Assembly: GCA_018261905.1 (NCBI GenBank)
Contig: JAGTRU010000005.1
Coordinates: 62,001-126,000, forward strand
DNA length: 64,000 bases
Direction: 5' to 3'
DNA from: Pseudomonadota bacterium
GTDB taxonomy: Bacteria; Pseudomonadota; Gammaproteobacteria; Burkholderiales; Rhodocyclaceae
A program made the translations under genes and the position numbers. The number at the start of each line of letters is the position of its first letter. Within the stretch, counting starts at the first letter, position 1. The notes under the pieces are model-generated. The model was not told the origin of the DNA and searched no databases. It saw only the letters and a list, made by a program, of their open reading frames with translations. This document shows, one piece after another, positions 1-64,000 of the stretch.

Positions 1-943
1 CGCCATACAGTGTGATCTTGCCGACCGGGGCTTGCGCCGCTTCGATGCGCGGCGTCGGGCGGATGGCGCCTTCACGGTAATCGTAGAAGCCGCGGCCGCT
101 CTTCCTGCCGTAGAAACCGGCATCGACCAGTTCCTGCTGGATGAGCGAAGGTAGAAAACGCGGGTCATGGTAGAAAGCGCGCCAGACCGAGTTGGTTACG
201 GCGAAATTGACGTCGTGGCCGATCATGTCCATGAGCTCGAACGGCCCCATGCGGAAACCGCCGGCTTCGCGCATGATGGCGTCGATGGTGGCGTAGTCGG
301 CGGCGCCTTCCTGCGCCAGGCGCAGCGCCTCGGCGTAGTAGGGGCGGGCAACGCGATTGACGATGAAGCCGGGTGTCGATTTGGCATGCACCGGCGTCTT
401 GCCCCAGGCGGCGGCCATGGCGAACAGGGTGGCGGCGACGGCCGGGTCGGTGGCCAGGCCGGAGACGATCTCGACCAGGGCCATGAGCGGGGCGGGGTTG
501 AAGAAATGCAGGCCGGCCAGGCGTTCCGGGCGCTTCAGGCCGGCGCCGATGGCGGTCACCGAGATCGACGAGGTATTGGTGCCGAAAAGGCAGTCGGGGC
601 CGACAATGGCTTCCAGGTCGGCGAACAGTTTCTGCTTGGCTTCCAGGTTTTCGACGATGGCTTCGACGACCAGCGCGGCATCGGCCAGGTCGTTCAACTG
701 CCCGGCGGCGCTCAATTGTGCGCTGGCAGCGGCGGCCGCGGCCGCCGACAGTTTGCCCTTGTCGGCCATTTTGGCGAACTGGGCGCGAATGCCGGCGACC
801 GCCTGCGCGGCGGCGCCCGGCCGGCTGTCGAGCAGCTTGACCGGGTGGCCGGCAGCGGCTACCACCTGGGCGATGCCGGCGCCCATGGCTCCGGCGCCGA
901 TGACGGCGATGACGGTAGTTGGAGGGAGGGAATGGCTGGTCAT
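1..943 (-). CDS. paaH: 3-hydroxyacyl-CoA dehydrogenase PaaH, 3' end cut by the window edge
   Basis: About 314 N-terminal residues are visible; the family is roughly 500 residues, so the C-terminus lies off the left edge. The start reads [21 protein letters not shown], with the Rossmann GxGxxG motif (GAGAMG) and the following AQVVAAAGH of NAD-dependent 3-hydroxyacyl-CoA dehydrogenases. In phenylacetate degradation this enzyme oxidises 3-hydroxyadipyl-CoA to 3-oxoadipyl-CoA in the cytoplasm. It is the last visible gene of a minus-strand paaN-paaG-paaH run, separated from paaG by an intergenic inverted repeat. The specific PaaH name (PaaC in Pseudomonas nomenclature) rests on this context; a general fatty-acid 3-hydroxyacyl-CoA dehydrogenase is the alternative. 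Confidence 0.85.
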
Positions 944-963
944 TTTTTGGCAGTCGATTTGAA

Positions 964-1039
964 ACGCAGAGGCGCTGAGGCGCAGAGGAAAGCGCAAGGA
1001 AAAATTCGATCTTCTCTCGGCGCCTCCGCGCCTCTGCGT
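964..1039. repeat. Long imperfect inverted repeat between paaH and paaG
   Basis: The left arm at 964-987 begins ACGCAGAGGCGC and the right arm at 1016-1039 ends GCGCCTCTGCGT. The 24-nt arms pair at about 22 positions around a 28-nt loop. The same element, with different internal sequence, lies at 1856-1930 on the other side of paaG, and a shorter relative is at 43386-43501. It would form a strong hairpin in the paa transcript. Elements built from CGCAGAGG units are dispersed intergenic repeats in several betaproteobacterial genomes (from memory). Confidence 0.85.
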
Positions 1040-1048
1040 CTGATCAAA

Positions 1049-1843
1049 TTATTCACCGGAAAACCTCGGCGCACGTTTTTCCATGAAGGCGGCGACGCCT
1101 TCGGCGTAATCCGGGCTCCAGCCCAGTTCGCGCATGAAGCCGCCTTCCATCGATAGCTGCTGCTCCAGCGTGTGGCCAGGGGCGGCATGCATGGCTTGGC
1201 GGGTACGGACCAGGGCCTTGGTCGGGGCGGCGGACAGTTGTTTGGTCAGGGCGTCGATGCGGGCGGGGAATTCGGTATCCTCGATGCATTCCCAGATCAG
1301 GCCCCAGGCGGCGGCCTTTTCGGCCGGCAGCTTGTCGGCGAGCAGGGCGAGGCCCATGGCGCGCGCCATGCCGATGCGCTGCGGCAGGAACCAGGTGCCG
1401 CCAGTGTCGGGGATCAGGCCGATTTTGGAGAAAGCCTGCAGGAAGGAGGCGGACTTCATGGCGACAACCAGGTCGCAGGCCAGCGCCAACGAGGCGCCGG
1501 CCCCGGCGGCGATGCCATTGACCGCGGCGATGGTCGGCACGCGCAGGTTCTGCAGGCGCAGGATCAGCGGCTTGTAGTTGGCTTCGACGATATTGCCGAT
1601 GTCCGGCATTTTGCCGTTGATGCTGGCCATGTCCGGGTCGGCCAGATCCTGGCCGGCACAGAAGGCGCGCCCGGCACCGGTCAATACCAGGACGCGGATG
1701 CTTTTGTCGGCCTGGACATGATCGAGCGCGCTGCGCAGTTCGCCGTGCATGGCGCCGGTGAAGCTGTTCAGCTTGTCGGGGCGGTTCAGGGTGAGGCGGG
1801 CGATGCCGGCTTCGACTTCAAAGATGATGTTTGCAAAGTTCAT
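1049..1843 (-). CDS. paaG: 1,2-epoxyphenylacetyl-CoA isomerase PaaG (enoyl-CoA hydratase/isomerase family)
   Basis: This 264-residue crotonase-fold protein begins MNFANIIFEVEAGIARLTLN. It has the CoA-binding FCAGQDL and the oxyanion-hole segment GIAAGAGASLALACDL. The segment LIPDTGGTWFLPQRIG carries the catalytic Asp typical of PaaG-type isomerases rather than the Glu pair of ordinary hydratases. PaaG converts ring-1,2-epoxyphenylacetyl-CoA to the oxepin-CoA and later moves a double bond in the beta-oxidation-like steps. It lies between paaN and paaH on the same strand, and both flanking gaps hold related long inverted repeats. Length is normal for the family (about 262). Confidence 0.92.
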   Translation of the reverse strand: MNFANIIFEVEAGIARLTLNRPDKLNSFTGAMHGELRSALDHVQADKSIRVLVLTGAGRAFCAGQDLADPDMASINGKMPDIGNIVEANYKPLILRLQNLRVPTIAAVNGIAAGAGASLALACDLVVAMKSASFLQAFSKIGLIPDTGGTWFLPQRIGMARAMGLALLADKLPAEKAAAWGLIWECIEDTEFPARIDALTKQLSAAPTKALVRTRQAMHAAPGHTLEQQLSMEGGFMRELGWSPDYAEGVAAFMEKRAPRFSGE

Positions 1844-1855
1844 AAATGCCTTTCG

Positions 1856-1930
1856 ACGCAGAGGCGCTGAGACGCGGAGAAAATCGAAGGAAATGGTTTT
1901 GCTTTCCTCGGCGTCTCGGCGCCTCTGCGT
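1856..1930. repeat. Long inverted repeat between paaG and paaN
   Basis: The arms are 1856-1879 (begins ACGCAGAGGCGC) and 1907-1930 (ends GCGCCTCTGCGT), around a 27-nt A/T-richer loop. It belongs to the same family as 964-1039. Being intercistronic it may limit or stabilise parts of the paa mRNA; that role is inference. Confidence 0.85.
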
Positions 1931-1941
1931 TTCAATAACAG

Positions 1942-3609
1942 TTAAACGTGGTAGCGGCGCTGGACAACGACGAAGCGGTTGGCGACGAAGGCGGCATCGG
2001 CGTAGGACGCATTGGCCGCCGGATTGCCACCGGTGCCGTGGTAATCGGAATAGGCCGTGGACTGATTGACGAAAACGCCGCCGCTCAGGTTGATCGACAG
2101 GGCCACCTTGGAGCGTTGGGTGGCGGCGGTCATGGCGTCGATGACTTCGGGTTTGGTCGAGTAAATGCCGGTTGTCAGCGCGCCGTGCGTGGCGACGATG
2201 CGCTCCGACAGGGCGATGGCCGCCGCGGTGTCGGCGACCTTGACGATGAAACTGATCGGACCGAAGCGCTCCTCCATGTAGGCCTGCTCGTCGGCCGCAT
2301 CGCAGGCGAGGAGGACCGGGGTGCGCACCTCGGCCTTGGGGAATTCCGGGTTGGCGAGCTGCGTAGACGCGAGGACGACCTTGCCCAGTTCGCCGCTATC
2401 GGCCAGTTGAATGCGCTGCAGCGTATCGGCCGATTGCACGGCGCCGAGCACGGCGTGGGCGACTTCCGGCTTGGCGAGGAAGCCGGAGATGGCGCCGGCC
2501 AGGTCGGCGCATACCGTATCGTAGGACTTGTGACCATCGTCGGTTTCGATGCCGCCAGCCGGCACGAAGATGGCCTGCGAGGTGGTGCACATCTGGCCGG
2601 AATAGAGCGACAGGGTGAAGGCCAGGTTGCGCAGCATCGCCTGGTAGGCGTCGGTCGAGTCGATGACGATGTTGTTGACCCCGGCCAGCTCGGCATAGAC
2701 GCGGGCCTGCCGGCAATGGTCGATGAGCCACTGGCCGAAGACGTTGCCGCCGGTGAAATCAACCGACTTGACCGCCGGGTGGGTGACCAGGGCTTGCGTC
2801 GTGGCGCGCTCGGCAGCGACACACAGCGTGACCAGGTTGGGATCGATGCCGTTTTCGGCCAACACGGCGCGGATGGTCTTGACCGTGATGGCGGCCGGCA
2901 GGATGGCGTTGCCGTGCGGCTTGACGATGACGGCGTTGCCGGTGGCCAGCGCTGCGAACAGGCCGGGATAGGTATTCCAGGTCGGGAAGGTGCCGCAGCC
3001 GACGACGACGCCGACGCCATGGCCGACCAGTTCAAAGTGTTTCTTCATCACCAGCGGCGGGTTCTTGCCCTGCGGCTTTTCCCAGATCGCTTCGCCGGGC
3101 ACGAATTTCATTTCGCGGTAGGCGTAGGCGACGGCCTCCAGGCCACGCTCCTGGGCATGTGGGGCGCCGGCCTGGAAGGCCATCATCCAGCCCTGGCCGG
3201 TAGTCATCATCACGGCGTGGGCGAGTTCGAAGCTCTGCTGGTTAAGGCGCGACAAGATTTCCAGGCAGATGCCGGTGCGCCCGTCGGCGCCAGCCTTCTG
3301 CCAGCCGGTCATGGCCTGCTGGCCGGCGGCGATCAACGCGGCGTGATCGCAGACCGGATAGTGCACGTTCAGATCGATGCCGTAGGGCGACTGCTCGCCA
3401 CCCAGCCAGCCGCTCTGGCCCGGCTGGTCGAGTTCGAGGTTTTTGCCGAGGCGGGCTGCGAAGGCCTGCTTGCCGTCTTCGGCAGCCGTTTCGCCGTAGC
3501 TCTTCGGGCTCGGCATCTCGTTATAGGCCGCCCAGTAGCAGCGGGTGTGGATGGCGTTGAGGGCGCCGTCGAGCGTGGCGCGGTGCTTTTCCAGTAGCGG
3601 ATGGGTCAT
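1942..3609 (-). CDS. paaN: Phenylacetate degradation aldehyde dehydrogenase PaaN
   Basis: A 555-residue aldehyde-dehydrogenase-superfamily protein. It shows the cofactor region FPTWNTYPGLFAALATGNA, a catalytic-Glu segment AELAGVNNIVI and a nucleophile-Cys segment SLYSGQMCTTSQ. This divergent ALDH type without a MaoC domain matches the PaaN family, thought to oxidise the semialdehyde formed on opening of oxepin-CoA. The start chosen is ATG 3609 (MTHPLLEKHR), with CTGGAG about 8 nt upstream; an ATG at 3660 has no such site and would add 17 unrelated residues. It is the first gene of the visible minus-strand paa operon and diverges from the diiron oxygenase gene across a 377-bp control region. 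Confidence 0.88.
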   Translation of the reverse strand: MTHPLLEKHRATLDGALNAIHTRCYWAAYNEMPSPKSYGETAAEDGKQAFAARLGKNLELDQPGQSGWLGGEQSPYGIDLNVHYPVCDHAALIAAGQQAMTGWQKAGADGRTGICLEILSRLNQQSFELAHAVMMTTGQGWMMAFQAGAPHAQERGLEAVAYAYREMKFVPGEAIWEKPQGKNPPLVMKKHFELVGHGVGVVVGCGTFPTWNTYPGLFAALATGNAVIVKPHGNAILPAAITVKTIRAVLAENGIDPNLVTLCVAAERATTQALVTHPAVKSVDFTGGNVFGQWLIDHCRQARVYAELAGVNNIVIDSTDAYQAMLRNLAFTLSLYSGQMCTTSQAIFVPAGGIETDDGHKSYDTVCADLAGAISGFLAKPEVAHAVLGAVQSADTLQRIQLADSGELGKVVLASTQLANPEFPKAEVRTPVLLACDAADEQAYMEERFGPISFIVKVADTAAAIALSERIVATHGALTTGIYSTKPEVIDAMTAATQRSKVALSINLSGGVFVNQSTAYSDYHGTGGNPAANASYADAAFVANRFVVVQRRYHV

Positions 3610-3672
3610 CGATATCTCCAGGGGCGATTGTTCTTGCGGCAGGTGCTCGTTGAATGGCACCGATTTGACTGA

Positions 3673-3701
3673 ACGATACGAACTAAGTTTGTAAAAGTCA
3701 A
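3673..3701 (-). promoter_or_regulatory. Putative sigma-70 promoter of paaN-paaG-paaH
   Basis: Read on the minus strand, TTGACT (3701-3696) is followed by a 17-bp spacer and TATCGT (3678-3673). The -10 hexamer is embedded in an ACGATAC box (3673-3679), and an inverted copy, GTATCGT, lies just upstream of the -35 (3708-3714). A repressor bound to both boxes would cover the promoter. Spacing and sequence are read directly; use is inferred. Confidence 0.5.
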
Positions 3702-3714
3702 ATTAAAGTATCGT
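3673..3714. promoter_or_regulatory. Inverted ACGATAC / GTATCGT operator pair in the paa control region
   Basis: ACGATAC at 3673-3679 and GTATCGT at 3708-3714 form a perfect 7-bp inverted pair, 35 bp centre to centre. They flank the paaN promoter. CGATAC-type boxes recur at 3869-3874, upstream of the diiron oxygenase gene, and at 11922-11959, upstream of livH, which suggests one regulator for all three. TetR-type PaaR proteins control paa genes in related bacteria, but no regulator gene is in this window. Confidence 0.5.
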
Positions 3715-3724
3715 AAAAATGTTC

Positions 3725-3761
3725 TATAACGAATGTTACGAATAGCGGTAGTTGTTACGAA
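3725..3761. repeat. Direct repeats of a 9-mer (consensus TRTWACGAA) in the paa control region
   Basis: TATAACGAA (3725-3733) is followed at once by TGTTACGAA (3734-3742), and an identical TGTTACGAA sits at 3753-3761, exactly 19 bp after the second. The spacing is close to two helical turns, as for activator sites. The surrounding 3661-3880 region is strikingly AT-rich against its neighbours. Confidence 0.5.
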
Positions 3762-3868
3762 AAATAAAAAATATACAAAAAAAACAAGGTGATATGATTT
3801 TTTGCATGTGAATACTGGTTTGTTATTCTGAAATGAGGAAATTGTTTCTCATTGTTGTTTTGATGATG

Positions 3869-3912
3869 CGATACAAAATATGTTGACAGTTGTTATGGCA
3901 ATGTATCACTAT
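3869..3912 (+). promoter_or_regulatory. Putative promoter and CGATACAAAA box for the diiron oxygenase operon
   Basis: CGATACAAAATATG (3869-3882) runs straight into a perfect -35 TTGACA (3883-3888). The -10 is poor: the best candidate, CACTAT (3907-3912), sits 18 bp downstream. A good -35 with a weak -10 fits a regulated promoter. The box matches one arm of the livH operator (CGATACAAAA). Confidence 0.45.
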
Positions 3913-3986
3913 GCATTCCATGCCGTCCGGTCTGCCGGGGGCTTGCCAAACCAAGGAATGAACCCTTACCCAAGAGGAGATGAAAT

Positions 3987-5015
3987 ATGTCCAGCCATAA
4001 GGAACGTTTTGCCGACAAGATGGAATTCCCGCCGGAAATCCAGCAACCGAACATCTATCCGCTGTCCTGGAATGTGAAGACCAAGAAGTTGCAGGAAGTC
4101 TGGGAAGCCTCGCTGCGCGAGAACTGGGATCCGGAAAAGCTGCCCTGGGATACACTCGATGTAGACAGCTACACTTGGGAAGAGCGCGAATCCATTGCCT
4201 ACTGGTGGAGCCTGCTCTCGGTATTTGATGCTTCCGCGCCGCCGGTCTTTGCCGAAGCGCTGATCAAGACCTATGAAGTGCACGAGGAAGATCCGGTGCG
4301 CAAGTGCTTCTTCTCGGTGACCCGCGACGAGCAGAACCACGAAATCATGTGCGGCTTGGCCATCACCAAGCTGCTCGGCCATCCGGACCCGATCACCTAC
4401 GAGCCGAAGACCGAACTCGGCAAGCGCCTGCAGAAGAACGTCAAGTGGCTGTACTTCAATGGCGCCCGCTACTGGACCGGCTACAAGCAGGCGGTGCCCA
4501 AGTACGACCTGGCGGTGCTGTTCAGCTCCTTTTTGATGGGCGAAATCGCTGCCGCTACCATCTTCAAGCAGATGTTCGACAACTCCCGCGAAGCCGTCTT
4601 CAAGGAAGGCTTCAAGAACATCGGCCGCGATGAAGGCCGCCACATGGCGATCTGCATGGCCGTCATGGAGCGCGACTACCCGGGCCTCAAGGACGAAACC
4701 AAGGCCGTGGTTACCAAGCAGATCCGCGCCGGCTACCTGTTCCTCTCCGCCGTGCTGTTCGAGCCGCCGATGGAATTCTGGGACCTGCCGGAAGACTTCA
4801 TCGCCAACCAGCGCGAAGGCGAGGAAGTGGCCCGCGGCGCCGGTTTCGGCATCCCCAGTTACGAGGCCAAGCTGGAAAACTGGAAGAACGCGATGATCAA
4901 CCTGAAGGGCGTGCTCGACAAATACAACATCCCCTTCCCGGCGATTCCGGAAGTCGGCATCACCGGCCAGGAAGTTTCCGAGATCGACATGGCCGACATC
5001 ATCCCGGTCTTCTAA
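3987..5015 (+). CDS. Ferritin-like diiron oxygenase component, substrate unknown
   Basis: A 342-residue soluble protein with the two-helix-pair ligand pattern of class-I diiron carboxylate enzymes. ExxH occurs in RDEQNHE (about residue 115) and again in RDEGRHM (about residue 215), with accompanying Glu residues in EALIKTYEVHEED and in MGEIAAATIF. Both iron sites are therefore intact. The length resembles R2-like oxidases and acyl-ACP desaturases. It is shorter than BoxB and phenol or toluene hydroxylase alpha subunits, and no small effector protein is nearby. AGGAGA precedes ATG 3987. A ferredoxin-type reductase follows after 92 bp, so the pair probably forms a two-component oxygenase. Its divergence from paaN, with shared operator boxes, suggests an aromatic substrate (inference). 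Confidence 0.7.
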   Translation: MSSHKERFADKMEFPPEIQQPNIYPLSWNVKTKKLQEVWEASLRENWDPEKLPWDTLDVDSYTWEERESIAYWWSLLSVFDASAPPVFAEALIKTYEVHEEDPVRKCFFSVTRDEQNHEIMCGLAITKLLGHPDPITYEPKTELGKRLQKNVKWLYFNGARYWTGYKQAVPKYDLAVLFSSFLMGEIAAATIFKQMFDNSREAVFKEGFKNIGRDEGRHMAICMAVMERDYPGLKDETKAVVTKQIRAGYLFLSAVLFEPPMEFWDLPEDFIANQREGEEVARGAGFGIPSYEAKLENWKNAMINLKGVLDKYNIPFPAIPEVGITGQEVSEIDMADIIPVF

Positions 5016-5040
5016 AGTGAATTGAGCAGTCCCTTGCTCC

Positions 5041-5067
5041 GGCCGGCCTTCCGCAAGGGGGCCGGCC
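5041..5067 (+). other. GC-rich hairpin between oxygenase and reductase genes
   Basis: GGCCGGCC (5041-5048) is repeated at 5060-5067, giving an 8-bp perfect stem with an 11-nt loop. No T-run follows, so it is more likely an mRNA-processing or attenuating hairpin than a full terminator. It could lower reductase expression relative to the oxygenase. Confidence 0.5.
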
Positions 5068-5107
5068 TTGCCGCAACAGAGAAATCAAAAAAGAAGGAAG
5101 AGACAAA

Positions 5108-6157
5108 ATGGCGAAGATCATCATGCAGCCGTCCGGTAAGTCGGTGGATTGCGCCTACGGCGACACCGTGCTGATGGCCCTGGAAAAATCCGGTTACGCG
5201 CTGCCCAACAACTGCCGTGCCGGCGCCTGCGGCGAATGCAAGGTCAAGGTGACGAGCGGCCAGTTCGACCAGGGCATCGTGCTCGACATGGCCCTGTCTC
5301 AGGACGAGCGCCGCCAGGGCTACGGCCTGATGTGCATGGCCAAGCCGATTTCCGACGAGATCGTCATCGAGTGGGGCACCGAAGATGCCCGGCCGAAACT
5401 TTTTCCGCCGCGCGAGAACGCGCTGTTCGTGGTGGTCGACAAGCGCCAGATCGCCGCCCGCGTGGTTGAACTGCGTCTGCGTCCGGTCGGCCAGGCGATC
5501 CGCTACTGGCCGGGGCAGTACGTGACGATCGGCGATCCGCGCGCCAATATTCCGGCCCGCGCCTATTCCATTTCCAACGCACCGCGCCCGGATGGCGAAC
5601 TGGTGCTGCAGGTGGCCCGGGCCGATAGTGGCGTGACCAGCAACTGGGTGCACGAACAGCTGCAGATCGGCGACAACATCAAGGTTTCCGGCGCCTACGG
5701 CACCTTCATCGGCGATCCGGCGGTTGATACCCCGGTGCTCTGCCTGGCCGCCGGCACCGGTCTGGCGCCGATCCTGGCGCTGGGCGAAGCCGCCTTGCGG
5801 CGCGGCTTCAAAAAGCCGGTGACGATGATTTTCTCGGCGCGCAGTCGCGAAGATATCTACGCCCAGGGCATGATGGCCTGGTGGCGGACCAAGCATCGCA
5901 ATTTCGACTACAAGATCACGCTGACCCGCGAACAGGCCGAAGGCTATCTCGCCGGCCGCATCGATGTCGTGCTGCCCAAGCTCTTTCCCGACTTGTCGAA
6001 ACACACGGTATTCATCGCCGGCAGCCCGGAATTCGTCGACACCTGCGTTGCCGCCGTCAAGGCACAGGGCGCCCGGCCCGAGACGATCTATACCGAAGGC
6101 TTCTTCGCCCAGCAACAGCCGGTGGTGGCCGACGCCGAGCATCTGTTGCCGGCCTGA
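5108..6157 (+). CDS. [2Fe-2S] ferredoxin-FAD/NAD(P)H oxidoreductase of the diiron oxygenase
   Basis: A 349-residue electron-transfer protein. The N-terminal plant-type ferredoxin domain has cluster ligands C36, C41, C44 (NCRAGACGECKVKV) and C76 (LMCMAKP). Next comes a flavin-binding domain with RAYSISNAP, then a nucleotide-binding domain with LAAGTGLAPIL. This order matches phenol hydroxylase P5, MmoC and related reductases. It would pass electrons from NAD(P)H to the upstream diiron protein. AAGGAAG lies upstream of ATG 5108. The gene ends 13 bp from the convergent gene at 6171. Confidence 0.85.
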   Translation: MAKIIMQPSGKSVDCAYGDTVLMALEKSGYALPNNCRAGACGECKVKVTSGQFDQGIVLDMALSQDERRQGYGLMCMAKPISDEIVIEWGTEDARPKLFPPRENALFVVVDKRQIAARVVELRLRPVGQAIRYWPGQYVTIGDPRANIPARAYSISNAPRPDGELVLQVARADSGVTSNWVHEQLQIGDNIKVSGAYGTFIGDPAVDTPVLCLAAGTGLAPILALGEAALRRGFKKPVTMIFSARSREDIYAQGMMAWWRTKHRNFDYKITLTREQAEGYLAGRIDVVLPKLFPDLSKHTVFIAGSPEFVDTCVAAVKAQGARPETIYTEGFFAQQQPVVADAEHLLPA

Positions 6158-6170
6158 TGCCCGGTCGGAC

Positions 6171-7196
6171 CTAATCGGCCGCTGGCGCCTCCGCCAGCCC
6201 CAGGTACTGGCGGGCGGCGCGAACCCAGAGGGCGGTCAGGGTTTCTTCGATTGCTGGTGCGCCAAGTTGCGGATTGCCCGCCCGTTTCTCGGTGTAGGCA
6301 GCGACGATGGCGGCCGGCGTCGCCCCGGCGAGGGTGTCGAAACTGCCGAACCCGGCGTCGATCAAGGTGATGGCCACGGCGCCATTGACGCCGCGCAGCG
6401 TCATCAGCGCCGCTTGTTGCGCCCACTGGCTCAATTGCTGGCGCTCGGTGCCGAGCAGCGCTTCCAGGTAGGCCTGGGCCCGGACCCGGGTGCCGAGCTG
6501 CAGGAACTCGCCGATCGAGTAGATGCCGGCCCCTTCCATCGCCTTGGCCTGCTCGCCAGTGATGCCGGCGAGCGCGGCAATCGGCAGTTCGGGCTGGAAC
6601 ATACCGGACGACCAGACGCCGGCCAGATCGTTGCGCGGTACCGGGACGATTTCCATGGCCAGGCGGGAAACCGCCGCCGCTTCGATATTGTCGCCCGGCT
6701 GAATGAACCGGTACTCGATGCTGCCGACCGGCGAAACCTGGACAAAGACGCTGGCATCGAGCTTCAATTGGCGGACGGCAAAGTTGGACATCGAATTGTG
6801 CATGCTCGCCATCCGTTGCTGCAGTTCATCGACCGATTGCTGCACGGCACTGGCGAAATCGTCCGGTGCCGACGGGCGCTGGACCAGCGTATCGATGCGG
6901 CTTTGCAGCGCCAGGTTGTCGCTGCGCAGTTTGGCCAGTTCGCGCTTCAGTTGATCGATGATGTTCAGCAGGTTCTTGCGTTCGTCGGCGCCGAGCGGCG
7001 ACTCGTCGGCGCTGCCGATCGGGGTGAAGATGCCGTTGATGCCATCGACCTTGACGATACGCTCATTACCGATACGGCTGATCTTGCTCAGATCCAGGTT
7101 GCTGGCGAGCAGGCTGGTGTCCCGGGGGGCGGCAGCATCTTTTGCGACAGCCTGGCGCGGGGTCGAGCGGCGGGGATTCTTGCCTGAGGTGGCCAT
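6171..7196 (-). CDS. Uncharacterised coiled-coil and helix-hairpin-helix protein of the subtilase cluster
   Basis: 341 residues with no signal peptide or membrane segment. Residues about 70-140 form a predicted coiled coil (DERKNLLNIIDQLKRELAKL onward). A central beta-rich stretch includes SVFVQVSPVGSIEYRFIQP. The C-terminal half looks like two helix-hairpin-helix units (AGITGEQAKAMEGAGIYSIG and LRGVNGAVAITLIDAGFGSF), similar to DUF4332-type domains that usually bind nucleic acid or mediate protein contacts. It is the last gene of a four-partner minus-strand operon with a subtilisin and three related small proteins. I do not recognise a specific function; an adaptor role is a guess. Confidence 0.6.
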   Translation of the reverse strand: MATSGKNPRRSTPRQAVAKDAAAPRDTSLLASNLDLSKISRIGNERIVKVDGINGIFTPIGSADESPLGADERKNLLNIIDQLKRELAKLRSDNLALQSRIDTLVQRPSAPDDFASAVQQSVDELQQRMASMHNSMSNFAVRQLKLDASVFVQVSPVGSIEYRFIQPGDNIEAAAVSRLAMEIVPVPRNDLAGVWSSGMFQPELPIAALAGITGEQAKAMEGAGIYSIGEFLQLGTRVRAQAYLEALLGTERQQLSQWAQQAALMTLRGVNGAVAITLIDAGFGSFDTLAGATPAAIVAAYTEKRAGNPQLGAPAIEETLTALWVRAARQYLGLAEAPAAD

Positions 7197-7207
7197 GGCG
7201 TACGCTT

Positions 7208-7609
7208 TCAGGGTTCAGTCGGCAAAGCCGGACGGAGGATCGCCGCATCCTGCGGCGCCAGGGTGAGCGAAACTTTGAAGCTGCTCGCCGCGCTGTAGCC
7301 AAAGAGGCTGACGGCCAGCGGGTTGACCAGCCGGCAGTCAAGGCGGACGCCAGCCGCGCCGGCTTGCTCTTTGGCGATTCGGGTGACGCTGGCGGCCATT
7401 TCGAAGTCGACTTTGATTTCGCCAAAGGTGTACCACAGCGGCGGCAGGGCAATGCCGCCCTGCGGTGTCTTGACATAGCTGCTGACGCGCGCCTGGGCGT
7501 CTTCGTCGAGCTGGCGCTGGGCCTGGGTGACGCCGTTCGCCACCTCGGCCAACAGGCTGCCAAGCGAAGCCTGTTGGCCGAGGGGCAGGGTCGAAGCGTA
7601 ACCGGTCAT
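7208..7609 (-). CDS. Small uncharacterised protein related to the two genes upstream of it
   Basis: 133 residues starting MTGYASTLPLGQQ at ATG 7609, two bases after the stop of the preceding gene, so the two are probably translationally coupled. An amphipathic helix (ASLGSLLAEVANGVTQAQRQ) is followed by a beta-rich part beginning LPPLWYTFGEIKVDFEMAAS. The same layout, a helix with an AQ/SQ..L motif and then a P..Y.(F/W) strand, occurs in the 304- and 336-residue neighbours. This makes it a short paralogue lacking their C-terminal Ig-like part. The pattern recalls DUF2589 proteins, an unverified resemblance. Probably cytoplasmic. Confidence 0.6.
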   Translation of the reverse strand: MTGYASTLPLGQQASLGSLLAEVANGVTQAQRQLDEDAQARVSSYVKTPQGGIALPPLWYTFGEIKVDFEMAASVTRIAKEQAGAAGVRLDCRLVNPLAVSLFGYSAASSFKVSLTLAPQDAAILRPALPTEP

Positions 7610-7611
7610 GC

Positions 7612-8526
7612 TCAGAAGGTCAGCGTCGAACTGTTGGCGACCAGGCCCAGGCGGGCCGAGAGGACGACGTCCTTGGGGGCGGTGTCCGGAGCATCGCCAA
7701 GGAAATCGCGGCGTAGCGTGATGGCCAGTTGTCCGTCGGCATCGGTTTTTTCGACACCGCTCACGGCAAAGGTCCACGGCGCCCCCTCGGTCTCGATGGA
7801 GATGTTCTTGTCGGCAATCGGCGTGCCGTCCGGTCGGCGCAGTTCGAGCAGGGCCGACATGCTGCGGGCGACCAGTTTGCCGGAAACGATGCTGTCGTTG
7901 ATGTCGCCCGAGACGATGTTCAGGCTGGGCCCGCGAACGACCTGCCGGGGTGCCGGGACGCCGATGTCGCGTTTCGGCTGCAACAGGGCGCTGGCCCGGA
8001 CATGGCCGAAGGAGCGGTCGGAGCTGGTGTCCACGTCACTATTGGTGGTCGTCGAGCTGTAACCGTTGGACATCGCGCCAATACCGAAAATGATGCCGAT
8101 ACCGACATTGGCATACCCCGAGGAACTGGCATACGAAGAACTGTTCGCTTCGCTGCTGGTCACCAGTTCGCTGGCGTAGAACTGGCCCTGCAGGCGGACC
8201 GCCGTCCATTCGTAAAAAACCGGATCGATGAAGTTGATTAGCGGCAGCTTGCGGGTGAAGGTCCGCGACTCGTCGAGATTGCCTTCGTCGTCGTAGATGC
8301 TTTCCTGCACGGCAATGACGTCGACCTGCGTGGTCGCCAGGGCGGAGGTCAGGGCGGCGCCGGTCTTGTTGAGTTTGAGCTGCGTCTCGGCGACGGCTTT
8401 GCCGGTCGTTTCGACCAGCTTGCCGAAGCTCATGCCGGCCCGGTTCAGTTCATCGGAAACGTCGGCGTTGCCGGTCAGGCCGAGTAGGGTGGAGGCGGAA
8501 CCGGCGGGGAAAGGCGTATTAGGCAT
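7612..8526 (-). CDS. Uncharacterised protein, paralogue of the 336-residue neighbour
   Basis: 304 residues, start MPNTPFPAGSAS with AAAGGAG upstream. An N-terminal helix (AVAETQLKLNKTG) is followed by LPLINFIDPVFYEWTAVRLQ, which lines up with LSVLNFVTPTVHEWKHVALS in the upstream protein. The middle is Ser/Gly-rich with a glycine-rich hydrophobic patch (YANVGIGIIFGIGAMS). The C-terminal domain has the Ig-like signature VEKTDADGQLAITLRR. There is no signal peptide. The conserved pairing with a protease and the shared fold suggest it is a structural or substrate component; no function is known to me. Confidence 0.6.
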   Translation of the reverse strand: MPNTPFPAGSASTLLGLTGNADVSDELNRAGMSFGKLVETTGKAVAETQLKLNKTGAALTSALATTQVDVIAVQESIYDDEGNLDESRTFTRKLPLINFIDPVFYEWTAVRLQGQFYASELVTSSEANSSSYASSSGYANVGIGIIFGIGAMSNGYSSTTTNSDVDTSSDRSFGHVRASALLQPKRDIGVPAPRQVVRGPSLNIVSGDINDSIVSGKLVARSMSALLELRRPDGTPIADKNISIETEGAPWTFAVSGVEKTDADGQLAITLRRDFLGDAPDTAPKDVVLSARLGLVANSSTLTF

Positions 8527-8545
8527 GGATTTCTCCTTTGTCGTT

Positions 8546-9556
8546 TCAGATGACGAGATCGAAGCGCTTGCTGATCTGGCCGAGTTTCAGGGTGATGCTG
8601 CGCTTGACCGCCTGGGCGAAACCGAGGGTGATGTTGCGTTTCAGGGTCACCTTGACCTGTCCGTCGGCATTGGTCGTCGAGCCGGTAAAGGGCGCGGTGG
8701 TGACGAAGGAGGGCAGCAAGCCGCCGGCGTCGAGTTCCAGCACCTTGTTCGGATTGACCGCGCCACTGGCTTTGCGGACGTTGATCAGGACCTCGATATT
8801 GCGTTCGGTGACGACGTTGCCGACCTTGGTTTCGACGACGCTGCCCTGACTGACAAAAATCTGCGGGCCGATGGAAACGCTGGCCGGCACCGGGAATTTT
8901 CCGGTCCGACGGGGGGCGAGGACGGCATCGAGCTGGACGACGCCGTTCGACCACTGGGCTTCGCGATGACTGCTCGCCATCATCGAGCGATAGTCTTCGC
9001 TGGTGGACATGTAGCCGACACCGATAAAGCCGAAAAACAGGCCGACCGAACCCATGCTGGTGGACGACCGGTCGATGCTGTAACTGACGCCGGTTTCGTC
9101 GTCCATGGCGCCGACCGAGAGATCCATCGAGAGCGCGACGTGCTTCCATTCGTGCACCGTCGGCGTGACGAAATTGAGCACCGACAACTCGTTGGTGATC
9201 AACTCGGTGTCGTCGGCAACCGGGATGCCGTCATCGTTGAGGTGCTCGATGACTTCGGTGACCACGGTGATCTTGGTGTCCGACAACTGGCGCACCGTGT
9301 CGATCACCCCGTTGTCGAGGGCGGCCTGCGAATCGGCGACGCCGAGGCCGATCGACGACAGGATGTTGCCAAAGGTTGGCGCCAGGGTTTCCAGTTGCCC
9401 GGAAACGTCGGCCCCCAGCCCCTGCAGGCTGCTGCCCGAAGCGCCGCCGACCAGAGAGCGCCGGCTGCCGCCCGCCGTGACGATGCCGCCGGCGCGAGCG
9501 CCGGGGCGGGGGGAGTTGGTGCGCGCCTTGGTTCCGGTTTTTGTCTCATTTGCCAT
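8546..9556 (-). CDS. Uncharacterised protein, first member of a three-gene paralogous family
   Basis: 336 residues preceded by a strong GGAGGT site 4 nt from ATG 9556. The first 50 residues are Ala/Gly/Arg-rich and probably disordered. Then come a helix (GVADSQAALDNGVIDTVRQL), the family motif LSVLNFVTPTVHEWKHVALS, a central glycine/aromatic patch (GSVGLFFGFIGVGYMSTSED) and a C-terminal Ig-like domain with TTNADGQVKVTLKRNITLGF. It ends in LGQISKRFDLVI, comparable to the end of its 304-residue paralogue. It sits directly downstream of the subtilisin gene (52 bp). Function unknown. Confidence 0.6.
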   Translation of the reverse strand: MANETKTGTKARTNSPRPGARAGGIVTAGGSRRSLVGGASGSSLQGLGADVSGQLETLAPTFGNILSSIGLGVADSQAALDNGVIDTVRQLSDTKITVVTEVIEHLNDDGIPVADDTELITNELSVLNFVTPTVHEWKHVALSMDLSVGAMDDETGVSYSIDRSSTSMGSVGLFFGFIGVGYMSTSEDYRSMMASSHREAQWSNGVVQLDAVLAPRRTGKFPVPASVSIGPQIFVSQGSVVETKVGNVVTERNIEVLINVRKASGAVNPNKVLELDAGGLLPSFVTTAPFTGSTTNADGQVKVTLKRNITLGFAQAVKRSITLKLGQISKRFDLVI

Positions 9557-9608
9557 ATTGACCTCCGTAGGAGTGATGTGGTGCTACAGACGCGGCGTCA
9601 CCGGGATT

Positions 9609-11675
9609 TCAGTGCGCCGTGGTATCGACGGCCCAGACCAGCGCATAGCGCTGCGGACCGTCCATTACGTTGGAACCGCTGACGCGCAGCAGGTAGCGGC
9701 CTTTCGCCAGAAGCGGCAGATCGATGCAGGCCAGCGGATTGCAATGTTCAGGCGACTCGCCGGGCACGCCGCCCGTGGCGATGAGTCGACCATCCGGCCC
9801 GTGCAGGCTGAGCGCGAGGTCGTTGATCAGGCGTTCGCCGGCCGGGTCGTACCAGCAGAGCACCGCCCGCAGGCGGCAGTTGCCGGCCAGGCGCAGCACG
9901 GAAGCGCGCTGCTGACCGGTCTCGAGGCGCTGGCTGGCAGCGTCGCGTACCGTGACCTGCCAGCCCGGCGTTGCGGCGAAGGCAGGGGGCAGGGCGCGGC
10001 CGATATCGAGCCGGCCAAAACCGCACTCGGCGGGCAGGGCGTTACCCGTGCCGCGTCCGCGCACCGGCTGGGCAGCCAACAGCAGCAAGGCTTTCAGGGC
10101 GGCGCCGGAAAGCACGCGCCGCTCTCGGCGCCAGGCCTGGCGGATCAGGGCCAGGGCGCCGGTGACCAGCGGTGCCGCCGTCGAGGTGCCGCCGTCGTAC
10201 ATGTAGAAGGGCATCGGGTCGGCCAGGCCCCAACCCTTGTAGGGGGTGCTGCGCGAGCGGGCGGCGACGAGATTGGTGCCCGGGGCGCAGAGGTCGGGCT
10301 TCAGTCGGCCGTCGCGGGTCGGCCCGCAGGAGCTGAAGGGGGCGATCCGGTCGGCTTCGCCGGATACCGGATCGTTGCGGTCGGCCACTACCGGCCAGCG
10401 TTTGGCGCCAGCATCGAGCTGGCCCCAGGTCGCCCGGCTGCCGCAACCGCTGAGCGGCCCTTCGGTGGCGCCGACGGCAATGGCATTCTTGGCGGAGGCC
10501 GGCGAATACAGGGAGCCGGCATCGATGTGGCGGTTGCCGTCGCGGTCGACACCGTCGTTGCCGGCGGCGCAAACGATGACCGCCGCCGGGTCTTCGTTGA
10601 GATAAAGGTCGGTTTCGAAACTGTCGTCGGTATAGGCGCCCTGGGCCGCATCGCCCCAACTGATGTTATGCAGCTTGGCGCCATACGAGGCGGCCTGGCG
10701 ATACAGGTCGCGCAGGTCGATCGGTCGTCCGGCCAGGTAGTAACCGGATGGCAGGCTTCCGGCATGCGCGGCGGTGACCTCGATCTTTTGTTCCAGGGCG
10801 AGAAAGACCAGCTCGCTGGCCGGGGCCAGGCCGCTGTGTTCACCGTGGCTGACGGCGCCCGAGCCGGCCGCCAGACCGGCAACGTGGGTGCCATGCCCAC
10901 TGGCCCGGTCGGCGGCATCGTCGCCCCGGGTGGCGGCGAAGGTGGCCCAGCTCGGATTGGTCGGCAGCGCCAGCAAGGCCCGCAACCGTCCGGAAAAGTC
11001 GGGATGCATGCCAGCACTCGGGTCGCCGCTATCGAGCCCGGTATCGGCAATGGCGATGACTTCACCGGCGCCGTCGAGTCCCCAGGCGGCCGGCAGGCCG
11101 GCCGGCAAGCCCAGGCTGAGGCGCAGGGCGGCGACCGAAAGCAGGCTGGGCAGGCGCACCCGGTCGGCCAATTTGACGCCGGCGATGGCCTGCAGATCGC
11201 CGATGTCGCCGGCGTAGCTGACGCGCAGTTTGCAGTTGGCCGATTGCCGGACGCGCGCCCCGAGTTTTGCCAGATGGCGCATGACCGGGGGTAAGGCCCG
11301 GCGGTCGAAACAGATGAGGTCGAACATGTCGCCGGGCAGGGGACTCTGCGGAATCGGCTGACCCGCCTTACCGAAGCGCTGACACATAGCGTCGTCGTAG
11401 TCGCGGCCGGCGAGCACAAAGCCGAGGTCGGCCAATTGGCCTGGCGTCTGGCGGTAGCTGGTCGGTAGGTCAACACAGACGCCGGCCGGCGGGCAGTAGA
11501 AGCGGATGCGCAGCCCGGCCCGGCGCAAGGCGGTACGCCAGGCCGGCTGGACGGGCCCGGCAAAACTGAGAATGGCGCGTGGAGTCTGGCCGCTCGGCCA
11601 TGTCCCGCTACGCAGCGCCAGCGGGTTGCCATGTACCCAGACTATTTGCTCCTTGGCGGTGTTCTTGGGGGCCAC
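9609..11675 (-). CDS. Subtilisin-family (S8) serine protease without a signal peptide
   Basis: 688 residues with the full S8 triad: Asp in VIAIADTGLDSG (about 208), His in ASGHGTHVAGLAAG (about 262) and Ser in DGGTSTAAPLVTGALALI (about 500). A 200-residue N-terminal region precedes the catalytic domain and may act as a propeptide, but it begins MAPKNTAKEQIVW with no export signal. The C-terminal 120 residues form a beta-sandwich like the P or pre-peptidase domains of secreted S8 enzymes. The start is GTG 11675, with GGAGA about 6 nt upstream. First gene of the minus-strand cluster; the three related proteins and the HhH protein follow closely, so substrates or regulators may be encoded alongside. 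An intracellular or non-classically exported role is likely. Confidence 0.82.
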   Translation of the reverse strand: MAPKNTAKEQIVWVHGNPLALRSGTWPSGQTPRAILSFAGPVQPAWRTALRRAGLRIRFYCPPAGVCVDLPTSYRQTPGQLADLGFVLAGRDYDDAMCQRFGKAGQPIPQSPLPGDMFDLICFDRRALPPVMRHLAKLGARVRQSANCKLRVSYAGDIGDLQAIAGVKLADRVRLPSLLSVAALRLSLGLPAGLPAAWGLDGAGEVIAIADTGLDSGDPSAGMHPDFSGRLRALLALPTNPSWATFAATRGDDAADRASGHGTHVAGLAAGSGAVSHGEHSGLAPASELVFLALEQKIEVTAAHAGSLPSGYYLAGRPIDLRDLYRQAASYGAKLHNISWGDAAQGAYTDDSFETDLYLNEDPAAVIVCAAGNDGVDRDGNRHIDAGSLYSPASAKNAIAVGATEGPLSGCGSRATWGQLDAGAKRWPVVADRNDPVSGEADRIAPFSSCGPTRDGRLKPDLCAPGTNLVAARSRSTPYKGWGLADPMPFYMYDGGTSTAAPLVTGALALIRQAWRRERRVLSGAALKALLLLAAQPVRGRGTGNALPAECGFGRLDIGRALPPAFAATPGWQVTVRDAASQRLETGQQRASVLRLAGNCRLRAVLCWYDPAGERLINDLALSLHGPDGRLIATGGVPGESPEHCNPLACIDLPLLAKGRYLLRVSGSNVMDGPQRYALVWAVDTTAH

Positions 11676-11921
11676 GCTGGTCTCCGGTGAGTGCTGCCTT
11701 TGGCCGCTGCCGGAAAGATCGTAGACGGCGGGGGCAGGCCGATGTCAATCGGGATGTCTGGGAGTGTCGCACTCTCTGGAAATGCTGATGCGATATGACG
11801 TTAAAGCTAGTTCATGCATTTGGGCTTGTCAAAACAATATCGTGACGGCCGAGCAGGGATGCCCCTGGCTTGTTTCTGGCGGGGCAGCTAGACGCCTGAA
11901 GGAAATCATGCCTTGATGAAT

Positions 11922-11959
11922 CGATACAAAAATTTGTGCGAGTTTGAAATTTTGTATCG
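11922..11959. promoter_or_regulatory. Palindromic operator upstream of livH
   Basis: CGATACAAAA (11922-11931) and TTTTGTATCG (11950-11959) form a perfect 10-bp inverted repeat with an 18-bp centre. The left half is itself near-palindromic (ACAAA-AA-TTTGT). It ends 6 bp before the -35 of the liv promoter. The CGATAC core matches the boxes flanking paaN and the one before the diiron oxygenase, pointing to a common regulator. Confidence 0.65.
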
Positions 11960-11965
11960 TTTTTC

Positions 11966-11994
11966 TTGACAGAAGTGATTCCATATTTCAGAAT
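11966..11994 (+). promoter_or_regulatory. Sigma-70 promoter of the liv operon
   Basis: A consensus -35 TTGACA (11966-11971), a 17-bp spacer and CAGAAT (11989-11994, 4 of 6 matches) lie just downstream of the palindromic operator. Predicted transcription would begin near 12001 and include the leader peptide at 12055. Confidence 0.6.
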
Positions 11995-12054
11995 CGATTC
12001 CACGAAATGGCGGCAGCTTCGTCACAGCGATGGCTGATAACAACAGGAGGCGAC

Positions 12055-12114
12055 ATGCAACTAAGAGCGACGGCCGGGGGCCGGGATTGGCCCAAGAGCG
12101 GGGATGGCATCTGA
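12055..12114 (+). CDS. 19-residue leader peptide coupled to livH
   Basis: ATG 12055 is preceded by a strong AGGAGG site (12046-12051). It opens a 19-codon frame, MQLRATAGGRDWPKSGDGI, whose stop overlaps the livH start as TGATG (12112-12116). livH itself has only a poor site (GGGGAT, about 11 nt away), so ribosomes finishing the leader probably reinitiate on livH. The peptide has no run of one amino acid, so classical attenuation is not apparent. An in-frame extension of livH to ATG 12030 is the alternative but lacks a ribosome site. Confidence 0.5.
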   Translation: MQLRATAGGRDWPKSGDGI

Positions 12115-12989
12115 TGCTGGCCCAGTTCCTGCAATTTCTCTTTTCCGGGATCACCGTTGGCGCCACTTACGCGCTGGCGGCGCTCGGTTTCACGCTGATC
12201 TACAACGCCAGCAACGTGATCAACTTCGCCCAGGGTGAATTCATCATGTTGGGCGGCATGCTGGCGGTGTTCTTCACGCAGGCCGGGTTGCCGCTGCCGT
12301 TGGCGCTGCTGCTCGCCATCCTGGTGCCGGCCGTGGTTGGCGTGCTGCTCGAGAAGTTGGCCATCGAGCCGGTCAAGGGCGCCGAGACGGTGACCCTGAT
12401 CATCATTACCATCGGCGCCTCGCTGGTCATCCGCGGCCTGACGGCGGTCATTTTCGGCAAGGGCACGCATAGCCTGCCGGCCTTCTCCGGCGATGCGCCG
12501 ATCGAGATTTTGGGCGCCACCCTGCTGCCGCAGAGCCTGTGGGTGCTGGGCGTGACCGCCGTGGTGGTGGTGGCGCTCTGGTACTTCTTCAACCGCACCT
12601 TGCAGGGCAAGGCCATGCTGGCGACGTCCTACAACCGGCTGGCCGCCGAGCTGGTCGGCATCAATACCGGCTGGGTGCTGTTCATGAGTTTCGCCATGTC
12701 GGCGGCGCTCGGCGCGCTGGGCGGTATCCTGATCACGCCGATCACGCTGACCTCCTACGATGCCGGCATCATGCTCGGCCTCAAGGGCTTTGTCGCGGCG
12801 GTGGTCGGCGGCCTGGGCAACGGTCTCGGTGCCGTGCTCGGCGGCCTGCTGGTCGGTATCCTGGAAGCCATGGGGGCCGGCTATATCTCGTCGGCCTACA
12901 AGGATGCGATGCCCTTCGTGCTCATTCTGCTGATTCTCTTTTTCATGCCGCGCGGCCTGTTCGGCGGCAAATCGACGGACCGGGTGTAA
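12114..12989 (+). CDS. livH: Branched-chain amino acid/aromatic acid-type ABC transporter permease LivH
   Basis: A 291-residue inner-membrane permease with about eight hydrophobic helices. It carries the family segments GFTLIYNASNVINFAQGEF near the N-terminus and AAVVGGLGNGLGAVLGGLL near the C-terminus. Start MLAQFLQFLF at 12114 overlaps the leader-peptide stop. First transporter gene of livH-livM-livG-livF, with livM two bases downstream. LivHMGF systems import branched-chain amino acids, but many members import aromatic acids. The operator shared with paa genes favours an aromatic or phenylacetate-related substrate here. No periplasmic binding protein (LivK) is encoded in the window. Confidence 0.9.
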   Translation: MLAQFLQFLFSGITVGATYALAALGFTLIYNASNVINFAQGEFIMLGGMLAVFFTQAGLPLPLALLLAILVPAVVGVLLEKLAIEPVKGAETVTLIIITIGASLVIRGLTAVIFGKGTHSLPAFSGDAPIEILGATLLPQSLWVLGVTAVVVVALWYFFNRTLQGKAMLATSYNRLAAELVGINTGWVLFMSFAMSAALGALGGILITPITLTSYDAGIMLGLKGFVAAVVGGLGNGLGAVLGGLLVGILEAMGAGYISSAYKDAMPFVLILLILFFMPRGLFGGKSTDRV

Positions 12990-12991
12990 GC

Positions 12992-13924
12992 ATGAAAAAG
13001 AACGTTTTCTTCGGTCTCTACCTGATCATCGGCCTGTTGCTGGTGCTGCCTTTTGTGCTGCCCAACAGCTTCTACCTCGATCTCGTCATCCGCATGGCGA
13101 TCAATGCCGTGATCGTCCTCGGCCTCAATCTGTTGATCGGTTTTGCCGGGCAGATCAGTCTCGGGCATGCCGGTTTTCTCGGCATCGGCGCCTATGCCTC
13201 GGCCGTCCTGCCCACCCATTTCGGTTGGCATCCGCTACTCGCCATGGGCGCCGGGGCGGCTGTCACCGGCCTGCTGGCGGCGCTGGTGGCGCGGCCGATC
13301 TTCAAGCTGAAAGGCCACTACCTGGCGATGGCGACCCTCGGTCTGGGCATCATCATCAACATCGCGCTGCGCAACGAGGCGCAATGGACCGGCGGTCCGG
13401 ACGGCATGCCAGTGCCGGCGATGGGCCTGTTCGGCTTCGAACTGTCCAGCGACAAGCACTGGTACTGGGCGGTGGCGCTGCTGCTCTCGGTCAGCGTCTG
13501 GGCATCGCTGAACCTGATCGATTCGCCCTTCGGCCGGGCGCTGCGCGCCTTGCACGGTTCGGAAGTGGCGGCCCAGGTGGTCGGTGTCGATGTGGTGCGC
13601 TACAAGGTGGCGATTTTCGTGCTGTCGGCCGTTTTCGCCAGCCTGATGGGCAGCGTCACGGCGCATTACGGCGGCTTCGTGACGCCCAACCTGGCCGACT
13701 TTTTTCATTCCATCGAACTGGTCACCATGGTGGTGATCGGCGGCATGGCCTCGGTGTACGGTTCGGTAATCGGCGCCGTGCTGCTCACCGCCATGCCGCA
13801 GGCGCTGGCTACCTTCGAAGGCTGGGAAACCGTGGCCTTCGGTTCCATTCTGATGCTCAGCATGATATTCATGCCAAAGGGACTGGTGCCGACCCTGGCC
13901 GCCAAGTTCGGGAAGGGGGAATGA
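12992..13924 (+). CDS. livM: ABC transporter permease LivM
   Basis: A 310-residue membrane permease beginning MKKNVFFGLYLIIGLLLVLP. It has the LivM hallmark NLLIGFAGQISLGHAGFLGIGAYASA and the C-terminal IELVTMVVIGGMASVYGSVIGA. It starts two bases after the livH stop with no separate ribosome site, implying coupled translation. It would form the heterodimeric membrane channel with LivH. An 84-bp gap with a GC-rich repeat separates it from livG. Confidence 0.92.
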   Translation: MKKNVFFGLYLIIGLLLVLPFVLPNSFYLDLVIRMAINAVIVLGLNLLIGFAGQISLGHAGFLGIGAYASAVLPTHFGWHPLLAMGAGAAVTGLLAALVARPIFKLKGHYLAMATLGLGIIINIALRNEAQWTGGPDGMPVPAMGLFGFELSSDKHWYWAVALLLSVSVWASLNLIDSPFGRALRALHGSEVAAQVVGVDVVRYKVAIFVLSAVFASLMGSVTAHYGGFVTPNLADFFHSIELVTMVVIGGMASVYGSVIGAVLLTAMPQALATFEGWETVAFGSILMLSMIFMPKGLVPTLAAKFGKGE

Positions 13925-13930
13925 GATGAA

Positions 13931-13995
13931 ACAACCCCCACGCTCATTTCATTCGCTGCCCCCCGAGGGGGCGCATGCCTCCCTCGGGGCGGCCC
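13931..13995. repeat. REP-like GC hairpin between livM and livG
   Basis: CCCCGAGGG (13961-13969) pairs with CCCTCGGGG (13981-13989), preceded by ACAACCCCCACGCTC. This resembles a dispersed intergenic repeat I associate with Burkholderiales genomes, where a CCCCCACGCTC stretch precedes CCCCCCGAGGGGG. In the transcript it forms a strong hairpin separating the permease genes from the ATPase genes. Confidence 0.65.
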
Positions 13996-14008
13996 TTCAG
14001 GAGGCATG

Positions 14009-14770
14009 ATGGCCTTACTCGATGTCTCCCAGCTTTCCATCCACTTCGGCGGCGTCAAGGCGGTGCAGAACGTCAGTTTTTCCATCGATGCCGGCATTGT
14101 CTATTCGGTGATCGGCCCCAATGGTGCCGGCAAGACGACGTTGTTCAACCTGATTACCGGTGTCTATACGCCGACCTCCGGCGAAATCCGCCTCGACGAC
14201 GAATCGATCGGCGGCAAGTCGCCGAACCAGCTGGCGACGCGCGGCGTGGCGCGCACTTTTCAGAACCTGCAGATCTGCATGAACATGAGTGCCCGCGAGA
14301 ACGTCATGGTCGGCGCCCATCTGCGCCTGGATCGAAATCTGATCAAAGCCGCATTGCGCTTCCCCGGACTCAAGCGGCGCGATGCCGAAATGTGCGAGGA
14401 GGCGGCCGAACTGATGCGCTTTGTCGGCCTGGAAAAATACATCGAGGCACGCGCCGACAGCATGCCCTACGGCGCCCTGAAACGCCTGGAAATCGCCCGG
14501 GCGCTGGCCATGAAGCCGCGCCTCTTGTTTCTCGACGAACCGGCGGCCGGCCTCAACCCCAGGGAAACCATCGAGGTCGATCATCTGGTGCGCAAGGTCG
14601 CCGATGCCGGCATCACCGTGGTACTGGTCGAGCATGACATGAAAATGGTGATGAATCTCTCGGATCGCATCCTGGTGCTCGACTATGGCAAGAAACTGGC
14701 GGAAGGCACGGGCGAAGAAGTCCGCAAAAACCCGGACGTGATTGCCGCCTACCTCGGCGCCCACGCCTGA
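14009..14770 (+). CDS. livG: ABC transporter ATP-binding protein LivG
   Basis: A 253-residue ATPase with Walker A GPNGAGKTT, signature YGALKRLEIARALA (the usual LSGGQ is replaced, as is common in LivG), Walker B LLFLDEPAAGLNP and switch His in LVEHDM. AGGAGG (13999-14004) lies before two consecutive ATGs, 14006 and 14009. The second gives the better spacing and is used here. One of two ATPases energising the LivHM channel; the partner is the haemerythrin-fused LivF 16 bp downstream. Confidence 0.92.
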   Translation: MALLDVSQLSIHFGGVKAVQNVSFSIDAGIVYSVIGPNGAGKTTLFNLITGVYTPTSGEIRLDDESIGGKSPNQLATRGVARTFQNLQICMNMSARENVMVGAHLRLDRNLIKAALRFPGLKRRDAEMCEEAAELMRFVGLEKYIEARADSMPYGALKRLEIARALAMKPRLLFLDEPAAGLNPRETIEVDHLVRKVADAGITVVLVEHDMKMVMNLSDRILVLDYGKKLAEGTGEEVRKNPDVIAAYLGAHA

Positions 14771-14786
14771 GCCGGAAGGAAAGAAC

Positions 14787-16097
<1,311 letters not shown>

Positions 16098-16115
16098 GGC
16101 CGCTCGTCGGCCGAT

Positions 16116-16141
16116 GACCAGACGCCGCCCGGCGTCTGGTC
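16116..16141 (+). terminator. Strong hairpin downstream of livF
   Basis: GACCAGACGCC (16116-16126) pairs perfectly with GGCGTCTGGTC (16131-16141) around a 4-nt loop, 19 nt after the livF stop. There is no T-run, so it is a probable transcript 3' end rather than a textbook intrinsic terminator. Confidence 0.55.
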
Positions 16142-16193
16142 GCGGCGTCCGGCCGGTAACCCTCCCGGTCGTTTGCCGCTTATCCGTTCGCCA

Positions 16194-16222
16194 TTGACAG
16201 GCGTCATGCTCTGTAATAAAAC
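16194..16222 (+). promoter_or_regulatory. Putative promoter for the gene at 16371
   Basis: A perfect TTGACA (16194-16199), a 17-bp spacer and TAAAAC (16217-16222) lie in the 273-bp gap after livF. Transcription would start near 16230, leaving a 140-nt leader. Confidence 0.45.
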
Positions 16223-16370
16223 CATGGCCCAGACAGGGTTTATAAGCATGAAATAAATAGCCGATCCACCCCGCGTCCGCCCGTCGCCGGGCCTTGTCCG
16301 GCGGCTGGCCGGGGACGGCAAGGACAGCCGCCAATCGAGAACGACAAAACTTTTCAGGAGAATTACCACC

Positions 16371-17237
16371 ATGTTTGCCGCCCTCTCCCGTTTGACTCGT
16401 TCGGCTGCACCCAAAGCGACACCGCCGGCCAATAGCCTGCTGCTCACCCAGGTGGTCGATACGGTCGGTGGAGGCATCGGCCAGGCCAGGGATTTTGAAA
16501 AGCTGTTGTTGCCGGCGATTGATTCGGCGATCGATTATTTTGCCGGGCAAATCGATGCCATTCCCGGGCCGCTCGATATCTCGCATCGGGGCTTTGCCCA
16601 GAATGCCGCCTCCGTGGCGCTTTTCCCGGAAACCGGTGAAATCATCCGGGCGCTTGGCCGCAGTCTTGAAGTCAAGGATTCACTGCCGCGTCTAGCCAGC
16701 CACAACGGCGACCAGGTGCATGCCTTGCTCGGCGTCCGCCGCCGGGCATCGGGCGCCGCCAACGGCGAGGGTTTCGCCGACCATACCATCCGCAGTCTGG
16801 CGCCCAGCCTGGCGGACGCTCGCGACTATCTCGCCTGCGCCGCCTTCAAACGCATCCTCAACGATTTCACCGAACACGTGAATAAGCTCCGGCGGCGCGA
16901 CCATCTGCTCAAGGTGGAATGGAATATCCAGAACGAGGTGTCGGACAAGGCCGGTGCGGCCGACAACCGGGAATACATTTCGGCCAGCGAGTTGACCCCG
17001 GACAAGCTGCTCCAGGGATTGATCGGCTGGCTTGCTACGCCGGAAAAATACCTGCGCCTGGAAGCGAGCGGCGTTTTCCTGCCGGCCGGCGCGGCCCCCC
17101 GCGAAGCGCACGAACTGCCGCTCCTGCATTGCAGCGATCGGCGGCAGTGGCTGGTTTGCCTGGTCCATTTTCCGGTGGCCGAAGGTTTGCGGGCGCTCGA
17201 AGAGGAAACCCACCACCACCGCCACATCTTCATCTAG
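16371..17237 (+). CDS. Conserved-looking protein of unknown function
   Basis: 288 residues starting MFAALSRLTRSAAPKATPPA, with AGGAGA 10 nt before the ATG. No signal peptide or membrane helix. Helical N-terminal half with GFAQNAASVALFPETGEIIR; the centre has DYLACAAFKRILNDFTEHVNKLRRR; the C-terminus ends with a His-rich ETHHHRHIFI. The composition is that of a soluble cytoplasmic protein. Its own promoter and 66-bp distance from the peptidase gene allow independent expression or a two-gene unit. I do not recognise the family. Confidence 0.6.
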   Translation: MFAALSRLTRSAAPKATPPANSLLLTQVVDTVGGGIGQARDFEKLLLPAIDSAIDYFAGQIDAIPGPLDISHRGFAQNAASVALFPETGEIIRALGRSLEVKDSLPRLASHNGDQVHALLGVRRRASGAANGEGFADHTIRSLAPSLADARDYLACAAFKRILNDFTEHVNKLRRRDHLLKVEWNIQNEVSDKAGAADNREYISASELTPDKLLQGLIGWLATPEKYLRLEASGVFLPAGAAPREAHELPLLHCSDRRQWLVCLVHFPVAEGLRALEEETHHHRHIFI

Positions 17238-17303
17238 GCCGGCGCGCCATGCGGCCGGATCAACGGGTAGAATCCGGGCCTTCCTGAGGTTCGAGTCTGC
17301 CGC

Positions 17304-17831
17304 ATGTCGTCCCCGCTTCCGCCGAAATACCTTGCCGCTTATCCGGCCGCCCTGGTGGCACCGATCCAGCGCCTGCTCGAGGAAAACCGGCTGGCCGGCG
17401 TCCTCCTCCAGAAATACCCGCAGGGGCACGCCGTGCGCACCGACAAGGCGCTCTACGACTATGTCCAGGACATCAAGAACGAGTATCTGCGTAATGCCGG
17501 GCAGATCAGCAAGGTGGCCTTCGACAGCAAGCTGCATGTAATCCGCAACGCGCTCGGCACCCACACCAGCATTTCGCGGGTGCAGGGCAGCAAGCTCAAG
17601 AGCAAGCGTGAAATCCATGTCGCCGCGCTGTTCCGGGAAACGCCGCCGGAATTCCTGCGCATGATCGTCGTCCATGAACTGGCCCACAGCAAGGAACGCA
17701 GTCACGACAAGGCCTTCTACCAGCTCTGTCAATACATGGAGCCCGACTATTTCCAGCTGGAATTCGACCTGCGGGCCTATCTCTGCCTGCTCGATGCGGG
17801 GGGGCAGGGGTTGTGGCCGGCGGTTGCCTAG
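17304..17831 (+). CDS. YgjP-like zinc metallopeptidase-fold protein
   Basis: 175 residues with the metal motif VVHELAHSKERSHDKAFYQL: HExxH at about 124-128, with a further His downstream (SHDKAF). This is the arrangement of the YgjP/DUF45 family related to WLM and M48 peptidases. No signal peptide, so cytoplasmic. Family members are small metal-dependent hydrolases of uncertain substrate. The start is ATG 17304; a GAGG lies rather far upstream (about 15 nt), so translation initiation may be weak. The stop codon lies inside a short repeated sequence (17829-17841). Confidence 0.8.
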   Translation: MSSPLPPKYLAAYPAALVAPIQRLLEENRLAGVLLQKYPQGHAVRTDKALYDYVQDIKNEYLRNAGQISKVAFDSKLHVIRNALGTHTSISRVQGSKLKSKREIHVAALFRETPPEFLRMIVVHELAHSKERSHDKAFYQLCQYMEPDYFQLEFDLRAYLCLLDAGGQGLWPAVA

Positions 17832-17841
17832 GGAACGCTGA
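17829..17841. repeat. Short dispersed repeat TAGGGAACGCTGA, copy 1
   Basis: The 13-mer covers the stop codon of the YgjP-like gene and is identical to 35190-35202, which covers the stop of the bacteriohaemerythrin gene. About 100 bp further on, both copies have a similar ATGATCC(A/G)GGGAA, suggesting a shared repeat element with divergent middle. Confidence 0.5.
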
Positions 17842-17858
17842 TCTATTCCTTACCAGGT

Positions 17859-17919
17859 GGAGCGGCTTCAGCCGCGAATGGTGATCTGCTCGCGGCTCTT
17901 TCGCGGCTGAAGCCGCTCC
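17859..17919. repeat. REP-type palindrome
   Basis: GGAGCGGCTTCAGCCGCGAA (17859-17878) and its exact reverse complement (17900-17919) form a 20-bp perfect inverted repeat with a 21-nt loop. The sequence resembles the REP family of Pseudomonas-like genomes. It lies between convergent genes and may end both transcripts. Confidence 0.8.
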
Positions 17920-18069
17920 TTGGGACGGAGAGGATTGATGATCCAGGGAAGCACCGGCCGCGTCGGGGCACTCAGCTAGCGGCGCATTGCACCAGCCGCC
18001 CGGCAAAGGCGGGTGGCCACTGTTTTGTCATGCCGCCGACTCCGGCGAATGAATGTGTCCAGCGTTTCT

Positions 18070-18405
18070 CTAGCGGCCGAGTTCGGGATTCTCGGCGGGG
18101 TGGCTTTCCCGCTTCAGCGAAAGGGTGCCGCTCGTTGCCTTGACCTGGGGTTGGCCGAGGCGCTTGCGGGCCGGTCGCTGCAGCCAGCCGAGCAGTTCGC
18201 CAAACTGGCTTTCCGAGCCGAAGGCGATCTGCAACAGGTACTGCACCGACTTCGGCATTTCCCGGCCGCCTTCGTAGCGGGAGCCGCCCGGTTGCGTCAC
18301 CGATATCCGTGACCAGAACTCGGTCTGCGTCATGCCCAGTTGTTTTCTCAGAGTTCGGGCCTGCTCGCCGGTTTTAAAAACAAGTTTCGGCTTTCTGATC
18401 CTCAT
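18070..18405 (-). CDS. Cro/CI-type helix-turn-helix regulator
   Basis: 111 residues starting MRIRKPKLVFKTGEQARTLR at ATG 18405 (AGAGGT upstream). The HTH region ARTLRKQLGMTQTEFWSRIS, followed by VTQPGGSRYEGGREMPKSVQ, is typical of the HTH_3 family. The C-terminal 40 residues are basic and lack a known sensor domain. Just upstream is a 13-bp perfect palindrome at 18495-18530, a likely autoregulatory operator. An ATG at 18513 would add 36 residues but overlaps that palindrome. Targets beyond itself are unknown. Confidence 0.75.
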   Translation of the reverse strand: MRIRKPKLVFKTGEQARTLRKQLGMTQTEFWSRISVTQPGGSRYEGGREMPKSVQYLLQIAFGSESQFGELLGWLQRPARKRLGQPQVKATSGTLSLKRESHPAENPELGR

Positions 18406-18494
18406 TGCTACCTCTAGTTTGCTTGAAGCGATCTGTACCTTCGTCGGGCGCTGGCGCCGACGCAGGGTCCCTGGCTTTGTTTCAATAATATTAA

Positions 18495-18530
18495 TAATTT
18501 GATACCAATACAAACAATGGTATCAAATTA
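18495..18530. promoter_or_regulatory. 13-bp perfect palindromic operator upstream of the HTH regulator
   Basis: TAATTTGATACCA (18495-18507) and TGGTATCAAATTA (18518-18530) are exact reverse complements separated by 10 bp. The arm plus spacer geometry (about two turns) suits a dimeric HTH repressor. AT-rich sequence with TTGATA and TATCAA halves indicates overlap with the regulator's promoter. Confidence 0.65.
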
Positions 18531-18655
18531 ATCATTTATTCAAATGGGTTTTTTCGCTTGCACAAGCCACCAGGCGACTGGTTTCGAGGTGCGGGGTATC
18601 TCTGGCGCCGGCCGTCGGCGCCCCACCGGCGGGCCGGACAGCGCCGCCGGTCGTC

Positions 18656-20065
18656 CTACAAGGCCTTGACCTTGACCGCCCGGCCCTTGACCTTGCCGGC
18701 CGAGAGTTTGCGTACCGCATCGCGGGCGATGTCGCGGCGCACGGCGACATAGGTGTTCTGCTCGGTGACGGTGATTTTGCCGACCTGTTCGCGGCTGAAG
18801 CCGGCTTCGCCGGTGAGGGCGCCGAGGACATCGCCGGGACGGATTTTTTCCTTGCGCCCGCCAAGAATGAGCAGGGTGGACATCGGCGGTACCAGCGGCG
18901 CATCGTCGGCGTCGTTGAGGCTGGCCAGGTCTTCGAGTTCGAGCGGGCAGTTGATGGCCTGGGCGATCGCCGTGATGCGTCGGCGGTCGCCGGCACTGCA
19001 CAGGCTGAGTGCCCAGCCTTCGCGGTCGGCGCGGCCGGTACGGCCGATGCGGTGGATGTGGATTTCCGGATCGGGCGTCACGTCGACATTGATCACCGCT
19101 TCCAGGTCGGCGATATCGAGGCCGCGCGCCGCGACATCGGTGGCGACGAGCACCGAGACGCTGCGGTTGGCGAACTGGATCAGCACCTGGTCGCGTTCGC
19201 GCTGTTCCAGGTCGCCGTTCAGGGTCAGGGCCGAGATGCCGGCGTGACGCAGGACGTTGAGCAGATCGCGGCATTGCTGCTTGGTATTGCAGAAAGCCAG
19301 CGTGCTGACCGGGCGGTAGTGCTTGAGCAGCTTGGCCACCGCCTCCAGCCGGTCGTCCTTGCCGACTTCGTAGAAGCGCTGGCGAATCTTGGTTTCGGCG
19401 TGCTGTTCGAGCAGTTTGACTTCCTGCGGCTGGCGCAGGAATTGTTTCGCCAACTGGGCGATGCCTTCCGGATAGGTCGCCGAAAAGAGCAGGGTCTGAC
19501 GTTGTGGCGGGCAGCGCTTGGCGACGTAGGCGATGTCGTCGTGGAAGCCCATGTCGAGCATGCGGTCGGCTTCGTCGAGGACCAGGGTGCTGAGGTCGTC
19601 GAGCTTGAGGTTGCCGCGTTCCATGTGGTCCATGATGCGGCCGGGCGTACCGACCACGATATGGACGCCGTTGGCCATGCTGGTCGCCTGGTTGCGCAGG
19701 GCCGAACCGCCGCACAGCGGCAGGACCTTGATGTTGTCTTCGAAGCGGGCCAGGCGGCGGATTTCCTGGGTGACCTGGTCGGCCAACTCGCGGGTCGGGC
19801 AGAGCACCATGGCCTGCACGGCGAAATTCTTCGCATTGAGCTTGGCCAGCAGCGGCAGCGCGAAGGCGGCGGTCTTGCCGCTGCCGGTCTTGGCCTGGGC
19901 GATCAGATCGTGGCCGGCCAGGGCGAGCGGCAGGCTGGCCGCCTGGATCGGCGTCATGGTCAGGTAGTCGAGACGCTGCAGGGTATCCAGCATCGGCGCC
20001 GAGAGCGGCAATGTGGTGAAGGGCTGGCCGGCGGCGGACGGCGATTGCGGGGTGGTTTCAGTCAT
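18656..20065 (-). CDS. dbpA: DEAD-box ATP-dependent RNA helicase DbpA
   Basis: 469 residues with every DEAD-box motif: AKTGSGKT (I), PTRELA (Ia), TPGR (Ib), VLDEADRML (II), SAT (III), ARGLDI and HRIGRTGR (V, VI). The 75-residue C-terminal domain (STLLILGGRKEKIRPGDVLG onward) is the DbpA RNA-binding domain that recognises hairpin 92 of 23S rRNA during 50S assembly. The start is ATG 20065 (MTETTPQSPS). The frame is open further upstream, but that stretch overlaps a separate gene. It lies 8 bp downstream of the 162-residue gene, so the two form an operon. Confidence 0.93.
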   Translation of the reverse strand: MTETTPQSPSAAGQPFTTLPLSAPMLDTLQRLDYLTMTPIQAASLPLALAGHDLIAQAKTGSGKTAAFALPLLAKLNAKNFAVQAMVLCPTRELADQVTQEIRRLARFEDNIKVLPLCGGSALRNQATSMANGVHIVVGTPGRIMDHMERGNLKLDDLSTLVLDEADRMLDMGFHDDIAYVAKRCPPQRQTLLFSATYPEGIAQLAKQFLRQPQEVKLLEQHAETKIRQRFYEVGKDDRLEAVAKLLKHYRPVSTLAFCNTKQQCRDLLNVLRHAGISALTLNGDLEQRERDQVLIQFANRSVSVLVATDVAARGLDIADLEAVINVDVTPDPEIHIHRIGRTGRADREGWALSLCSAGDRRRITAIAQAINCPLELEDLASLNDADDAPLVPPMSTLLILGGRKEKIRPGDVLGALTGEAGFSREQVGKITVTEQNTYVAVRRDIARDAVRKLSAGKVKGRAVKVKAL

Positions 20066-20073
20066 CGCGCCGT

Positions 20074-20562
20074 TCAATCCTTGCGCTTGCGGGCCGGCAT
20101 CGGCTTGCGCTGGCGTTGGCCGGGGCGTTGCTTCTCGGGTTCCGGTTTCGGCTTGGGGACCAGCAGGTTCTTGGCGGTGGTCGCGGCGGCCGCCCGGTGG
20201 GCGGTGATGGCGGCATTGACGTCGGCTTCGGCGACGCTGACGACGGGGTGCTGCCCCTTCGGCGTGTATTCCGACAGGCGGTCCTTGATCAGGAACAGGC
20301 GTTCGGCGGTTTCCGCCTTCTTCGGCAGGCGGGTGACGATGGTTTCGGCATCCGGCGTCAGCGCGTAGCCGCCGTCGGCCGCGATGAGCAGACCGAATTC
20401 GGCCAGCCGGGCAAAGGCTTCGCACAGTTTCGGCGCGGCCGGCACATTGCCCTGGGCGAGATCGAGGGCGGCGACGATTTCCTGTAATTCGGCCGGTTTT
20501 CTTTTGGCGGCGAGCAGGGTGGCCAGTAACAGGAGGACGTCGACATCGTGGATCGTTTGCAT
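20074..20562 (-). CDS. Small protein with basic tail encoded ahead of dbpA
   Basis: 162 residues, start MQTIHDVDVLLLLATLLAAK at ATG 20562 with AAAGG upstream. The first 100 residues look like a winged-helix fold (LQEIVAALDLAQGNVPAAPK, then FARLAEFGLLIAADGGYALT). The C-terminal 30 residues are Lys/Arg/Pro-rich (KPKPEPEKQRPGQRQRKPMP), like disordered RNA-binding tails. Co-transcription with dbpA suggests a ribosome-assembly accessory role, which is inference. A longer frame upstream to 20826 has no support. Confidence 0.6.
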   Translation of the reverse strand: MQTIHDVDVLLLLATLLAAKRKPAELQEIVAALDLAQGNVPAAPKLCEAFARLAEFGLLIAADGGYALTPDAETIVTRLPKKAETAERLFLIKDRLSEYTPKGQHPVVSVAEADVNAAITAHRAAAATTAKNLLVPKPKPEPEKQRPGQRQRKPMPARKRKD

Positions 20563-20846
20563 GGGAATACCTTTGTAGAGCTGCGGAAGGAGTGCCAAAT
20601 GCCCGGTAAGTGCAGAGAAAAAGTACCGGTCTGAAAGCACTTGGCTTCCGGCAAAGGGAAGAGTGTACCTGTTTGTGGGGCAAAACCACGACTGCTTTAC
20701 GCTGGCGGGCCTTTCGAGCATCGCTGCTATTGGCGTGATCGCCGGCCGCCAGGGCCGCGGCAGGCGATCGGTCGTGGCCGGGGCGGAGTGGCGGCGTCCG
20801 CTGGCCGGGGGGCGGCGCAAGGCCATCCCGCTTCGGCAAATCGGGT

Positions 20847-21959
20847 TCAGGCGGTGCCCAGCAGCCCGATTACCGCCGTCTTGTTAAAAAACTCGGGGTA
20901 ATCCCGGCCGTTGTTGCAGATTTCGCCGAGGGCGAGGACCCCGATCATCGGCTCGTCACCCTGGACGGCTGCCAGTTCTTCCGCAAAGCGTTCGGCGAGA
21001 AAGTGCACCCGGGAAATGCAGTCGATGAACAGCCGGATCTTGCCGCTCTTGCCGCCGCACTCGGCCTCGCGCGCCGCCTGGCCGGCAGCGGCGATCAGTG
21101 CGGCCGGTTCGCCGTGCAGGAGATGGATAAAGGAGCCGGCCGGCAGTTCACCGATACAGGTCAGATTGCCATCGTCGCTGACCGTTACCGGATCGCGGGC
21201 GACGACCTCGCTGCCCAGCTTGAAAATCCCGAAAGGGTAGGCCTTGGCGGTAGCGGAAAAATTCTCCTGGTCGGGACTGACCCCGGCATGGGCGGCGATT
21301 TTCTCCCGGTAAACATCGATTGCCGGCCGGTAGTTGAGGCTGTGGATGGTGTTTTGCTTGGCCGCGGTTACCTTCATCGATTCCGAAACGATCGACCAGC
21401 CATGGGCCATGCCCAGGCTGCTCTCGATGTCGAGATGGATGACCTGCGCCGTATCCTGGAGCAGGCCGCTATTGCTGATGACGCTCGGTTTGCGGGGCGG
21501 CGATAGGGAGCCGGTGCCGCCGCCGATCTGGTTTACGCCCAGACCCGGTTGCTCGAACAGGGCGCTGATCAGGTCGCCGATCCGGCCGGCAAGGGCGTCG
21601 ACAAAGACCAGCAGGGTACCCTGGCCGTTGCCCAGGTCGGCCAGTGCGGCGACGGCCTGCTCGACACCCTGCGTCGGATCGCTGAGTTCGCCGACGTGCC
21701 GGACGTCGGGGCGCGCCGGCAGGCCAACGACAATGCTGCCGCGCTCGAAGTGCGCGCTGCCGAAAATGATTCCGGGAAAAATGCCGCCACATACCGGCTT
21801 GCCCAGCCGGTGCAGAATGGGGTCGAGGTGGGCGGCGCAAAAATCATTGGCGTCGCAGGTCAGGACCAGCAGTCCGTGCACTTCGGGCAATGCTTCAAGC
21901 GAGAACAGGGCTTGTTCCAAGGCCGACAGTGATCCCGTGGCTTCAAACCTGGTGTGCAT
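20847..21959 (-). CDS. FIST-domain sensor protein
   Basis: 370 residues starting MHTRFEATGSLSALEQALFS (GGAGAG upstream). It has the FIST N and C layout: an N-terminal region with GQGTLLVFVDALAGRIGDLI and VNQIGGGTGSLSPPRKPSVI, and a C-terminal part with AREAECGGKSGKIRLFIDCI and GDEPMIGVLALGEICNNGRD. FIST proteins are predicted small-ligand sensors and normally feed signalling partners; here no output domain is attached. It diverges from the stressosome operon, so it may share its control region and input. Cytoplasmic. Confidence 0.8.
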   Translation of the reverse strand: MHTRFEATGSLSALEQALFSLEALPEVHGLLVLTCDANDFCAAHLDPILHRLGKPVCGGIFPGIIFGSAHFERGSIVVGLPARPDVRHVGELSDPTQGVEQAVAALADLGNGQGTLLVFVDALAGRIGDLISALFEQPGLGVNQIGGGTGSLSPPRKPSVISNSGLLQDTAQVIHLDIESSLGMAHGWSIVSESMKVTAAKQNTIHSLNYRPAIDVYREKIAAHAGVSPDQENFSATAKAYPFGIFKLGSEVVARDPVTVSDDGNLTCIGELPAGSFIHLLHGEPAALIAAAGQAAREAECGGKSGKIRLFIDCISRVHFLAERFAEELAAVQGDEPMIGVLALGEICNNGRDYPEFFNKTAVIGLLGTA

Positions 21960-22314
21960 GGCGCGCTCTCCGTTGAGGTTGGATCCATCGCCGAATTCCC
22001 CGTCTACCGAAGGTATGACGGGGTTGTCGGGAGGGATACGTTTCTTGTCTTTATCGGTGAATCTTACTATTGCTGAAACCGATTGAAGCATAGTTAAAGA
22101 CGAGCGTCTGCGAAAAATTGTTACAACTGTTCGCTCCCCAGCTAGCCGCCCTTGCCCCCGGGTGACGCCAGCCGGAGAGCTGCGGCATGCTGGCCCGGCC
22201 GGCGGCAATACTTGCAACTATTGATCGGCGGCAAGTTCCAACGTCCAGTGAGGGGGGCGTTGGTTCATCCGCAGCGGTCGCAACCTTCACCGACTTTCCG
22301 TTGCAGGAGGCGCC
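21960..22314. other. Divergent control region between FIST gene and stressosome operon
   Basis: 355 bp without a gene. A possible plus-strand promoter is TTGTCT (22045-22050), a 17-bp spacer and TATTGC (22068-22073). No clear palindrome was found. A strong GGAGG at 22307 precedes the stressosome start codon. Confidence 0.35.
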
Positions 22315-23271
22315 ATGACCTACGAGAAAACGTTGCTCCCGGAAACGCTGATCTCCAGCGACGAAATTGGCCAGCGCAAGGCCTTTCTTGAATTTGCCGA
22401 CGAGGACGTGGCCCGTCTCGAGAGCGTCAATGAAGTCGCCATCCGCTATGCCGATGCGGTGATCGAGGATTTCTACCGCCATCTGCTGTCGTTCGAGGAG
22501 ACGCGGGCCTTTTTCAGCGACCCCGACGTCCTGGTCCACGTCCAGCGCATGCAGAAGGCGTATTTCACGCGGCTCACCCAGGGCAACTACGATGCGGAGT
22601 ATGTCGCCAACCGCGTCCGGATCGGCGTGGTGCACGAACGTATCGGTCTGCCGGTCAAATCCTATTTCGGCATGTACTGCTTCTATCTGCGTTCGGTGAT
22701 GCAGCGCCTGCAGGAGGAGTACAAGGACAGGCCGGAGCGGGCGTTCAGCGTCTTCGCTTCCCTGATGAAACTGACCTTCTTCGACATGGGGCTGGCTACC
22801 GACACCTATATCGAAGCCCGCGAACGCACCATCCAGAGCCAGCAGGAAGCGATCCGCGAGTTGTCGACGCCGGTTCTGCTGCTCCGCCCGGGGCTGCTGC
22901 TGTTGCCGATCATCGGCCTGATCGATACCTTGCGCGCCCGGCAACTGACCGAGCAACTGCTGCGGGCGGTGCGCGCCAATCGGGCGAAGGTCGTCGTCAT
23001 CGACGTCACCGGCGTGCCCTCGGTCGATACCAAGGTCGCCAACCACCTGGTGCAGGCGGTCGAGGCGGCGCGCCTGATGGGGGCGCTGTCGATCGTTACC
23101 GGCATTGCCCCCGACATCGCCCAGACCATGGTCCGGCTCGGCATCGACCTGATGCGCATCACCACCGTCGGCGATCTGCAGAGCGGCATCGAGGAAGCCG
23201 AGCGCCTGCTCGGCTACACCGTGCGCCGGACCGGCGACGGTGCGCCGCCCCTGGCCGGGGTACAGCCATGA
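22315..23271 (+). CDS. rsbR: RsbR-type stressosome protein with N-terminal globin sensor and STAS domain
   Basis: 318 residues. Residues 20-165 form a globin-coupled-sensor/protoglobin domain; H107 in RIGVVHERIGLPVKSYFGMY is the expected proximal haem ligand. Residues 185-305 are a STAS domain (VVVIDVTGVPSVDTKVANHL), with T239 at the position phosphorylated by RsbT in RsbR proteins. The globin makes it an oxygen, NO or CO input for the stressosome. Start ATG 22315 with AGGAGG. The stop overlaps the rsbS start (ATGA), the first in a chain of overlaps through rsbS, rsbT, rsbX and the GGDEF-EAL gene. Confidence 0.9.
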   Translation: MTYEKTLLPETLISSDEIGQRKAFLEFADEDVARLESVNEVAIRYADAVIEDFYRHLLSFEETRAFFSDPDVLVHVQRMQKAYFTRLTQGNYDAEYVANRVRIGVVHERIGLPVKSYFGMYCFYLRSVMQRLQEEYKDRPERAFSVFASLMKLTFFDMGLATDTYIEARERTIQSQQEAIRELSTPVLLLRPGLLLLPIIGLIDTLRARQLTEQLLRAVRANRAKVVVIDVTGVPSVDTKVANHLVQAVEAARLMGALSIVTGIAPDIAQTMVRLGIDLMRITTVGDLQSGIEEAERLLGYTVRRTGDGAPPLAGVQP

Positions 23272-23645
23272 ACCGCGTCCGGGCACCGGTCCTCAAGCTG
23301 GGCGAGACGCTGATCGCCTCGGTCCAGGAGGCGCTGATGGACGCCGACCTGGTCGGTCTGCGCGACGAACTGGTGGCCGACGTCAAGCGTTACCGGGCGA
23401 CCGGCGTCGTCATCGACGTCACCGTCCTCGATGTGCTCGACTCCTTTGCCGCGCGGACCATCCGCAATATCGCCCAGATGACCCGCCTGATCGGGGCGCG
23501 CACGGTGATCGTCGGCATTCAGCCGGATGTCGCCTTTGCCATGGTGCAACTCGGCCTGACCCTGGAGGGGACGGAGACGGCGCTCGATCTGGAGGATGGC
23601 CTGGCCCTGCTCGATATCCAGTTGGGACGTGAGCGCCGTGTCTGA
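23268..23645 (+). CDS. rsbS: Stressosome scaffold RsbS (single STAS domain)
   Basis: 125 residues, a single STAS domain. The strand-helix segment VVIDVTVLDVLDSFAARTIR places S59 in the LDSFAART motif, the conserved RsbS residue phosphorylated by RsbT. With RsbR it builds the roughly 1.8-MDa stressosome core that sequesters RsbT until a signal arrives. The start overlaps the rsbR stop by ATGA, and its end overlaps the start of rsbT. Confidence 0.92.
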   Translation: MNRVRAPVLKLGETLIASVQEALMDADLVGLRDELVADVKRYRATGVVIDVTVLDVLDSFAARTIRNIAQMTRLIGARTVIVGIQPDVAFAMVQLGLTLEGTETALDLEDGLALLDIQLGRERRV

Positions 23646-24039
23646 TGAATTGTCCGTTCCCGTGCGCAGCGAGGCCGATCTGGTGACGGCTCGTCAGCGC
23701 GGCCGGGAAATCGCCTCGGCGCTGCATTTTTCGTCGAGTGAACAGACCCTGATCGCGACGGCGATATCGGAAGTGACGCGCAATATCCTGAGCTATGCCG
23801 GGAGCGGCGAACTCAAGCTGAGCCTGGTCCAGCAGGGGAGAAAAATGGGGGTGTCGATCACCGCCCGCGACAATGGCCCAGGCATTGCCGATCTGTTCTC
23901 GGCGATGCAGGACGGCTACAGCACATCCGGCAGCCTGGGGCTCGGGCTGCCCGGTTCGAAGCGCCTGATGGACGAGTTCGGGATCGTTTCCGAAGTCGGC
24001 AAGGGCACGACGGTGACGATGACCAAATGGAAACTTTAA
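23629..24039 (+). CDS. rsbT: Switch serine/threonine kinase RsbT
   Basis: About 136 residues of the GHKL/HATPase anti-sigma-kinase type, with SEVTRNILSYAGSGELKLSL (N box), DNGPGI (G1) and SLGLGLPGSKRLMDEF (G2). It phosphorylates RsbR and RsbS, leaves the complex and activates a partner downstream. The start is uncertain: GTG 23629 or GTG 23638, both inside the end of rsbS and both with weak ribosome sites, implying coupling. No RsbU, RsbV, RsbW or SigB gene is present nearby. Confidence 0.88.
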   Translation: MSAVSDELSVPVRSEADLVTARQRGREIASALHFSSSEQTLIATAISEVTRNILSYAGSGELKLSLVQQGRKMGVSITARDNGPGIADLFSAMQDGYSTSGSLGLGLPGSKRLMDEFGIVSEVGKGTTVTMTKWKL

Positions 24040-24671
24040 TTTCCCTGCCTTCCTGTGAATACGCCATCGCCGGGCGCCCGCTTGCCGGCGAACGAAAGTC
24101 GGGCGATGCCGCGCTGGTGCTAAGCGTCGGGCATCGCCTGCTGGTCGCCGTGGTCGACGGCCTGGGCCATGGCGACGAGGCGGCGATGGCGGCCGAGCTA
24201 GCCCTCGCTACCTTGCGCCAGCATGCCGACGAGCCGCTGACGACGCTCTTCAAGCAGTGTCACGAGCGCCTGCAGACCACCCGCGGCGTGGCCGCGGTGA
24301 TGGCCATCCTCGATACCCTGGAGTCGACGCTGGTCTGGGCCGGCGTCGGCAATGTCGAAGCCGTCCTCGTCGCGGCCAAGCCGGGGGCGCGCCGCGCCAA
24401 GCAGTGGCTGACCAATCGCGGCGGTGTTGTCGGTTACCGCTTGCCGGTGGTCGAGGCGAGGGCGGTGCCGATCCTGGTCGGTGATTTGCTGATTATCGCC
24501 ACCGACGGTATCGACGAAGGTTTCGTCGCCGAGGAACTGCAGCCGGATACCCCCGAAAACATGGCGCGCTCCATCCTCGAGCAGCACGGCAAGGCGGCGG
24601 ACGATGCCCTGGTCCTGGTCTTGCGCTGGCTGGGCGGGACCGCCGGAGTCGTCTTGAGCGATCCCTTATGA
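24027..24671 (+). CDS. rsbX: PP2C-like phosphatase RsbX
   Basis: 214 residues of the SpoIIE/PP2C type: SGDAALVLSVGHRLLVAVVD, GLGHGDEAAMAA and LLIIATDGIDEGF hold the metal-binding Asp residues. RsbX resets the stressosome by dephosphorylating RsbR and RsbS. It lacks sensor domains, as expected for RsbX rather than RsbU. It overlaps rsbT by 13 bp at the start, and its stop overlaps the start of the GGDEF-EAL gene (ATGA). Confidence 0.88.
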   Translation: METLISLPSCEYAIAGRPLAGERKSGDAALVLSVGHRLLVAVVDGLGHGDEAAMAAELALATLRQHADEPLTTLFKQCHERLQTTRGVAAVMAILDTLESTLVWAGVGNVEAVLVAAKPGARRAKQWLTNRGGVVGYRLPVVEARAVPILVGDLLIIATDGIDEGFVAEELQPDTPENMARSILEQHGKAADDALVLVLRWLGGTAGVVLSDPL

Positions 24672-26665
24672 ACATCGGGCACCATGATTTCGCCCAGGAT
24701 TATGAGCTGGCCTTCATCAATTACCTGAATGGCGGCGATCAGGAGACCGCCCTGCAGCGGGCCTACGAACTGGGACGGCGGGCGATTGCCGGCGAGCAGA
24801 CCATACTCGGCCTGATCGCCATCCACTATCGCTTGGTCCAGGACCTGAAGTCCCGGCTCCGGGCGCCGCAGTCGTGGCGCGAGATCATCGCGCGCAGCGA
24901 GGCCTTTCTCACCCAGGCTCTGGCCCTGTTCGAGATGACGCACCGGCAGACGCTGGAGATGAACCAGTCGTTGCGCGATAGCGAGCGCCGCAAGGCGGCC
25001 ATCGTCGGCAGCGCTTTCGACAGCATCGTGACCTGCGATGTCAATGGCCGGATCATCGATTTCAATCCCGCCGCCGAGCAGATGTTCGGCCACACCCGGG
25101 GGCAGGCGGCGGGTTGCCAGCTAGCCGAACTGATCCTGCCGGCCAGCCGGCGGGCCGCCTTTCGCCAGACCCTGGAATCCTGCCGCGAGCGCGCCGAGGG
25201 CGTCATCGGGCGGCGCGAGGAAATTACCGCGCAGCGGGCCGACGGCAGCGAATTTCCGGTCGAGATGGCGGTGACCTTCATCAAGGTCGATGCTTCGCCG
25301 TTTTTTACCGCCTATCTGCGTGATCTCACCGAGCGCAAGGCGTACGAGGCAAAAATCGAGTATCTGGCAACCCACGACGCGCTGACCAAACTGGCCAACC
25401 GCAACCTGCTCAACGACCGTCTCGAGCAGGCCATCGCGCAACTGGCCCGGCGCCAGGAACAGGCGCTGGCCGTGCTCTTCGTCGGCATCGAACGGTTCAA
25501 GTTCATCAACGACAGCATGGGCCATACTTTCGGCGATGCGCTGATCCAGGAAATCGCCGGCCGCCTGCAACGCGGCGTGCGCGACGGGGATACCGTGGCC
25601 CGCCAGAGCGGTGATGAATTCGTCATCCTGATGGCCGGGCTGAACGGCGGCGTCCAGGATGCGTTGCGCGGGGCCAGCGAAATTCTCGCCCTCTTCATGC
25701 AGCCCTTTACCGTGGCCGGCCATGCCATCCATCTGGCCTGCAGTGTCGGCGTCAGCATCTATCCCGAGGACGGCAAGGCGGCCGAAATGCTGCTCGCCAA
25801 TGCCGATGCCGCCATGCACCGGGCGAAGGCCGCCGGCGGCGGCTCGGTGCAGTTTTACACGCGCGACCTGAGCGCCTTCGCGGCGGAGCGGGTGAAGCTC
25901 GAGAACGCCTTGTGGGGCGGCCTGGAGCGGGGCGAGTTCAGCGTCTTCTACCAGCCGCAGGTGCGCGTCGCAGACGGCGTCATCGTCGGCGCCGAGGCCC
26001 TCATTCGCTGGCAGCACCCGGAACTCGGCATGATCCATCCGGAACGCTTTATCGCGCTGGCCGAAGAGACCGGCCTGATCGGCCCGATCGGCGAGTGGGT
26101 GCTGGAGACCGCCAATGCGCAAAACAGGCTGTGGCGCCATTCCGGCTTCCCCGATCTGCGCATTGCGGTCAATGTGTCGGCCCGCCAGTTCCGCCAGGGC
26201 GGCATCCTGCCGGCGCTGGAAACCCTGGTCGCCGCTGGCCAGGTGGAGCCCGGTTCGCTCGAACTCGAGGTGACCGAGAGCAGCCTGATGGAGGACATGG
26301 AACAGTCGATCCACATCCTCAACGAACTGCATGTCCTGGGCGCCAGCCTGTCGCTCGACGATTTCGGCACCGGCTACTCCTCGCTCGCCTACCTGCGCCG
26401 GCTACCGGTGGACCGGCTGAAGATCGACCAGTCCTTCGTCCATGAAATGGAGGCCGACCCGCAGGCGAAAACGATGGTCCGGGAAATCATCCATCTGTCG
26501 CAGGCCTTCGCCCTCAACATCATCGCCGAAGGTGTCGAAACCACTGGCGAACTGGCTTTTCTCGCCGAGCAGGGCTGCCACGAATATCAGGGCTATCTTT
26601 GCGCCCGACCGCTGCCGGCCGGCCAGTTCGAACGGCTGTTGCGGCGCGGTCGGCGGCCGGGCTGA
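24668..26665 (+). CDS. PAS-GGDEF-EAL protein, probable output of the stressosome
   Basis: 665 residues. Residues 1-85 (DYELAFINYLNGGDQETALQ, then LGRRAIAGEQTILGLIAIHY) resemble the N-terminal helical domain of RsbU, the part that binds RsbT. A PAS domain follows (about 100-220). The GGDEF domain (about 230-390) has RQSGDEF in place of GGDEF, so cyclase activity is doubtful. The EAL domain (about 410-660) is intact (GAEALIRWQ, DDFGTGYSSL, KIDQSFV, AEGVET), so c-di-GMP hydrolysis is likely. It is translationally coupled to rsbX. The inferred route is gas binding to globin-RsbR, RsbT release and altered c-di-GMP turnover. It ends one base before a convergent GGDEF-EAL gene. Confidence 0.88.
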   Translation: MNIGHHDFAQDYELAFINYLNGGDQETALQRAYELGRRAIAGEQTILGLIAIHYRLVQDLKSRLRAPQSWREIIARSEAFLTQALALFEMTHRQTLEMNQSLRDSERRKAAIVGSAFDSIVTCDVNGRIIDFNPAAEQMFGHTRGQAAGCQLAELILPASRRAAFRQTLESCRERAEGVIGRREEITAQRADGSEFPVEMAVTFIKVDASPFFTAYLRDLTERKAYEAKIEYLATHDALTKLANRNLLNDRLEQAIAQLARRQEQALAVLFVGIERFKFINDSMGHTFGDALIQEIAGRLQRGVRDGDTVARQSGDEFVILMAGLNGGVQDALRGASEILALFMQPFTVAGHAIHLACSVGVSIYPEDGKAAEMLLANADAAMHRAKAAGGGSVQFYTRDLSAFAAERVKLENALWGGLERGEFSVFYQPQVRVADGVIVGAEALIRWQHPELGMIHPERFIALAEETGLIGPIGEWVLETANAQNRLWRHSGFPDLRIAVNVSARQFRQGGILPALETLVAAGQVEPGSLELEVTESSLMEDMEQSIHILNELHVLGASLSLDDFGTGYSSLAYLRRLPVDRLKIDQSFVHEMEADPQAKTMVREIIHLSQAFALNIIAEGVETTGELAFLAEQGCHEYQGYLCARPLPAGQFERLLRRGRRPG

Positions 26666-29158
26666 TCAGGCGGCCCGTTGTCGGCACCACTGTTCGAAGT
26701 CGCGGGCCGCCAGCGGCCGGCTGAACAGGTAGCCCTGGCCCTGCTGGCAACGGCTGCCGCGCAGGAAGGCGAGGGCCTCGTCGGTTTCGATGCCTTCGGC
26801 GACCACCGCCAGACCGAGCGCGCTGGCCAGCTTGATGACGCTGTCGGCGACGAGCGCGCTGCGCCGGTCGTGGCCCAGGTCGAGAACCAGCGAGTGGTCG
26901 AGCTTGACGGCGTCGATCGGGAGTTGCGTCAGATGGTTGAGGCTCGAATAGCCGGTCCCGAAATCGTCCAGTACCACCGCCACTCCCATTTCCCGGATGG
27001 CCCGCAGGATGCCCGCCGCCTCGTCGAGATTGTTGAGCAACAGGCGCTCGGTAATCTCCAGGCGGAGATCGCCGGGTTGCAAGCCGCTATGCTGCAAGAC
27101 CTGGACCAGGCTCTGGATGAAATTGCGCTGACGAAACTGCAGGGCCGAGATATTGATCGAGATCGGGAAGCCGGGCAGGCCGTTTTCCCGCCACTGCCGG
27201 CGCAGGCGACAGGCTTCCTGAAGTATCCAGGTGCCCAGCGGCTGCATGAAACCGGCCATTTCCGCCATCGGGATCAGGCGGGCCGGCAGCACTTTCATGC
27301 TCGGCCAGCGGACCAGGGCCTCGGCGCCGAGCGTTGTCCCGGTCTGCAGATCGAGCACTGGCTGCAGGTACAGTTCGAACTCGCCGAATTCCAGGGCCTT
27401 GTGCAGCCGGTGCTCGATACGCAAGGCTTTTTCGCTGCGCGCGGTGTGTTCGGGCTGGAAAAACTGGACATTGTTGCGCCCGTTCTGCTTGGCGGTATAC
27501 ATCGCAGCGTCGGCGCAGCGGATCAGTTCTTCGACGCCGCTGCCGTCCTGCGGAAACAGACTGATGCCGATGCTCGGCGAGACGTGCAGCTCCAGTCCGT
27601 CGACCAGATAGGGCTGGCCGAGCCGGTCGAGAACGTGAAAGGCGATCTTCGCCGCATCTTCCTCGCCGCGGATGTGGGCCAGTACGGCGACGAATTCGTC
27701 GCCACCCAGGCGGCCGACCAGGTCTTCGCCGCGCAGGCAATCGGAGAGACGCTTGGCCACTTCTTTCAGGACGTTATCCCCGACGTCGTGGCCGTAGGTG
27801 TCGTTGATCGGCTTGAAGCGGTCGAGATCGACGAACAGGAAGGCGGCCTGGGTGATGCTCCGGCGCGTCGCCGGCAGCAGGTGTTCGGCGAATTCATAGA
27901 GCAGGGCGCGGTTCGGCAAGCCGGTCAAGGGGTCGTGCTGGGCTACCCGGCGGATCACTTCCTCGGCTTCCTTGCGGTCGCCGATATCGATATTCACCCC
28001 CAGCAGGCGTTGCGGCTGGCCGGCTTCGTCGCGGTAAATCTCGGCCCGCCCGGCCAGCCAGTGAATCGAGCCGTCCGGCCAGATCACCCGCCATTCGGCC
28101 TCGAAACTCTGCCCGCTGGCCAGCGCTTTCTGTAGGCGCTGGGTGACGTTCGGGCGGTCGGCGGGATGGATGCGCAAGCACCAGGCCTCGTAGCTGTCGA
28201 GGCCGCCCGGCGTTTCCGCCGGCAAACCGTAAAGCGCCGCCAGTTCGGCCGAAACCCGCACCGCGTTGCGGTGCACATCCCATTCAAAGGTGCCTATGCG
28301 GGCCACCTGTTGCGCCAGGTGCATGCGACGTTCGCTTTCCTGGAGCGCCACTTCGGCCGCCCGGCGGGCACTGATGTCGCGCAGTATGATGGTCGCCAGC
28401 CAGCCGTCGCCGACCTGCACCCGGGAGATGGCCGCTTCGCAGGGAAATTCCTCGCCGTTGCAGCGCAGCCCGGTAAGCGACTGGAGGCGACCGCTGGCAC
28501 GTTGCGTTGCGCCCGCGGCAAAAAATTTCCGGAGATGTTCGGCGTGCGCCGCCCGCAAGCGTTCCGGGATGAAGCGGGCGAGCGAACTGCCGAGGGCGGC
28601 GCCGGCCGGGCAGCCGAATACCTTTTCCGCCGCCGCGTTGAAGAGCACGATGCGCTGCTCCTGGTCGATGCTGATAATGGCGTCCATGGCCGTGGCGACG
28701 ATGCGGGCCAGATAGTGCTCGCCGGGCAGCATACCCACCTCCGGCACCGCGCCGGGCAACTGCATGCGCTGACCGGCCGCCGCCAATTGCAGCACGAGAT
28801 GGCGAAGCTTGCCGTGGCGATCGAGCAGCGGGCGGATCTCGCTCGGCCCGGAGGGGGAAAAGCCGGGAGCGGCCAGCGATTCCGCTCGGCGGCTGGCGGC
28901 AACCCGGGCCAGCGCGGCCAGCAGCGCCGCAACAAAGGTCGCATCGAGCGCCGGCCATGTCGCCAACAATTCGCCGAGTGGCCGCCCCAGCAACTCATCC
29001 CGCCGACGCTGCAAAGCCCGTTGCGTAGCGGCATTGGCGTCCCGAACCCGGAAATCCGGGCCGAGGATCAGGCAGGGAGCGCCGAGGGCATCGAAGACAT
29101 GCCGAAAAATCGGCGACCCGATCAGCTCCGCGAAGTCGCCTTCTTTCGAACCATGCAT
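26666..29158 (-). CDS. Multi-PAS GGDEF-EAL c-di-GMP enzyme
   Basis: 830 residues, start MHGSKEGDFAELIGSPIF at ATG 29158 (GAGAGG upstream). Three PAS-type domains: about 15-120 (LGAPCLILGPDFRVRDANAA), 165-290 (IVATAMDAIISIDQEQRIVL) and 300-415 (VARIGTFEWDVHRNAVRVSA). Then an intact GGDEF domain (VGRLGGDEFVAVLA) and an intact EAL domain (GAEALVRWP, DDFGTGYSSL, AEGIET). Soluble. It could make and degrade c-di-GMP. Its stop codon directly abuts that of the stressosome-linked GGDEF-EAL gene. The frame is open back to 29293, but that part encodes a transposase remnant. Confidence 0.88.
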   Translation of the reverse strand: MHGSKEGDFAELIGSPIFRHVFDALGAPCLILGPDFRVRDANAATQRALQRRRDELLGRPLGELLATWPALDATFVAALLAALARVAASRRAESLAAPGFSPSGPSEIRPLLDRHGKLRHLVLQLAAAGQRMQLPGAVPEVGMLPGEHYLARIVATAMDAIISIDQEQRIVLFNAAAEKVFGCPAGAALGSSLARFIPERLRAAHAEHLRKFFAAGATQRASGRLQSLTGLRCNGEEFPCEAAISRVQVGDGWLATIILRDISARRAAEVALQESERRMHLAQQVARIGTFEWDVHRNAVRVSAELAALYGLPAETPGGLDSYEAWCLRIHPADRPNVTQRLQKALASGQSFEAEWRVIWPDGSIHWLAGRAEIYRDEAGQPQRLLGVNIDIGDRKEAEEVIRRVAQHDPLTGLPNRALLYEFAEHLLPATRRSITQAAFLFVDLDRFKPINDTYGHDVGDNVLKEVAKRLSDCLRGEDLVGRLGGDEFVAVLAHIRGEEDAAKIAFHVLDRLGQPYLVDGLELHVSPSIGISLFPQDGSGVEELIRCADAAMYTAKQNGRNNVQFFQPEHTARSEKALRIEHRLHKALEFGEFELYLQPVLDLQTGTTLGAEALVRWPSMKVLPARLIPMAEMAGFMQPLGTWILQEACRLRRQWRENGLPGFPISINISALQFRQRNFIQSLVQVLQHSGLQPGDLRLEITERLLLNNLDEAAGILRAIREMGVAVVLDDFGTGYSSLNHLTQLPIDAVKLDHSLVLDLGHDRRSALVADSVIKLASALGLAVVAEGIETDEALAFLRGSRCQQGQGYLFSRPLAARDFEQWCRQRAA

Positions 29159-29215
29159 GGGAACCTCTCGCGAGCAAACGTCTTCATGCCCCAATGTGGA
29201 CGAGACAAAACCTTG

Positions 29216-29332
29216 GCGGCTTGGTTCCCCCGAGGCATTCGCTTTGATCTTGGTGCCATCCGGACTGATGGTGGCCAGCTTCAGGAGCTTCATTTCCTGG
29301 GGCTTTTCCAGTGCTTGCGTGAAAGACGTGGT
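29216..29332 (-). pseudogene. Transposase remnant (IS1182-like)
   Basis: Read on the minus strand, the frame gives SFTQALEKPQEMKLLKLATI followed by SPDGTKIKANAS. This matches the conserved Asp-containing block (LDGTKIxANAS) of IS1182-type DDE transposases. It then diverges into unrelated sequence and fuses in frame to the start of the PAS-GGDEF-EAL gene. No terminal inverted repeats or other transposase blocks were seen, so only a roughly 115-bp scar remains. Confidence 0.6.
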
Positions 29333-29427
29333 GAGATTGTTGCATGCTGTTATTTAAAGAATCGCTTGAGTGCCAGAAGAACGAGATGGAATTCAAGTTC
29401 AAGGAACTTGATATCAGTCTGAAGCCG

Positions 29428-29470
29428 CACCAACGAAAACGCCTCCAAATCGGAGGCGTTTTCGTTGGTG
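29428..29470. terminator. Bidirectional hairpin terminator downstream of cysN
   Basis: A 19-bp perfect stem (29428-29446 with 29452-29470) has the loop AAATC. The stem contains GAAAACGCCTCC and its complement, so on either strand the GC part is followed by a T-rich stretch (GTTTTCGTTGG). It lies 18 bp beyond the cysN stop. Confidence 0.8.
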
Positions 29471-29488
29471 CGGGAATTGCTGGAGCGA

Positions 29489-30763
29489 TCAGAGAATCAT
29501 CCCCGCCCCAACCGTGTTGTTGTTGCTCTCATCGATGATGATGAAAGCTCCGGTCCCCCGGTTTTCCAGGTAGGGATCGGCGAACAGCGGTTGGGCCAGT
29601 TTGAAGGTGACTTGCGCGATGTCGTTCATCGCCAGCTTTTCGGCCGGGACTTTTTCCAGCGTATTGACGTCGAGGCGATGGTCGATGGCGGCCAGCTTGG
29701 CTTTCGAGTCGCGCGTCGTGTGGCGGATCAGGTAGGTGCGGTTGCGGTCCATCGGCGCTTCGGCCATCCAGCAGACGGTGGCTTCGATCTGCTTTACCGC
29801 CGCCGGCACTTCGTTCGACTTGACGATCATGTCGCCGCGCGAGGTGTCGATTTCATCGGCGAGCAACAGCGTGATGGATTGTTCGGTGAAAGCTTCACCG
29901 ATATCGACGCCGCCCAGTTGTACGGCCTTGACGGTCGACTCGCGGCCGGAGGGTAAAACGGTGATGGCGTCGCCGACCTTGATCGAACCGGCTTCGACGC
30001 GGCCCATGAAGCCGCGGTAGTCGTGCAATTCCGGGTTGGCCGAATCCTGCGGGCGGCAAACGTACTGCACCGGGAAACGGAATTTCTCGGTGTGCTCGGT
30101 GTGTGCGGCCGGCGCGGTTTCGAGCATTTCGAGCAGGGTCGGGCCTTCGTACCAGTTCAGCTTGTCACCCCGGTCGACGATCATGTCGCCGTTCAAGGCC
30201 GAGAGCGGGATGAAGCGGATGTCTTTAATGCCGACCTTGGCGGCAAATTCAAGGTATTCGCCCTTGATGCGCTCGTAGGTTGCCTGCGAATAATCGGCCA
30301 GGTCCATCTTGTTGATGGCGACGATCAGGTGCGGAATGCCGACCAGCGAGGCCAACTTGGAGTGGCGGCGGGTCTGCGTCAGCACGCCCTTGCGCGCATC
30401 GATCAGGATGATGGCGAGGTTGGCGGTCGAGGCGGCGGTGACCATGTTGCGGGTGTACTGCTCGTGGCCCGGCGCGTCGGCGATGATGTACTTGCGCGTG
30501 CCGGTCGAGAAATAGCGGTAGGCGACATCGATGGTGATGCCCTGTTCGCGCTCGGCTTGCAGGCCGTCGGTGAGGAGCGATAGGTCAACCGCGCCGAGGC
30601 CGCGCTTTTCCGAGGTCTTGGCGATGGCCGACAGCGTGTCGGCGAGAATGGTCTTGGTGTCGAACAGCAGGCGCCCGATCAGCGTGCTCTTGCCGTCATC
30701 GACGCTGCCGCAGGTCAAAAAGCGCAGCAGGCCGTGGTCTTCGATTTTGTCTTGTGTGGACAT
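29489..30763 (-). CDS. cysN: Sulfate adenylyltransferase subunit 1 (GTPase) CysN
   Basis: 424 residues with GTPase motifs GSVDDGKSTLIGRLL (P-loop), DAPGHEQYTRNM (G3) and NKMDLADY (G4), plus the switch region EREQGITIDVAYRYF, characteristic of CysN. GTP hydrolysis drives the CysD-catalysed formation of APS from sulfate and ATP. No APS kinase (CysC) domain is attached. It follows cysD after an 84-bp gap rich in GGATCGAG repeats, and a strong terminator follows. Length is usual for proteobacterial CysN. Confidence 0.94.
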   Translation of the reverse strand: MSTQDKIEDHGLLRFLTCGSVDDGKSTLIGRLLFDTKTILADTLSAIAKTSEKRGLGAVDLSLLTDGLQAEREQGITIDVAYRYFSTGTRKYIIADAPGHEQYTRNMVTAASTANLAIILIDARKGVLTQTRRHSKLASLVGIPHLIVAINKMDLADYSQATYERIKGEYLEFAAKVGIKDIRFIPLSALNGDMIVDRGDKLNWYEGPTLLEMLETAPAAHTEHTEKFRFPVQYVCRPQDSANPELHDYRGFMGRVEAGSIKVGDAITVLPSGRESTVKAVQLGGVDIGEAFTEQSITLLLADEIDTSRGDMIVKSNEVPAAVKQIEATVCWMAEAPMDRNRTYLIRHTTRDSKAKLAAIDHRLDVNTLEKVPAEKLAMNDIAQVTFKLAQPLFADPYLENRGTGAFIIIDESNNNTVGAGMIL

Positions 30764-30791
30764 AGTGTCTTTCCGTGAGGGTCGAGGATTC

Positions 30792-30849
30792 AGGATCGAG
30801 GATCGAGTGAGCGGTTTTGCTAACAGCTCGATCCTAATAACTCGATCCT
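30792..30849. repeat. Inverted GGATCGAG repeats between cysD and cysN
   Basis: AGGATCGAG (30792-30800) runs into GATCGAG (30801-30807). Facing them are CTCGATCCT at 30827-30835 and again at 30841-30849, the last overlapping the cysD stop codon. The array can fold into a hairpin between the two cistrons and may tune the subunit ratio. Confidence 0.6.
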
Positions 30850-31786
30850 AGAAATATCCTTCCTTCTTGCGTTGTTCCATGGAGGCGTCGCTGGTCTGGT
30901 CGTCCAGACGGGTCGCACCGCGCTCGGTGATGGTGGTGGTGGCGGTTTCGAGGACGATTTTCTCGACGTTGTCGGCATCCGACTCGACCGGCGCCGTGCA
31001 GGAAATGTCGCCGACGGTACGGAAGCGCACCAGCAGGTCGATGATTTCTTCGCCGGCCTTCACCGGGTTGGCGAGTTCGCCGGACACGAGCGGCACATTG
31101 ACCGGCACGATGGCGCCCTGGCGCATCACCACCGGCCGTTTGTGGGCGAAGTAGATGCTCGGCAGTTCCAGGCCTTCGCGCTCGATGTATTGCCAGACGT
31201 CCATTTCCGTCCAGTTCGAGATCGGGAAGGCGCGGATGTTTTCGCCCTTGTGGCTGCGCGCGTTGTACAGGCTCCACAGTTCCGGGCGCTGGTTCTTCGG
31301 GTCCCACTGGCCGAATTCGTCACGGAAGCTGAAGATGCGTTCCTTGGCGCGGGCCTTTTCCTCGTCGCGGCGGGCGCCGCCGATGCAGGCATCGAAGCCG
31401 AATTCCTCGATGGCTTCGAGCAACGTTACCGACTGGTGCTTGTTGCGCGATTCGCCTTCATGCTTCAGGACGACGGTGCCGCGGGCCATGGAGTCTTCGA
31501 CGGAGCGTACGATCAGCCGTTCGCCGAGTTCGGCGGCACGCTGGTCGCGGAAGGCGATGACTTCCTGGTAGTTGTGGCCGGTGTCGATGTGCAGCAGCGG
31601 AAAGGGGAACTTGCCCGGGCGGAAGGCCTTTTCGGCCAGACGCAGCAGGCACAGCGAATCCTTGCCGCCGGAGAAGAGCAGTACCGGGTTGGAACACTGG
31701 CCGGCCACTTCGCGCATGATGTGGATGGCTTCGGCTTCCAGCCAGTCGAGGTGGGAAAGCGTGGCGCCTTGAGTCGTTTGAGTCAT
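30848..31786 (-). CDS. cysD: Sulfate adenylyltransferase subunit 2 CysD
   Basis: 312 residues, N-type ATP pyrophosphatase fold with the PP-loop SGGKDSLCLLRLAEKAF and the family segments HIDTGHNYQEVIAFRDQRAA and ACIGGARRDEEKARAKERIF. It forms APS from sulfate and ATP with CysN, the first step of assimilatory sulfate reduction. The minus-strand TACAAT (31827-31822) about 40 bp upstream could be the -10 of its promoter; the -35 is poor, as expected for a CysB-activated gene. First gene of cysDN. Confidence 0.94.
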   Translation of the reverse strand: MTQTTQGATLSHLDWLEAEAIHIMREVAGQCSNPVLLFSGGKDSLCLLRLAEKAFRPGKFPFPLLHIDTGHNYQEVIAFRDQRAAELGERLIVRSVEDSMARGTVVLKHEGESRNKHQSVTLLEAIEEFGFDACIGGARRDEEKARAKERIFSFRDEFGQWDPKNQRPELWSLYNARSHKGENIRAFPISNWTEMDVWQYIEREGLELPSIYFAHKRPVVMRQGAIVPVNVPLVSGELANPVKAGEEIIDLLVRFRTVGDISCTAPVESDADNVEKIVLETATTTITERGATRLDDQTSDASMEQRKKEGYF

Positions 31787-31985
31787 TGCTGGGAAATCCG
31801 GGAAGGATGTTGAGTGGGGCTATTGTAGCAAGGGCCTAATATTCTTTTAAGAACAAGTGCGCATCTTGTTAGTTTGTTTGGTTATAAACCGGTGTATGTA
31901 AAAAGGGAACGTTTTTACCTATAGTGGGTCATCCATGATGCGGTTTCGAGCAATCGATCATTTGCCCCCATTTCCGGAGAAAAAC

Positions 31986-32504
31986 ATGAACCGTAACGCC
32001 CTTGGCGTCTTGTCCGTTTTTGCTGTTGTCACGCTCAGCGCCTGCGTCACCGGCCTCGGCTGGCATTCGGCCAATGTTTCGCTGCTGGCGCGTTCGGGCA
32101 GCAACGTCACCGGCAAAGTGAGCTTTCGTGAGGCCGATGGCAAATTGCGCGTCGAGGCGCAGGTGGCCGGGCTGACCCCGGGCGAGCATGGCTTCCACAT
32201 CCACGAGTTGGGCGACTGCAGCGCCCCGGACGCGACCAGTGCCGGCGGCCACTTCAACCCGGCCGGCAAGGCGCATGGCAGTCTGGGCAGCGCCGAACAC
32301 CATGGCGGCGATATGCCCAACCTGGTCGCCGATGCCAAGGGCGAAGCGCATTACCGGGCCGAATTGAGCGGCCTCAGCCTGCGCGGCCCGAACGGCATTT
32401 TCGGACGCAGCGTGATCATTCACGCCGACCCCGATGACTACAAGTCGCAGCCGGCCGGCAATGCCGGCAAGCGTGTCGCCTGCGGCATCATCGTCGCCGG
32501 CTGA
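31986..32504 (+). CDS. sodC: Periplasmic Cu/Zn superoxide dismutase, lipoprotein
   Basis: 172 residues. The start MNRNALGVLSVFAVVTLSAC gives a lipoprotein signal with lipobox LSAC (Cys20), so the enzyme is probably membrane-anchored in the periplasm. The metal region is complete: HGFHIHELGDC (Cu His pair and disulfide Cys), GGHFNPAGKAHG, AEHHGGDMPN (bridging and zinc ligands), FGRSVIIHADPDD, and RVACGII for the second disulfide Cys. CCGGAG precedes ATG 31986; an upstream ATG at 31935 would spoil the signal peptide. It removes extracytoplasmic superoxide. The gene ends 6 bp from convergent fumC. Confidence 0.93.
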   Translation: MNRNALGVLSVFAVVTLSACVTGLGWHSANVSLLARSGSNVTGKVSFREADGKLRVEAQVAGLTPGEHGFHIHELGDCSAPDATSAGGHFNPAGKAHGSLGSAEHHGGDMPNLVADAKGEAHYRAELSGLSLRGPNGIFGRSVIIHADPDDYKSQPAGNAGKRVACGIIVAG

Positions 32505-32510
32505 GTCGCC

Positions 32511-33899
32511 TCAGCCGTTCGGATGGATCATCGCGGCCGGCACCACCCAGCGGTCGTAGTCCTCGGCCGTCACGTAGGCCAGGGCGAGGGCCGCCTGTTT
32601 CAGCGTGCTGCCGTCACGGCTGGCCCGTTTGGCGATTTCTGCCGCCCGGTCGTAGCCGATGTGGGGAACCAGCGCCGTGACCAGCATCAGCGAACCGGCC
32701 ATCAATTCGGCAATGCGTTCGCTACGGGGCGCGATGCCCTGCACACAGTGGCGATCGAAACCGGCCATGCCGTCGGCCAGCAGGCGGATGCTTTGCAGCA
32801 GGTTGTGGGCGATCAGCGGCTTGAAGACATTCAGTTCGAAGTTGCCGGAAGCCCCGCCGATGCTGATCGCCACATCGTTGCCCATGACCTGGCAGGCGAG
32901 CATGGTGAGGGCTTCGCACTGGGTCGGATTGACTTTGCCGGGCATGATCGAACTGCCCGGTTCGTTTTCTGGAATACTGATCTCGCCCAGTCCGCAACGG
33001 GGGCCGGAGGCCAGCCAGCGAATGTCGTTGGCGATTTTCATCAAGGCCACGGCCAGCGTCTTCAAGGCGCCATGGACGGCGACCAGGCCGTCGTTGGCGG
33101 CCAGCGCAGCGAATTTGTTGGTGGCGCTGGTGAATGGCAGGGCGCTTCGCTCGGCCAGTTTGGCCGCCACCCGGTGGCCGAATTCGGGATGCGTGTTGAG
33201 TCCGGTGCCGACCGCCGTGCCGCCGATGGCCAGCGGGTAGAGCGAGGGCAGGCTGGCATGGATGACGGCGGTGGCATGTTGCAGTTGGGCGACGTAACCG
33301 GAAAATTCCTGGCCGAGGGCGAGTGGCGTCGCATCCTGCAAGTGGGTGCGGCCGATCTTGACGATGGCAGCAAAGGCCGCCGATTTTTCGGCCAGGGATG
33401 CCGTCAAGTGCTGCACGGCGGGCAGCACCCGGCGCGCGATGCCGAGGCCGGCGGCCAGGTGCATGGCGGTCGGGAATACATCGTTCGAGGATTGCCCGAG
33501 ATTGACCTCGTCGTTGGCGTGTACCAGACGGCCGCTGCCGCGCTCGCCGCCCAGCAGTTCCGAGGCGCGATTGGCCAGCACCTCGTTGAGATTCATATTG
33601 CTCTGCGTGCCGGATCCGGTTTGCCAGACCGAAAGCGGAAACTGCCCGGCGTGACGGGCGTCGGCCACTTCTTCGCCAGCCGCCATGATGGCTCTTGCCT
33701 TGGCGGCCGGCAGCAGGCCGAGCTCGAGATTGACTGCAGCGCAGGCGATCTTGGTCAGGGCCAGGGCGTGGATCAGTTCGTCCGGCAGGCGCTCGGTGGA
33801 AATGGCAAAGTGGGCCAGCGAGCGCTCGGTCTGGGTGCCCCACAGGCGGTCGCTGGCCACCTCGATGCTGCCGAAAGAGTCCTTTTCCAGCCGGGGCAT
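32511..33899 (-). CDS. fumC: Class II fumarate hydratase FumC
   Basis: 462 residues, usual length. It has the substrate motifs [18 protein letters not shown] and the superfamily signature [20 protein letters not shown], plus [20 protein letters not shown]. It interconverts fumarate and malate in the TCA cycle without an iron-sulfur cluster, so it is oxygen-stable. It is encoded 13 bp after a small DUF2789 gene and probably co-transcribed with it. Confidence 0.95.
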
Positions 33900-33912
33900 G
33901 CCGCTCAGCGAT

Positions 33913-34152
33913 TCAGTGGCGAGCGTGCAACTCGCCGTTCAGTTCGTCGGCGACTTCGGCCCAGTCGGCATCGTCAAGGATGGCTTCGCGCAGGAAGCAG
34001 GCTTGTGCCGGCGTCCAGAAGGCCGCTTCATGCAATTGCACGCCGTTGGCCAGCGGTCGCCGGGCTTCGATGAAGCGGGCGATCGCCTGTTCGTCGTTGG
34101 CCTGGCCGAGTTGGGCAAAGAGTTGACTCATGTTGTGTACCGGTCGTTCCAT
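33913..34152 (-). CDS. DUF2789 family protein
   Basis: 79 residues, start [20 protein letters not shown] at ATG 34152 with GGAGGG about 8 nt upstream. The pattern [31 protein letters not shown] and [17 protein letters not shown] matches the DUF2789 family of small cytoplasmic proteins with no known function. It precedes fumC in the same orientation. An extension to 34257 is possible in frame but lacks a ribosome site. Confidence 0.8.
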
Positions 34153-34346
34153 GCTGACACCCTCCCGCGATAAGGCTTGTTGGAGTGCTGGCGGGTAAGG
34201 AAGTTCCGGGGGGAATACTGTATTGAAAGTATTAAAAATGACGGCTACAATCAACAAAAATCAAAAAAATGTCATATTGCCGGATGTCGGATTATCGGTA
34301 CTCCCGATGGCCGCTTGCCGCATCAAGCTGAGGAAAGGGAATCCAA

Positions 34347-34742
34347 ATGCTGAACCTGCCCGCAACGCCGCAAATTTCCCGCAAGGCTCTGGTTGTAGAC
34401 GATAACCCGCTGTCGCGCGTGCTTCTGGCAAGCCTGCTGATGCAGCGTGGCTTTGTCGTGACGGAAGACCAAAGTGCCGAAAGCGCTTTGGATAAACTGG
34501 CGGCCAGTTCCTACGATCTGGTGGTGCTCGACATCCTGCTCAGCAAGATGTCCGGCATCGAGCTCTGCCACATCATTCGCGATGAACTGGGACTGGTCGA
34601 TCTGCCGGTGCTCGCCTATACGGCGCATGGCGATCTGACCACCGTCGCCCACATGCGGATGGCCGGTTTTAACGATTTTCTTTTCAAGCCGCTGGATGCG
34701 CGCGTGCTGGATTGCATCCTGGACGAAGTCGTTCGCCATTGA
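34347..34742 (+). CDS. Single-domain response regulator
   Basis: 131 residues, a stand-alone receiver domain: acidic pair VVDDNPLSR, phosphoacceptor Asp in DLVVLDILLSKMSG, switch Thr/Ala region PVLAYTAHGD and conserved Lys in NDFLFKPLDA. No output domain, so it works like CheY or as a phosphorelay shuttle. GGAAAGGG lies 7 nt before the ATG. The bacteriohaemerythrin gene follows after 46 bp, so the two are probably one unit. A kinase partner is not adjacent. Confidence 0.88.
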   Translation: MLNLPATPQISRKALVVDDNPLSRVLLASLLMQRGFVVTEDQSAESALDKLAASSYDLVVLDILLSKMSGIELCHIIRDELGLVDLPVLAYTAHGDLTTVAHMRMAGFNDFLFKPLDARVLDCILDEVVRH

Positions 34743-34788
34743 TCGTGAATTTTGCCCACACACTATAAGAAAGAAGGGGGAGTACCTG

Positions 34789-35202
34789 ATGGACAAGGAG
34801 GCGGTTCGTTTCCTGCCGACGGAATTGCTGATTGGCGTCGAAGAAATCGATATCCAGCACGCCGCGCTTTTCAAAAGACTGGTCGCGCTCAAGGAGGGCT
34901 ATCTGGCTAACCAGGGATTTCATGCCGCCCAGGCCGACGAGCTGATAGCGGCTTTGCGCGAACATTACGCGACCGAGGAGCGATTGGCCGGCGAGATCGG
35001 CATGGACTTCTCGGCCCATGCCGAGAATCACCGCAACATGTTGCAACTGGTCGGCAAGGCCTTGAACGAGGTGGCCGAAGGGCGGGCCGATTTGTTCGGG
35101 ACCTTGCGTTATGTCGAGTACTGGTTCGAGCGCCACATCGCGCAGGACGACATGTGCCTGGGGGCCGCTCCGGCGCGGCCGGTGGCGGCTAGGGAACGCT
35201 GA
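34789..35202 (+). CDS. Bacteriohaemerythrin
   Basis: 137 residues starting MDKEAVRFLPTELLIGVEEI with AGGGGGAG upstream. The diiron ligands are in order: IDIQHAALF, EHYATEERL, HAENHRNML and ERHIAQDDM, matching the H...HxxxE...HxxxH...HxxxxD pattern of oxygen-binding bacteriohaemerythrins. The role is oxygen storage, delivery or sensing in the cytoplasm. Pairing with a receiver protein suggests taxis or respiration signalling. The stop lies inside the second copy of the TAGGGAACGCTGA repeat. Confidence 0.9.
   Translation: MDKEAVRFLPTELLIGVEEIDIQHAALFKRLVALKEGYLANQGFHAAQADELIAALREHYATEERLAGEIGMDFSAHAENHRNMLQLVGKALNEVAEGRADLFGTLRYVEYWFERHIAQDDMCLGAAPARPVAARER
35190..35202. repeat. Short dispersed repeat TAGGGAACGCTGA, copy 2
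   Basis: Identical to 17829-17841 and likewise overlapping the 3' end of a gene. The 208-bp gap that follows has no gene. Confidence 0.5.
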
Positions 35203-35337
35203 ACAAGTTGGTGGGTCGGAGAATGCCAAAGCGACAGGATGCCGCTCCTACGGGGGCGGTGAGAATTCATGATCCGGGGAATCGTCGCCGGCCAGGGGGC
35301 AGTAAGCGCAGCGCATGGCAGCAAAGTCCGGGGAAGG

Positions 35338-35372
35338 CCTGGCGAAGGGCATGTGACAATAGCTTCGCCAGG
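35338..35372. terminator. Hairpin between convergent bacteriohaemerythrin and ycaO genes
   Basis: CCTGGCGAAG (35338-35347) pairs perfectly with CTTCGCCAGG (35363-35372), loop 15 nt. A T-run is absent on both strands. Confidence 0.45.
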
Positions 35373-35410
35373 TCCGGGCCGAACGGTGGGGAATAAATAT
35401 CAGTGCTTTT

Positions 35411-37138
35411 CTAGGCGCCGGCGTGCACCTTGGCGTATTCCCTGAGCAGGCTTTGATGCAACTCGCAGCCGGAAAGGTTCAGACCCGGCGACGGGATGCC
35501 GAAGAAACGGATTTCGCCGTCGATCAGGTCGCTCGCCAGATCCAGGGTTGCGTCGCCATAGAGACCGACCAGAGCGGCTTCATGGGCATCCGGATCAGCC
35601 ATTTCGAGCAGGGTTTCGATACAGCGGTAGATGCGGCGGCGAGTCGCGTCGAGCTGTTCGAACTGGCGGACCCATTCGCAGCCTTCGCGGACCGCATCGG
35701 TGTCGCCGGCGGCCAGGGCGAGCATGGTCTTCAACTCGCCGACGCGGAGATCGGCCCACAGTGAGCCGGCATCCGGGGCGAGGCCGATCAGCGCGGCAAC
35801 CGGGCGTTCGTCGGCGATATTGAGTTCGTTCAGGCTGTCGAGCAACTCGCCGCAGGCGGCGTCGTCCAGTTCGGCGAGATTGAGAATGGCTGGGCGGAGC
35901 ATCGCGCCCTGGCTGTTGTTTTCCCATTCCAGGTCGTCGATCGGGTAGATTTCCGACATGCCGGGGACCAGGATGCGACAGGCGTAGACGCCGAGATGCT
36001 CGAAGTCGGCGACGTAGATATCGTAGCCGTCAGCCTCGATACGTTGACAGAGCCAGGCGTAATCGTCGCCGGTGCTGCCTTGTTCGAGATCGTTGAAATT
36101 CCAGTCGACGAACTCGAAATCGGCTGTTTCATTGAAGAAGTTCCAATGCACGAGGCCGCTTGAATCGACGAAATGGATTTCGATATTCGGTGCGCTGGCC
36201 ACTTCGTCGAGATCGAAGCCGGGCGCCGGGAAACCGTCCAGAGCGTCGAGGGCGCGGCCCTGCAGCAACTCGGTGAGGGCCCGTTCGAGGGCGATCTCGA
36301 AGCGCGGATGCGCCCCGAAGCTGGCGAAGACGCCCTGATCGTGCGGGTTGAGCATGGTCACGCACATTACCGGGTAATTGCCGCCGAGCGAGGCGTCCTT
36401 GACCAGGATGCCGAAACCGGCGGCGCGCAGCCCGGCAATGCCGGCGGCGATGCCCGGGTAACGGGCGATGACTTCTTCCGGTACATCCGGCAGGCAGAGG
36501 CCTTCGCCGATCACCTTGAACTTGACGTGGCGTTCGAGGATTTCGGAGAGCGCCTGGGCGCGCGCCTCGGCCGGGGTATTGCCGGCCGACATGCCGTTGC
36601 TGACGTAGAGGTTGCTGATGATGTTGACCGGGAAGAAGACCTCGGCCGCATCGCGCTGGCGGATGTAGGGAATGGCGCAGATGCCGCGCTCATGATTGCC
36701 GGAATTCATGTCGATCAGCAGGTCGGCCGGGATGCTGTCGTCCGGGTTGTAGAAGGCCTGCAGTTGCGGCGTCAGCAATTCGGCCGGCCAGGCGTCGCCG
36801 GTCAGCGGGAACCAGCGTTCGCGCCGGTAATGGGCGAACTCGCCATGGGCGACCGGCTCGCCGAGGTAGTAATGGTTCCAGAAATAATTGCAGGACAGAC
36901 GTTCGAAAAACTCGCCCAGTGCGCTGGCCTGGGCAGCCAACTTGCTGGCCCCCTTGCCGTTGGTGAACATCAGCGGGCAGTGGCGATTGCGCACATGCAC
37001 CGACCACACGCTATCGACCGGATTGAGCCACGAGCATTCCTCGATATCGAAGCCGCGGGCCGCCAGCTTGGCTTGCATCGAGGCGATGGAGTGTTCGAGG
37101 GAGGCATCTTTGCCCGGGATAAAGTGTTCAGTTTGCAT
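35411..37138 (-). CDS. ycaO: YcaO-domain protein (ribosomal protein S12 methylthiolation factor type)
   Basis: 575 residues closely following E. coli YcaO: MQTEHFIPGKDASLEHSIAS, SWLNPVDSVWSVHVRNRHCP, FTNGKGASKLAAQASALGEF, LYVSNGMSAGNTPAEARAQA and the ATP/Mg segment ALERALTELLQGRALDALDG. The C-terminal TPR-like tail is also present. E. coli YcaO assists RimO in beta-methylthiolation of S12 Asp88. Start ATG 37138; the frame continues upstream to 37270 but the homologous N-terminus begins here. No rimO or azole-peptide genes are nearby, which argues for the S12 role over a peptide-modification cluster. Confidence 0.9.
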   Translation of the reverse strand: MQTEHFIPGKDASLEHSIASMQAKLAARGFDIEECSWLNPVDSVWSVHVRNRHCPLMFTNGKGASKLAAQASALGEFFERLSCNYFWNHYYLGEPVAHGEFAHYRRERWFPLTGDAWPAELLTPQLQAFYNPDDSIPADLLIDMNSGNHERGICAIPYIRQRDAAEVFFPVNIISNLYVSNGMSAGNTPAEARAQALSEILERHVKFKVIGEGLCLPDVPEEVIARYPGIAAGIAGLRAAGFGILVKDASLGGNYPVMCVTMLNPHDQGVFASFGAHPRFEIALERALTELLQGRALDALDGFPAPGFDLDEVASAPNIEIHFVDSSGLVHWNFFNETADFEFVDWNFNDLEQGSTGDDYAWLCQRIEADGYDIYVADFEHLGVYACRILVPGMSEIYPIDDLEWENNSQGAMLRPAILNLAELDDAACGELLDSLNELNIADERPVAALIGLAPDAGSLWADLRVGELKTMLALAAGDTDAVREGCEWVRQFEQLDATRRRIYRCIETLLEMADPDAHEAALVGLYGDATLDLASDLIDGEIRFFGIPSPGLNLSGCELHQSLLREYAKVHAGA

Positions 37139-37354
37139 CGGGCGTCCTGCCAAGTAGTTGAGGCGGGCAGTGTAAGGGGTTTTGCCGGCGGGTGGCAGAA
37201 TATGCAGGCGCTCGCTGCGGTGCGGGGCCGGTCGGCAGATCCACCGCGCAAAGCCGTTCGGTTTGCTCAATCACAGGGTATAAACTAGCCATAAAATATT
37301 TCAGCAACATGAATGGCTTCGTTGTCGGGACAGCGGGGAGGGGGCGAAAAAATA

Positions 37355-39577
37355 ATGAACCGGGTTTCCAAACTCAAACTTTACGACATAGCCAGTCGCA
37401 CGGTCTTGACCGTGACGCCGGATACGCCTCTGGAAGAGGCGATCAGCCGCTTCGCCGAGACCCACTTTTCATCCCTCATCGTTGTCGACAACGACAAGCC
37501 GGTGGGCATCGTCACCGAGCGCGATCTGGTGCGCCTGATGTGCCTCGGCTCGGCCGACAAGCGCCCGGTGCGTGCCGTGATGAGTGCGCCGCTGATGACG
37601 GTGCCCTACGATCTCGACTTTTCCACGGCCCAGGTGATGATGGCCAATTGCGGCATCCGCCATCTGGTGCTGGTCGATGCCGCGGGGCAGTTGTGGGGGC
37701 TGGCCAGCGAAACCGATTTTCGACGGCATCTCGGCAGCGGCCTGCTGACGCTGATCCAGGATCTCAATACGGTGGTCGACCAGGGCGGCAAACTGATCGC
37801 GCCGGAAATGCCCCTGGCCTTTGCCCTGGAAACCATGGCCTCGTGCCGGCTGGACCATGTCATCGTCGGCCGCGCCGGACGGGCCGAAGGCATCCTGACC
37901 GAACGCGATGTGCCCGATCTGCTCGCCCGCCATGTCGATGCGCAGGCGGTGACGCTGGGCCAGGTAATGACCCAGCCGTTGGCGACCATCGGCATCGATG
38001 CCTCGATCGATGAGGCGGCCAAGTTGCTGGAACGGCATGGCATCCGCCACCTGGTGGTGGTCGATGCGACGGGGGGATTCGTCGGCGTGCTCAGCCAGCA
38101 CCGCATGCTGGAACGGCTCGGTGTGGCGCTGATGGGGCAGAGCCGGATCCAGCTTGAAGATCGCATGAGCATGGTGCTGGAAGCGACCGGCGTCGGCACC
38201 TGGGAATTCGACAACCAGCGGCACAGCCTGGCCTGCAGCCCGGCCCTCGAGAGCATGATCGGCACCCCGCCCGGGGCGGCGGACGATGGCCTGGATGCCG
38301 TCCTGCAGCTCCTTGAAACGGATGATCGCGAATGTTTGCGGGCCTCTTTCGATGCCATGCTGCAGGGCCAAAGCGAGCGTTTTTCCGTCGATTGCCGGAT
38401 TCGCAACGGCGATCATGGCTGGCGCTGGGTATCCTGGCGCGGCAAGGTGGTCGAACGTGACAGCGAGGCCAAACCGGTGCATTCGGCCGGGGTGGTCATC
38501 GATATTTCGGCCCAGAAGGCTTCGGAAGAGCTGTTGCGCAAAAGTGAAGCGCGCTTTCGCGGCTTGATGGAGAAAGTTCCGTTGGCCCTGGGCCAGATCA
38601 ATGCCCGGGGCGAGGTGGTTTTCATCAACGCGCATTTCGCGGCGCTTTTTGGCTACAGTCAGGCAGAACTGCCCAACCTCGCCCGGTGGTGGGAACTCGC
38701 CTATCCGGATGCCAATTACCGCGCCTGGGTCATCGATTCCTGGGACGAAGCGGTGCGCCGGTCGGTGGTGGGGGGCGGCACGCTGCATCCGCTCGAATAC
38801 CGGGTCACCGGCAAGGATGGCCGGCAACGGCTGGTCGAAATTTCCGGGATCGCGCTCGGCGACGATTTTCTCGCCATTTTCATCGATGTCACCGAGCGCC
38901 GGCAGCAGCAGGCCTTGCTCGAATTCAGCAATGCCATCCTGCAGCGCATTTCGGTGGAAAGCGGGCTGAGCGATATTCTCGATTTCATTGCCCGGCAGAT
39001 CCAGGCTACCGAGCCCGATATGCTGTGTTCGGTACTCCTTCTCGACGACAGCGGGCAGCATCTAATGCATGCCTCGGCCCCCGATTTGCCGGCCGACTAC
39101 ACGGCGGCCATCAACGGGGTCGCCATCGGGCCCCAGGTCGGTTCCTGTGGCACCGCCGCCTACACCAAGGAAGCGGTTTTTGCCGCCGACATCGCCAGCG
39201 ATCCGCATTGGGCCGCTTACCGAGAACTCGCCCTCGGCCACGGCCTGGCCGCGTGCTGGTCGTCGCCGATTTTCGCCACGTCGGGCAAGGTGCTCGGCAC
39301 TTTTGCCGTTTATTGGCGCCAGCCGCGCCCCGAAGTCAGTCCGCTCAACCGGCGCTATGTCGAGACGGCAACGACGCTGGCGGCGATCGCCATCGAGAGT
39401 GCGCAGCGCGATGGCGAATTGCGCAACCGGATCGCCGAGCTGCGCCGCTGGCAACAAGCCACCCTGGGACGCGAGGGTCGGGTGATGGAACTGAAACGCG
39501 AGGTCAATGCCTTGCTCGCCCGGCTGGGCGAAGAACCGCGCTACGAAAGCGTGCTCGGCAGCGGGGGGGCGGCATGA
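37355..39577 (+). CDS. Sensor protein with four CBS, two PAS and one GAF domain
   Basis: 740 residues, start [20 protein letters not shown] (GGGAGGGGG upstream). Four CBS repeats (about 1-265: [20 protein letters not shown] and [20 protein letters not shown]) form two Bateman pairs, which usually bind adenine nucleotides. Two PAS domains (about 270-400 and 400-525), a GAF domain (about 535-690) and a C-terminal coiled-coil tail rich in Arg/Glu follow ([20 protein letters not shown]). No kinase, cyclase or other output is present. Its stop overlaps the start of the hybrid kinase gene (ATGA), so it is probably an accessory input to that kinase. Cytoplasmic. Confidence 0.85.
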
Positions 39578-42500
39578 CAGCACGTTTCGGCGTTTGGCGG
39601 CGGTGCCGGTGGCTCGCTGCGCTACTCCTGTTCGCCGCCTCGACGGTGACGGCCGGGGCGGTGCCGGGGCGGGTTGTCGTTGCCCTGGACGACAACTACC
39701 CACCCTACATGTTTCGCGACAACGATGGCGAGTTGAAGGGCTATCTGCTCGATCTCTGGGCCTTGTGGGAAAAACAGACCGGCATCAAGGTCGATCTCGC
39801 GGCCAGCCAGTGGGCCCTGGCTCAGCAACGGTTCGCCGAGCAGCGGGCGGATGTCATCGATACCATTTTCAAAACCCCGGAACGCGAAAAACAGATGGAT
39901 TTCTCGCCGCCCTATGCCGACATCCCGGTTGCCATTTTCGTCCATCGCAGCATTCAGGGCATCGATGCGCCGAAGACCCTGAAGGGTTTTGTCGTCGGCG
40001 CCAAGCAAGGGGATGCCTGCATCGACCAGCTAGCCGCAAAGGGGGTGAGCGGCATCGCGGTTTACGCCAGCTACCAGGCCATGGTCGCGGCGGCAATGGC
40101 CGGCGAACTGCGGCTGTTCTGTGTCGACCAGCCGCAAGGGCATTTCCTGCTGGCCCGGGCCGGTGTCGATAAGGATTTTCGCGAAGCCTTCACGCTCTAT
40201 ACCGGGCAGGTGCACCGCGCTGTCCGCAAAGGCAACACGGCGCTGCTGGCCACCGTCAATGCCGGTTTCGCGGCGATTCCCGAAGCCGAGGTGGAGGCTT
40301 TGCGCGACAAGTGGATGGGCCGGCCGTTGACGACGGCGAGCTATGCCGGTGAACTGATCTACGCACTGTTGGCGGTCGGCGGACTGCTGCTCTTGTTGTT
40401 CGTCTGGAATCTGCTGTTGCGTCGCCAGGTGCGCCGCCGGACCTGCCAGCTCGATGCCGAGCGCGAGTATCTGAGCGCCATCGTCGATGGGGTCGGCGGC
40501 CACATCTTTATCAAGGGGCTGGATTACCGCTATCAATTCGCCAACCGTGCAACCTGTGAGCTATTCGGGCGGCCGCTCGAGCGGGTGATCGGTTGCGGCG
40601 ATGCAGAATTTTTCGAGGCGCCATCGGCCGCCCTCCTGCATGCAAACGACCGCCGCGTCATCGAAGAGGGCGAGAGTTTGCGCCAGGTCGAGAGTCAGGT
40701 GGCACGGATCGGCGGCGAGACGCGCAGCTATCTGACCATCAAGGTCCCGATGCGCGATGGCACCGGCCGGATTACCGGCCTGCTCGGGGTGTCGACCGAT
40801 ATTACCGAGCAGCAGCGGGCCGAGAAGGCGGCGCGCGATGTGGGCGACGAGCTGGCGGCGACCCTGAATGCGATTCCCGACCTGTTGTTCGAGCTCGATG
40901 AAGAGGGCCGCTATTGCCAGGTCTGGAGTCAGGCGCGAGAAGCCGACCTGATTGCCGCGCAGCAGCAGTTGATCGGGCATACGGTGCACGAGATGCTGCC
41001 GCCGGACGCCGCGCACACGGTGCAGGCGGCGATTGACGCGGCGGCGCAGAGCGGGGCCAGCCGTGGGCAGCAGATCTGCCTGCCGCTGCCGGCCGGTCAG
41101 CAATGGTTCGAATTGTCTACCGTGCGCAAGGCGGGCGACGCACAGCCGCGGCGTTTTCTCGTGCTGTCGCGCAATATCAGCGACCGGGTGGTCGCCCAAC
41201 AAGCGATGGCGATCGCCCAGAACGAAGCAAAACGTTTGCTCGAACAGACCGACTGCACCCGCCAGGCGCTGCTCAGCATGCTTGAAGACCAAAAGCTGAT
41301 CGAGAGCCAGTTGCGCAAACTTTCCCAGGCCGTCGAGCAAAGCCCGGAAGCCGTGGTGATCGCCAATCTCGACGGCAGTGTCGAATACGTCAATCAGGCC
41401 TTTGTCGATTCGAGCGGTTACAGCATCGACGACGTGCGGGGCAGGAACATGCGCCTGGTGCAGTCGGGAATGACGCCGCGCCGTACCTACGAAGAAATGT
41501 GGGGCAATCTGGCGCTCGGCCGGGTGTGGTCGGGGCAGTTGATCAACCGGCGCAAGAACGGGGAAATTTTCTACGAGCATGCCATCATGTCGCCGATTCG
41601 CCAGGCCGATGGCAAGGTGACGCACTATCTGGCGGTCAAGCAGGATATTACCGAGAAGAAGCTGATCAACGAGGAGCTCGATCGCCACCGCCACCACCTG
41701 GAAGAACTGGTCGAGCAACGGACGCGCGAACTGGCTGCGGCGAAAGAGGCGGCGGAAGTGGCGAATCGGGCGAAAAGCGCTTTCCTGGCCAACATGAGCC
41801 ACGAGATCCGGACGCCGATGAATGCCATCACCGGCCTCACCCACCTCCTGCTGCGCGGCTCGCTCGATGCCGAACAACAGGACAAGCTGGGTAAGATCGG
41901 GCAATCGGCCGAGCACCTGATGGAAGTGATCAACGACATCCTCGATATTTCCAAGATCGAGGCCGGCAAGCTGGAACTCGAAGCCGTCGATTTCGCCCTT
42001 GATGAATTGTTCGAGCGGGCCCTGGCGCTGGTGCGCGACAAGGCCCAGGCCAAAGGGCTGCCTCTGCAGCTAGCGGCCTTGCCCGAGATCGGCGGGCGCG
42101 TGCGCGGCGATCTGACGCGGCTGACCCAGGCCCTGGTCAATTACCTGGGGAACGCCATCAAGTTCACCAGCCGGGGTTCGATCGGCTTGCGTTGCCTGCT
42201 GCTCGACGGGGGCGAACAGCAGGTGCGGTTGCGCTTCGAAGTCAGCGATACCGGCATCGGTATTGCGCCGGATGCCCTCAATCGCTTGTTCACCGCTTTT
42301 GAGCAGGCCGACAATTCGACTACCCGGCTCTACGGCGGGACCGGGCTCGGCCTGGCCATTACCAAGCACCTGGCCGGCCTGATGGGGGGCGACGCCGGGG
42401 TCGATAGCGTGCCCGGCGAAGGCAGCACCTTCTGGTTCGTCGTCCGTCTGGAGCGGGCCGGGCCGGGGATGGCGGCGCGGCCGGTGGGGGCGCCGCTGGA

Positions 42501-43314
42501 AATTCCCGAGTCGCAGGTGCGGCGCCGGCATGCCGGTAAACGCATCTTGCTGTGTGAGGATAACCCGATCAATTGCGAGGTTGCCCTCGAACTGCTGCAA
42601 TACGTCGGCCTGCAGGTCGATGTCGCGGTGAATGGTGCGGAAGCCGTGCGCCGGATGGAGAATGCGGCTTGCGATCTGGTCCTGATGGATATGCAGATGC
42701 CGGTGATGGACGGCCTGGAGGCTACCCGGCGCATTCGGGCCTTGCCCGGCATGGCCGCTTTGCCCATTCTGGCGATGACCGCCAACGTCTTTGCCGAAAA
42801 CCGCCAGGCCTGCCTGGCGGCCGGAATGAACGATTTTGTCGCCAAGCCGGTCGATCCCGATACGCTCTACGGCCTGCTGTTGAAGTGGTTGCCGCCGGCG
42901 GCGCCAGGCCCCGCGGCGGAAGCGGCGGTAGCGGCCGCCGTCCGGCCGCCCGTTGTTCCGGCGGCTGGCGAGTTGCCCGGCGTCGATCTGGCCAGCGCCT
43001 TGAATATCACCCGCGGCAGCCGGGAACGCCTGATGCACTTGCTGCACATGTTCGTGACCAAGCATGGCGACGATGTCGGGCAACTGCGTGCCGCCCTGGC
43101 CGGCAATGACCGCGATGGCGCCGGGCGGATCGCCCATTCGCTGAAGGGGGCGGCCGGGACGCTCGGCATCAGCCGGGTCTATGAGCTGTCCACGCAGCTC
43201 AACGCGCTGTTCCGGGCCGAGGCGCCGGAGGCCGAGCTGGAGGCGGAAATTGCCCGGCTTGAGGTGGAACTGGCGCTGGTGTGCGCCGGGATCGAAGGGC
43301 CGGCGCCCCGCTGA
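39574..43314 (+). CDS. Hybrid sensor histidine kinase with periplasmic solute-binding domain
   Basis: 1246 residues. A signal peptide (about 1-28) leads into a family-3 solute-binding domain ([20 protein letters not shown] to about 250). A transmembrane helix follows ([20 protein letters not shown]), then three PAS domains, then a kinase with H box [19 protein letters not shown] and ATP motifs DTGIGI and [10 protein letters not shown] receiver follows ([13 protein letters not shown]) and finally an HPt domain ([13 protein letters not shown]). All phosphorelay residues are present, making a BvgS/EvgS-like unorthodox kinase. It overlaps the CBS-PAS-GAF gene by ATGA. No cognate response regulator gene follows; the single-domain regulator at 34347 is the nearest. 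Confidence 0.92.
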
Positions 43315-43385
43315 GGGCGGCAAAGTCCCGGCGGGATCGGCTGCGTCGTCGTCCCGCCGGTGCCTCTTTCAGAAAACCCTATTGA

Positions 43386-43501
43386 ACCGCCGAGACGCAG
43401 AGGAGGCTCCAAGGCTTGCCCGAATTGTTCGGGAGCTCTTCCGGGGGGAGAGGCAAACGACTGTTGTGACGATCTTCTCTGCCCCTCTGCGACTCGGCGG
43501 T
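43386..43501. repeat. Inverted repeat of the CGCAGAGG family
   Basis: ACCGCCGAGACGCAGAGG (43386-43403) faces CCTCTGCGACTCGGCGGT (43484-43501): an 18-bp arm with one central mismatch (A opposite A) and an 80-nt interior that includes GAATTGTTCGGGAGCTC. It is related in sequence to the elements around paaG. It fills the 200-bp gap between convergent genes. Confidence 0.7.
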
Positions 43502-43514
43502 ACGGATTCCCGGT

Positions 43515-45836
43515 TTACTGGCGGTTCTGGATTTCCTCGATATAGCCGAGCATGCCGGTCTTCAGGTTGCCGGCATTGCCTTCGTCGGTGTCGATATGCA
43601 TGGCCAGGCGATAGGCCGGATTGACGCGGACGACGACGTCGCCGAAGATCAGTTCGCGCTCGCCTTCAACCCGGACGCGGACGACGTAGTTGTCGCGAAC
43701 GCGGAAACGCATGGCGTCTTCCGGCGTCATGTGGATATGGCGCTGGGCGCAGACCACGCCGCGTTCGATGGTCGACGTGCCATACGGACCTTCGAGGGTG
43801 ATGCCCGGCGTATTGGCGAGATCGCCGGACTGGCGGATGGGCGGCTGGATGCCGACCTTGAATTGCTCGGTCATGGCGATTTCGACCTGGGTTTCCTTAC
43901 GCGTCGGGCCGAGGACGCGGACATTGGCGATGCGTCCCTTGGGGCCGACCAGGTGCACCTTCTCGGCGCAGGCGAACTGGCCGGGCTGCGACAGTTCGTG
44001 TTCCGGCGTCAGTTGGTGGCCGGGGCCGAACAGTTTCTCGACATCTTCCTGCGCCAGATGCACGTGGTGGGCCGAGATTTCGATCGGAATCGGCAGCGCT
44101 TCCTCTTTCTTGGCTTCCAGGATCAGCTCGTTGCGTTCGATGGCGCGCAGCGTTTCCCAGGCGACCAGGCGTTCGTCGTCGTTGGCGACGACGAGGATGG
44201 TGACCGGCGAATCGTCGGCCGAGATGATGGCGTGCGAGCCGAAGTGGCCGAGATTGCGGTTTTTTTCCTCGTCGAGCTTGATGCCCATGTAGCCAAGGCT
44301 CTGGCAGGCCAGGCTGCGCACCGTCGAACTGGTTTCGCCGATATCGCCGGTAAAGGCCAGGACGTCGATGCCGCCCATCGCCGCGACGTAGGCGCCGATA
44401 TTCTTGCGCACCTGGTAGCAGAAGGCCTTGTGGGCGAGCAGGGCGCGGTGGTGGCCATCCTCGGCCGCCGCCTCGATTTCGTGAATGTCGCTGGAAATGC
44501 CGGAAATGCCCTTCAGGCCGCTCTCGGTATTGATCAGGTTGGACAGCGTTTCCGGCGACATCTGATGTTTTTCCATCAGGTGGATCATCACCGCCGGATC
44601 GATGCTGCCCGAGCGGCTGGGCATGATCAGGCCGTCGGTCGGCGTCATCCCCATCGTCGTATCGACCGAGCGGCCGTGGTCGATGGCGCACAGCGAAGCG
44701 CCGATGCCGAGGTGGCAGGAGACGATTTCCAGTTCGCCGAGCGGGCGCTTGAGGACTTCCGCCGCCTTCAGCGAAACATAGCGGTGCGACGTGCCGTGGA
44801 AGCCGTAGCGGCGAATGCCGTGCTGTTTGTAGAGCTCGTAGGGCAGGCCATAGAGATAGGCGTAGGGGGCGAGCGTCTGGTGGAAGGCGGTGTCGAACAC
44901 GGCAACCTGCGGCAGGTTGGGGAAGTGCTGGCTGGCGACGCGGATGCCGGCGACGTTCATCGGGTTGTGCAGCGGCGCGAAAATCGACAGTTCCTCGATA
45001 TCGGCAATCACCGCCGGGGTGATCACCACCGAACTGGAGAACTTGCTGCCGCCATGGACGACGCGATGGCCGACCGCGGTGACGTCTTCCGGGTGGAAGG
45101 TGAAGGCTTCGCCCAACAGGGCGGTCGCCTCGCGCATTACCGTAAACAGGTCGGAGAGCTTGAACGGCGCGTGTTCCAGGGTTTTCCGCTGGGGTCCGAC
45201 GGTGACCGTGATCTGGGCGACATCCCGGTCGGCATTGTCGATGATGCCGTGGATGTCGGCGCCGCTGTCCAGCGTGTCGTAGATGCCGAAGTGGATCTGG
45301 CTGATGCCGACATTGAGTACCACGACCTTGCCCGGCGTATTGGTATTCAGCGACAGGGCGTAGGGATCGCTCGACTTGGCGACGGCCCGGGCCTGGGCGG
45401 TGACGATGTCGACCGACATGGTGCGGGTACGCTCGGCCAACTGGCGGGAGAGGTAACCGACCGCCTTGGGGTTGGTCAGGATATGGCTGTTGAAGACGGC
45501 CTGCGGGATCATCAGCACGAAGCAGCGATTGCCGGCGATGACGTCGGCGACGATGCGGTCGCCGGTGAGCAGCGACATCACGCCGAACACGTCACCCGCC
45601 TCGAGCTGGCTGATGACGCTGCGGCTGCCGGTGTTGTCGGTCATCGAAATCTCGGCGTGGCCGCTGATCATGACACCGATGAACTTGCCCTCGTCGCCGG
45701 TTTCCAGGATGGCCTCGTTGCCCTCGTAGGTGGCCAGGCGGGATTTGATGACGATTTCCTCGACCTTGTCGGCCGGGAAGTTCTCGAACAGGCGGACCTG
45801 CTCAAGGAAGAAGCGCTTTAGGTCAATTTCGCTCAT
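43515..45836 (-). CDS. Fusion of cNMP-binding domain, acetate kinase and PduL phosphotransacylase
   Basis: 773 residues in one frame. Residues 1-150 are a cNMP-binding-type beta-barrel ([39 protein letters not shown]). The phosphate-cassette Glu (normally FGE) is Val, but R94 is kept. Residues 169-560 are acetate kinase: R258 in [24 protein letters not shown] (H347, H351), R408 in [10 protein letters not shown] and E501 in GDIGETSS. The N-terminal phosphate loop reads NVGISQIHF instead of the usual NxGSSSLK. Residues 581-773 are PduL with metal-binding HHVHL (590-593) and RHIHM (700-702). Together they could turn acetyl-CoA, phosphate and ADP into acetate, CoA and ATP. Weak GCGAGAAAC precedes ATG 45836. 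No separate ackA or pta is nearby. Confidence 0.92.
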
Positions 45837-46024
45837 GCTGTTTCTCGCTTGGAGGAGATGTTTTATCAGTTGCTAGACTATCACTTTGGTGCGGTGCAGC
45901 AAAGCGTGCTTTTGTTACGGTTTTGCGGCAGCTTTTGCCTCTCGGGCAGCAAGGCTTTCGCTCAACTGTCACGCTTTTCTGCCAGAATCGAGACTTCAGA
46001 CAACACACGCCATTTTGGATTGCC

Positions 46025-46963
46025 ATGACCTATCAAGTTTTTGTCGACGGCCAGGAAGGAACGACCGGCCTGCAGATCAACGAATACCTCGGCAAACGCG
46101 CCGATATCACGCTTTTGAAGATCGATGCCGACAAGCGCAAGGATCTTGCCGAAAGGAAGCGCCTGATCAATGCCTCCGATGTCACCTTCCTCTGCCTGCC
46201 GGACGATGCGGCCAAGGAGTCGGTGAGCCTGGTCGATAACCCGCAGACCTGCATCATCGACGCCTCGACGGCGCACCGCGTCAATCCCGACTGGGTCTTC
46301 GGTCTGCCCGAACTGGCGCCGGAGCAGCGCGCCAAGATCCGCGCCGCGAAACGCATCGCCAATCCCGGTTGCCATGCCTCGGCCTTCATCCTGGCCCTCA
46401 AGCCGCTGGTCGCCGCCGGCCTGCTGCCGGCCGCGACGCAGATCGCTGCCCATTCCATCACCGGCTATTCCGGTGGCGGCAAGAAAATGATCGAGCAGTA
46501 TCAGAGCCCGGCCCGCATCGATGCGCCGCGCCCTTACGCCCTCAACCTGGCGCACAAGCACCTGCCGGAAATGAGCGCCTACACCGGCCTCTCGGTCGCG
46601 CCGATCTTCCAGCCCATCGTCGGTCCCTTCTACAAGGGCCTGGCCGTCACCGCCTTCCTGCATCCGGCCCAGTTCAGCCGCCCGGCTTCGCCGGCCGATG
46701 TGCAGAAAATCCTTGCCGACTACTACGCCGGCGAACAGTTCATCCGTGTCCTGCCCTTGGATTTGGAAAGCACCACCGACGGCGGCTTCTTCAATGTCGA
46801 AGCCTGCAACGACAGCAATCGGGTCGATCTCTGCGTCTTCGGCAACGCCGAGCGCATGCTGCTCGTTGCCCGCCTGGACAACCTCGGCAAGGGCGCATCG
46901 GGGGCCGCCGTGCAGGCGATGAACGTCCATCTCGGCGTCGAGGAAAGCCTCGGGCTGGTCTAA
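46025..46963 (+). CDS. argC: N-acetyl-gamma-glutamyl-phosphate reductase, type 2 ArgC
   Basis: 312 residues starting [20 protein letters not shown] at ATG 46025. The NADP-binding N-terminus contains GQEGTTG, and the catalytic Cys lies in [38 protein letters not shown] and the [10 protein letters not shown] segment fit the short type-2 ArgC. It reduces N-acetylglutamyl phosphate in arginine biosynthesis. Not in an arg operon here: it stands alone between the divergent acetate kinase fusion and a convergent CDF exporter. Confidence 0.92.
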
Positions 46964-46996
46964 GCCGCCGCTTTTGACCCGGCCGCGGACGCCGTT

Positions 46997-47917
46997 TTAC
47001 GGCGTCCGGTCGAGGGCCTGATCGGCCATCGACAGCGGATCTTCCAGCGGTTCCAGGTGTGTCGTCACGTGGGCGTGCGGCAAGGCATGGCGGATGTCGT
47101 TCTCGATCCGTTCGGCCCACTCGTGACCGAGCTGGACCGTCCACTGACCGGGGACCAGCACGTGCAGGGTGACGAAGGCCCGGCTTCCGGCCTGGCGCGT
47201 GCGCAGGGCGTGGAAATCCAGTCCCTGTCGGCGATAGCCGGCGAGCAGGGTATCGATCTGCTGGAGCGTTGCGGCCGGCACGGAAGCATCCATCAGGCCG
47301 GCGGCCGAACGCCGCATCAAGTGCCAACCGGTCCACACGATATTGGCGGCGACCAGCAGCGCAATCGCCGGATCGAGCCAGAGCCAGCCACTCAACCAGA
47401 CCAGGCCGACGCCGCCGATGACGCCCGCCGAAGTCCACACATCGGTCATCAGGTGATGGGCGTCGGCCTCCAGGGTGATCGAGTTGTGCTGGCGGCCTGC
47501 GGCCATCAGGACGCGGGCGGTGCCCAGGTTGATCAGCGAAGCCAGGAGCGACACGGCCAGGCCGAAACCGATGGTTTGCAGTGGCTGCGGAGCGAGCAGG
47601 CGGTCGATGGCGGCGTAGCCGATGCTGAGCGCCGCCAGCAGGATCAAAAAGCCTTCGAAGGCGGAGGAAAAATACTCCGCCTTGCCATGCCCGTGCGCAT
47701 GTTCGTTGTCGGCCGGATGTTCGGCCAGGGTCAGCATCGAGAGGGCCATCACGGCCCCGGCGAGATTGACGAAAGATTCGATGGCATCGGACAACAGCCC
47801 GACCGAGCCGGTCATCTGCCAGGCCACGCCCTTCAACAGGATGGTGGCAATGGCCGCGGCAATCGATAACCAGGCGTAGCGCTTTAACGATGGGTGCTGC
47901 ATGCTTGCCGTGTCCAT
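46997..47917 (-). CDS. Cation diffusion facilitator family metal exporter
   Basis: 306 residues with six predicted membrane helices and a cytoplasmic C-terminal domain. Metal-site motifs are [14 protein letters not shown] in helix 2 and [14 protein letters not shown] in helix 5 (HxxxD). A His-rich loop lies between helices 2 and 3 ([20 protein letters not shown]). These are features of FieF/ZitB-type exporters of zinc, iron or related divalent cations; the specific metal cannot be read off. It diverges from the riboswitch region and converges with argC. Confidence 0.88.
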
Positions 47918-48346
47918 TGTCCGGCCTCCCCCTGTGGGTTGTGTTCGGTCCGCTCAGGCGCCGGGCTGAGCCTTGTCGCTGCCACTATTGCCGGCGATGT
48001 TTCAGTGTGCCGCGCTAGGCTTAATCCGGGCTTAACGGAACGAGTTCGTCTGATTAGTGAAAGCTATGTCACAATACATAAATTGAACTATTGGCTGTTC
48101 TAATTGGCAAACCCATTGAAAGGTGGGGGCGCAAAGCCTCCGGCCTAACGATGAGAGTCTATGGTAGCGGGGTGCCGGCAGAAATGCGGCAGGCGTCCGC
48201 CTTTGCAGTGCCCTCTGTGAAGGACTCGGTTGATGCGATATCGTCGTTTGGCGCCCCGGGCGCCGACTATTCTCGAGGAAAGAGGCGGCATTGGTGGCAC
48301 TGGATAGTCGATAACTCGATTTTTCCGGCCCTCTGGCCGGCCGGAA
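47918..48346. other. 429-bp region holding an orphan c-di-GMP riboswitch
   Basis: The only recognisable element is the riboswitch at 48096-48178. Downstream of it on the plus strand there is no convincing gene; cytochrome b561 runs on the opposite strand from 48347. A GC-rich palindrome (CCGGCC-CTCT-GGCCGG, about 48329-48344) marks the boundary. Confidence 0.6.
48096..48178 (+). ncRNA. Cyclic di-GMP-I (GEMM) riboswitch aptamer
   Basis: It shows the GEMM-I core in order: GGCAAACC (48107-48114), a P2 hairpin with a GAAA loop (CCCATTGAAAGGTGGG), the hallmark GCAAAGCCTCCGGCC (48131-48145), and the tetraloop receptor pair CCTAACG and TATGG, closing with GGTAGCGGGGTGCCG (48163-48177). A small AGGC-GTCC-GCCT hairpin followed by TTT just after (about 48190) may be an expression platform. 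No plus-strand gene follows for more than 2 kb, so the target is a short RNA, an unrecognised small protein or lost. Confidence 0.85.
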
Positions 48347-48895
48347 TCAGGCCCGCTTCGGCAGCATCCGGAGCAAGGTGTTGTCACCGACGACGTAGTG
48401 GTGAAACAAGGCCGCCGCGGCATGCAGACCAATGATGATATAGCCGATCGTGCCGCCGACTTCGTGCACCTCCTTGATCGACTTGGCCAGATCCTTGTTC
48501 TCGGCGATCAGCGCCGGCAGTTGCGTGGTGAAAAAGGGAATCGGTTTTCCCGCTGCGCTGAGCAGCAACCAGCCGGCCAGCGGCAGGCCGATCATCAAGG
48601 CATAAAGGGCAAGGTGCATCAGCTTGCCCGCCGATTCTTGCCACTTCGGTGGCGCAGGCACAATGCGCGGGCTGGGGGCGATCACTTGTGCGCCGATACG
48701 TAGCGCGACGAGGATCAGCACCGCCAGGCCGAGCATGAAATGCCAGGCTTTCAGGGCTTCGCGGGGATCGCTGCCCTTGGGGAAAAACTCCCGTAGTTCG
48801 ATGCAGGCATAGACTGCGGCGAGCACGAGCAACATCAGCCAGTGCAGACCTATGGACAGTGATCCGTAGCGTTCGGTGGTGTTTCGCCAATTCAT
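48347..48895 (-). CDS. Cytochrome b561 family protein
   Basis: 182 residues with four predicted membrane helices and His residues placed for two b-type haems: SIGLHWLMLLVLAAVYA, LKAWHFMLGLAVLILVALRI, KLMHLALYALMIGLPLAGWL and IIGLHAAAALFHHYVVGDNT. This is the prokaryotic CybB/YceJ type. Its likely role is electron transfer between quinol and periplasmic acceptors, including superoxide. It is encoded 95 bp downstream of the dihaem peroxidase on the same strand, so functional pairing through electron donation is plausible. Both termini appear complete. Confidence 0.88.
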   Translation of the reverse strand: MNWRNTTERYGSLSIGLHWLMLLVLAAVYACIELREFFPKGSDPREALKAWHFMLGLAVLILVALRIGAQVIAPSPRIVPAPPKWQESAGKLMHLALYALMIGLPLAGWLLLSAAGKPIPFFTTQLPALIAENKDLAKSIKEVHEVGGTIGYIIIGLHAAAALFHHYVVGDNTLLRMLPKRA

Positions 48896-48990
48896 GTTTT
48901 ACTCCTGTAAGTTCAGTTGGCCGGAACAGGGAAGGCCCGGAGGCCTTCCAAAACCCCGGCAGGCTACAACTTTCTGCCATGACGTGACGA

Positions 48991-49986
48991 TTATTTTTTG
49001 GCAAATGGCTGTGGCTTGGGTGTCGTTTCCGAAGACGGCGGCAGCGCCGGCAGCTTGAAATCCGGCTGATCGCCGGTAAGCGTTTTGAGGAAGGCGACGA
49101 TGCTGGCATTTTCCTCGCTGGTGAATTTCTTGCCGAGCTGGATGCGGCCCATGGTGTCGACGGCTTCACGCAGCGTATTGACCGCGCCATCATGGAAGTA
49201 GGGGTAGGTCAGTTCGACGTTGCGCAGGGTTGGCACCTTGAAGTTGAAACGGTCGGCCTCCTTGCGGGTGACGGCGAAACGGCCCTCGGCCGGGCTTGAG
49301 GCCTGATAGGGAGCGACGACGCCCATCTTCTGGTAGGAATTGCCCCCGACCGCCGGGCCGTTATGGCAGGCGACGCAGCCACTGTCCTTGAACAGCTTGT
49401 AGCCGGCCAGTTCTTTGCCCGACAAGGCCTTCTGGTCGCCCTTCAGCCAGAGGTCGAAGCGCGAGTTCGGGGTGACCAGGGTTTCCTCGAAGGCGGCAAT
49501 TGCCTTGGTGACCTGCTCGATGTTGATTTTGTCCTGGCCGAAAGATTTCCTGAAATCGGCCACATAAGCCGGCATCGATTGCAGCACTGCGACGGCGAGA
49601 CCATGGGTGGAGCCCATTTCGCCCGGGTTGTCGATCGGGCCGCCGGCCTGGGCCTGCAGGTCCTTGGCGCGGCCGTCCCAGAATTGGGCGAGGCTGAGGC
49701 TGGAATTGAGCACGGTTGGGGCATTGATCGGCCCCTGGTTCCACTGGTGACCGATGGATGTCTTGAGATTGTCGGTGCCACCCATCGACAGGTTGTGGCA
49801 GGAGTTGCAGGAAATGAAGCCGGATTTCGACAGGCGCGGATCGAAGAACAGTTTCTTGCCGAGTTCGACCAGCGCCGGGTCGGTGACCTTGGCGGCGAGA
49901 ATCGGTTTGATGGGTTCTTCCGTTGTCGCCCAGGCCAGGCTGGTTCCGGCCAAAGCGATGCTTGCAGCGAGAATATGAGTTTTCAT
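48991..49986 (-). CDS. Periplasmic dihaem cytochrome c peroxidase
   Basis: 331 residues with Sec signal MKTHILAASIALAGTSLAWA and two haem c motifs, CNSCH (about residue 66) and CVACH (about residue 212). Conserved segments include LGKKLFFDPRLSKSGFISCN, FWDGRAKDLQAQAGGPIDNP and KVPTLRNVELTYPYFHDGAV. This is the MauG/CcpA superfamily, and the length fits a hydrogen-peroxide reductase of the periplasm. Start ATG 49986 with GGAG 8 nt upstream; an extension to 50232 would bury the signal peptide. Cytochrome b561 follows. Confidence 0.92.
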   Translation of the reverse strand: MKTHILAASIALAGTSLAWATTEEPIKPILAAKVTDPALVELGKKLFFDPRLSKSGFISCNSCHNLSMGGTDNLKTSIGHQWNQGPINAPTVLNSSLSLAQFWDGRAKDLQAQAGGPIDNPGEMGSTHGLAVAVLQSMPAYVADFRKSFGQDKINIEQVTKAIAAFEETLVTPNSRFDLWLKGDQKALSGKELAGYKLFKDSGCVACHNGPAVGGNSYQKMGVVAPYQASSPAEGRFAVTRKEADRFNFKVPTLRNVELTYPYFHDGAVNTLREAVDTMGRIQLGKKFTSEENASIVAFLKTLTGDQPDFKLPALPPSSETTPKPQPFAKK

Positions 49987-50561
49987 GTGTGATCTCCGTT
50001 GGGTAATTTGTTTGGCATAGCCACCGGGGATTATTGCACATGTCATTTGTTGCTTGTGTTGGCTAGCGCACGTAAGGTATGCGCCGCCGGTTTCGGTCTC
50101 CTGCCGGTCCCGAGCCATCGCACTGGGCCGCTTGCGTCTCCGCCGGGACGCAGGGGCAGCTAAAATTCGACGGAAAGGGCGCAGCGCCGGGCTGTCTCGG
50201 CTCGCCCAGGAAGCTGTTGCCGGATTCGTCACGGCGATGGTCTTCGGCCTCTTCGCTGAACGATGGCGGACTCGAGTCCCTGGCCATCACCACCGCGCTC
50301 TGGTGCGGGCGGGATGGGGCGCCATCCCGCCAGACCGAAAGCTGTCGCGTGCCATCCGACCTTTCACGACGACCCAACTTTTAGCACTAAAGTTTTAGCG
50401 CTAAAGTAATAGTGTTTGAGCTATAGTCCAAACAAAAGGTTTCGCATGTTTATAAAAATTTCATCGGGGTTTCGCTGAGCAAGTTTGGCGCTTGGTGAAT
50501 GTGGCCAGGGGGCTGGTCATGCGTGCGCTGGCGGTGACGCCGGACTCGTCGAGGGGGCGGT
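49987..50561. other. 575-bp intergenic region upstream of the exoprotein gene
   Basis: No convincing gene. The left 350 bp are GC-rich with local palindromes (for example GCGGGATGGGGCGCCATCCCGC near 50310). The right part turns AT-rich and contains tandem palindromes at 50379-50406, a TATAGT (50422-50427) that could serve as a -10 box and a roughly 130-nt leader before the tpsA start. Confidence 0.5.
50379..50406. promoter_or_regulatory. Tandem palindromes upstream of the exoprotein gene
   Basis: TTTTAGCACTAAAG (50379-50392) is directly followed by TTTTAGCGCTAAAG (50393-50406). The two 14-mers differ at one base and are each near-palindromic (TTTAGC-GCTAAA). They end 15 bp before a TATAGT -10-like box, so a protein bound here would cover the -35 position. 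Confidence 0.6.
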
Positions 50562-53500
50562 ATGGTTCGTAATCCTGCATTCAAATTGCGCCGGGCCTCT
50601 GTTCTGGCAATTGCTGTCAATCTGGCATTCAACCCATCGGTTGTGCTGGCCCAGCAAGGAGGCGTCGTCGTCAATGGCCAGGTGGTGATCAGCCAACCGG
50701 CTGCCGGGGTGACGAATATCCGGGCCAGCAACGGCGCGATCATCAACTGGCCCAAATTCTCGATCGGGGCGGGGGAACTCGTCCGTTTTGTCCAGCCGTC
50801 GGCTTCCAGCGCCGTATTGAACCGGGTGGTCGGGACGGAAGCTTCGCAGCTTCTCGGCCAGTTGCAGGCCAACGGCCGGGTCTTCCTGATCAACCCCAAC
50901 GGTATCGCGATCGGCGCCGGGGCGCGTATCGATACCAATGGTTTTATCGCTTCGACCCTGGATATCGCCGATGCCGATTTTCTGGCCGGCAAGCTCAAGT
51001 TCTTTGCCGCCGGCGCCGCCGGAAATATCGTCAATCAGGGCCTCATCTCGGTCGGGCCGGACGGTCGGATTGCGCTGATCGCGCCGAATATCGAAAACAG
51101 CGGCATTATCCAGGCGCCCGGCGGCCAGATTCTGTTGGCGGCCGGGCGTCGGATCGAAATATCGAGCCTGGATTTTGCCGGGGTGTCCTTCGAAGTCCAG
51201 GCGCCGACCGATGCCGTGCTCAACCTCGGGAAACTGCTGGCCGACAACGGCGTGGTCCAGGTCTTTGCCGGCAATTTGCGGCACAGCGGCGTCATTCAAG
51301 CCAATCGCCTGACCCGGGATGGCGATGGGTCGATCCGTCTGACCGGCAGCAACGAAGTCGTCCTGACCTCGGACAGCGTAACCCGGGCTGATGGCCGGGT
51401 TGGCGGCGCCATCACCATCCAGAGCAACGGTACGACGCGGGTGGCCGGCGAAATTTCGGCGCAGGGTTCGGTCGGCAAAGGCGGCGACATTCGTGTGCTG
51501 GGCGAACGGGTTGCCGTGGAGTCTGCGGCGCATCTGAATGCCTCCGGCGCCAGCGGCGGTGGCCAGATTCTCGTCGGCGGCGATTTCCAGGGCAAGAATC
51601 CCGAGGTTCACAACGCCCGCCGGGTGTTCGTCGGGGCGGGCGCTCGGCTAATCGCCGATGCCACGCTCAAGGGCGATGGCGGGCGGATCATCGTCTGGTC
51701 GAATGAAAACACCCGCTACTTCGGCAGCTTGGCGGCGCGTGGCGGACCGCAGGGCGGCCAGGGCGGCTTTGCCGAAGTGTCGGGCAAGCAGAATCTGCAA
51801 TTCGCGGGGGCTGCCGAGTTGGGGGCGCCGCTCGGTTCAAGCGGGTTTCTGCTGCTCGATCCGCTCGATATCATCCTCTCGGCGAGCGGTGGCGTGATGC
51901 CCATCGCGGCCGACGAATTCAGTGATTTCTCCGGCAATGTCGTGACCGTCTCGCCGAGCGGTTTGAATGCGGTGGGCGGCAATGTCATTTTGCAGGCCAA
52001 TCGCGACATCTATTTCAATACCGCCTTTGCCTTCACCGGAAGCAGCTTGACGGCCACCGCCAATGGCGATCCGCGGCTCAACGGCAGCATTTTCCTGAAT
52101 CGGGACCTGTCCTCCAGCGGCGGCGCCATCAACCTCAACGCGGCCACGCTGAGCGGTAGCGGCGGGATTGCCACGGCCGGCGGCGCGGTGAATGTTGTGG
52201 TCGCCAACGGCATGTCCTATAGCGGCGCCATTGCCTCGGGCGGCGGCAATGTTAGCCTGACTTCGACCAGCGGCAGTATCGCCAATGCCAATGTCAATGC
52301 TGGTGCCGGGGCGGTCACGGTTACTGGTCAGAACGGCGTTTCCTACGGCAGCTTCGTGTCTACCGGCAGTGTCTCGCTCAATGCGCCAGCCGGCAGTCTC
52401 AATCAAAATACCGTGAGTGCCGGGACGGCCAATCTTGAAGCCTCCGGCTCAATCAACAGCACGGTCAAGGCGGCGCGGATCAATGCCACCTCGACCGATT
52501 CAAGCGTTCAACTTTATAACGCGAACGGACAGCCGTTGCGGCTGGGCACCATCAGTGGTGCCTCCGGTGCCTACTTTTATTCCACGGCCGGTATCGAGCA
52601 GGTGGCCGGCGGGTTGGTGAGTGCCCCCTATGTGCGTTTCTCCGGCGAAAACGCCGCCTTCGCCCTTGGCTCTAGCGGTGCGCCGCTCAATGTCGCAACG
52701 GCGAACTTGTCCCTGACCAATCTGGCGGCCCCGGCCCATATTGCCGTGGCCGGATCGACCCTCGACCAGCTAAGCCTGCAGGGGGAACTGGCCGGCCTGG
52801 CGGGAAGCACGGTCAGTGGGGCGGCCAATCTCGCTTCGTTGAACCTGACGGCGGGCAATGGCGTTCTCAACGTCGAGGCGACGTCCAGTGGCGGCTTCGG
52901 CAGCGGCTTCGGGCTCGAGGTTGCCGACGCCGCGCTGAATATGACCACCCTCAATATGCCGACGGCCAGCGTTTCGCTGATCGCCGGCGGCGGTGGCGTC
53001 GTCCTGGGCGCCGCCAGCGTCGGCAGCCTCAATATCGTCGCCAGCGGCTCGATCAGCGCCACCTCGGTGACGGCTGCCGGCAATATCAGTGCGACGGCCA
53101 ATCGCTGCGCTTCCTTCTATACCCTGTGCACCTTGCGTAGCGACATTAGCGCGACGAGTCTGACGTCGACCGGTGGCAGCATCACGCTGACCAATTACGA
53201 CAATGGCAATCTCGCTGTCGGTACGTTGAATGCCGCCGGGAGTGCAAATCTCAATATCGGCCGCGCCTATTACAGTTATACGGATAACAACTACCATGTG
53301 ACGACCAACGCCGTCACGCTCGGCAGCGTCACGACGGGAGGCTCGTTCTCTCTCGCCAAGCCGGGCACCGGGGACGTGACGCTGTCCGGCCAACTGAGCG
53401 CCGGTGGGTCGGCGAGCCTGAGCAGCGGGACGTCCTACTACGATTACGCCTTGCGCACCTCCGTGCGCAACGCCGCCAACCTGTCGGTGGCCGGCATTCA

Positions 53501-56500
53501 GGCGGGCAGTTACATCTCGCTCAGCAACAGCGGCAGCGGGGCCATCACGGCGAGCGGCAATCTGGTAGCGACGGGTTCGAGTCTGTCGGTCAATGCGCAA
53601 GACGGTGCCGTCATTGCCGGCGGCGTCCATGCCGCCGGTACCTCGGCCAACCTGACGGCTGGCAACGGTGTCATGAGCTTGGGGACCGTGGCCACGGCAA
53701 ACGGCGCGATCTCGGCGACAGCCAGCGGCGATCTGACCTTCGCTTCCCTGGCCGCCGGCGGCAGCAACAGTTCGGTCAGCCTGACGTCTTCGGGCGGTAG
53801 CGTCCGGACGAGCCAGAACACTGTCGGCAGCGACATTGCCGCCACCGGCGATGTATCGATCAGCGCCGGCGGGGCGATCGGCGACGGCAGTTTTGCCCAT
53901 CCGCTGGATATCCTGGCCGGCGCCAACGGCACGGTCACGTTGTTGGCCGGAACGCATGTCGGGGCGGTCGGCTCGCCGGTGACCGTCGATACCAACGGCA
54001 GTGTCAGGGTGGCCGCCGGCAACGGCCAGTTCCATGTCGCGGTGCAGGATGTCGCGGGAACGGCCAAGGCAGTCTCGGCCATCGACCTGAGTGCTTCGGC
54101 GGCCGGCATGGGGGTCGCGGGTACCTCGAATTTCACGGCGCAAAATTTGTCGGTCAATGCGACCAGCGACGGTTCCGTGATCACCATCGGTGATGTCGTG
54201 CCAGCCGCCGCCACACCCTTCAACCTGTTCCGTTTCACGGCCACGGGCAGCGGATTGACCTTCGGGAATGTCAACCTGGCAAGCTCCGGCTACAACCAGT
54301 TCGAAGCCTTCGCCAATGGTCCGCTGACCGGCACGGGCAATATCGTTGCCGGCAATATCGTGCTGGCCGCCGGGGCCGGTGCGGTGAACGTCGGTAACGT
54401 GACCTCGTCCGGCGCCGTGGGGAACAAAATCGACATTTCCGGCGGCGATATTGTCACCGGCGACCTGTCCGGACCAGCGATCGTGGTGAATGGCGACAAT
54501 CTCTTCCTCGGTACGGTCGCTACGTCCGGGACCCATCGCGGCTACCCGTATAACTACGTATACATTCCCCGCCTGGGCACGTATCAATACCTGCTCGACG
54601 AACTAAGCTTGAGCGCCGCGGGCGACCTCGTTACCTCGGGGAACGTCAGCAGTGCCACCTCGGCGCGGCTCAGCGCGGGCGGCAATCTGACCGTGGCGGA
54701 GGGGGGCGGCAGCATCACCGCCGGCACCACTTCTGTCTGCTGCACCTATTATTCCGATACCGCCCAGGCCTGGGCGGGTGGGGCCGGCACGCTTTCGGTG
54801 GCGACGGTTTCCGGCTTCAACGTCGATGTCAAAGGCGGTACGGTCGATTCCGGCAACCTGAGCGCGGTCAATAGTCTTGGCTTGGCCGGCGCTACCCTGA
54901 CCACCGGCAATCTGCTGGCCGGCGGCAATATCAATGTGTACGCCAGCACCGCGCTCAACGCCGGGACGCTGCAATCGACCGGCGGCAGCGTCAGTCTCGA
55001 GGCGGCGACGCTGAATACCGATACGGTGCAGGCAGCCGGCAATCTGAGCGTGACCGGCACCAACTTCAATACCGGCAACCTGCAGGCCGCCGGTACCTTG
55101 AACCTGACGGCGACGGCGGGATACGCCCCGGGGGCGCTGAGTCTGACCGCCGGCAATCTCGTGTTGAGCGCGCAGAATGGCAATATCGACCTGAGCGATA
55201 GTGTGGTGACCACGCCGACGGCAAGCCTGAACGCCAGCGGTTCGATTCTCGGTACCCTGAGCAATACGAGCAATCTGACACTCGTGACGGGGGGCGCTTT
55301 TGACATTACGTCGACGGTGGCCCTCACCGCCGTAGCGGTAACGGCCCAGGGCGATAGGCTGGGGGGGACTTCGAGAATCAGTTCGCCTTCCGCCGAGCAG
55401 AACTTCACCTACACGGCCGACGGCTCGACGCTTGGCCTCAACTATTCTTCGCTGGTCGGTGTGGACCTGCGTTATAGCGAGGCCTCGCCGACGGTTACCG
55501 CCATCAACGTGTCGGCCAACCTGGCGACCGGCAGTCATCTGGATGTCGACGGCAACGCCGCGCGCTTGACGGCGGACGCGGTTGCGCTCGGCTCGGGCAA
55601 CGTCGATCTGAGAACCGGCGGCGACATCGACCTGACCTCGGTCGTCACCGGTTCGGGGAGCGTTACCGCCCATTCCTCGGCAGGCAATATCAATGTCGAG
55701 CAGGTGACGACGAGCGCCTCGGCCGTCAATCTGACCGCCGACGCGGGGTCGATCCTGGCGGTCGGCGGCCAGACCTATCAGATCGACAACGCCAATGGTG
55801 ATGTGACGCTGAGCGCCGGCCTGGGCAGTGTCGGGGCGAGCGCTTCGCCACTGCAGATCAACGGGGCACAGAGCCTGGCGGTGACCGGGCTCAACGAAAT
55901 CCTGATCGATGTCGCGGGCCGCGCTCTGAGTAATCTCGATATCACCACCAATGCCAGCGGCAGCGGGGCGATCGCCATCACCAACAGCAATTACAGCGAA
56001 TTCGCCCTGACCCGGGAGGGCGCGGCGGGCGCCCAGTACCTGGCACTTGGCCCGGTCACGCCGGGCACCAACGGGGATTTCGCGCTGCGCGCCCGGGATG
56101 GCGGGATCAAGGTCGTGGGCGATATCAGTGTCAGGAATCTGCTTCTCGATGCCAATGTGGACAATACCAACACCGCCGGCGACATCCTCATGCAGGCCGT
56201 GGACGCTGCCAGAAGCATCGTGGCTACCGGCAATACAACGATCAAGGCCGGTCAGGACGTGATTATCGCGGCCGGTCAGGGGAGTGGTCAGAGCGTGACG
56301 TTGGATATCGGCGGCACGTCGTCGTCGACTTCGATCAGCGCCGGTCGCGATGTGCGGGTGGAGGGCAATGGCGGCGGCGCCGTGGTGAACCAGAATTCAA
56401 CTTTCAACGGAAACTCGCTTAACGCTGGCCGGGATATCCGGATCACCGGGGGGGCCAGCGCTGTCGCCGGGGCCAAGGCCGCCGTCAATGCGAGCGGCAG

Positions 56501-59102
56501 TCAGGTATTCATCGCTGGCGGCGACCTGATCCTGCAGGGCGGTAGCGCCGATGGCTCCGTGGCCGAGGCGGTGGCTGCCGGAGCGCAGACGATCCAGGCC
56601 AATAATCTTGTACTGCAGGGTGGCGCTGGAAATTCGGCCTTCGCCGTGCTCAAGGGCCTGAATCAGGAGGCGACCCAGATTCGGGGCAGTCTGACCGTTC
56701 AGGGCGGCCTGGGAAGCGGCGCCTATGCGGAAATCACAGCTGCCGGGTGGCAGACGCTGGGGACGCAATATACCTATTACTACAATCCCACCGACCAGGT
56801 CCTGGTCAAGGGCGGCGCCGGCGATGGCGCCTATGCGTCGATCGGCGCCGCGGGAAGCCAGAGCATCTACGCCGCCGGGGATATTTCCATCCTGGGCGGC
56901 TCGGGCGCCGGCGCCTACGCCGAGATCGCAACCTCGGGGGGCGACCAGGTCATCGGGACGCAATCGACTTACTACTACGCGCCGACGGTCAATGTCCTCG
57001 TCGAAGGGGGTACGGGAGCCGGTGCCTACGCTTCGCTGAGGTCGGCCGGCAGTCAATCGATTCAGGCCGGGCAGGACATCACCGTCCGCGGCGGCAGCGG
57101 TGGCGGGGTCGCCAGTACGGCCTGTGCCACCGGCGGGGCCGGTGCTTTTGCGGAAATTTGCGCGACCGGCACGCAGACCATCGGCAGCAGCGCCAATTCG
57201 TATTACACCGATCCGACCGCCAATATCCTGGTGGTCGCAGGTAGTGGCGGCAAGGCGCGGATTGCCGCGGGCGGCGACCAGAGCATCAATGCCGGCGGCA
57301 ATATCACGCTCATCGCCGGTGCGGTGGCGGGCATGACCGCCAGTATCGAATCGGGGGCTTTCCAGACGGTCGGTAACGCGACCAATGCTTATTACGGCAA
57401 TGATGCCACCGGCAATATCCTGATCCAGGGCGGTTCGGCCAGCGGTGCCGCCGCCTGGCTGGGGGCTGTCACCGGTCAGAAGGTCGATGCCGGTGGCGAT
57501 ATCACGCTGCTTGCCGGGGCGGCCGACGGTGCTTACGCCCGCATCGCCACTAGCCAGGGGACGCAGGTGGTGGGCAATCTCGGTTCGTCCTATTATTTTG
57601 ATCAGACCAATCAGATTACATTGACCGGTGGTAGCGGGGTTGGCGCCAACGCGGGGTTCTACTCCGGTGGTGGCCAGTCGGTGTATAGCGCCGCCGGCAT
57701 CAACATCACGGGCGGCACCGGGGATCAGGCGGGGGCTGGCATGGTCGCGGCGGGATCGCAAGTAGTGCGGACTTTCGGTAATCTGACGCTCAGCGGCGGC
57801 AGTGTGGCGAGTGCCGATCCCGGTCAGGCCGCTGGCGGTAATCTACGCGCCGCCAGCGCGGTGGCGACCGGCAGCAACGAAACCTTGATTGAAACCACCG
57901 GGAGCAGCCAGACCATCGAGGTCGGCGGCACACTCAGGCTGAGTGGCGGCGGTGCCGGTTCCTTTACCCGGATCAAGCAAGATGCGGTCGAAGGGAGTCA
58001 GACCATCAGCGTCGGCGCTTCCCTAAGTATTGAGAATGTCACGGCAAATGCCAACGATACGGGAATTGCCGCCACCGGCGGCGCGAACTTCCAGTCCGTC
58101 GCGGTCAATGGGGCGCTCGTCCTCGACAATCAGGGAGGCCATTCGGTCTTTCTGCAGTCGGACGGTGCGCAAGCGCTGACCGCCGGCAGTCTGGATGTCC
58201 GCCTCGGTTCCACCGTGGATAGCGCGACAACGGTCATTTCGGCCGGCGACAACCAGGATATCGTCCTCACCGGAAACGGGACGGCCGGCTCGGCTTTCCT
58301 GAATATTTTCAATCGGAGTAGTGCTGTCGAGGCCATGGCACAAGTTTCGGCCGGGGGTAAGCAGACCGTGAAAATGGATTACGGCTCAGCGGGCAAGCTT
58401 CAGGTTGGCGATGTGACCGGCCAGGGGGCAACGCGCTTGACGGCCGGTGGTGACCAGGAACTGGTGGTCGGCAGTTTGCTGGTCCAGGGAGGGGCGGCGG
58501 TGGGTAGCGATGCCAAGATCACGGCCGGGGCAAACATGCTGATCAGTGCAATTGCCGGGGCCGTCGAGGTTCGCGGTGGGGCGCAGGGCTCGGCTGAGAT
58601 CGATCCGCCCAATATCAGTTTGGTGTCGAATGGCGATGTGGTGGTTCAGGGCGGCAGCAGCACGCTGGCGCACGCCCTGATTTCCGGTTTCGACATCACG
58701 TTGGCGGCGACCAATGGCAATGTCGCGCTCACTGGCGGCCCGGTTGCCGGGGCATTTGCCAACATTCTCGCGGCGGGGAGTCTCAATATTTATGGTTCCG
58801 GCAACCTGGCCATTACCCCGAACGCCGGCGGCGCTTCGGCGACGGCGGCCGCGCCGGGCGGCAACAACATCGTCGTCGGCGGTAGCTGCATCGGCTGTGC
58901 GAGCGGGCTGGTCGGCACTTACAACATCACGGTCGGGCCTGTGCTGAGCGATCCGGTGCAGAATGCGCTGGCCAATTCGGTGCCCAGGCAGATGCTTTCG
59001 CTGCTCGACGGCTTGCAGGGTATCTACGGCATCCTGAAGTTGCCGCAAGATGGTGAAATAACTGTCGATCTGACACGGCGGCGTTTGCCGCAATGCAATT
59101 GA
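50562..59102 (+). CDS. Two-partner-secretion exoprotein (filamentous haemagglutinin-like TpsA)
   Basis: 2846 residues. After a signal sequence (ASVLAIAVNLAFNPSVVLAQ), residues about 35-290 form the TPS domain, with NWPKFSIGAGELVRFVQ, LLGQLQANGRVFLINPNGIA and GARIDTNGFIASTLDIAD. This domain targets the chain to its TpsB pore. The rest is Gly/Ala/Ser-rich beta-helix with hundreds of short strands. Five 63-76-residue repeats carrying a Tyr-Tyr(-Tyr) motif lie at 56.7-57.7 kb. Cysteines are rare and mostly paired: CASFYTLC, VCC, SCIGC near the C-terminus, and a penultimate Cys (PQCN). GAGGGGGCGG precedes ATG 50562. A FecR protein and TpsB follow. Probably an adhesin or biofilm fibre. Confidence 0.92.
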   Translation: MVRNPAFKLRRASVLAIAVNLAFNPSVVLAQQGGVVVNGQVVISQPAAGVTNIRASNGAIINWPKFSIGAGELVRFVQPSASSAVLNRVVGTEASQLLGQLQANGRVFLINPNGIAIGAGARIDTNGFIASTLDIADADFLAGKLKFFAAGAAGNIVNQGLISVGPDGRIALIAPNIENSGIIQAPGGQILLAAGRRIEISSLDFAGVSFEVQAPTDAVLNLGKLLADNGVVQVFAGNLRHSGVIQANRLTRDGDGSIRLTGSNEVVLTSDSVTRADGRVGGAITIQSNGTTRVAGEISAQGSVGKGGDIRVLGERVAVESAAHLNASGASGGGQILVGGDFQGKNPEVHNARRVFVGAGARLIADATLKGDGGRIIVWSNENTRYFGSLAARGGPQGGQGGFAEVSGKQNLQFAGAAELGAPLGSSGFLLLDPLDIILSASGGVMPIAADEFSDFSGNVVTVSPSGLNAVGGNVILQANRDIYFNTAFAFTGSSLTATANGDPRLNGSIFLNRDLSSSGGAINLNAATLSGSGGIATAGGAVNVVVANGMSYSGAIASGGGNVSLTSTSGSIANANVNAGAGAVTVTGQNGVSYGSFVSTGSVSLNAPAGSLNQNTVSAGTANLEASGSINSTVKAARINATSTDSSVQLYNANGQPLRLGTISGASGAYFYSTAGIEQVAGGLVSAPYVRFSGENAAFALGSSGAPLNVATANLSLTNLAAPAHIAVAGSTLDQLSLQGELAGLAGSTVSGAANLASLNLTAGNGVLNVEATSSGGFGSGFGLEVADAALNMTTLNMPTASVSLIAGGGGVVLGAASVGSLNIVASGSISATSVTAAGNISATANRCASFYTLCTLRSDISATSLTSTGGSITLTNYDNGNLAVGTLNAAGSANLNIGRAYYSYTDNNYHVTTNAVTLGSVTTGGSFSLAKPGTGDVTLSGQLSAGGSASLSSGTSYYDYALRTSVRNAANLSVAGIQAGSYISLSNSGSGAITASGNLVATGSSLSVNAQDGAVIAGGVHAAGTSANLTAGNGVMSLGTVATANGAISATASGDLTFASLAAGGSNSSVSLTSSGGSVRTSQNTVGSDIAATGDVSISAGGAIGDGSFAHPLDILAGANGTVTLLAGTHVGAVGSPVTVDTNGSVRVAAGNGQFHVAVQDVAGTAKAVSAIDLSASAAGMGVAGTSNFTAQNLSVNATSDGSVITIGDVVPAAATPFNLFRFTATGSGLTFGNVNLASSGYNQFEAFANGPLTGTGNIVAGNIVLAAGAGAVNVGNVTSSGAVGNKIDISGGDIVTGDLSGPAIVVNGDNLFLGTVATSGTHRGYPYNYVYIPRLGTYQYLLDELSLSAAGDLVTSGNVSSATSARLSAGGNLTVAEGGGSITAGTTSVCCTYYSDTAQAWAGGAGTLSVATVSGFNVDVKGGTVDSGNLSAVNSLGLAGATLTTGNLLAGGNINVYASTALNAGTLQSTGGSVSLEAATLNTDTVQAAGNLSVTGTNFNTGNLQAAGTLNLTATAGYAPGALSLTAGNLVLSAQNGNIDLSDSVVTTPTASLNASGSILGTLSNTSNLTLVTGGAFDITSTVALTAVAVTAQGDRLGGTSRISSPSAEQNFTYTADGSTLGLNYSSLVGVDLRYSEASPTVTAINVSANLATGSHLDVDGNAARLTADAVALGSGNVDLRTGGDIDLTSVVTGSGSVTAHSSAGNINVEQVTTSASAVNLTADAGSILAVGGQTYQIDNANGDVTLSAGLGSVGASASPLQINGAQSLAVTGLNEILIDVAGRALSNLDITTNASGSGAIAITNSNYSEFALTREGAAGAQYLALGPVTPGTNGDFALRARDGGIKVVGDISVRNLLLDANVDNTNTAGDILMQAVDAARSIVATGNTTIKAGQDVIIAAGQGSGQSVTLDIGGTSSSTSISAGRDVRVEGNGGGAVVNQNSTFNGNSLNAGRDIRITGGASAVAGAKAAVNASGSQVFIAGGDLILQGGSADGSVAEAVAAGAQTIQANNLVLQGGAGNSAFAVLKGLNQEATQIRGSLTVQGGLGSGAYAEITAAGWQTLGTQYTYYYNPTDQVLVKGGAGDGAYASIGAAGSQSIYAAGDISILGGSGAGAYAEIATSGGDQVIGTQSTYYYAPTVNVLVEGGTGAGAYASLRSAGSQSIQAGQDITVRGGSGGGVASTACATGGAGAFAEICATGTQTIGSSANSYYTDPTANILVVAGSGGKARIAAGGDQSINAGGNITLIAGAVAGMTASIESGAFQTVGNATNAYYGNDATGNILIQGGSASGAAAWLGAVTGQKVDAGGDITLLAGAADGAYARIATSQGTQVVGNLGSSYYFDQTNQITLTGGSGVGANAGFYSGGGQSVYSAAGINITGGTGDQAGAGMVAAGSQVVRTFGNLTLSGGSVASADPGQAAGGNLRAASAVATGSNETLIETTGSSQTIEVGGTLRLSGGGAGSFTRIKQDAVEGSQTISVGASLSIENVTANANDTGIAATGGANFQSVAVNGALVLDNQGGHSVFLQSDGAQALTAGSLDVRLGSTVDSATTVISAGDNQDIVLTGNGTAGSAFLNIFNRSSAVEAMAQVSAGGKQTVKMDYGSAGKLQVGDVTGQGATRLTAGGDQELVVGSLLVQGGAAVGSDAKITAGANMLISAIAGAVEVRGGAQGSAEIDPPNISLVSNGDVVVQGGSSTLAHALISGFDITLAATNGNVALTGGPVAGAFANILAAGSLNIYGSGNLAITPNAGGASATAAAPGGNNIVVGGSCIGCASGLVGTYNITVGPVLSDPVQNALANSVPRQMLSLLDGLQGIYGILKLPQDGEITVDLTRRRLPQCN
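56700..57700 (+). repeat. Five degenerate 63-76-residue repeats with Tyr-Tyr motifs inside TpsA
   Basis: The Tyr motifs begin at 56775, 56970, 57198, 57387 and 57588, giving spacings of 65, 76, 63 and 67 codons. Each unit reads roughly Q-(T/V)-(L/I)-G, then YYY or YY, P-T, V/I-L-V, GG-G-GA-A, and Q-S-I-A-G-DI. The repeats are divergent at DNA level, so they are old. Confidence 0.7.
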
Positions 59103-59116
59103 GGAGGGCCGGCGGC

Positions 59117-60574
59117 GTGAAGGCAGCGAAGAATAGGGTGGGGTGGGCTGGCGTTGGGCTGATGCTGGCCCTGGTCGCGGGGATGGCATTGGCCCAGACC
59201 GAGGTCGGTCAGGTCGAGTTTGCCAAGGGCCTTACGACGGCCCAGCAAAAAGGAACGGCGGCCCGCTTCGTCGTGCGCGGCGACGCGTTGTTCGAAGGCG
59301 ATCTGGTTACGACGACCGAGGCCGGTTATGCCGTTCTCGCTTTCGTCGACGGGACGAAGATCACCTTGCGGCCCGCCACCTCGTTCGCCATCGACAAGTA
59401 TGCCCATGACAAGGGCGAGGAAAGTGCTTTCCTGCGTCTGGTCAAGGGTGGCATGCGCTCGGTGACCGGCTTGATCGGCAAACGTAACCCGGGCGGCGTC
59501 CATGTCAGTACGGTGACGGCCACCATCGGCATTCGCGGCACCAGTTTTGACGCCCGCCTGTGTGGTAGCGATTGTCGCCAGGAGCAACGGGAGAATCGTC
59601 CGCATCCCGGGCAGGGCGCCTCGGTGCCGCCGGCCGACACCGTGATCGGACGGGTGGTGCAGCTCAGCGGCGAGGTCTTGGCGGCGCAATCCGGCAAGGC
59701 GCCGCGCCGTCTGGTTGAGGGCGCGCCGCTCTTGGTCGGCGACGAGATCACGACCGGGCGGCAGGCGAGCGCGGTGATCGGGTTCCGCGATCAGTCGCGG
59801 GTTTCCCTGGAACCGCAGACCATCTTCAGTGTCGATTCGTTCAGTTTCGGCCGACCGGAGCGCAGCGACAATGTTGCCGTGCGTCTGCTGAAGGGCGGTC
59901 TGAGAATGTTCACCGGTATGATCGGCAAGAAAAACCCGGCGGCGGTTTCGGTTTCCACCGTCGTCGCCACCATCGGTATCCGCGGCACGGGCCTCGATAT
60001 CAGTTGCGAAGGTCCGTGTGCCGCCGTCACCCAGCCGCTCGGCGATTTCTGCGGGGCCGCCCAGGGCGGCGCCAAACGGGGTGAGCCGGGTTGTGCCGAT
60101 GGCATGTTCGTGCATACCTGGAATGGCAAGATTTTCGTGGCAAGCGGTGGCGGCGAACTCGATGTCGATCTGGGTCGGGTTGGTTTTGCCGGGGCCGGCA
60201 AGCAGGCCCGTCTGCTCAATGGCATTCCGTCCTTCATGAACGCTTTCCGGTCGCCCCGCCCGGATGGCGTCGATGTCGACTGGCCGGCGCTCTTCGGCGG
60301 TTCTGCCGGGTCTGGCGAAGATGGGCTTTACGCCCTGGTGCGCGACGGTTTCATCTTCCTCGAAGCCGGCGGCGGGCGGATCGATCTCGGGCCGGGCGAA
60401 GGCGGGGTGGTCGGCGCGGATGGCAAACCCAAGCGGCTGGAGCCCGTGCCGAGCTTCCTGGCTGACGATCCGTTCCCGGCACCTGAAACCTTCAATGTCA
60501 ATGACCCGGTGATTCAGCAGATGTTTGGGGCGACGATGGGCAGCCCGGGGCAGGATATGTGTGAAATTCAATAA
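59117..60574 (+). CDS. Secreted protein with two FecR domains, part of the TPS locus
   Basis: About 485 residues. A signal sequence (VGLMLALVAGMALAQ) is followed by two FecR-type domains: GDALFEGDLVTTTEAGYAVL with VSTVTATIGIRGTSFDARLC, then GAPLLVGDEITTGRQASAVI with VSTVVATIGIRGTGLDISCE. The duplicated domain is followed by a C-terminal beta-rich region. GTG 59117 has AGGAGG 9 nt upstream; ATG 59093 inside the end of tpsA is the in-frame alternative. FecR domains occur in periplasmic signalling and in surface-protein loci. With no sigma-factor gene here, a role in exoprotein assembly or surface attachment is more likely than sigma regulation (inference). Confidence 0.82.
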   Translation: MKAAKNRVGWAGVGLMLALVAGMALAQTEVGQVEFAKGLTTAQQKGTAARFVVRGDALFEGDLVTTTEAGYAVLAFVDGTKITLRPATSFAIDKYAHDKGEESAFLRLVKGGMRSVTGLIGKRNPGGVHVSTVTATIGIRGTSFDARLCGSDCRQEQRENRPHPGQGASVPPADTVIGRVVQLSGEVLAAQSGKAPRRLVEGAPLLVGDEITTGRQASAVIGFRDQSRVSLEPQTIFSVDSFSFGRPERSDNVAVRLLKGGLRMFTGMIGKKNPAAVSVSTVVATIGIRGTGLDISCEGPCAAVTQPLGDFCGAAQGGAKRGEPGCADGMFVHTWNGKIFVASGGGELDVDLGRVGFAGAGKQARLLNGIPSFMNAFRSPRPDGVDVDWPALFGGSAGSGEDGLYALVRDGFIFLEAGGGRIDLGPGEGGVVGADGKPKRLEPVPSFLADDPFPAPETFNVNDPVIQQMFGATMGSPGQDMCEIQ

Positions 60575-60580
60575 TTTCCG

Positions 60581-62167
60581 ATGAAAAACCAGACAATGAC
60601 AAGCGCCAAGCGGATATTTCTATCCCTCCTGCTGGGGGGCGTCTCGGTCATGGGCAGCGTGGCGGCCCAGGAGCCGGCGGTGGGTGAAGAACTGCGGCTC
60701 GATGTGACCCGCTATCGCATCGAGGGTGATACGCCGCTTTCGGAGGCGGGCACGGCGGCGCTATTGGCGCCTTTCGTCGGTGCCAAGCGCAGCGTGCAAG
60801 ACATCGAACAGGCGGCGCGTGCCCTGGAAAAGCACTTGTCCGAGCGCGGCTACGCCTTTCACCGGGTTTTTGTGCCGGCCCAAAAGCCAGCCCAGGGCGA
60901 GGTGGTGCTCAAGGTGATCCGTTTTAATCTGGCCGATGTCACGGTCAGCGGCAACGAACATTTTTCGGCGGGCAATATTCGCCACAGCCTGCCGGCGCTG
61001 CAGCCGGGGGCTGCCCCGGCGATGGCCAGCGTCGGGCGCGATCTTTCCGCCGCCAACGCCAATCCGGCCAAGCAGGTGGCGATTACTTTCCGCGAAGGCA
61101 AGAAGCCGGAAACGGTCGATGCGGAAATCCGGGTCAAGGACGCCAATCCGCTCAGTGTCTTCGCCGGCCTCACCAGCAACCGCTCGGTCGACCCGGTTCA
61201 CCGGGCTGATAATCTCTACCGAATGACTCTCGGTGTGCAACATTCGAATCTGTTCGATCTCGATCATGTGGCCACCTTGTCCTACACCACGGACCCGGAA
61301 CACCTGAGCAAGGTCACGCTGCTCGGGGTTTATTACCAATTGCCCATCTATGGCAGCGGGCTGAATCTTTCCGGCTATTACACGCATTCCGACGTCAATT
61401 CCGGACGCGTCCAGCAGGGGGCGGGCTTTTTTGATTTGAGCGGTCGGGGCGAGTTTTATGGCATTCGCCTGACGCAGGCCTTGCCGCGTCTCGGCACCTT
61501 GCAGCAAACCCTGAGTGTGGCATTGGACGAACGCTATTTCGAAAACAATACGACCTTTGCCGGATTCCAGGTCCAACCCGATGTCTCTTCACTGCCCTTG
61601 TCCGCGAAGTATGCCGTTCATCAGGATCAGTCGTGGGGCGTATACGGCGCGAATCTTGAATACCTGGTCAATCTGAAAGGCGGCTCGGCCAATAGCGCCG
61701 CCAATTATCGACAAAATGGCGGCGACCACTCCTGGGATGCCTGGCGCTTCATGGCCGACATTTCGCGCTCGGTCGGGACCTGGAACCTTGCCGGGCGCCT
61801 GCGCGGGCAGTGGAGTTCCCATACGCTGATTTCCGGCGAACAGCTTGGTCTGGGCGGGGCGAATTCCGTGCGCGGTTTCGCCGATCGCGAAGTGGCCGGG
61901 GATTATGGCTATCTCTGGAATATCGAGGCGAAGGGGCCGGCGATGCTGCTGCCGCAACTCCGGCCGGTGCTGTTCGTCGATGGCGGTGCGGCGCATAGCC
62001 GGGCGACGCGCCACACCGAGTATCTGATGAGTGCCGGCGCGGGCTTGCGCTGGTCTTCTCAGCAATTCGAGGCAGCGCTGGATTTGGCGCAGGTGGTGGA
62101 CCGCAATGACCTGAATCCGGAAAAGACGCGGCTGCGCCTGACGGCTTCGTTGTTCTACCGCTTCTAG
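60581..62167 (+). CDS. TpsB outer-membrane transporter (ShlB/FhaC family)
   Basis: 528 residues with signal MKNQTMTSAKRIFLSLLLGG onward. A POTRA domain (LDVTRYRIEGDTPLSEAGTA) and a second (IRFNLADVTVSGNEHFSAGN) precede a 16-strand beta-barrel. The lid-loop motif is NSVRGFADREVAGDYGYLWN (the VRGY/RGF motif of Omp85 proteins), and the chain ends in an aromatic (SLFYRF), as needed for BAM insertion. It exports the TpsA encoded two genes upstream. It begins 6 bp after the FecR gene. Confidence 0.93.
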   Translation: MKNQTMTSAKRIFLSLLLGGVSVMGSVAAQEPAVGEELRLDVTRYRIEGDTPLSEAGTAALLAPFVGAKRSVQDIEQAARALEKHLSERGYAFHRVFVPAQKPAQGEVVLKVIRFNLADVTVSGNEHFSAGNIRHSLPALQPGAAPAMASVGRDLSAANANPAKQVAITFREGKKPETVDAEIRVKDANPLSVFAGLTSNRSVDPVHRADNLYRMTLGVQHSNLFDLDHVATLSYTTDPEHLSKVTLLGVYYQLPIYGSGLNLSGYYTHSDVNSGRVQQGAGFFDLSGRGEFYGIRLTQALPRLGTLQQTLSVALDERYFENNTTFAGFQVQPDVSSLPLSAKYAVHQDQSWGVYGANLEYLVNLKGGSANSAANYRQNGGDHSWDAWRFMADISRSVGTWNLAGRLRGQWSSHTLISGEQLGLGGANSVRGFADREVAGDYGYLWNIEAKGPAMLLPQLRPVLFVDGGAAHSRATRHTEYLMSAGAGLRWSSQQFEAALDLAQVVDRNDLNPEKTRLRLTASLFYRF

Positions 62168-62302
62168 CGAGCACTCCGAACGGGGCCGTCGGCTTTTGGC
62201 ACACCCCTTGTCGGTCCGTCTGGTCGAATAGGGAACTGCCGGGGAAGATGGGGTTTGTTCAATTTGCGGCCGGTACCCTCTGGCCATCGACAGGACCACA
62301 AA

Positions 62303-63070
62303 ATGAGGCTAAGCGTACTTGGATGCAGCGGTGGCATAGGGGGGCGGAATCAGCGAACCACGTCGCTGCTGGTCGATCAGGACATCCTGATCGATGCCGG
62401 AACCGGGGTGGCGGACCTCTCGATCGCTGAGTTGGCGGTCATTGATCATGTCTTCCTGACCCACAGCCATCTTGATCATATTGCTTCCTTGCCGCTGATG
62501 ATCGATACGGTTGCCGATCGACGCAATAGACCGCTGACCGTTTATGCCGTCGAGGCCGTCATCACCATCCTGCGCAATCATGTTTTCAACTGGGCAATCT
62601 GGCCCGATTTTTCGGAATTGCCGTCGCCCGATCATCCCTTGTTGCGCTATCAGGCGATCGAACTGGGCCAGACCGTTCAGCTCGACGGCCGCAATGTGAC
62701 GGCCCTGCCGGCCGAACATACGGTGCCCGCGGTCGGCTACTGGATCGACTCGGGGCGGGCAAGCATTGTCTTTTCTGGCGATACCGGGGGGTGCGATGGG
62801 TTCTGGCGAGCCGTCAACCGGATTCACAACCTGCGCTATCTGATCATCGAATGCGCCTTTTCCAATCGCGAGCAGCAATTGGCCGTGATCTCGAAACACC
62901 TCTGTCCGAACATGCTGGTCAAGGAACTGCTCAAGCTCGAGCGGGTCTGTGACATCTACATCACTCACCTGAAGCCGGGGCAGATGGAATTGACCATGGA
63001 AGAAATCGAACGTTGCCTCGGCGACTTCAAGCCAAAAATGCTGCAGAACAATCAGGTTTTCGAGTTCTAG
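62303..63070 (+). CDS. Metallo-beta-lactamase-fold cAMP phosphodiesterase-like protein
   Basis: 255 residues starting MRLSVLGCSGGIGGRNQRTT. Metal motif THSHLDHI (53-60), a further His in LPAEHTVPAVGYW, Asp in FSGDTGGCDGFW and His in ITHLKPGQMELT match the class-II cyclic-nucleotide phosphodiesterase branch of the metallo-beta-lactamase fold. No signal peptide, so cytoplasmic. The cNMP-binding/rhodanese gene begins one base after the stop, implying coupled translation. Hydrolysis of 3',5'-cAMP is the likely activity; other phosphodiesters cannot be excluded. Confidence 0.82.
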   Translation: MRLSVLGCSGGIGGRNQRTTSLLVDQDILIDAGTGVADLSIAELAVIDHVFLTHSHLDHIASLPLMIDTVADRRNRPLTVYAVEAVITILRNHVFNWAIWPDFSELPSPDHPLLRYQAIELGQTVQLDGRNVTALPAEHTVPAVGYWIDSGRASIVFSGDTGGCDGFWRAVNRIHNLRYLIIECAFSNREQQLAVISKHLCPNMLVKELLKLERVCDIYITHLKPGQMELTMEEIERCLGDFKPKMLQNNQVFEF

Positions 63071-63071
63071 C

Positions 63072-64000
63072 ATGAAATTGACGCCCCGCATTCTCGAACG
63101 CCTGGAACCCATTCGCGAGTTGTCGCCTCGTCGCTTGGTGGAAATGGTTGATTTGTGCAAGGTGGAGAGCCATGCCTTGGGCAGCGATCCAATACGTGAC
63201 ATATCAAGGCTCGAGTTCGTCTACCTGCTGGCCGGCGAACTGAAAATTGTTTTGCCCGATGGCAGTTCGCGCCTGCTGGTCGGCGGTTGCGACATCGCCA
63301 ATTGGCCGATCGGCTACAAGACCGTTGTTCCCGTCAGCAGCAAGGCAGTGACGGATGTCGTGTTACTCAGGGTGGAGTTCGATATCCTCGATGTGATGAT
63401 GACCTGGGACCAATTGACCACCTTTGTGGACTTCCACCCGGATGGCGAAGTGCCGGAAGCGGCGGTTGCCCATACCGTGCTCGGGACGTTCAGCGTCCAG
63501 GTGCTGACTTCCGGTGCGCTGGCGCAGTTGCCATCGGCCCATATTCATGAGTTGCTGAAGCGTTTCGTACGGGTCCGCGTCAACAGCGGCCAGGTCATCA
63601 TCAAGGCGGGCGAGCCGGCCAGCGACTATTTCCTGGTCGAGTCCGGCCGTTGCGAAGTGCGCAAGATCATCGGCGGGGTCGATCTGTGCGTCGCCGAACT
63701 AAAGGCCGGGGATGCCTTTGGCGAAGAGGCCCTGATCGCCGAGACGATCAGAAATGCGTCCATCGTCATGAAAAAGGACGGCACATTGCTCCGTCTGGCC
63801 AAGCCGGATTTCGTCGAACTGTTGCAGACGCCTTTGCTGCATGCCATCGATCGCCCCGAAGCGGAGCGCCGGGTGGCCAGCGGCGTGGCCGTCTGGCTGG
63901 ATATTCGCTATCCCGCCGAGTTTGCCGAAGATGGCCTGCCGGGCGCGATCAATCTGCCCCTCAATGAAATCCGCTCGGCCTTCGGCTTGCTCGACAAGCA
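63072..64000 (+). CDS. cNMP-binding and rhodanese domain protein, cut by the window edge
   Basis: 309 residues are visible. Residues about 15-130 form a degenerate cNMP-binding barrel (SRLEFVYLLAGELKIVLPDG). Residues 155-265 form a second, better one (GQVIIKAGEPASDYFLVESG; GDAFGEEALIAETIRNASIV, with FGE intact and an Arg in the cassette). From about 275 a rhodanese domain begins (VAVWLDIRYPAEFAEDGLPG AINLP). The rhodanese Cys loop and any further domains lie beyond the edge. It follows the cAMP phosphodiesterase-like gene after one base, so ligand and hydrolase are probably functionally linked. Confidence 0.82.
   Translation, partial: MKLTPRILERLEPIRELSPRRLVEMVDLCKVESHALGSDPIRDISRLEFVYLLAGELKIVLPDGSSRLLVGGCDIANWPIGYKTVVPVSSKAVTDVVLLRVEFDILDVMMTWDQLTTFVDFHPDGEVPEAAVAHTVLGTFSVQVLTSGALAQLPSAHIHELLKRFVRVRVNSGQVIIKAGEPASDYFLVESGRCEVRKIIGGVDLCVAELKAGDAFGEEALIAETIRNASIVMKKDGTLLRLAKPDFVELLQTPLLHAIDRPEAERRVASGVAVWLDIRYPAEFAEDGLPGAINLPLNEIRSAFGLLDK

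Follow-up and report, generated by a model that had tools for sequence, protein, structure and literature searches.

A single polypeptide encoded in the 64,000-nucleotide stretch of Rhodocyclaceae DNA analysed here (the window) combines a CNB-like sensor, an acetate kinase-like domain and a PduL domain. We propose, with about an even chance of being right, that it is a PduL phosphotransacetylase of the PHB regulon which carries a sensor and a nucleotide-blind domain that binds acyl-phosphate. Such a PduL-type enzyme would interconvert acyl-CoA plus Pi with acyl-phosphate plus CoA, and would be produced within the response to PHB, a storage polyester. It would have two control domains, an N-terminal CNB-type barrel and a middle domain with the acetate kinase fold, which would leave ATP unused and still bind acetate or acetyl-phosphate. 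Accumulation of PHB would titrate the repressor PhaR and so turn on the fusion gene together with the phasins. The role of the middle domain would be to detect or retain acetyl-phosphate and, jointly with the barrel, to adjust the PduL reaction, and this adjustment would set the balance among acetyl-CoA, CoA and acetyl-phosphate. We infer both the sensing role of the middle domain and the direction of the flux.

The gene is a single ORF on the reverse strand, with its ATG at 45836, the end of its stop codon at 43515 and no internal stops. The first-pass annotation, made from the sequence alone, had read three complete domains in this 773-residue frame, and the Pfam scan bears this out, all three domains scoring above the gathering or curated cut-offs (PF00871, 437.6 bits vs. 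22; PF06130, 257 bits vs. 25; PF00027, 53.2 bits vs. 27.5). The chain also passes the cut-off of the NCBIfam ackA subfamily TIGR00016 (acetate/propionate kinase; 417.1 bits vs. 293.4). No DNA-binding domain was found by the Pfam scan anywhere in the 773 residues. The fusion is genuine and not an assembly artefact, as it is intact and uninterrupted in its own genome (4.9 Mb, 68 contigs) and near-full-length in 60 of the 297 family genomes searched. We claim no operon partner for it, because the 80 records compared (the window plus 79 loci, many with incomplete flanks; pairs above 92% identity were omitted from clustering) had no neighbouring ORF cluster common to more than 25 of them, clusters overlapping the fusion gene itself aside. 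The coordinates of the features discussed below are collected in Table 1.

Table 1. Features of the fusion gene and its upstream region, in positions of the window; residue numbers are those of the 773-residue chain, and equivalents follow the Methanosarcina enzyme.
Feature	Position	Strand	Basis or remarks
PhaR/PhbF-type site TTTGCTGCACCGCACCAAA	45885..45903	(-)	49-67 bp before ATG; only place of the pattern in the window
Three-domain chain: CNB-like sensor, acetate kinase-like domain, PduL	43515..45836	(-)	ORF, Pfam, match in own genome
cNMP-binding-type barrel, residues 36-118	45483..45731	(-)	Pfam PF00027, E value 3e-14
Phosphate-cassette region, residues 84-98	45543..45587	(-)	Val86 for the usual Glu; Arg94
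Acetate kinase domain, residues 170-559	44160..45329	(-)	Pfam PF00871, E value 4.3e-131; predicted fold
PHOSPHATE1, residues 175-182, NVGISQIH	45291..45314	(-)	Ser10, Ser12 and Lys14 equivalents replaced in 91/91
PHOSPHATE2, residues 375-380, HLGIGA	44697..44714	(-)	Asn211 equivalent: Ile 75, Val 14, Ala 2 of 91
LOOP3, residues 404-414	44595..44627	(-)	Gly239 equivalent: Pro 83, Ser 4, Ala 4; Arg241 equivalent kept in 91/91
LOOP4, residues 446-455	44472..44501	(-)	Arg285 equivalent: His 79/91, Arg 7/91
ADENOSINE, residues 496-503, TGDIGETS	44328..44351	(-)	Gly331 equivalent: Asp 83, Glu 5, Arg 3
Glu384 region, residues 551-555, ANDDE	44172..44186	(-)	Glu384 equivalent (residue 554): Asp 85, Asn 4, His 2
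PduL/PTAC domain, residues 584-758	43563..44087	(-)	Pfam PF06130, E value 9.3e-77

The kinase domain was aligned in 91 family rows (90 distinct) with 35 comparison kinases, which comprise AckA from the own genome, from relatives and from other families, three relatives of the fusion described below (loci L137, L138 and L139) and the T. maritima enzyme. Numbering is that of the Methanosarcina enzyme, the Glu384 equivalent being placed from the ends of the alignment with 1g99. At S10, S12, K14, N211, G239, G331 and E384, none of the 91 family rows has the canonical residue, while 35, 34, 34, 32, 35, 35 and 35 of the 35 comparison rows, respectively, do. The Arg285 equivalent is retained in 7 of 91 rows versus 33 of 35 comparison kinases, and the Asn7 equivalent in 88 of 91 rows. 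The replacing residues are mostly uniform (S12 to Gln in 88 rows, K14 to His in 85, N211 to Ile in 75, G239 to Pro in 83, G331 to Asp in 83, and E384 to Asp in 85); at the S10 equivalent, Ile (45), Leu (34), Val (8) and others are found. The unusual phosphate loop pointed out in the first-pass annotation, NVGISQIHF where NxGSSSxK is usual, is thus present as described, and beyond this loop five more ATP-site equivalents (N211, G239, R285, G331, and E384) are replaced in the window. In the Methanosarcina enzyme, N211 and G331 contact the ATP phosphates, and single changes at N211, G239 or G331 of MtACK cut the specific activity 6- to 200-fold, without abolishing it (PMC4390882). Most likely, the kinase half of the family has lost the use of ATP; we infer this from the replaced motifs, which are no proof of it.

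It had been suggested from the sequence that the kinase and PduL domains make up the whole acetate pathway in one chain, with formation of ATP. The PduL half of this suggestion stands, its ligands being intact, but ATP formation by the kinase domain is not supported: all 91 rows have replacements in PHOSPHATE1, PHOSPHATE2, LOOP3 and ADENOSINE and at the Glu384 equivalent, and 84 of them have one at Arg285 of LOOP4. The picture of a sensor, a kinase and PduL instead fits a deeper relative, L137, in which the three domains occur with canonical ATP motifs. A bifunctional enzyme, i.e., an ATP-dependent acetate kinase and a PduL that channel acetyl-phosphate under CNB gating, has against it the rewritten ATP-contacting loops, three positions of which each cost MtACK 6- to 200-fold in activity when changed singly (PMC4390882), and the two other AckA genes of the genome. 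It would be in keeping with the domain scores (417 vs. 293 bits for the ackA subfamily), with the retained acyl site and fold, and with the architecture of L137, and we consider it unlikely. Each of the two further AckA genes adjoins a PTA_PTB gene, which on contig 61 is of the MaoC-PTB type, and two additional PTA_PTB matches lie in long frames of the same genome (contigs C17 and C12). A separate AckA match is present in 20 of 22 fusion-bearing genomes, the own genome included; the two without it are 76% and 74% complete.

On the acyl side the kinase domain is conserved. All 91 rows retain R91, H123, D148, F179, H180, P232, and R241, while V93 is found in 90 and L122 in 86, so that all nine acyl-site residues are found in 85 rows and eight of the nine in the other six. 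We take R91, H123, D148, H180 and R241, along with Glu384, to be residues with functional roles in MtACK. A different acyl substrate, which had also been considered possible, is not indicated, the residues of the acetate pocket being kept. The seven invariant residues would be needless in a mere scaffold, and this makes it improbable that the middle domain is a ligand-free structural linker which holds PduL in an oligomer, even though a scaffold would agree with the loss of the ATP site and with PduL being the most conserved of the three domains (mean pairwise identity over the 91 rows of 0.88, vs. 0.80 for Ack and 0.73 for the sensor).

The altered Ack domain is under purifying selection, unlike a decaying one, with dN/dS (Nei-Gojobori) of 0.14-0.33 in all 10 pairs with the window; in pairs with the window, the corresponding values are 0.06-0.14 for PduL and 0.11-0.45 for the sensor. 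Structure prediction for the three-domain chain, recommended in the first-pass annotation, was informative in part: the AlphaFold model of the whole chain (32 rows) had a pLDDT of 59, too poor for domain contacts to be read from it, whereas the kinase domain alone reached a pLDDT of 93 and a TM score of 0.90 to 1g99, matching solved acetate kinases. The altered domain is accordingly modelled, and predicted, to keep the acetate kinase fold. ROK repressors, which are sensors of the ASKHA fold, appeared as distant Foldseek matches of this model (5f7p and 5f7q). They have the kinase-like fold in common with the fusion, but are DNA-binding proteins, and the identity in the two matches is 9-10%. In a quick maximum-likelihood tree of the kinase domain, the 63 altered rows left after thinning lie on one side of a branch with an SH-aLRT value of 100, and L137 is their sister. 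Because the altered rows form one clade with a canonical sister, the family probably descends from a three-domain protein whose kinase was normal, and the ATP side was probably rewritten once, on the stem of the family, as judged with one outgroup and from a tree without bootstrap.

Conserved replacements in a domain under selection could also reflect a change of phosphoryl donor. A kinase that uses pyrophosphate, polyphosphate or another donor would, with PduL, interconvert acetate and acetyl-CoA without ATP. There is a precedent in the PPi-dependent acetate kinase of Entamoeba histolytica, whose residues at the same three positions, the equivalents of Asn211, Gly239, and Gly331, also depart from the canonical ones (PMC4390882, PMC5517563), and accumulators of polyphosphate and PHA occur among Dechloromonas (PMC8630035). 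The residues published for the Entamoeba enzyme in the excerpts of PMC4390882 and PMC5517563 are, however, Thr211, Ser239, and Gln331, as against Ile, Pro, and Asp in the window, and its extra PHOSPHATE2 glycine is absent here, HLGIGAS having no insertion; by these features the window protein is not a PPi kinase of the Entamoeba type. In addition, PHOSPHATE1 is altered too, and Asp at position 331 would bring negative charge close to where the phosphates bind. The same excerpts mention no domain fusion for the Entamoeba enzyme. A switch of donor therefore strikes us as distinctly unlikely; if it had occurred, the family would add to the Entamoeba enzyme a further type of acetate kinase that works without ATP. 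Polyphosphate-accumulating members of the Rhodocyclaceae are known, and a more far-reaching version, to which we give very little credence, is a PHB-induced, ATP-independent machine that interconverts acetate and acetyl-CoA with PPi or polyphosphate as donor and couples the polyphosphate and PHB cycles in this family.

In the sensor barrel, the Val at the position of the usual Glu had been noted in the first-pass annotation and is indeed present. In the phosphate cassette of CNB domains, a Glu/Arg pair has the role known from CRP, the Glu being the ring-binding residue. Position 86 is occupied by Val in 70 of the 91 rows, Glu in 11, Ala in 6, Ile in 3, and Thr in 1, while the Arg94 equivalent is found in 73; the window has Val and Arg. 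Control by cAMP, one of the ligands proposed in the same annotation, is weakened by the lack of the ring-binding Glu in 80 of 91 rows, although Glu and Arg occur together in 10 rows, mostly early-branching. The tree includes ten of the 11 Glu rows, all of them on early branches (the eleventh, L079, was removed by thinning), and L137 also has Glu. From this distribution of Glu, the ancestor of the family may have bound a cyclic nucleotide, and such a ligand is doubtful for the window protein. Mycobacterial Pat is a CNB domain fused to a protein acetyltransferase. Like the window protein, it thus joins a CNB barrel to an enzyme of acetyl metabolism, but the catalytic domain is different, and the Pat profile matches the CNB domain of the window weakly (E value 0.0012), below its curated cut-off.

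The PduL half is most likely active, to judge from its residues. The solved relative 5cuo is presumably the PduL structure described in PMC4784909. When the residues of the crystal structure, the zinc ligands included, were taken from the excerpt of that paper and mapped with a constant numbering offset of 543, 17 of the 18 named residues proved to be conserved in at least 90 of the 91 rows (two with one gapped row, one with a single Lys) and to be common to known PduL and the window family. The zinc and phosphate ligands are intact; among the six zinc ligands, His591, His593, Glu652, His700, and His702 are found in 91 of 91 rows and His747 in 90, with one gapped row. The window family differs from known PduL (PMC4784909) in its fusion to two more domains and at the equivalent of Lys70, a CoA contact, where Lys is replaced by His in 81 rows and Ser in 10. 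A search of 41 genomes with PF06130 (E value ≤ 0.001) found the domain in 22, at one place each and in 22 of 22 cases inside the fusion; no free PduL was seen in these 41 genomes.

Ahead of the start codon, 74 rows have the consensus CTTTGCTGCANCGCAACAAAATGGTAGTCTT. This sequence conforms to the PhbF/PhaR site TG[N]TGC[N]3GCAA, known from footprinting in Herbaspirillum (PMC3206438), and resembles the R. sphaeroides PhaR site CTGCN3GCAG. Within 200 bp upstream, 78 of the 81 rows have the core with one extra half-site, mostly near -65 (the exceptions are L035, L073, and L079), compared with a mean of 1.6 and a maximum of 5 in 200 rounds of dinucleotide shuffling and with a mean of 2.3 and a maximum of 7 of 80 in random real windows from the same loci. 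The bare core TGCN3GCA likewise occurs in 78 of 81 regions, vs. a mean of 11 and a maximum of 24 in shuffles. The strict form is present in 43 of 81 regions; in the window just the core is found, a weaker match with GCAC and not GCAA. The element is retained while its flanks diverge, in related sequences whose rows are not independent. Patterns for FNR, CRP, NtrC and sigma-54 were found in 0 of 77 regions each within 300 bp upstream, and a sigma-70 scan found no promoter at the site in the window.

In the own genome, the pattern TTGYTGCN3GCARCA has 21 strand matches at 16 places, versus 0 for a reversed control pattern. Three of the 16 places precede Phasin_2 genes, at 63-80 bp from the first base of the site to the ATG, and one lies 77 bp before the MaoC-PTB gene that adjoins AckA; the remaining 12 precede genes without evident PHB link. 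One of these phasin sites has the gene for PhaR (PF07879) about 1.7 kb away. PhaR is encoded in all 22 fusion-bearing genomes, but its presence alone says little, because it is also encoded in 14 of the 19 genomes that lack the fusion. The fusion gene is a probable member of the PHB regulon, and its control by PhaR is predicted from the upstream motif. That the element is a conserved core promoter or the site of another regulator, and the gene unrelated to PHB, we regard as rather unlikely: its -10-like end TAGTCT, its promoter-like distance, the 12 places without a PHB link and the wide occurrence of PhaR are in line with such a function, but the palindrome TTGCTGC-N3-GCAGCAA matches the footprinted PhbF motif (PMC3206438) and precedes three phasin genes here, and neither the control pattern nor those of the four other regulators gave a match. 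The PhaR core is absent from the 250 bp upstream of L138 and L139 (starts approximate) and of the Polaromonas fusion (L158), and from 174 bp upstream of L137. The fabI gene that precedes the Polaromonas fusion has a PhaR core at -183.

Three-domain relatives are present in many genomes of the Rhodocyclaceae type, the nearest being named Dechloromonas and Azonexus; a contig scan for relatives kept the best 80 of 141 encoding stretches, corresponding to the 79 loci. A search for the architecture across genomes, also recommended at first pass, returned it well beyond the window. In the same family, 66 of 297 genomes have a match at an E value ≤ 1e-90 and 231 do not. By manual row count, 60 of the 66 are near-full-length fusions, three are AckA alone, and three have AckA and PduL matches that share a stretch but are separated by stops. 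At the level of the order, 27 of 399 genomes have a match, which is full-length in eight (none outside the family) and AckA alone in 19. At the level of the phylum there are 40 among 398, namely the own genome, one further full-length relative (genome G977, locus L137), two two-domain AckA-PduL fusions and 36 AckA alone. L137 belongs to another class of the phylum and shares CNB, AckA and PduL with the window at 54% identity over the full length, but differs from it in its canonical ATP motifs and in having Glu at the position of the Val in the CNB domain. Among 289 genomes of its class no further match was found at an E value ≤ 1e-105, and among 199 of its order there was one two-domain AckA-PduL fusion. 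As the groups were sampled, the range of the fusion may be wider than counted.

In the two-domain AckA-PduL fusions (L138, L139, L157 and that of Polaromonas), the kinase is followed by PduL in one chain, as in the window, but the matched stretch has no CNB domain. L138, L139 and the Polaromonas fusion are 42-44% identical to the window, and L157 is 47% identical to L137; unlike the window family, L138, L139 and L157 carry the canonical ATP motifs. The Polaromonas naphthalenivorans fusion, on plasmid pPNAP02 (WP_011798166.1), is annotated as an acetate/propionate family kinase, so public records already contain a two-domain AckA-PduL chain under the name of a kinase. Among open-licence PubMed Central papers, judged from listings, we found none on the CNB-AckA-PduL architecture, and none of the matches listed dealt with an acetate kinase as a pseudokinase.

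If the kinase domain is blind to ATP, its annotation misleads. Because the chain passes the NCBIfam cut-off for acetate/propionate kinase, it would be assigned an ATP-yielding step that the fusion protein does not provide, and the error could be carried over into metabolic models of PHB- and polyphosphate-storing bacteria. The family would then also be a clean case of the catalytic half of a pathway fusion becoming a control part, with the canonical sister L137 for comparison. The match in a genome of the same genus that lacks the fusion (G024) spans 49 residues at 57% identity, covers the C-terminus of the fusion only and is perhaps a remnant of it.

In a side lineage of the altered kinase, represented by three loci of one genus (g36; L125, L126 and L127), the canonical positions lost are the identical set of seven (S10, S12, K14, N211, G239, G331 and E384 in Methanosarcina acetate kinase numbering), and the replacing residues are partly different: Gly331 is replaced with Arg, Lys14 is also replaced with Arg, and Arg285 is retained. 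In another genome (L124) the fusion is present as a tandem pair of full-length copies, both with altered ATP motifs and with Asp at the Asn7 position. A genome of the window's own genus, which does not carry the fusion, includes a stretch of 49 residues matching the fusion C-terminus with 57% identity, perhaps the remnant of a lost gene. In genus g71 (L118, L119 and L120), of the same bacterial family, AckA and PduL are encoded by unfused neighbouring genes, and the kinase motifs of AckA are canonical.

Of the two-domain AckA-PduL fusions, the one at L138 adjoins a gene which we take to resemble phosphoketolase. The Polaromonas naphthalenivorans plasmid fusion (L158) has fabI on one side and a DUF3141 gene on the other; polyphosphate kinase 2 is encoded approximately 3.5 kb away.

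In the window's own genome, a MaoC-PTB gene adjoining AckA (L175) is preceded at 77 bp by a PhaR-type palindrome. Thus, this further acyl-phosphate pair may share PhaR-type control with the fusion.

Within the window, the fusion gene and that of a large hybrid sensor kinase are convergent.

Locations of the features discussed
Feature	Location	Strand	Basis
Hybrid sensor kinase, large	window 38686-43314	+	SBP_bac_3, PAS, HisKA, receiver, Hpt domains
Putative filamentous haemagglutinin-type repeat protein, 2846-residue ORF	window 50562-59102	+	appearance of sequence
Two-domain AckA-PduL fusion gene with phosphoketolase-like neighbour	L138, 1-1458	+	
AckA-PduL fusion with fabI and DUF3141 neighbours, plasmid	L158, 4233-8627		
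Tandem fusion pair	L124 (G184:C59), 4821-9794		
Possible remnant	G024:C1:1542507-1542653		C-terminal match
PhaR-type palindrome before MaoC-PTB gene	L175 (G000:C61:37286)
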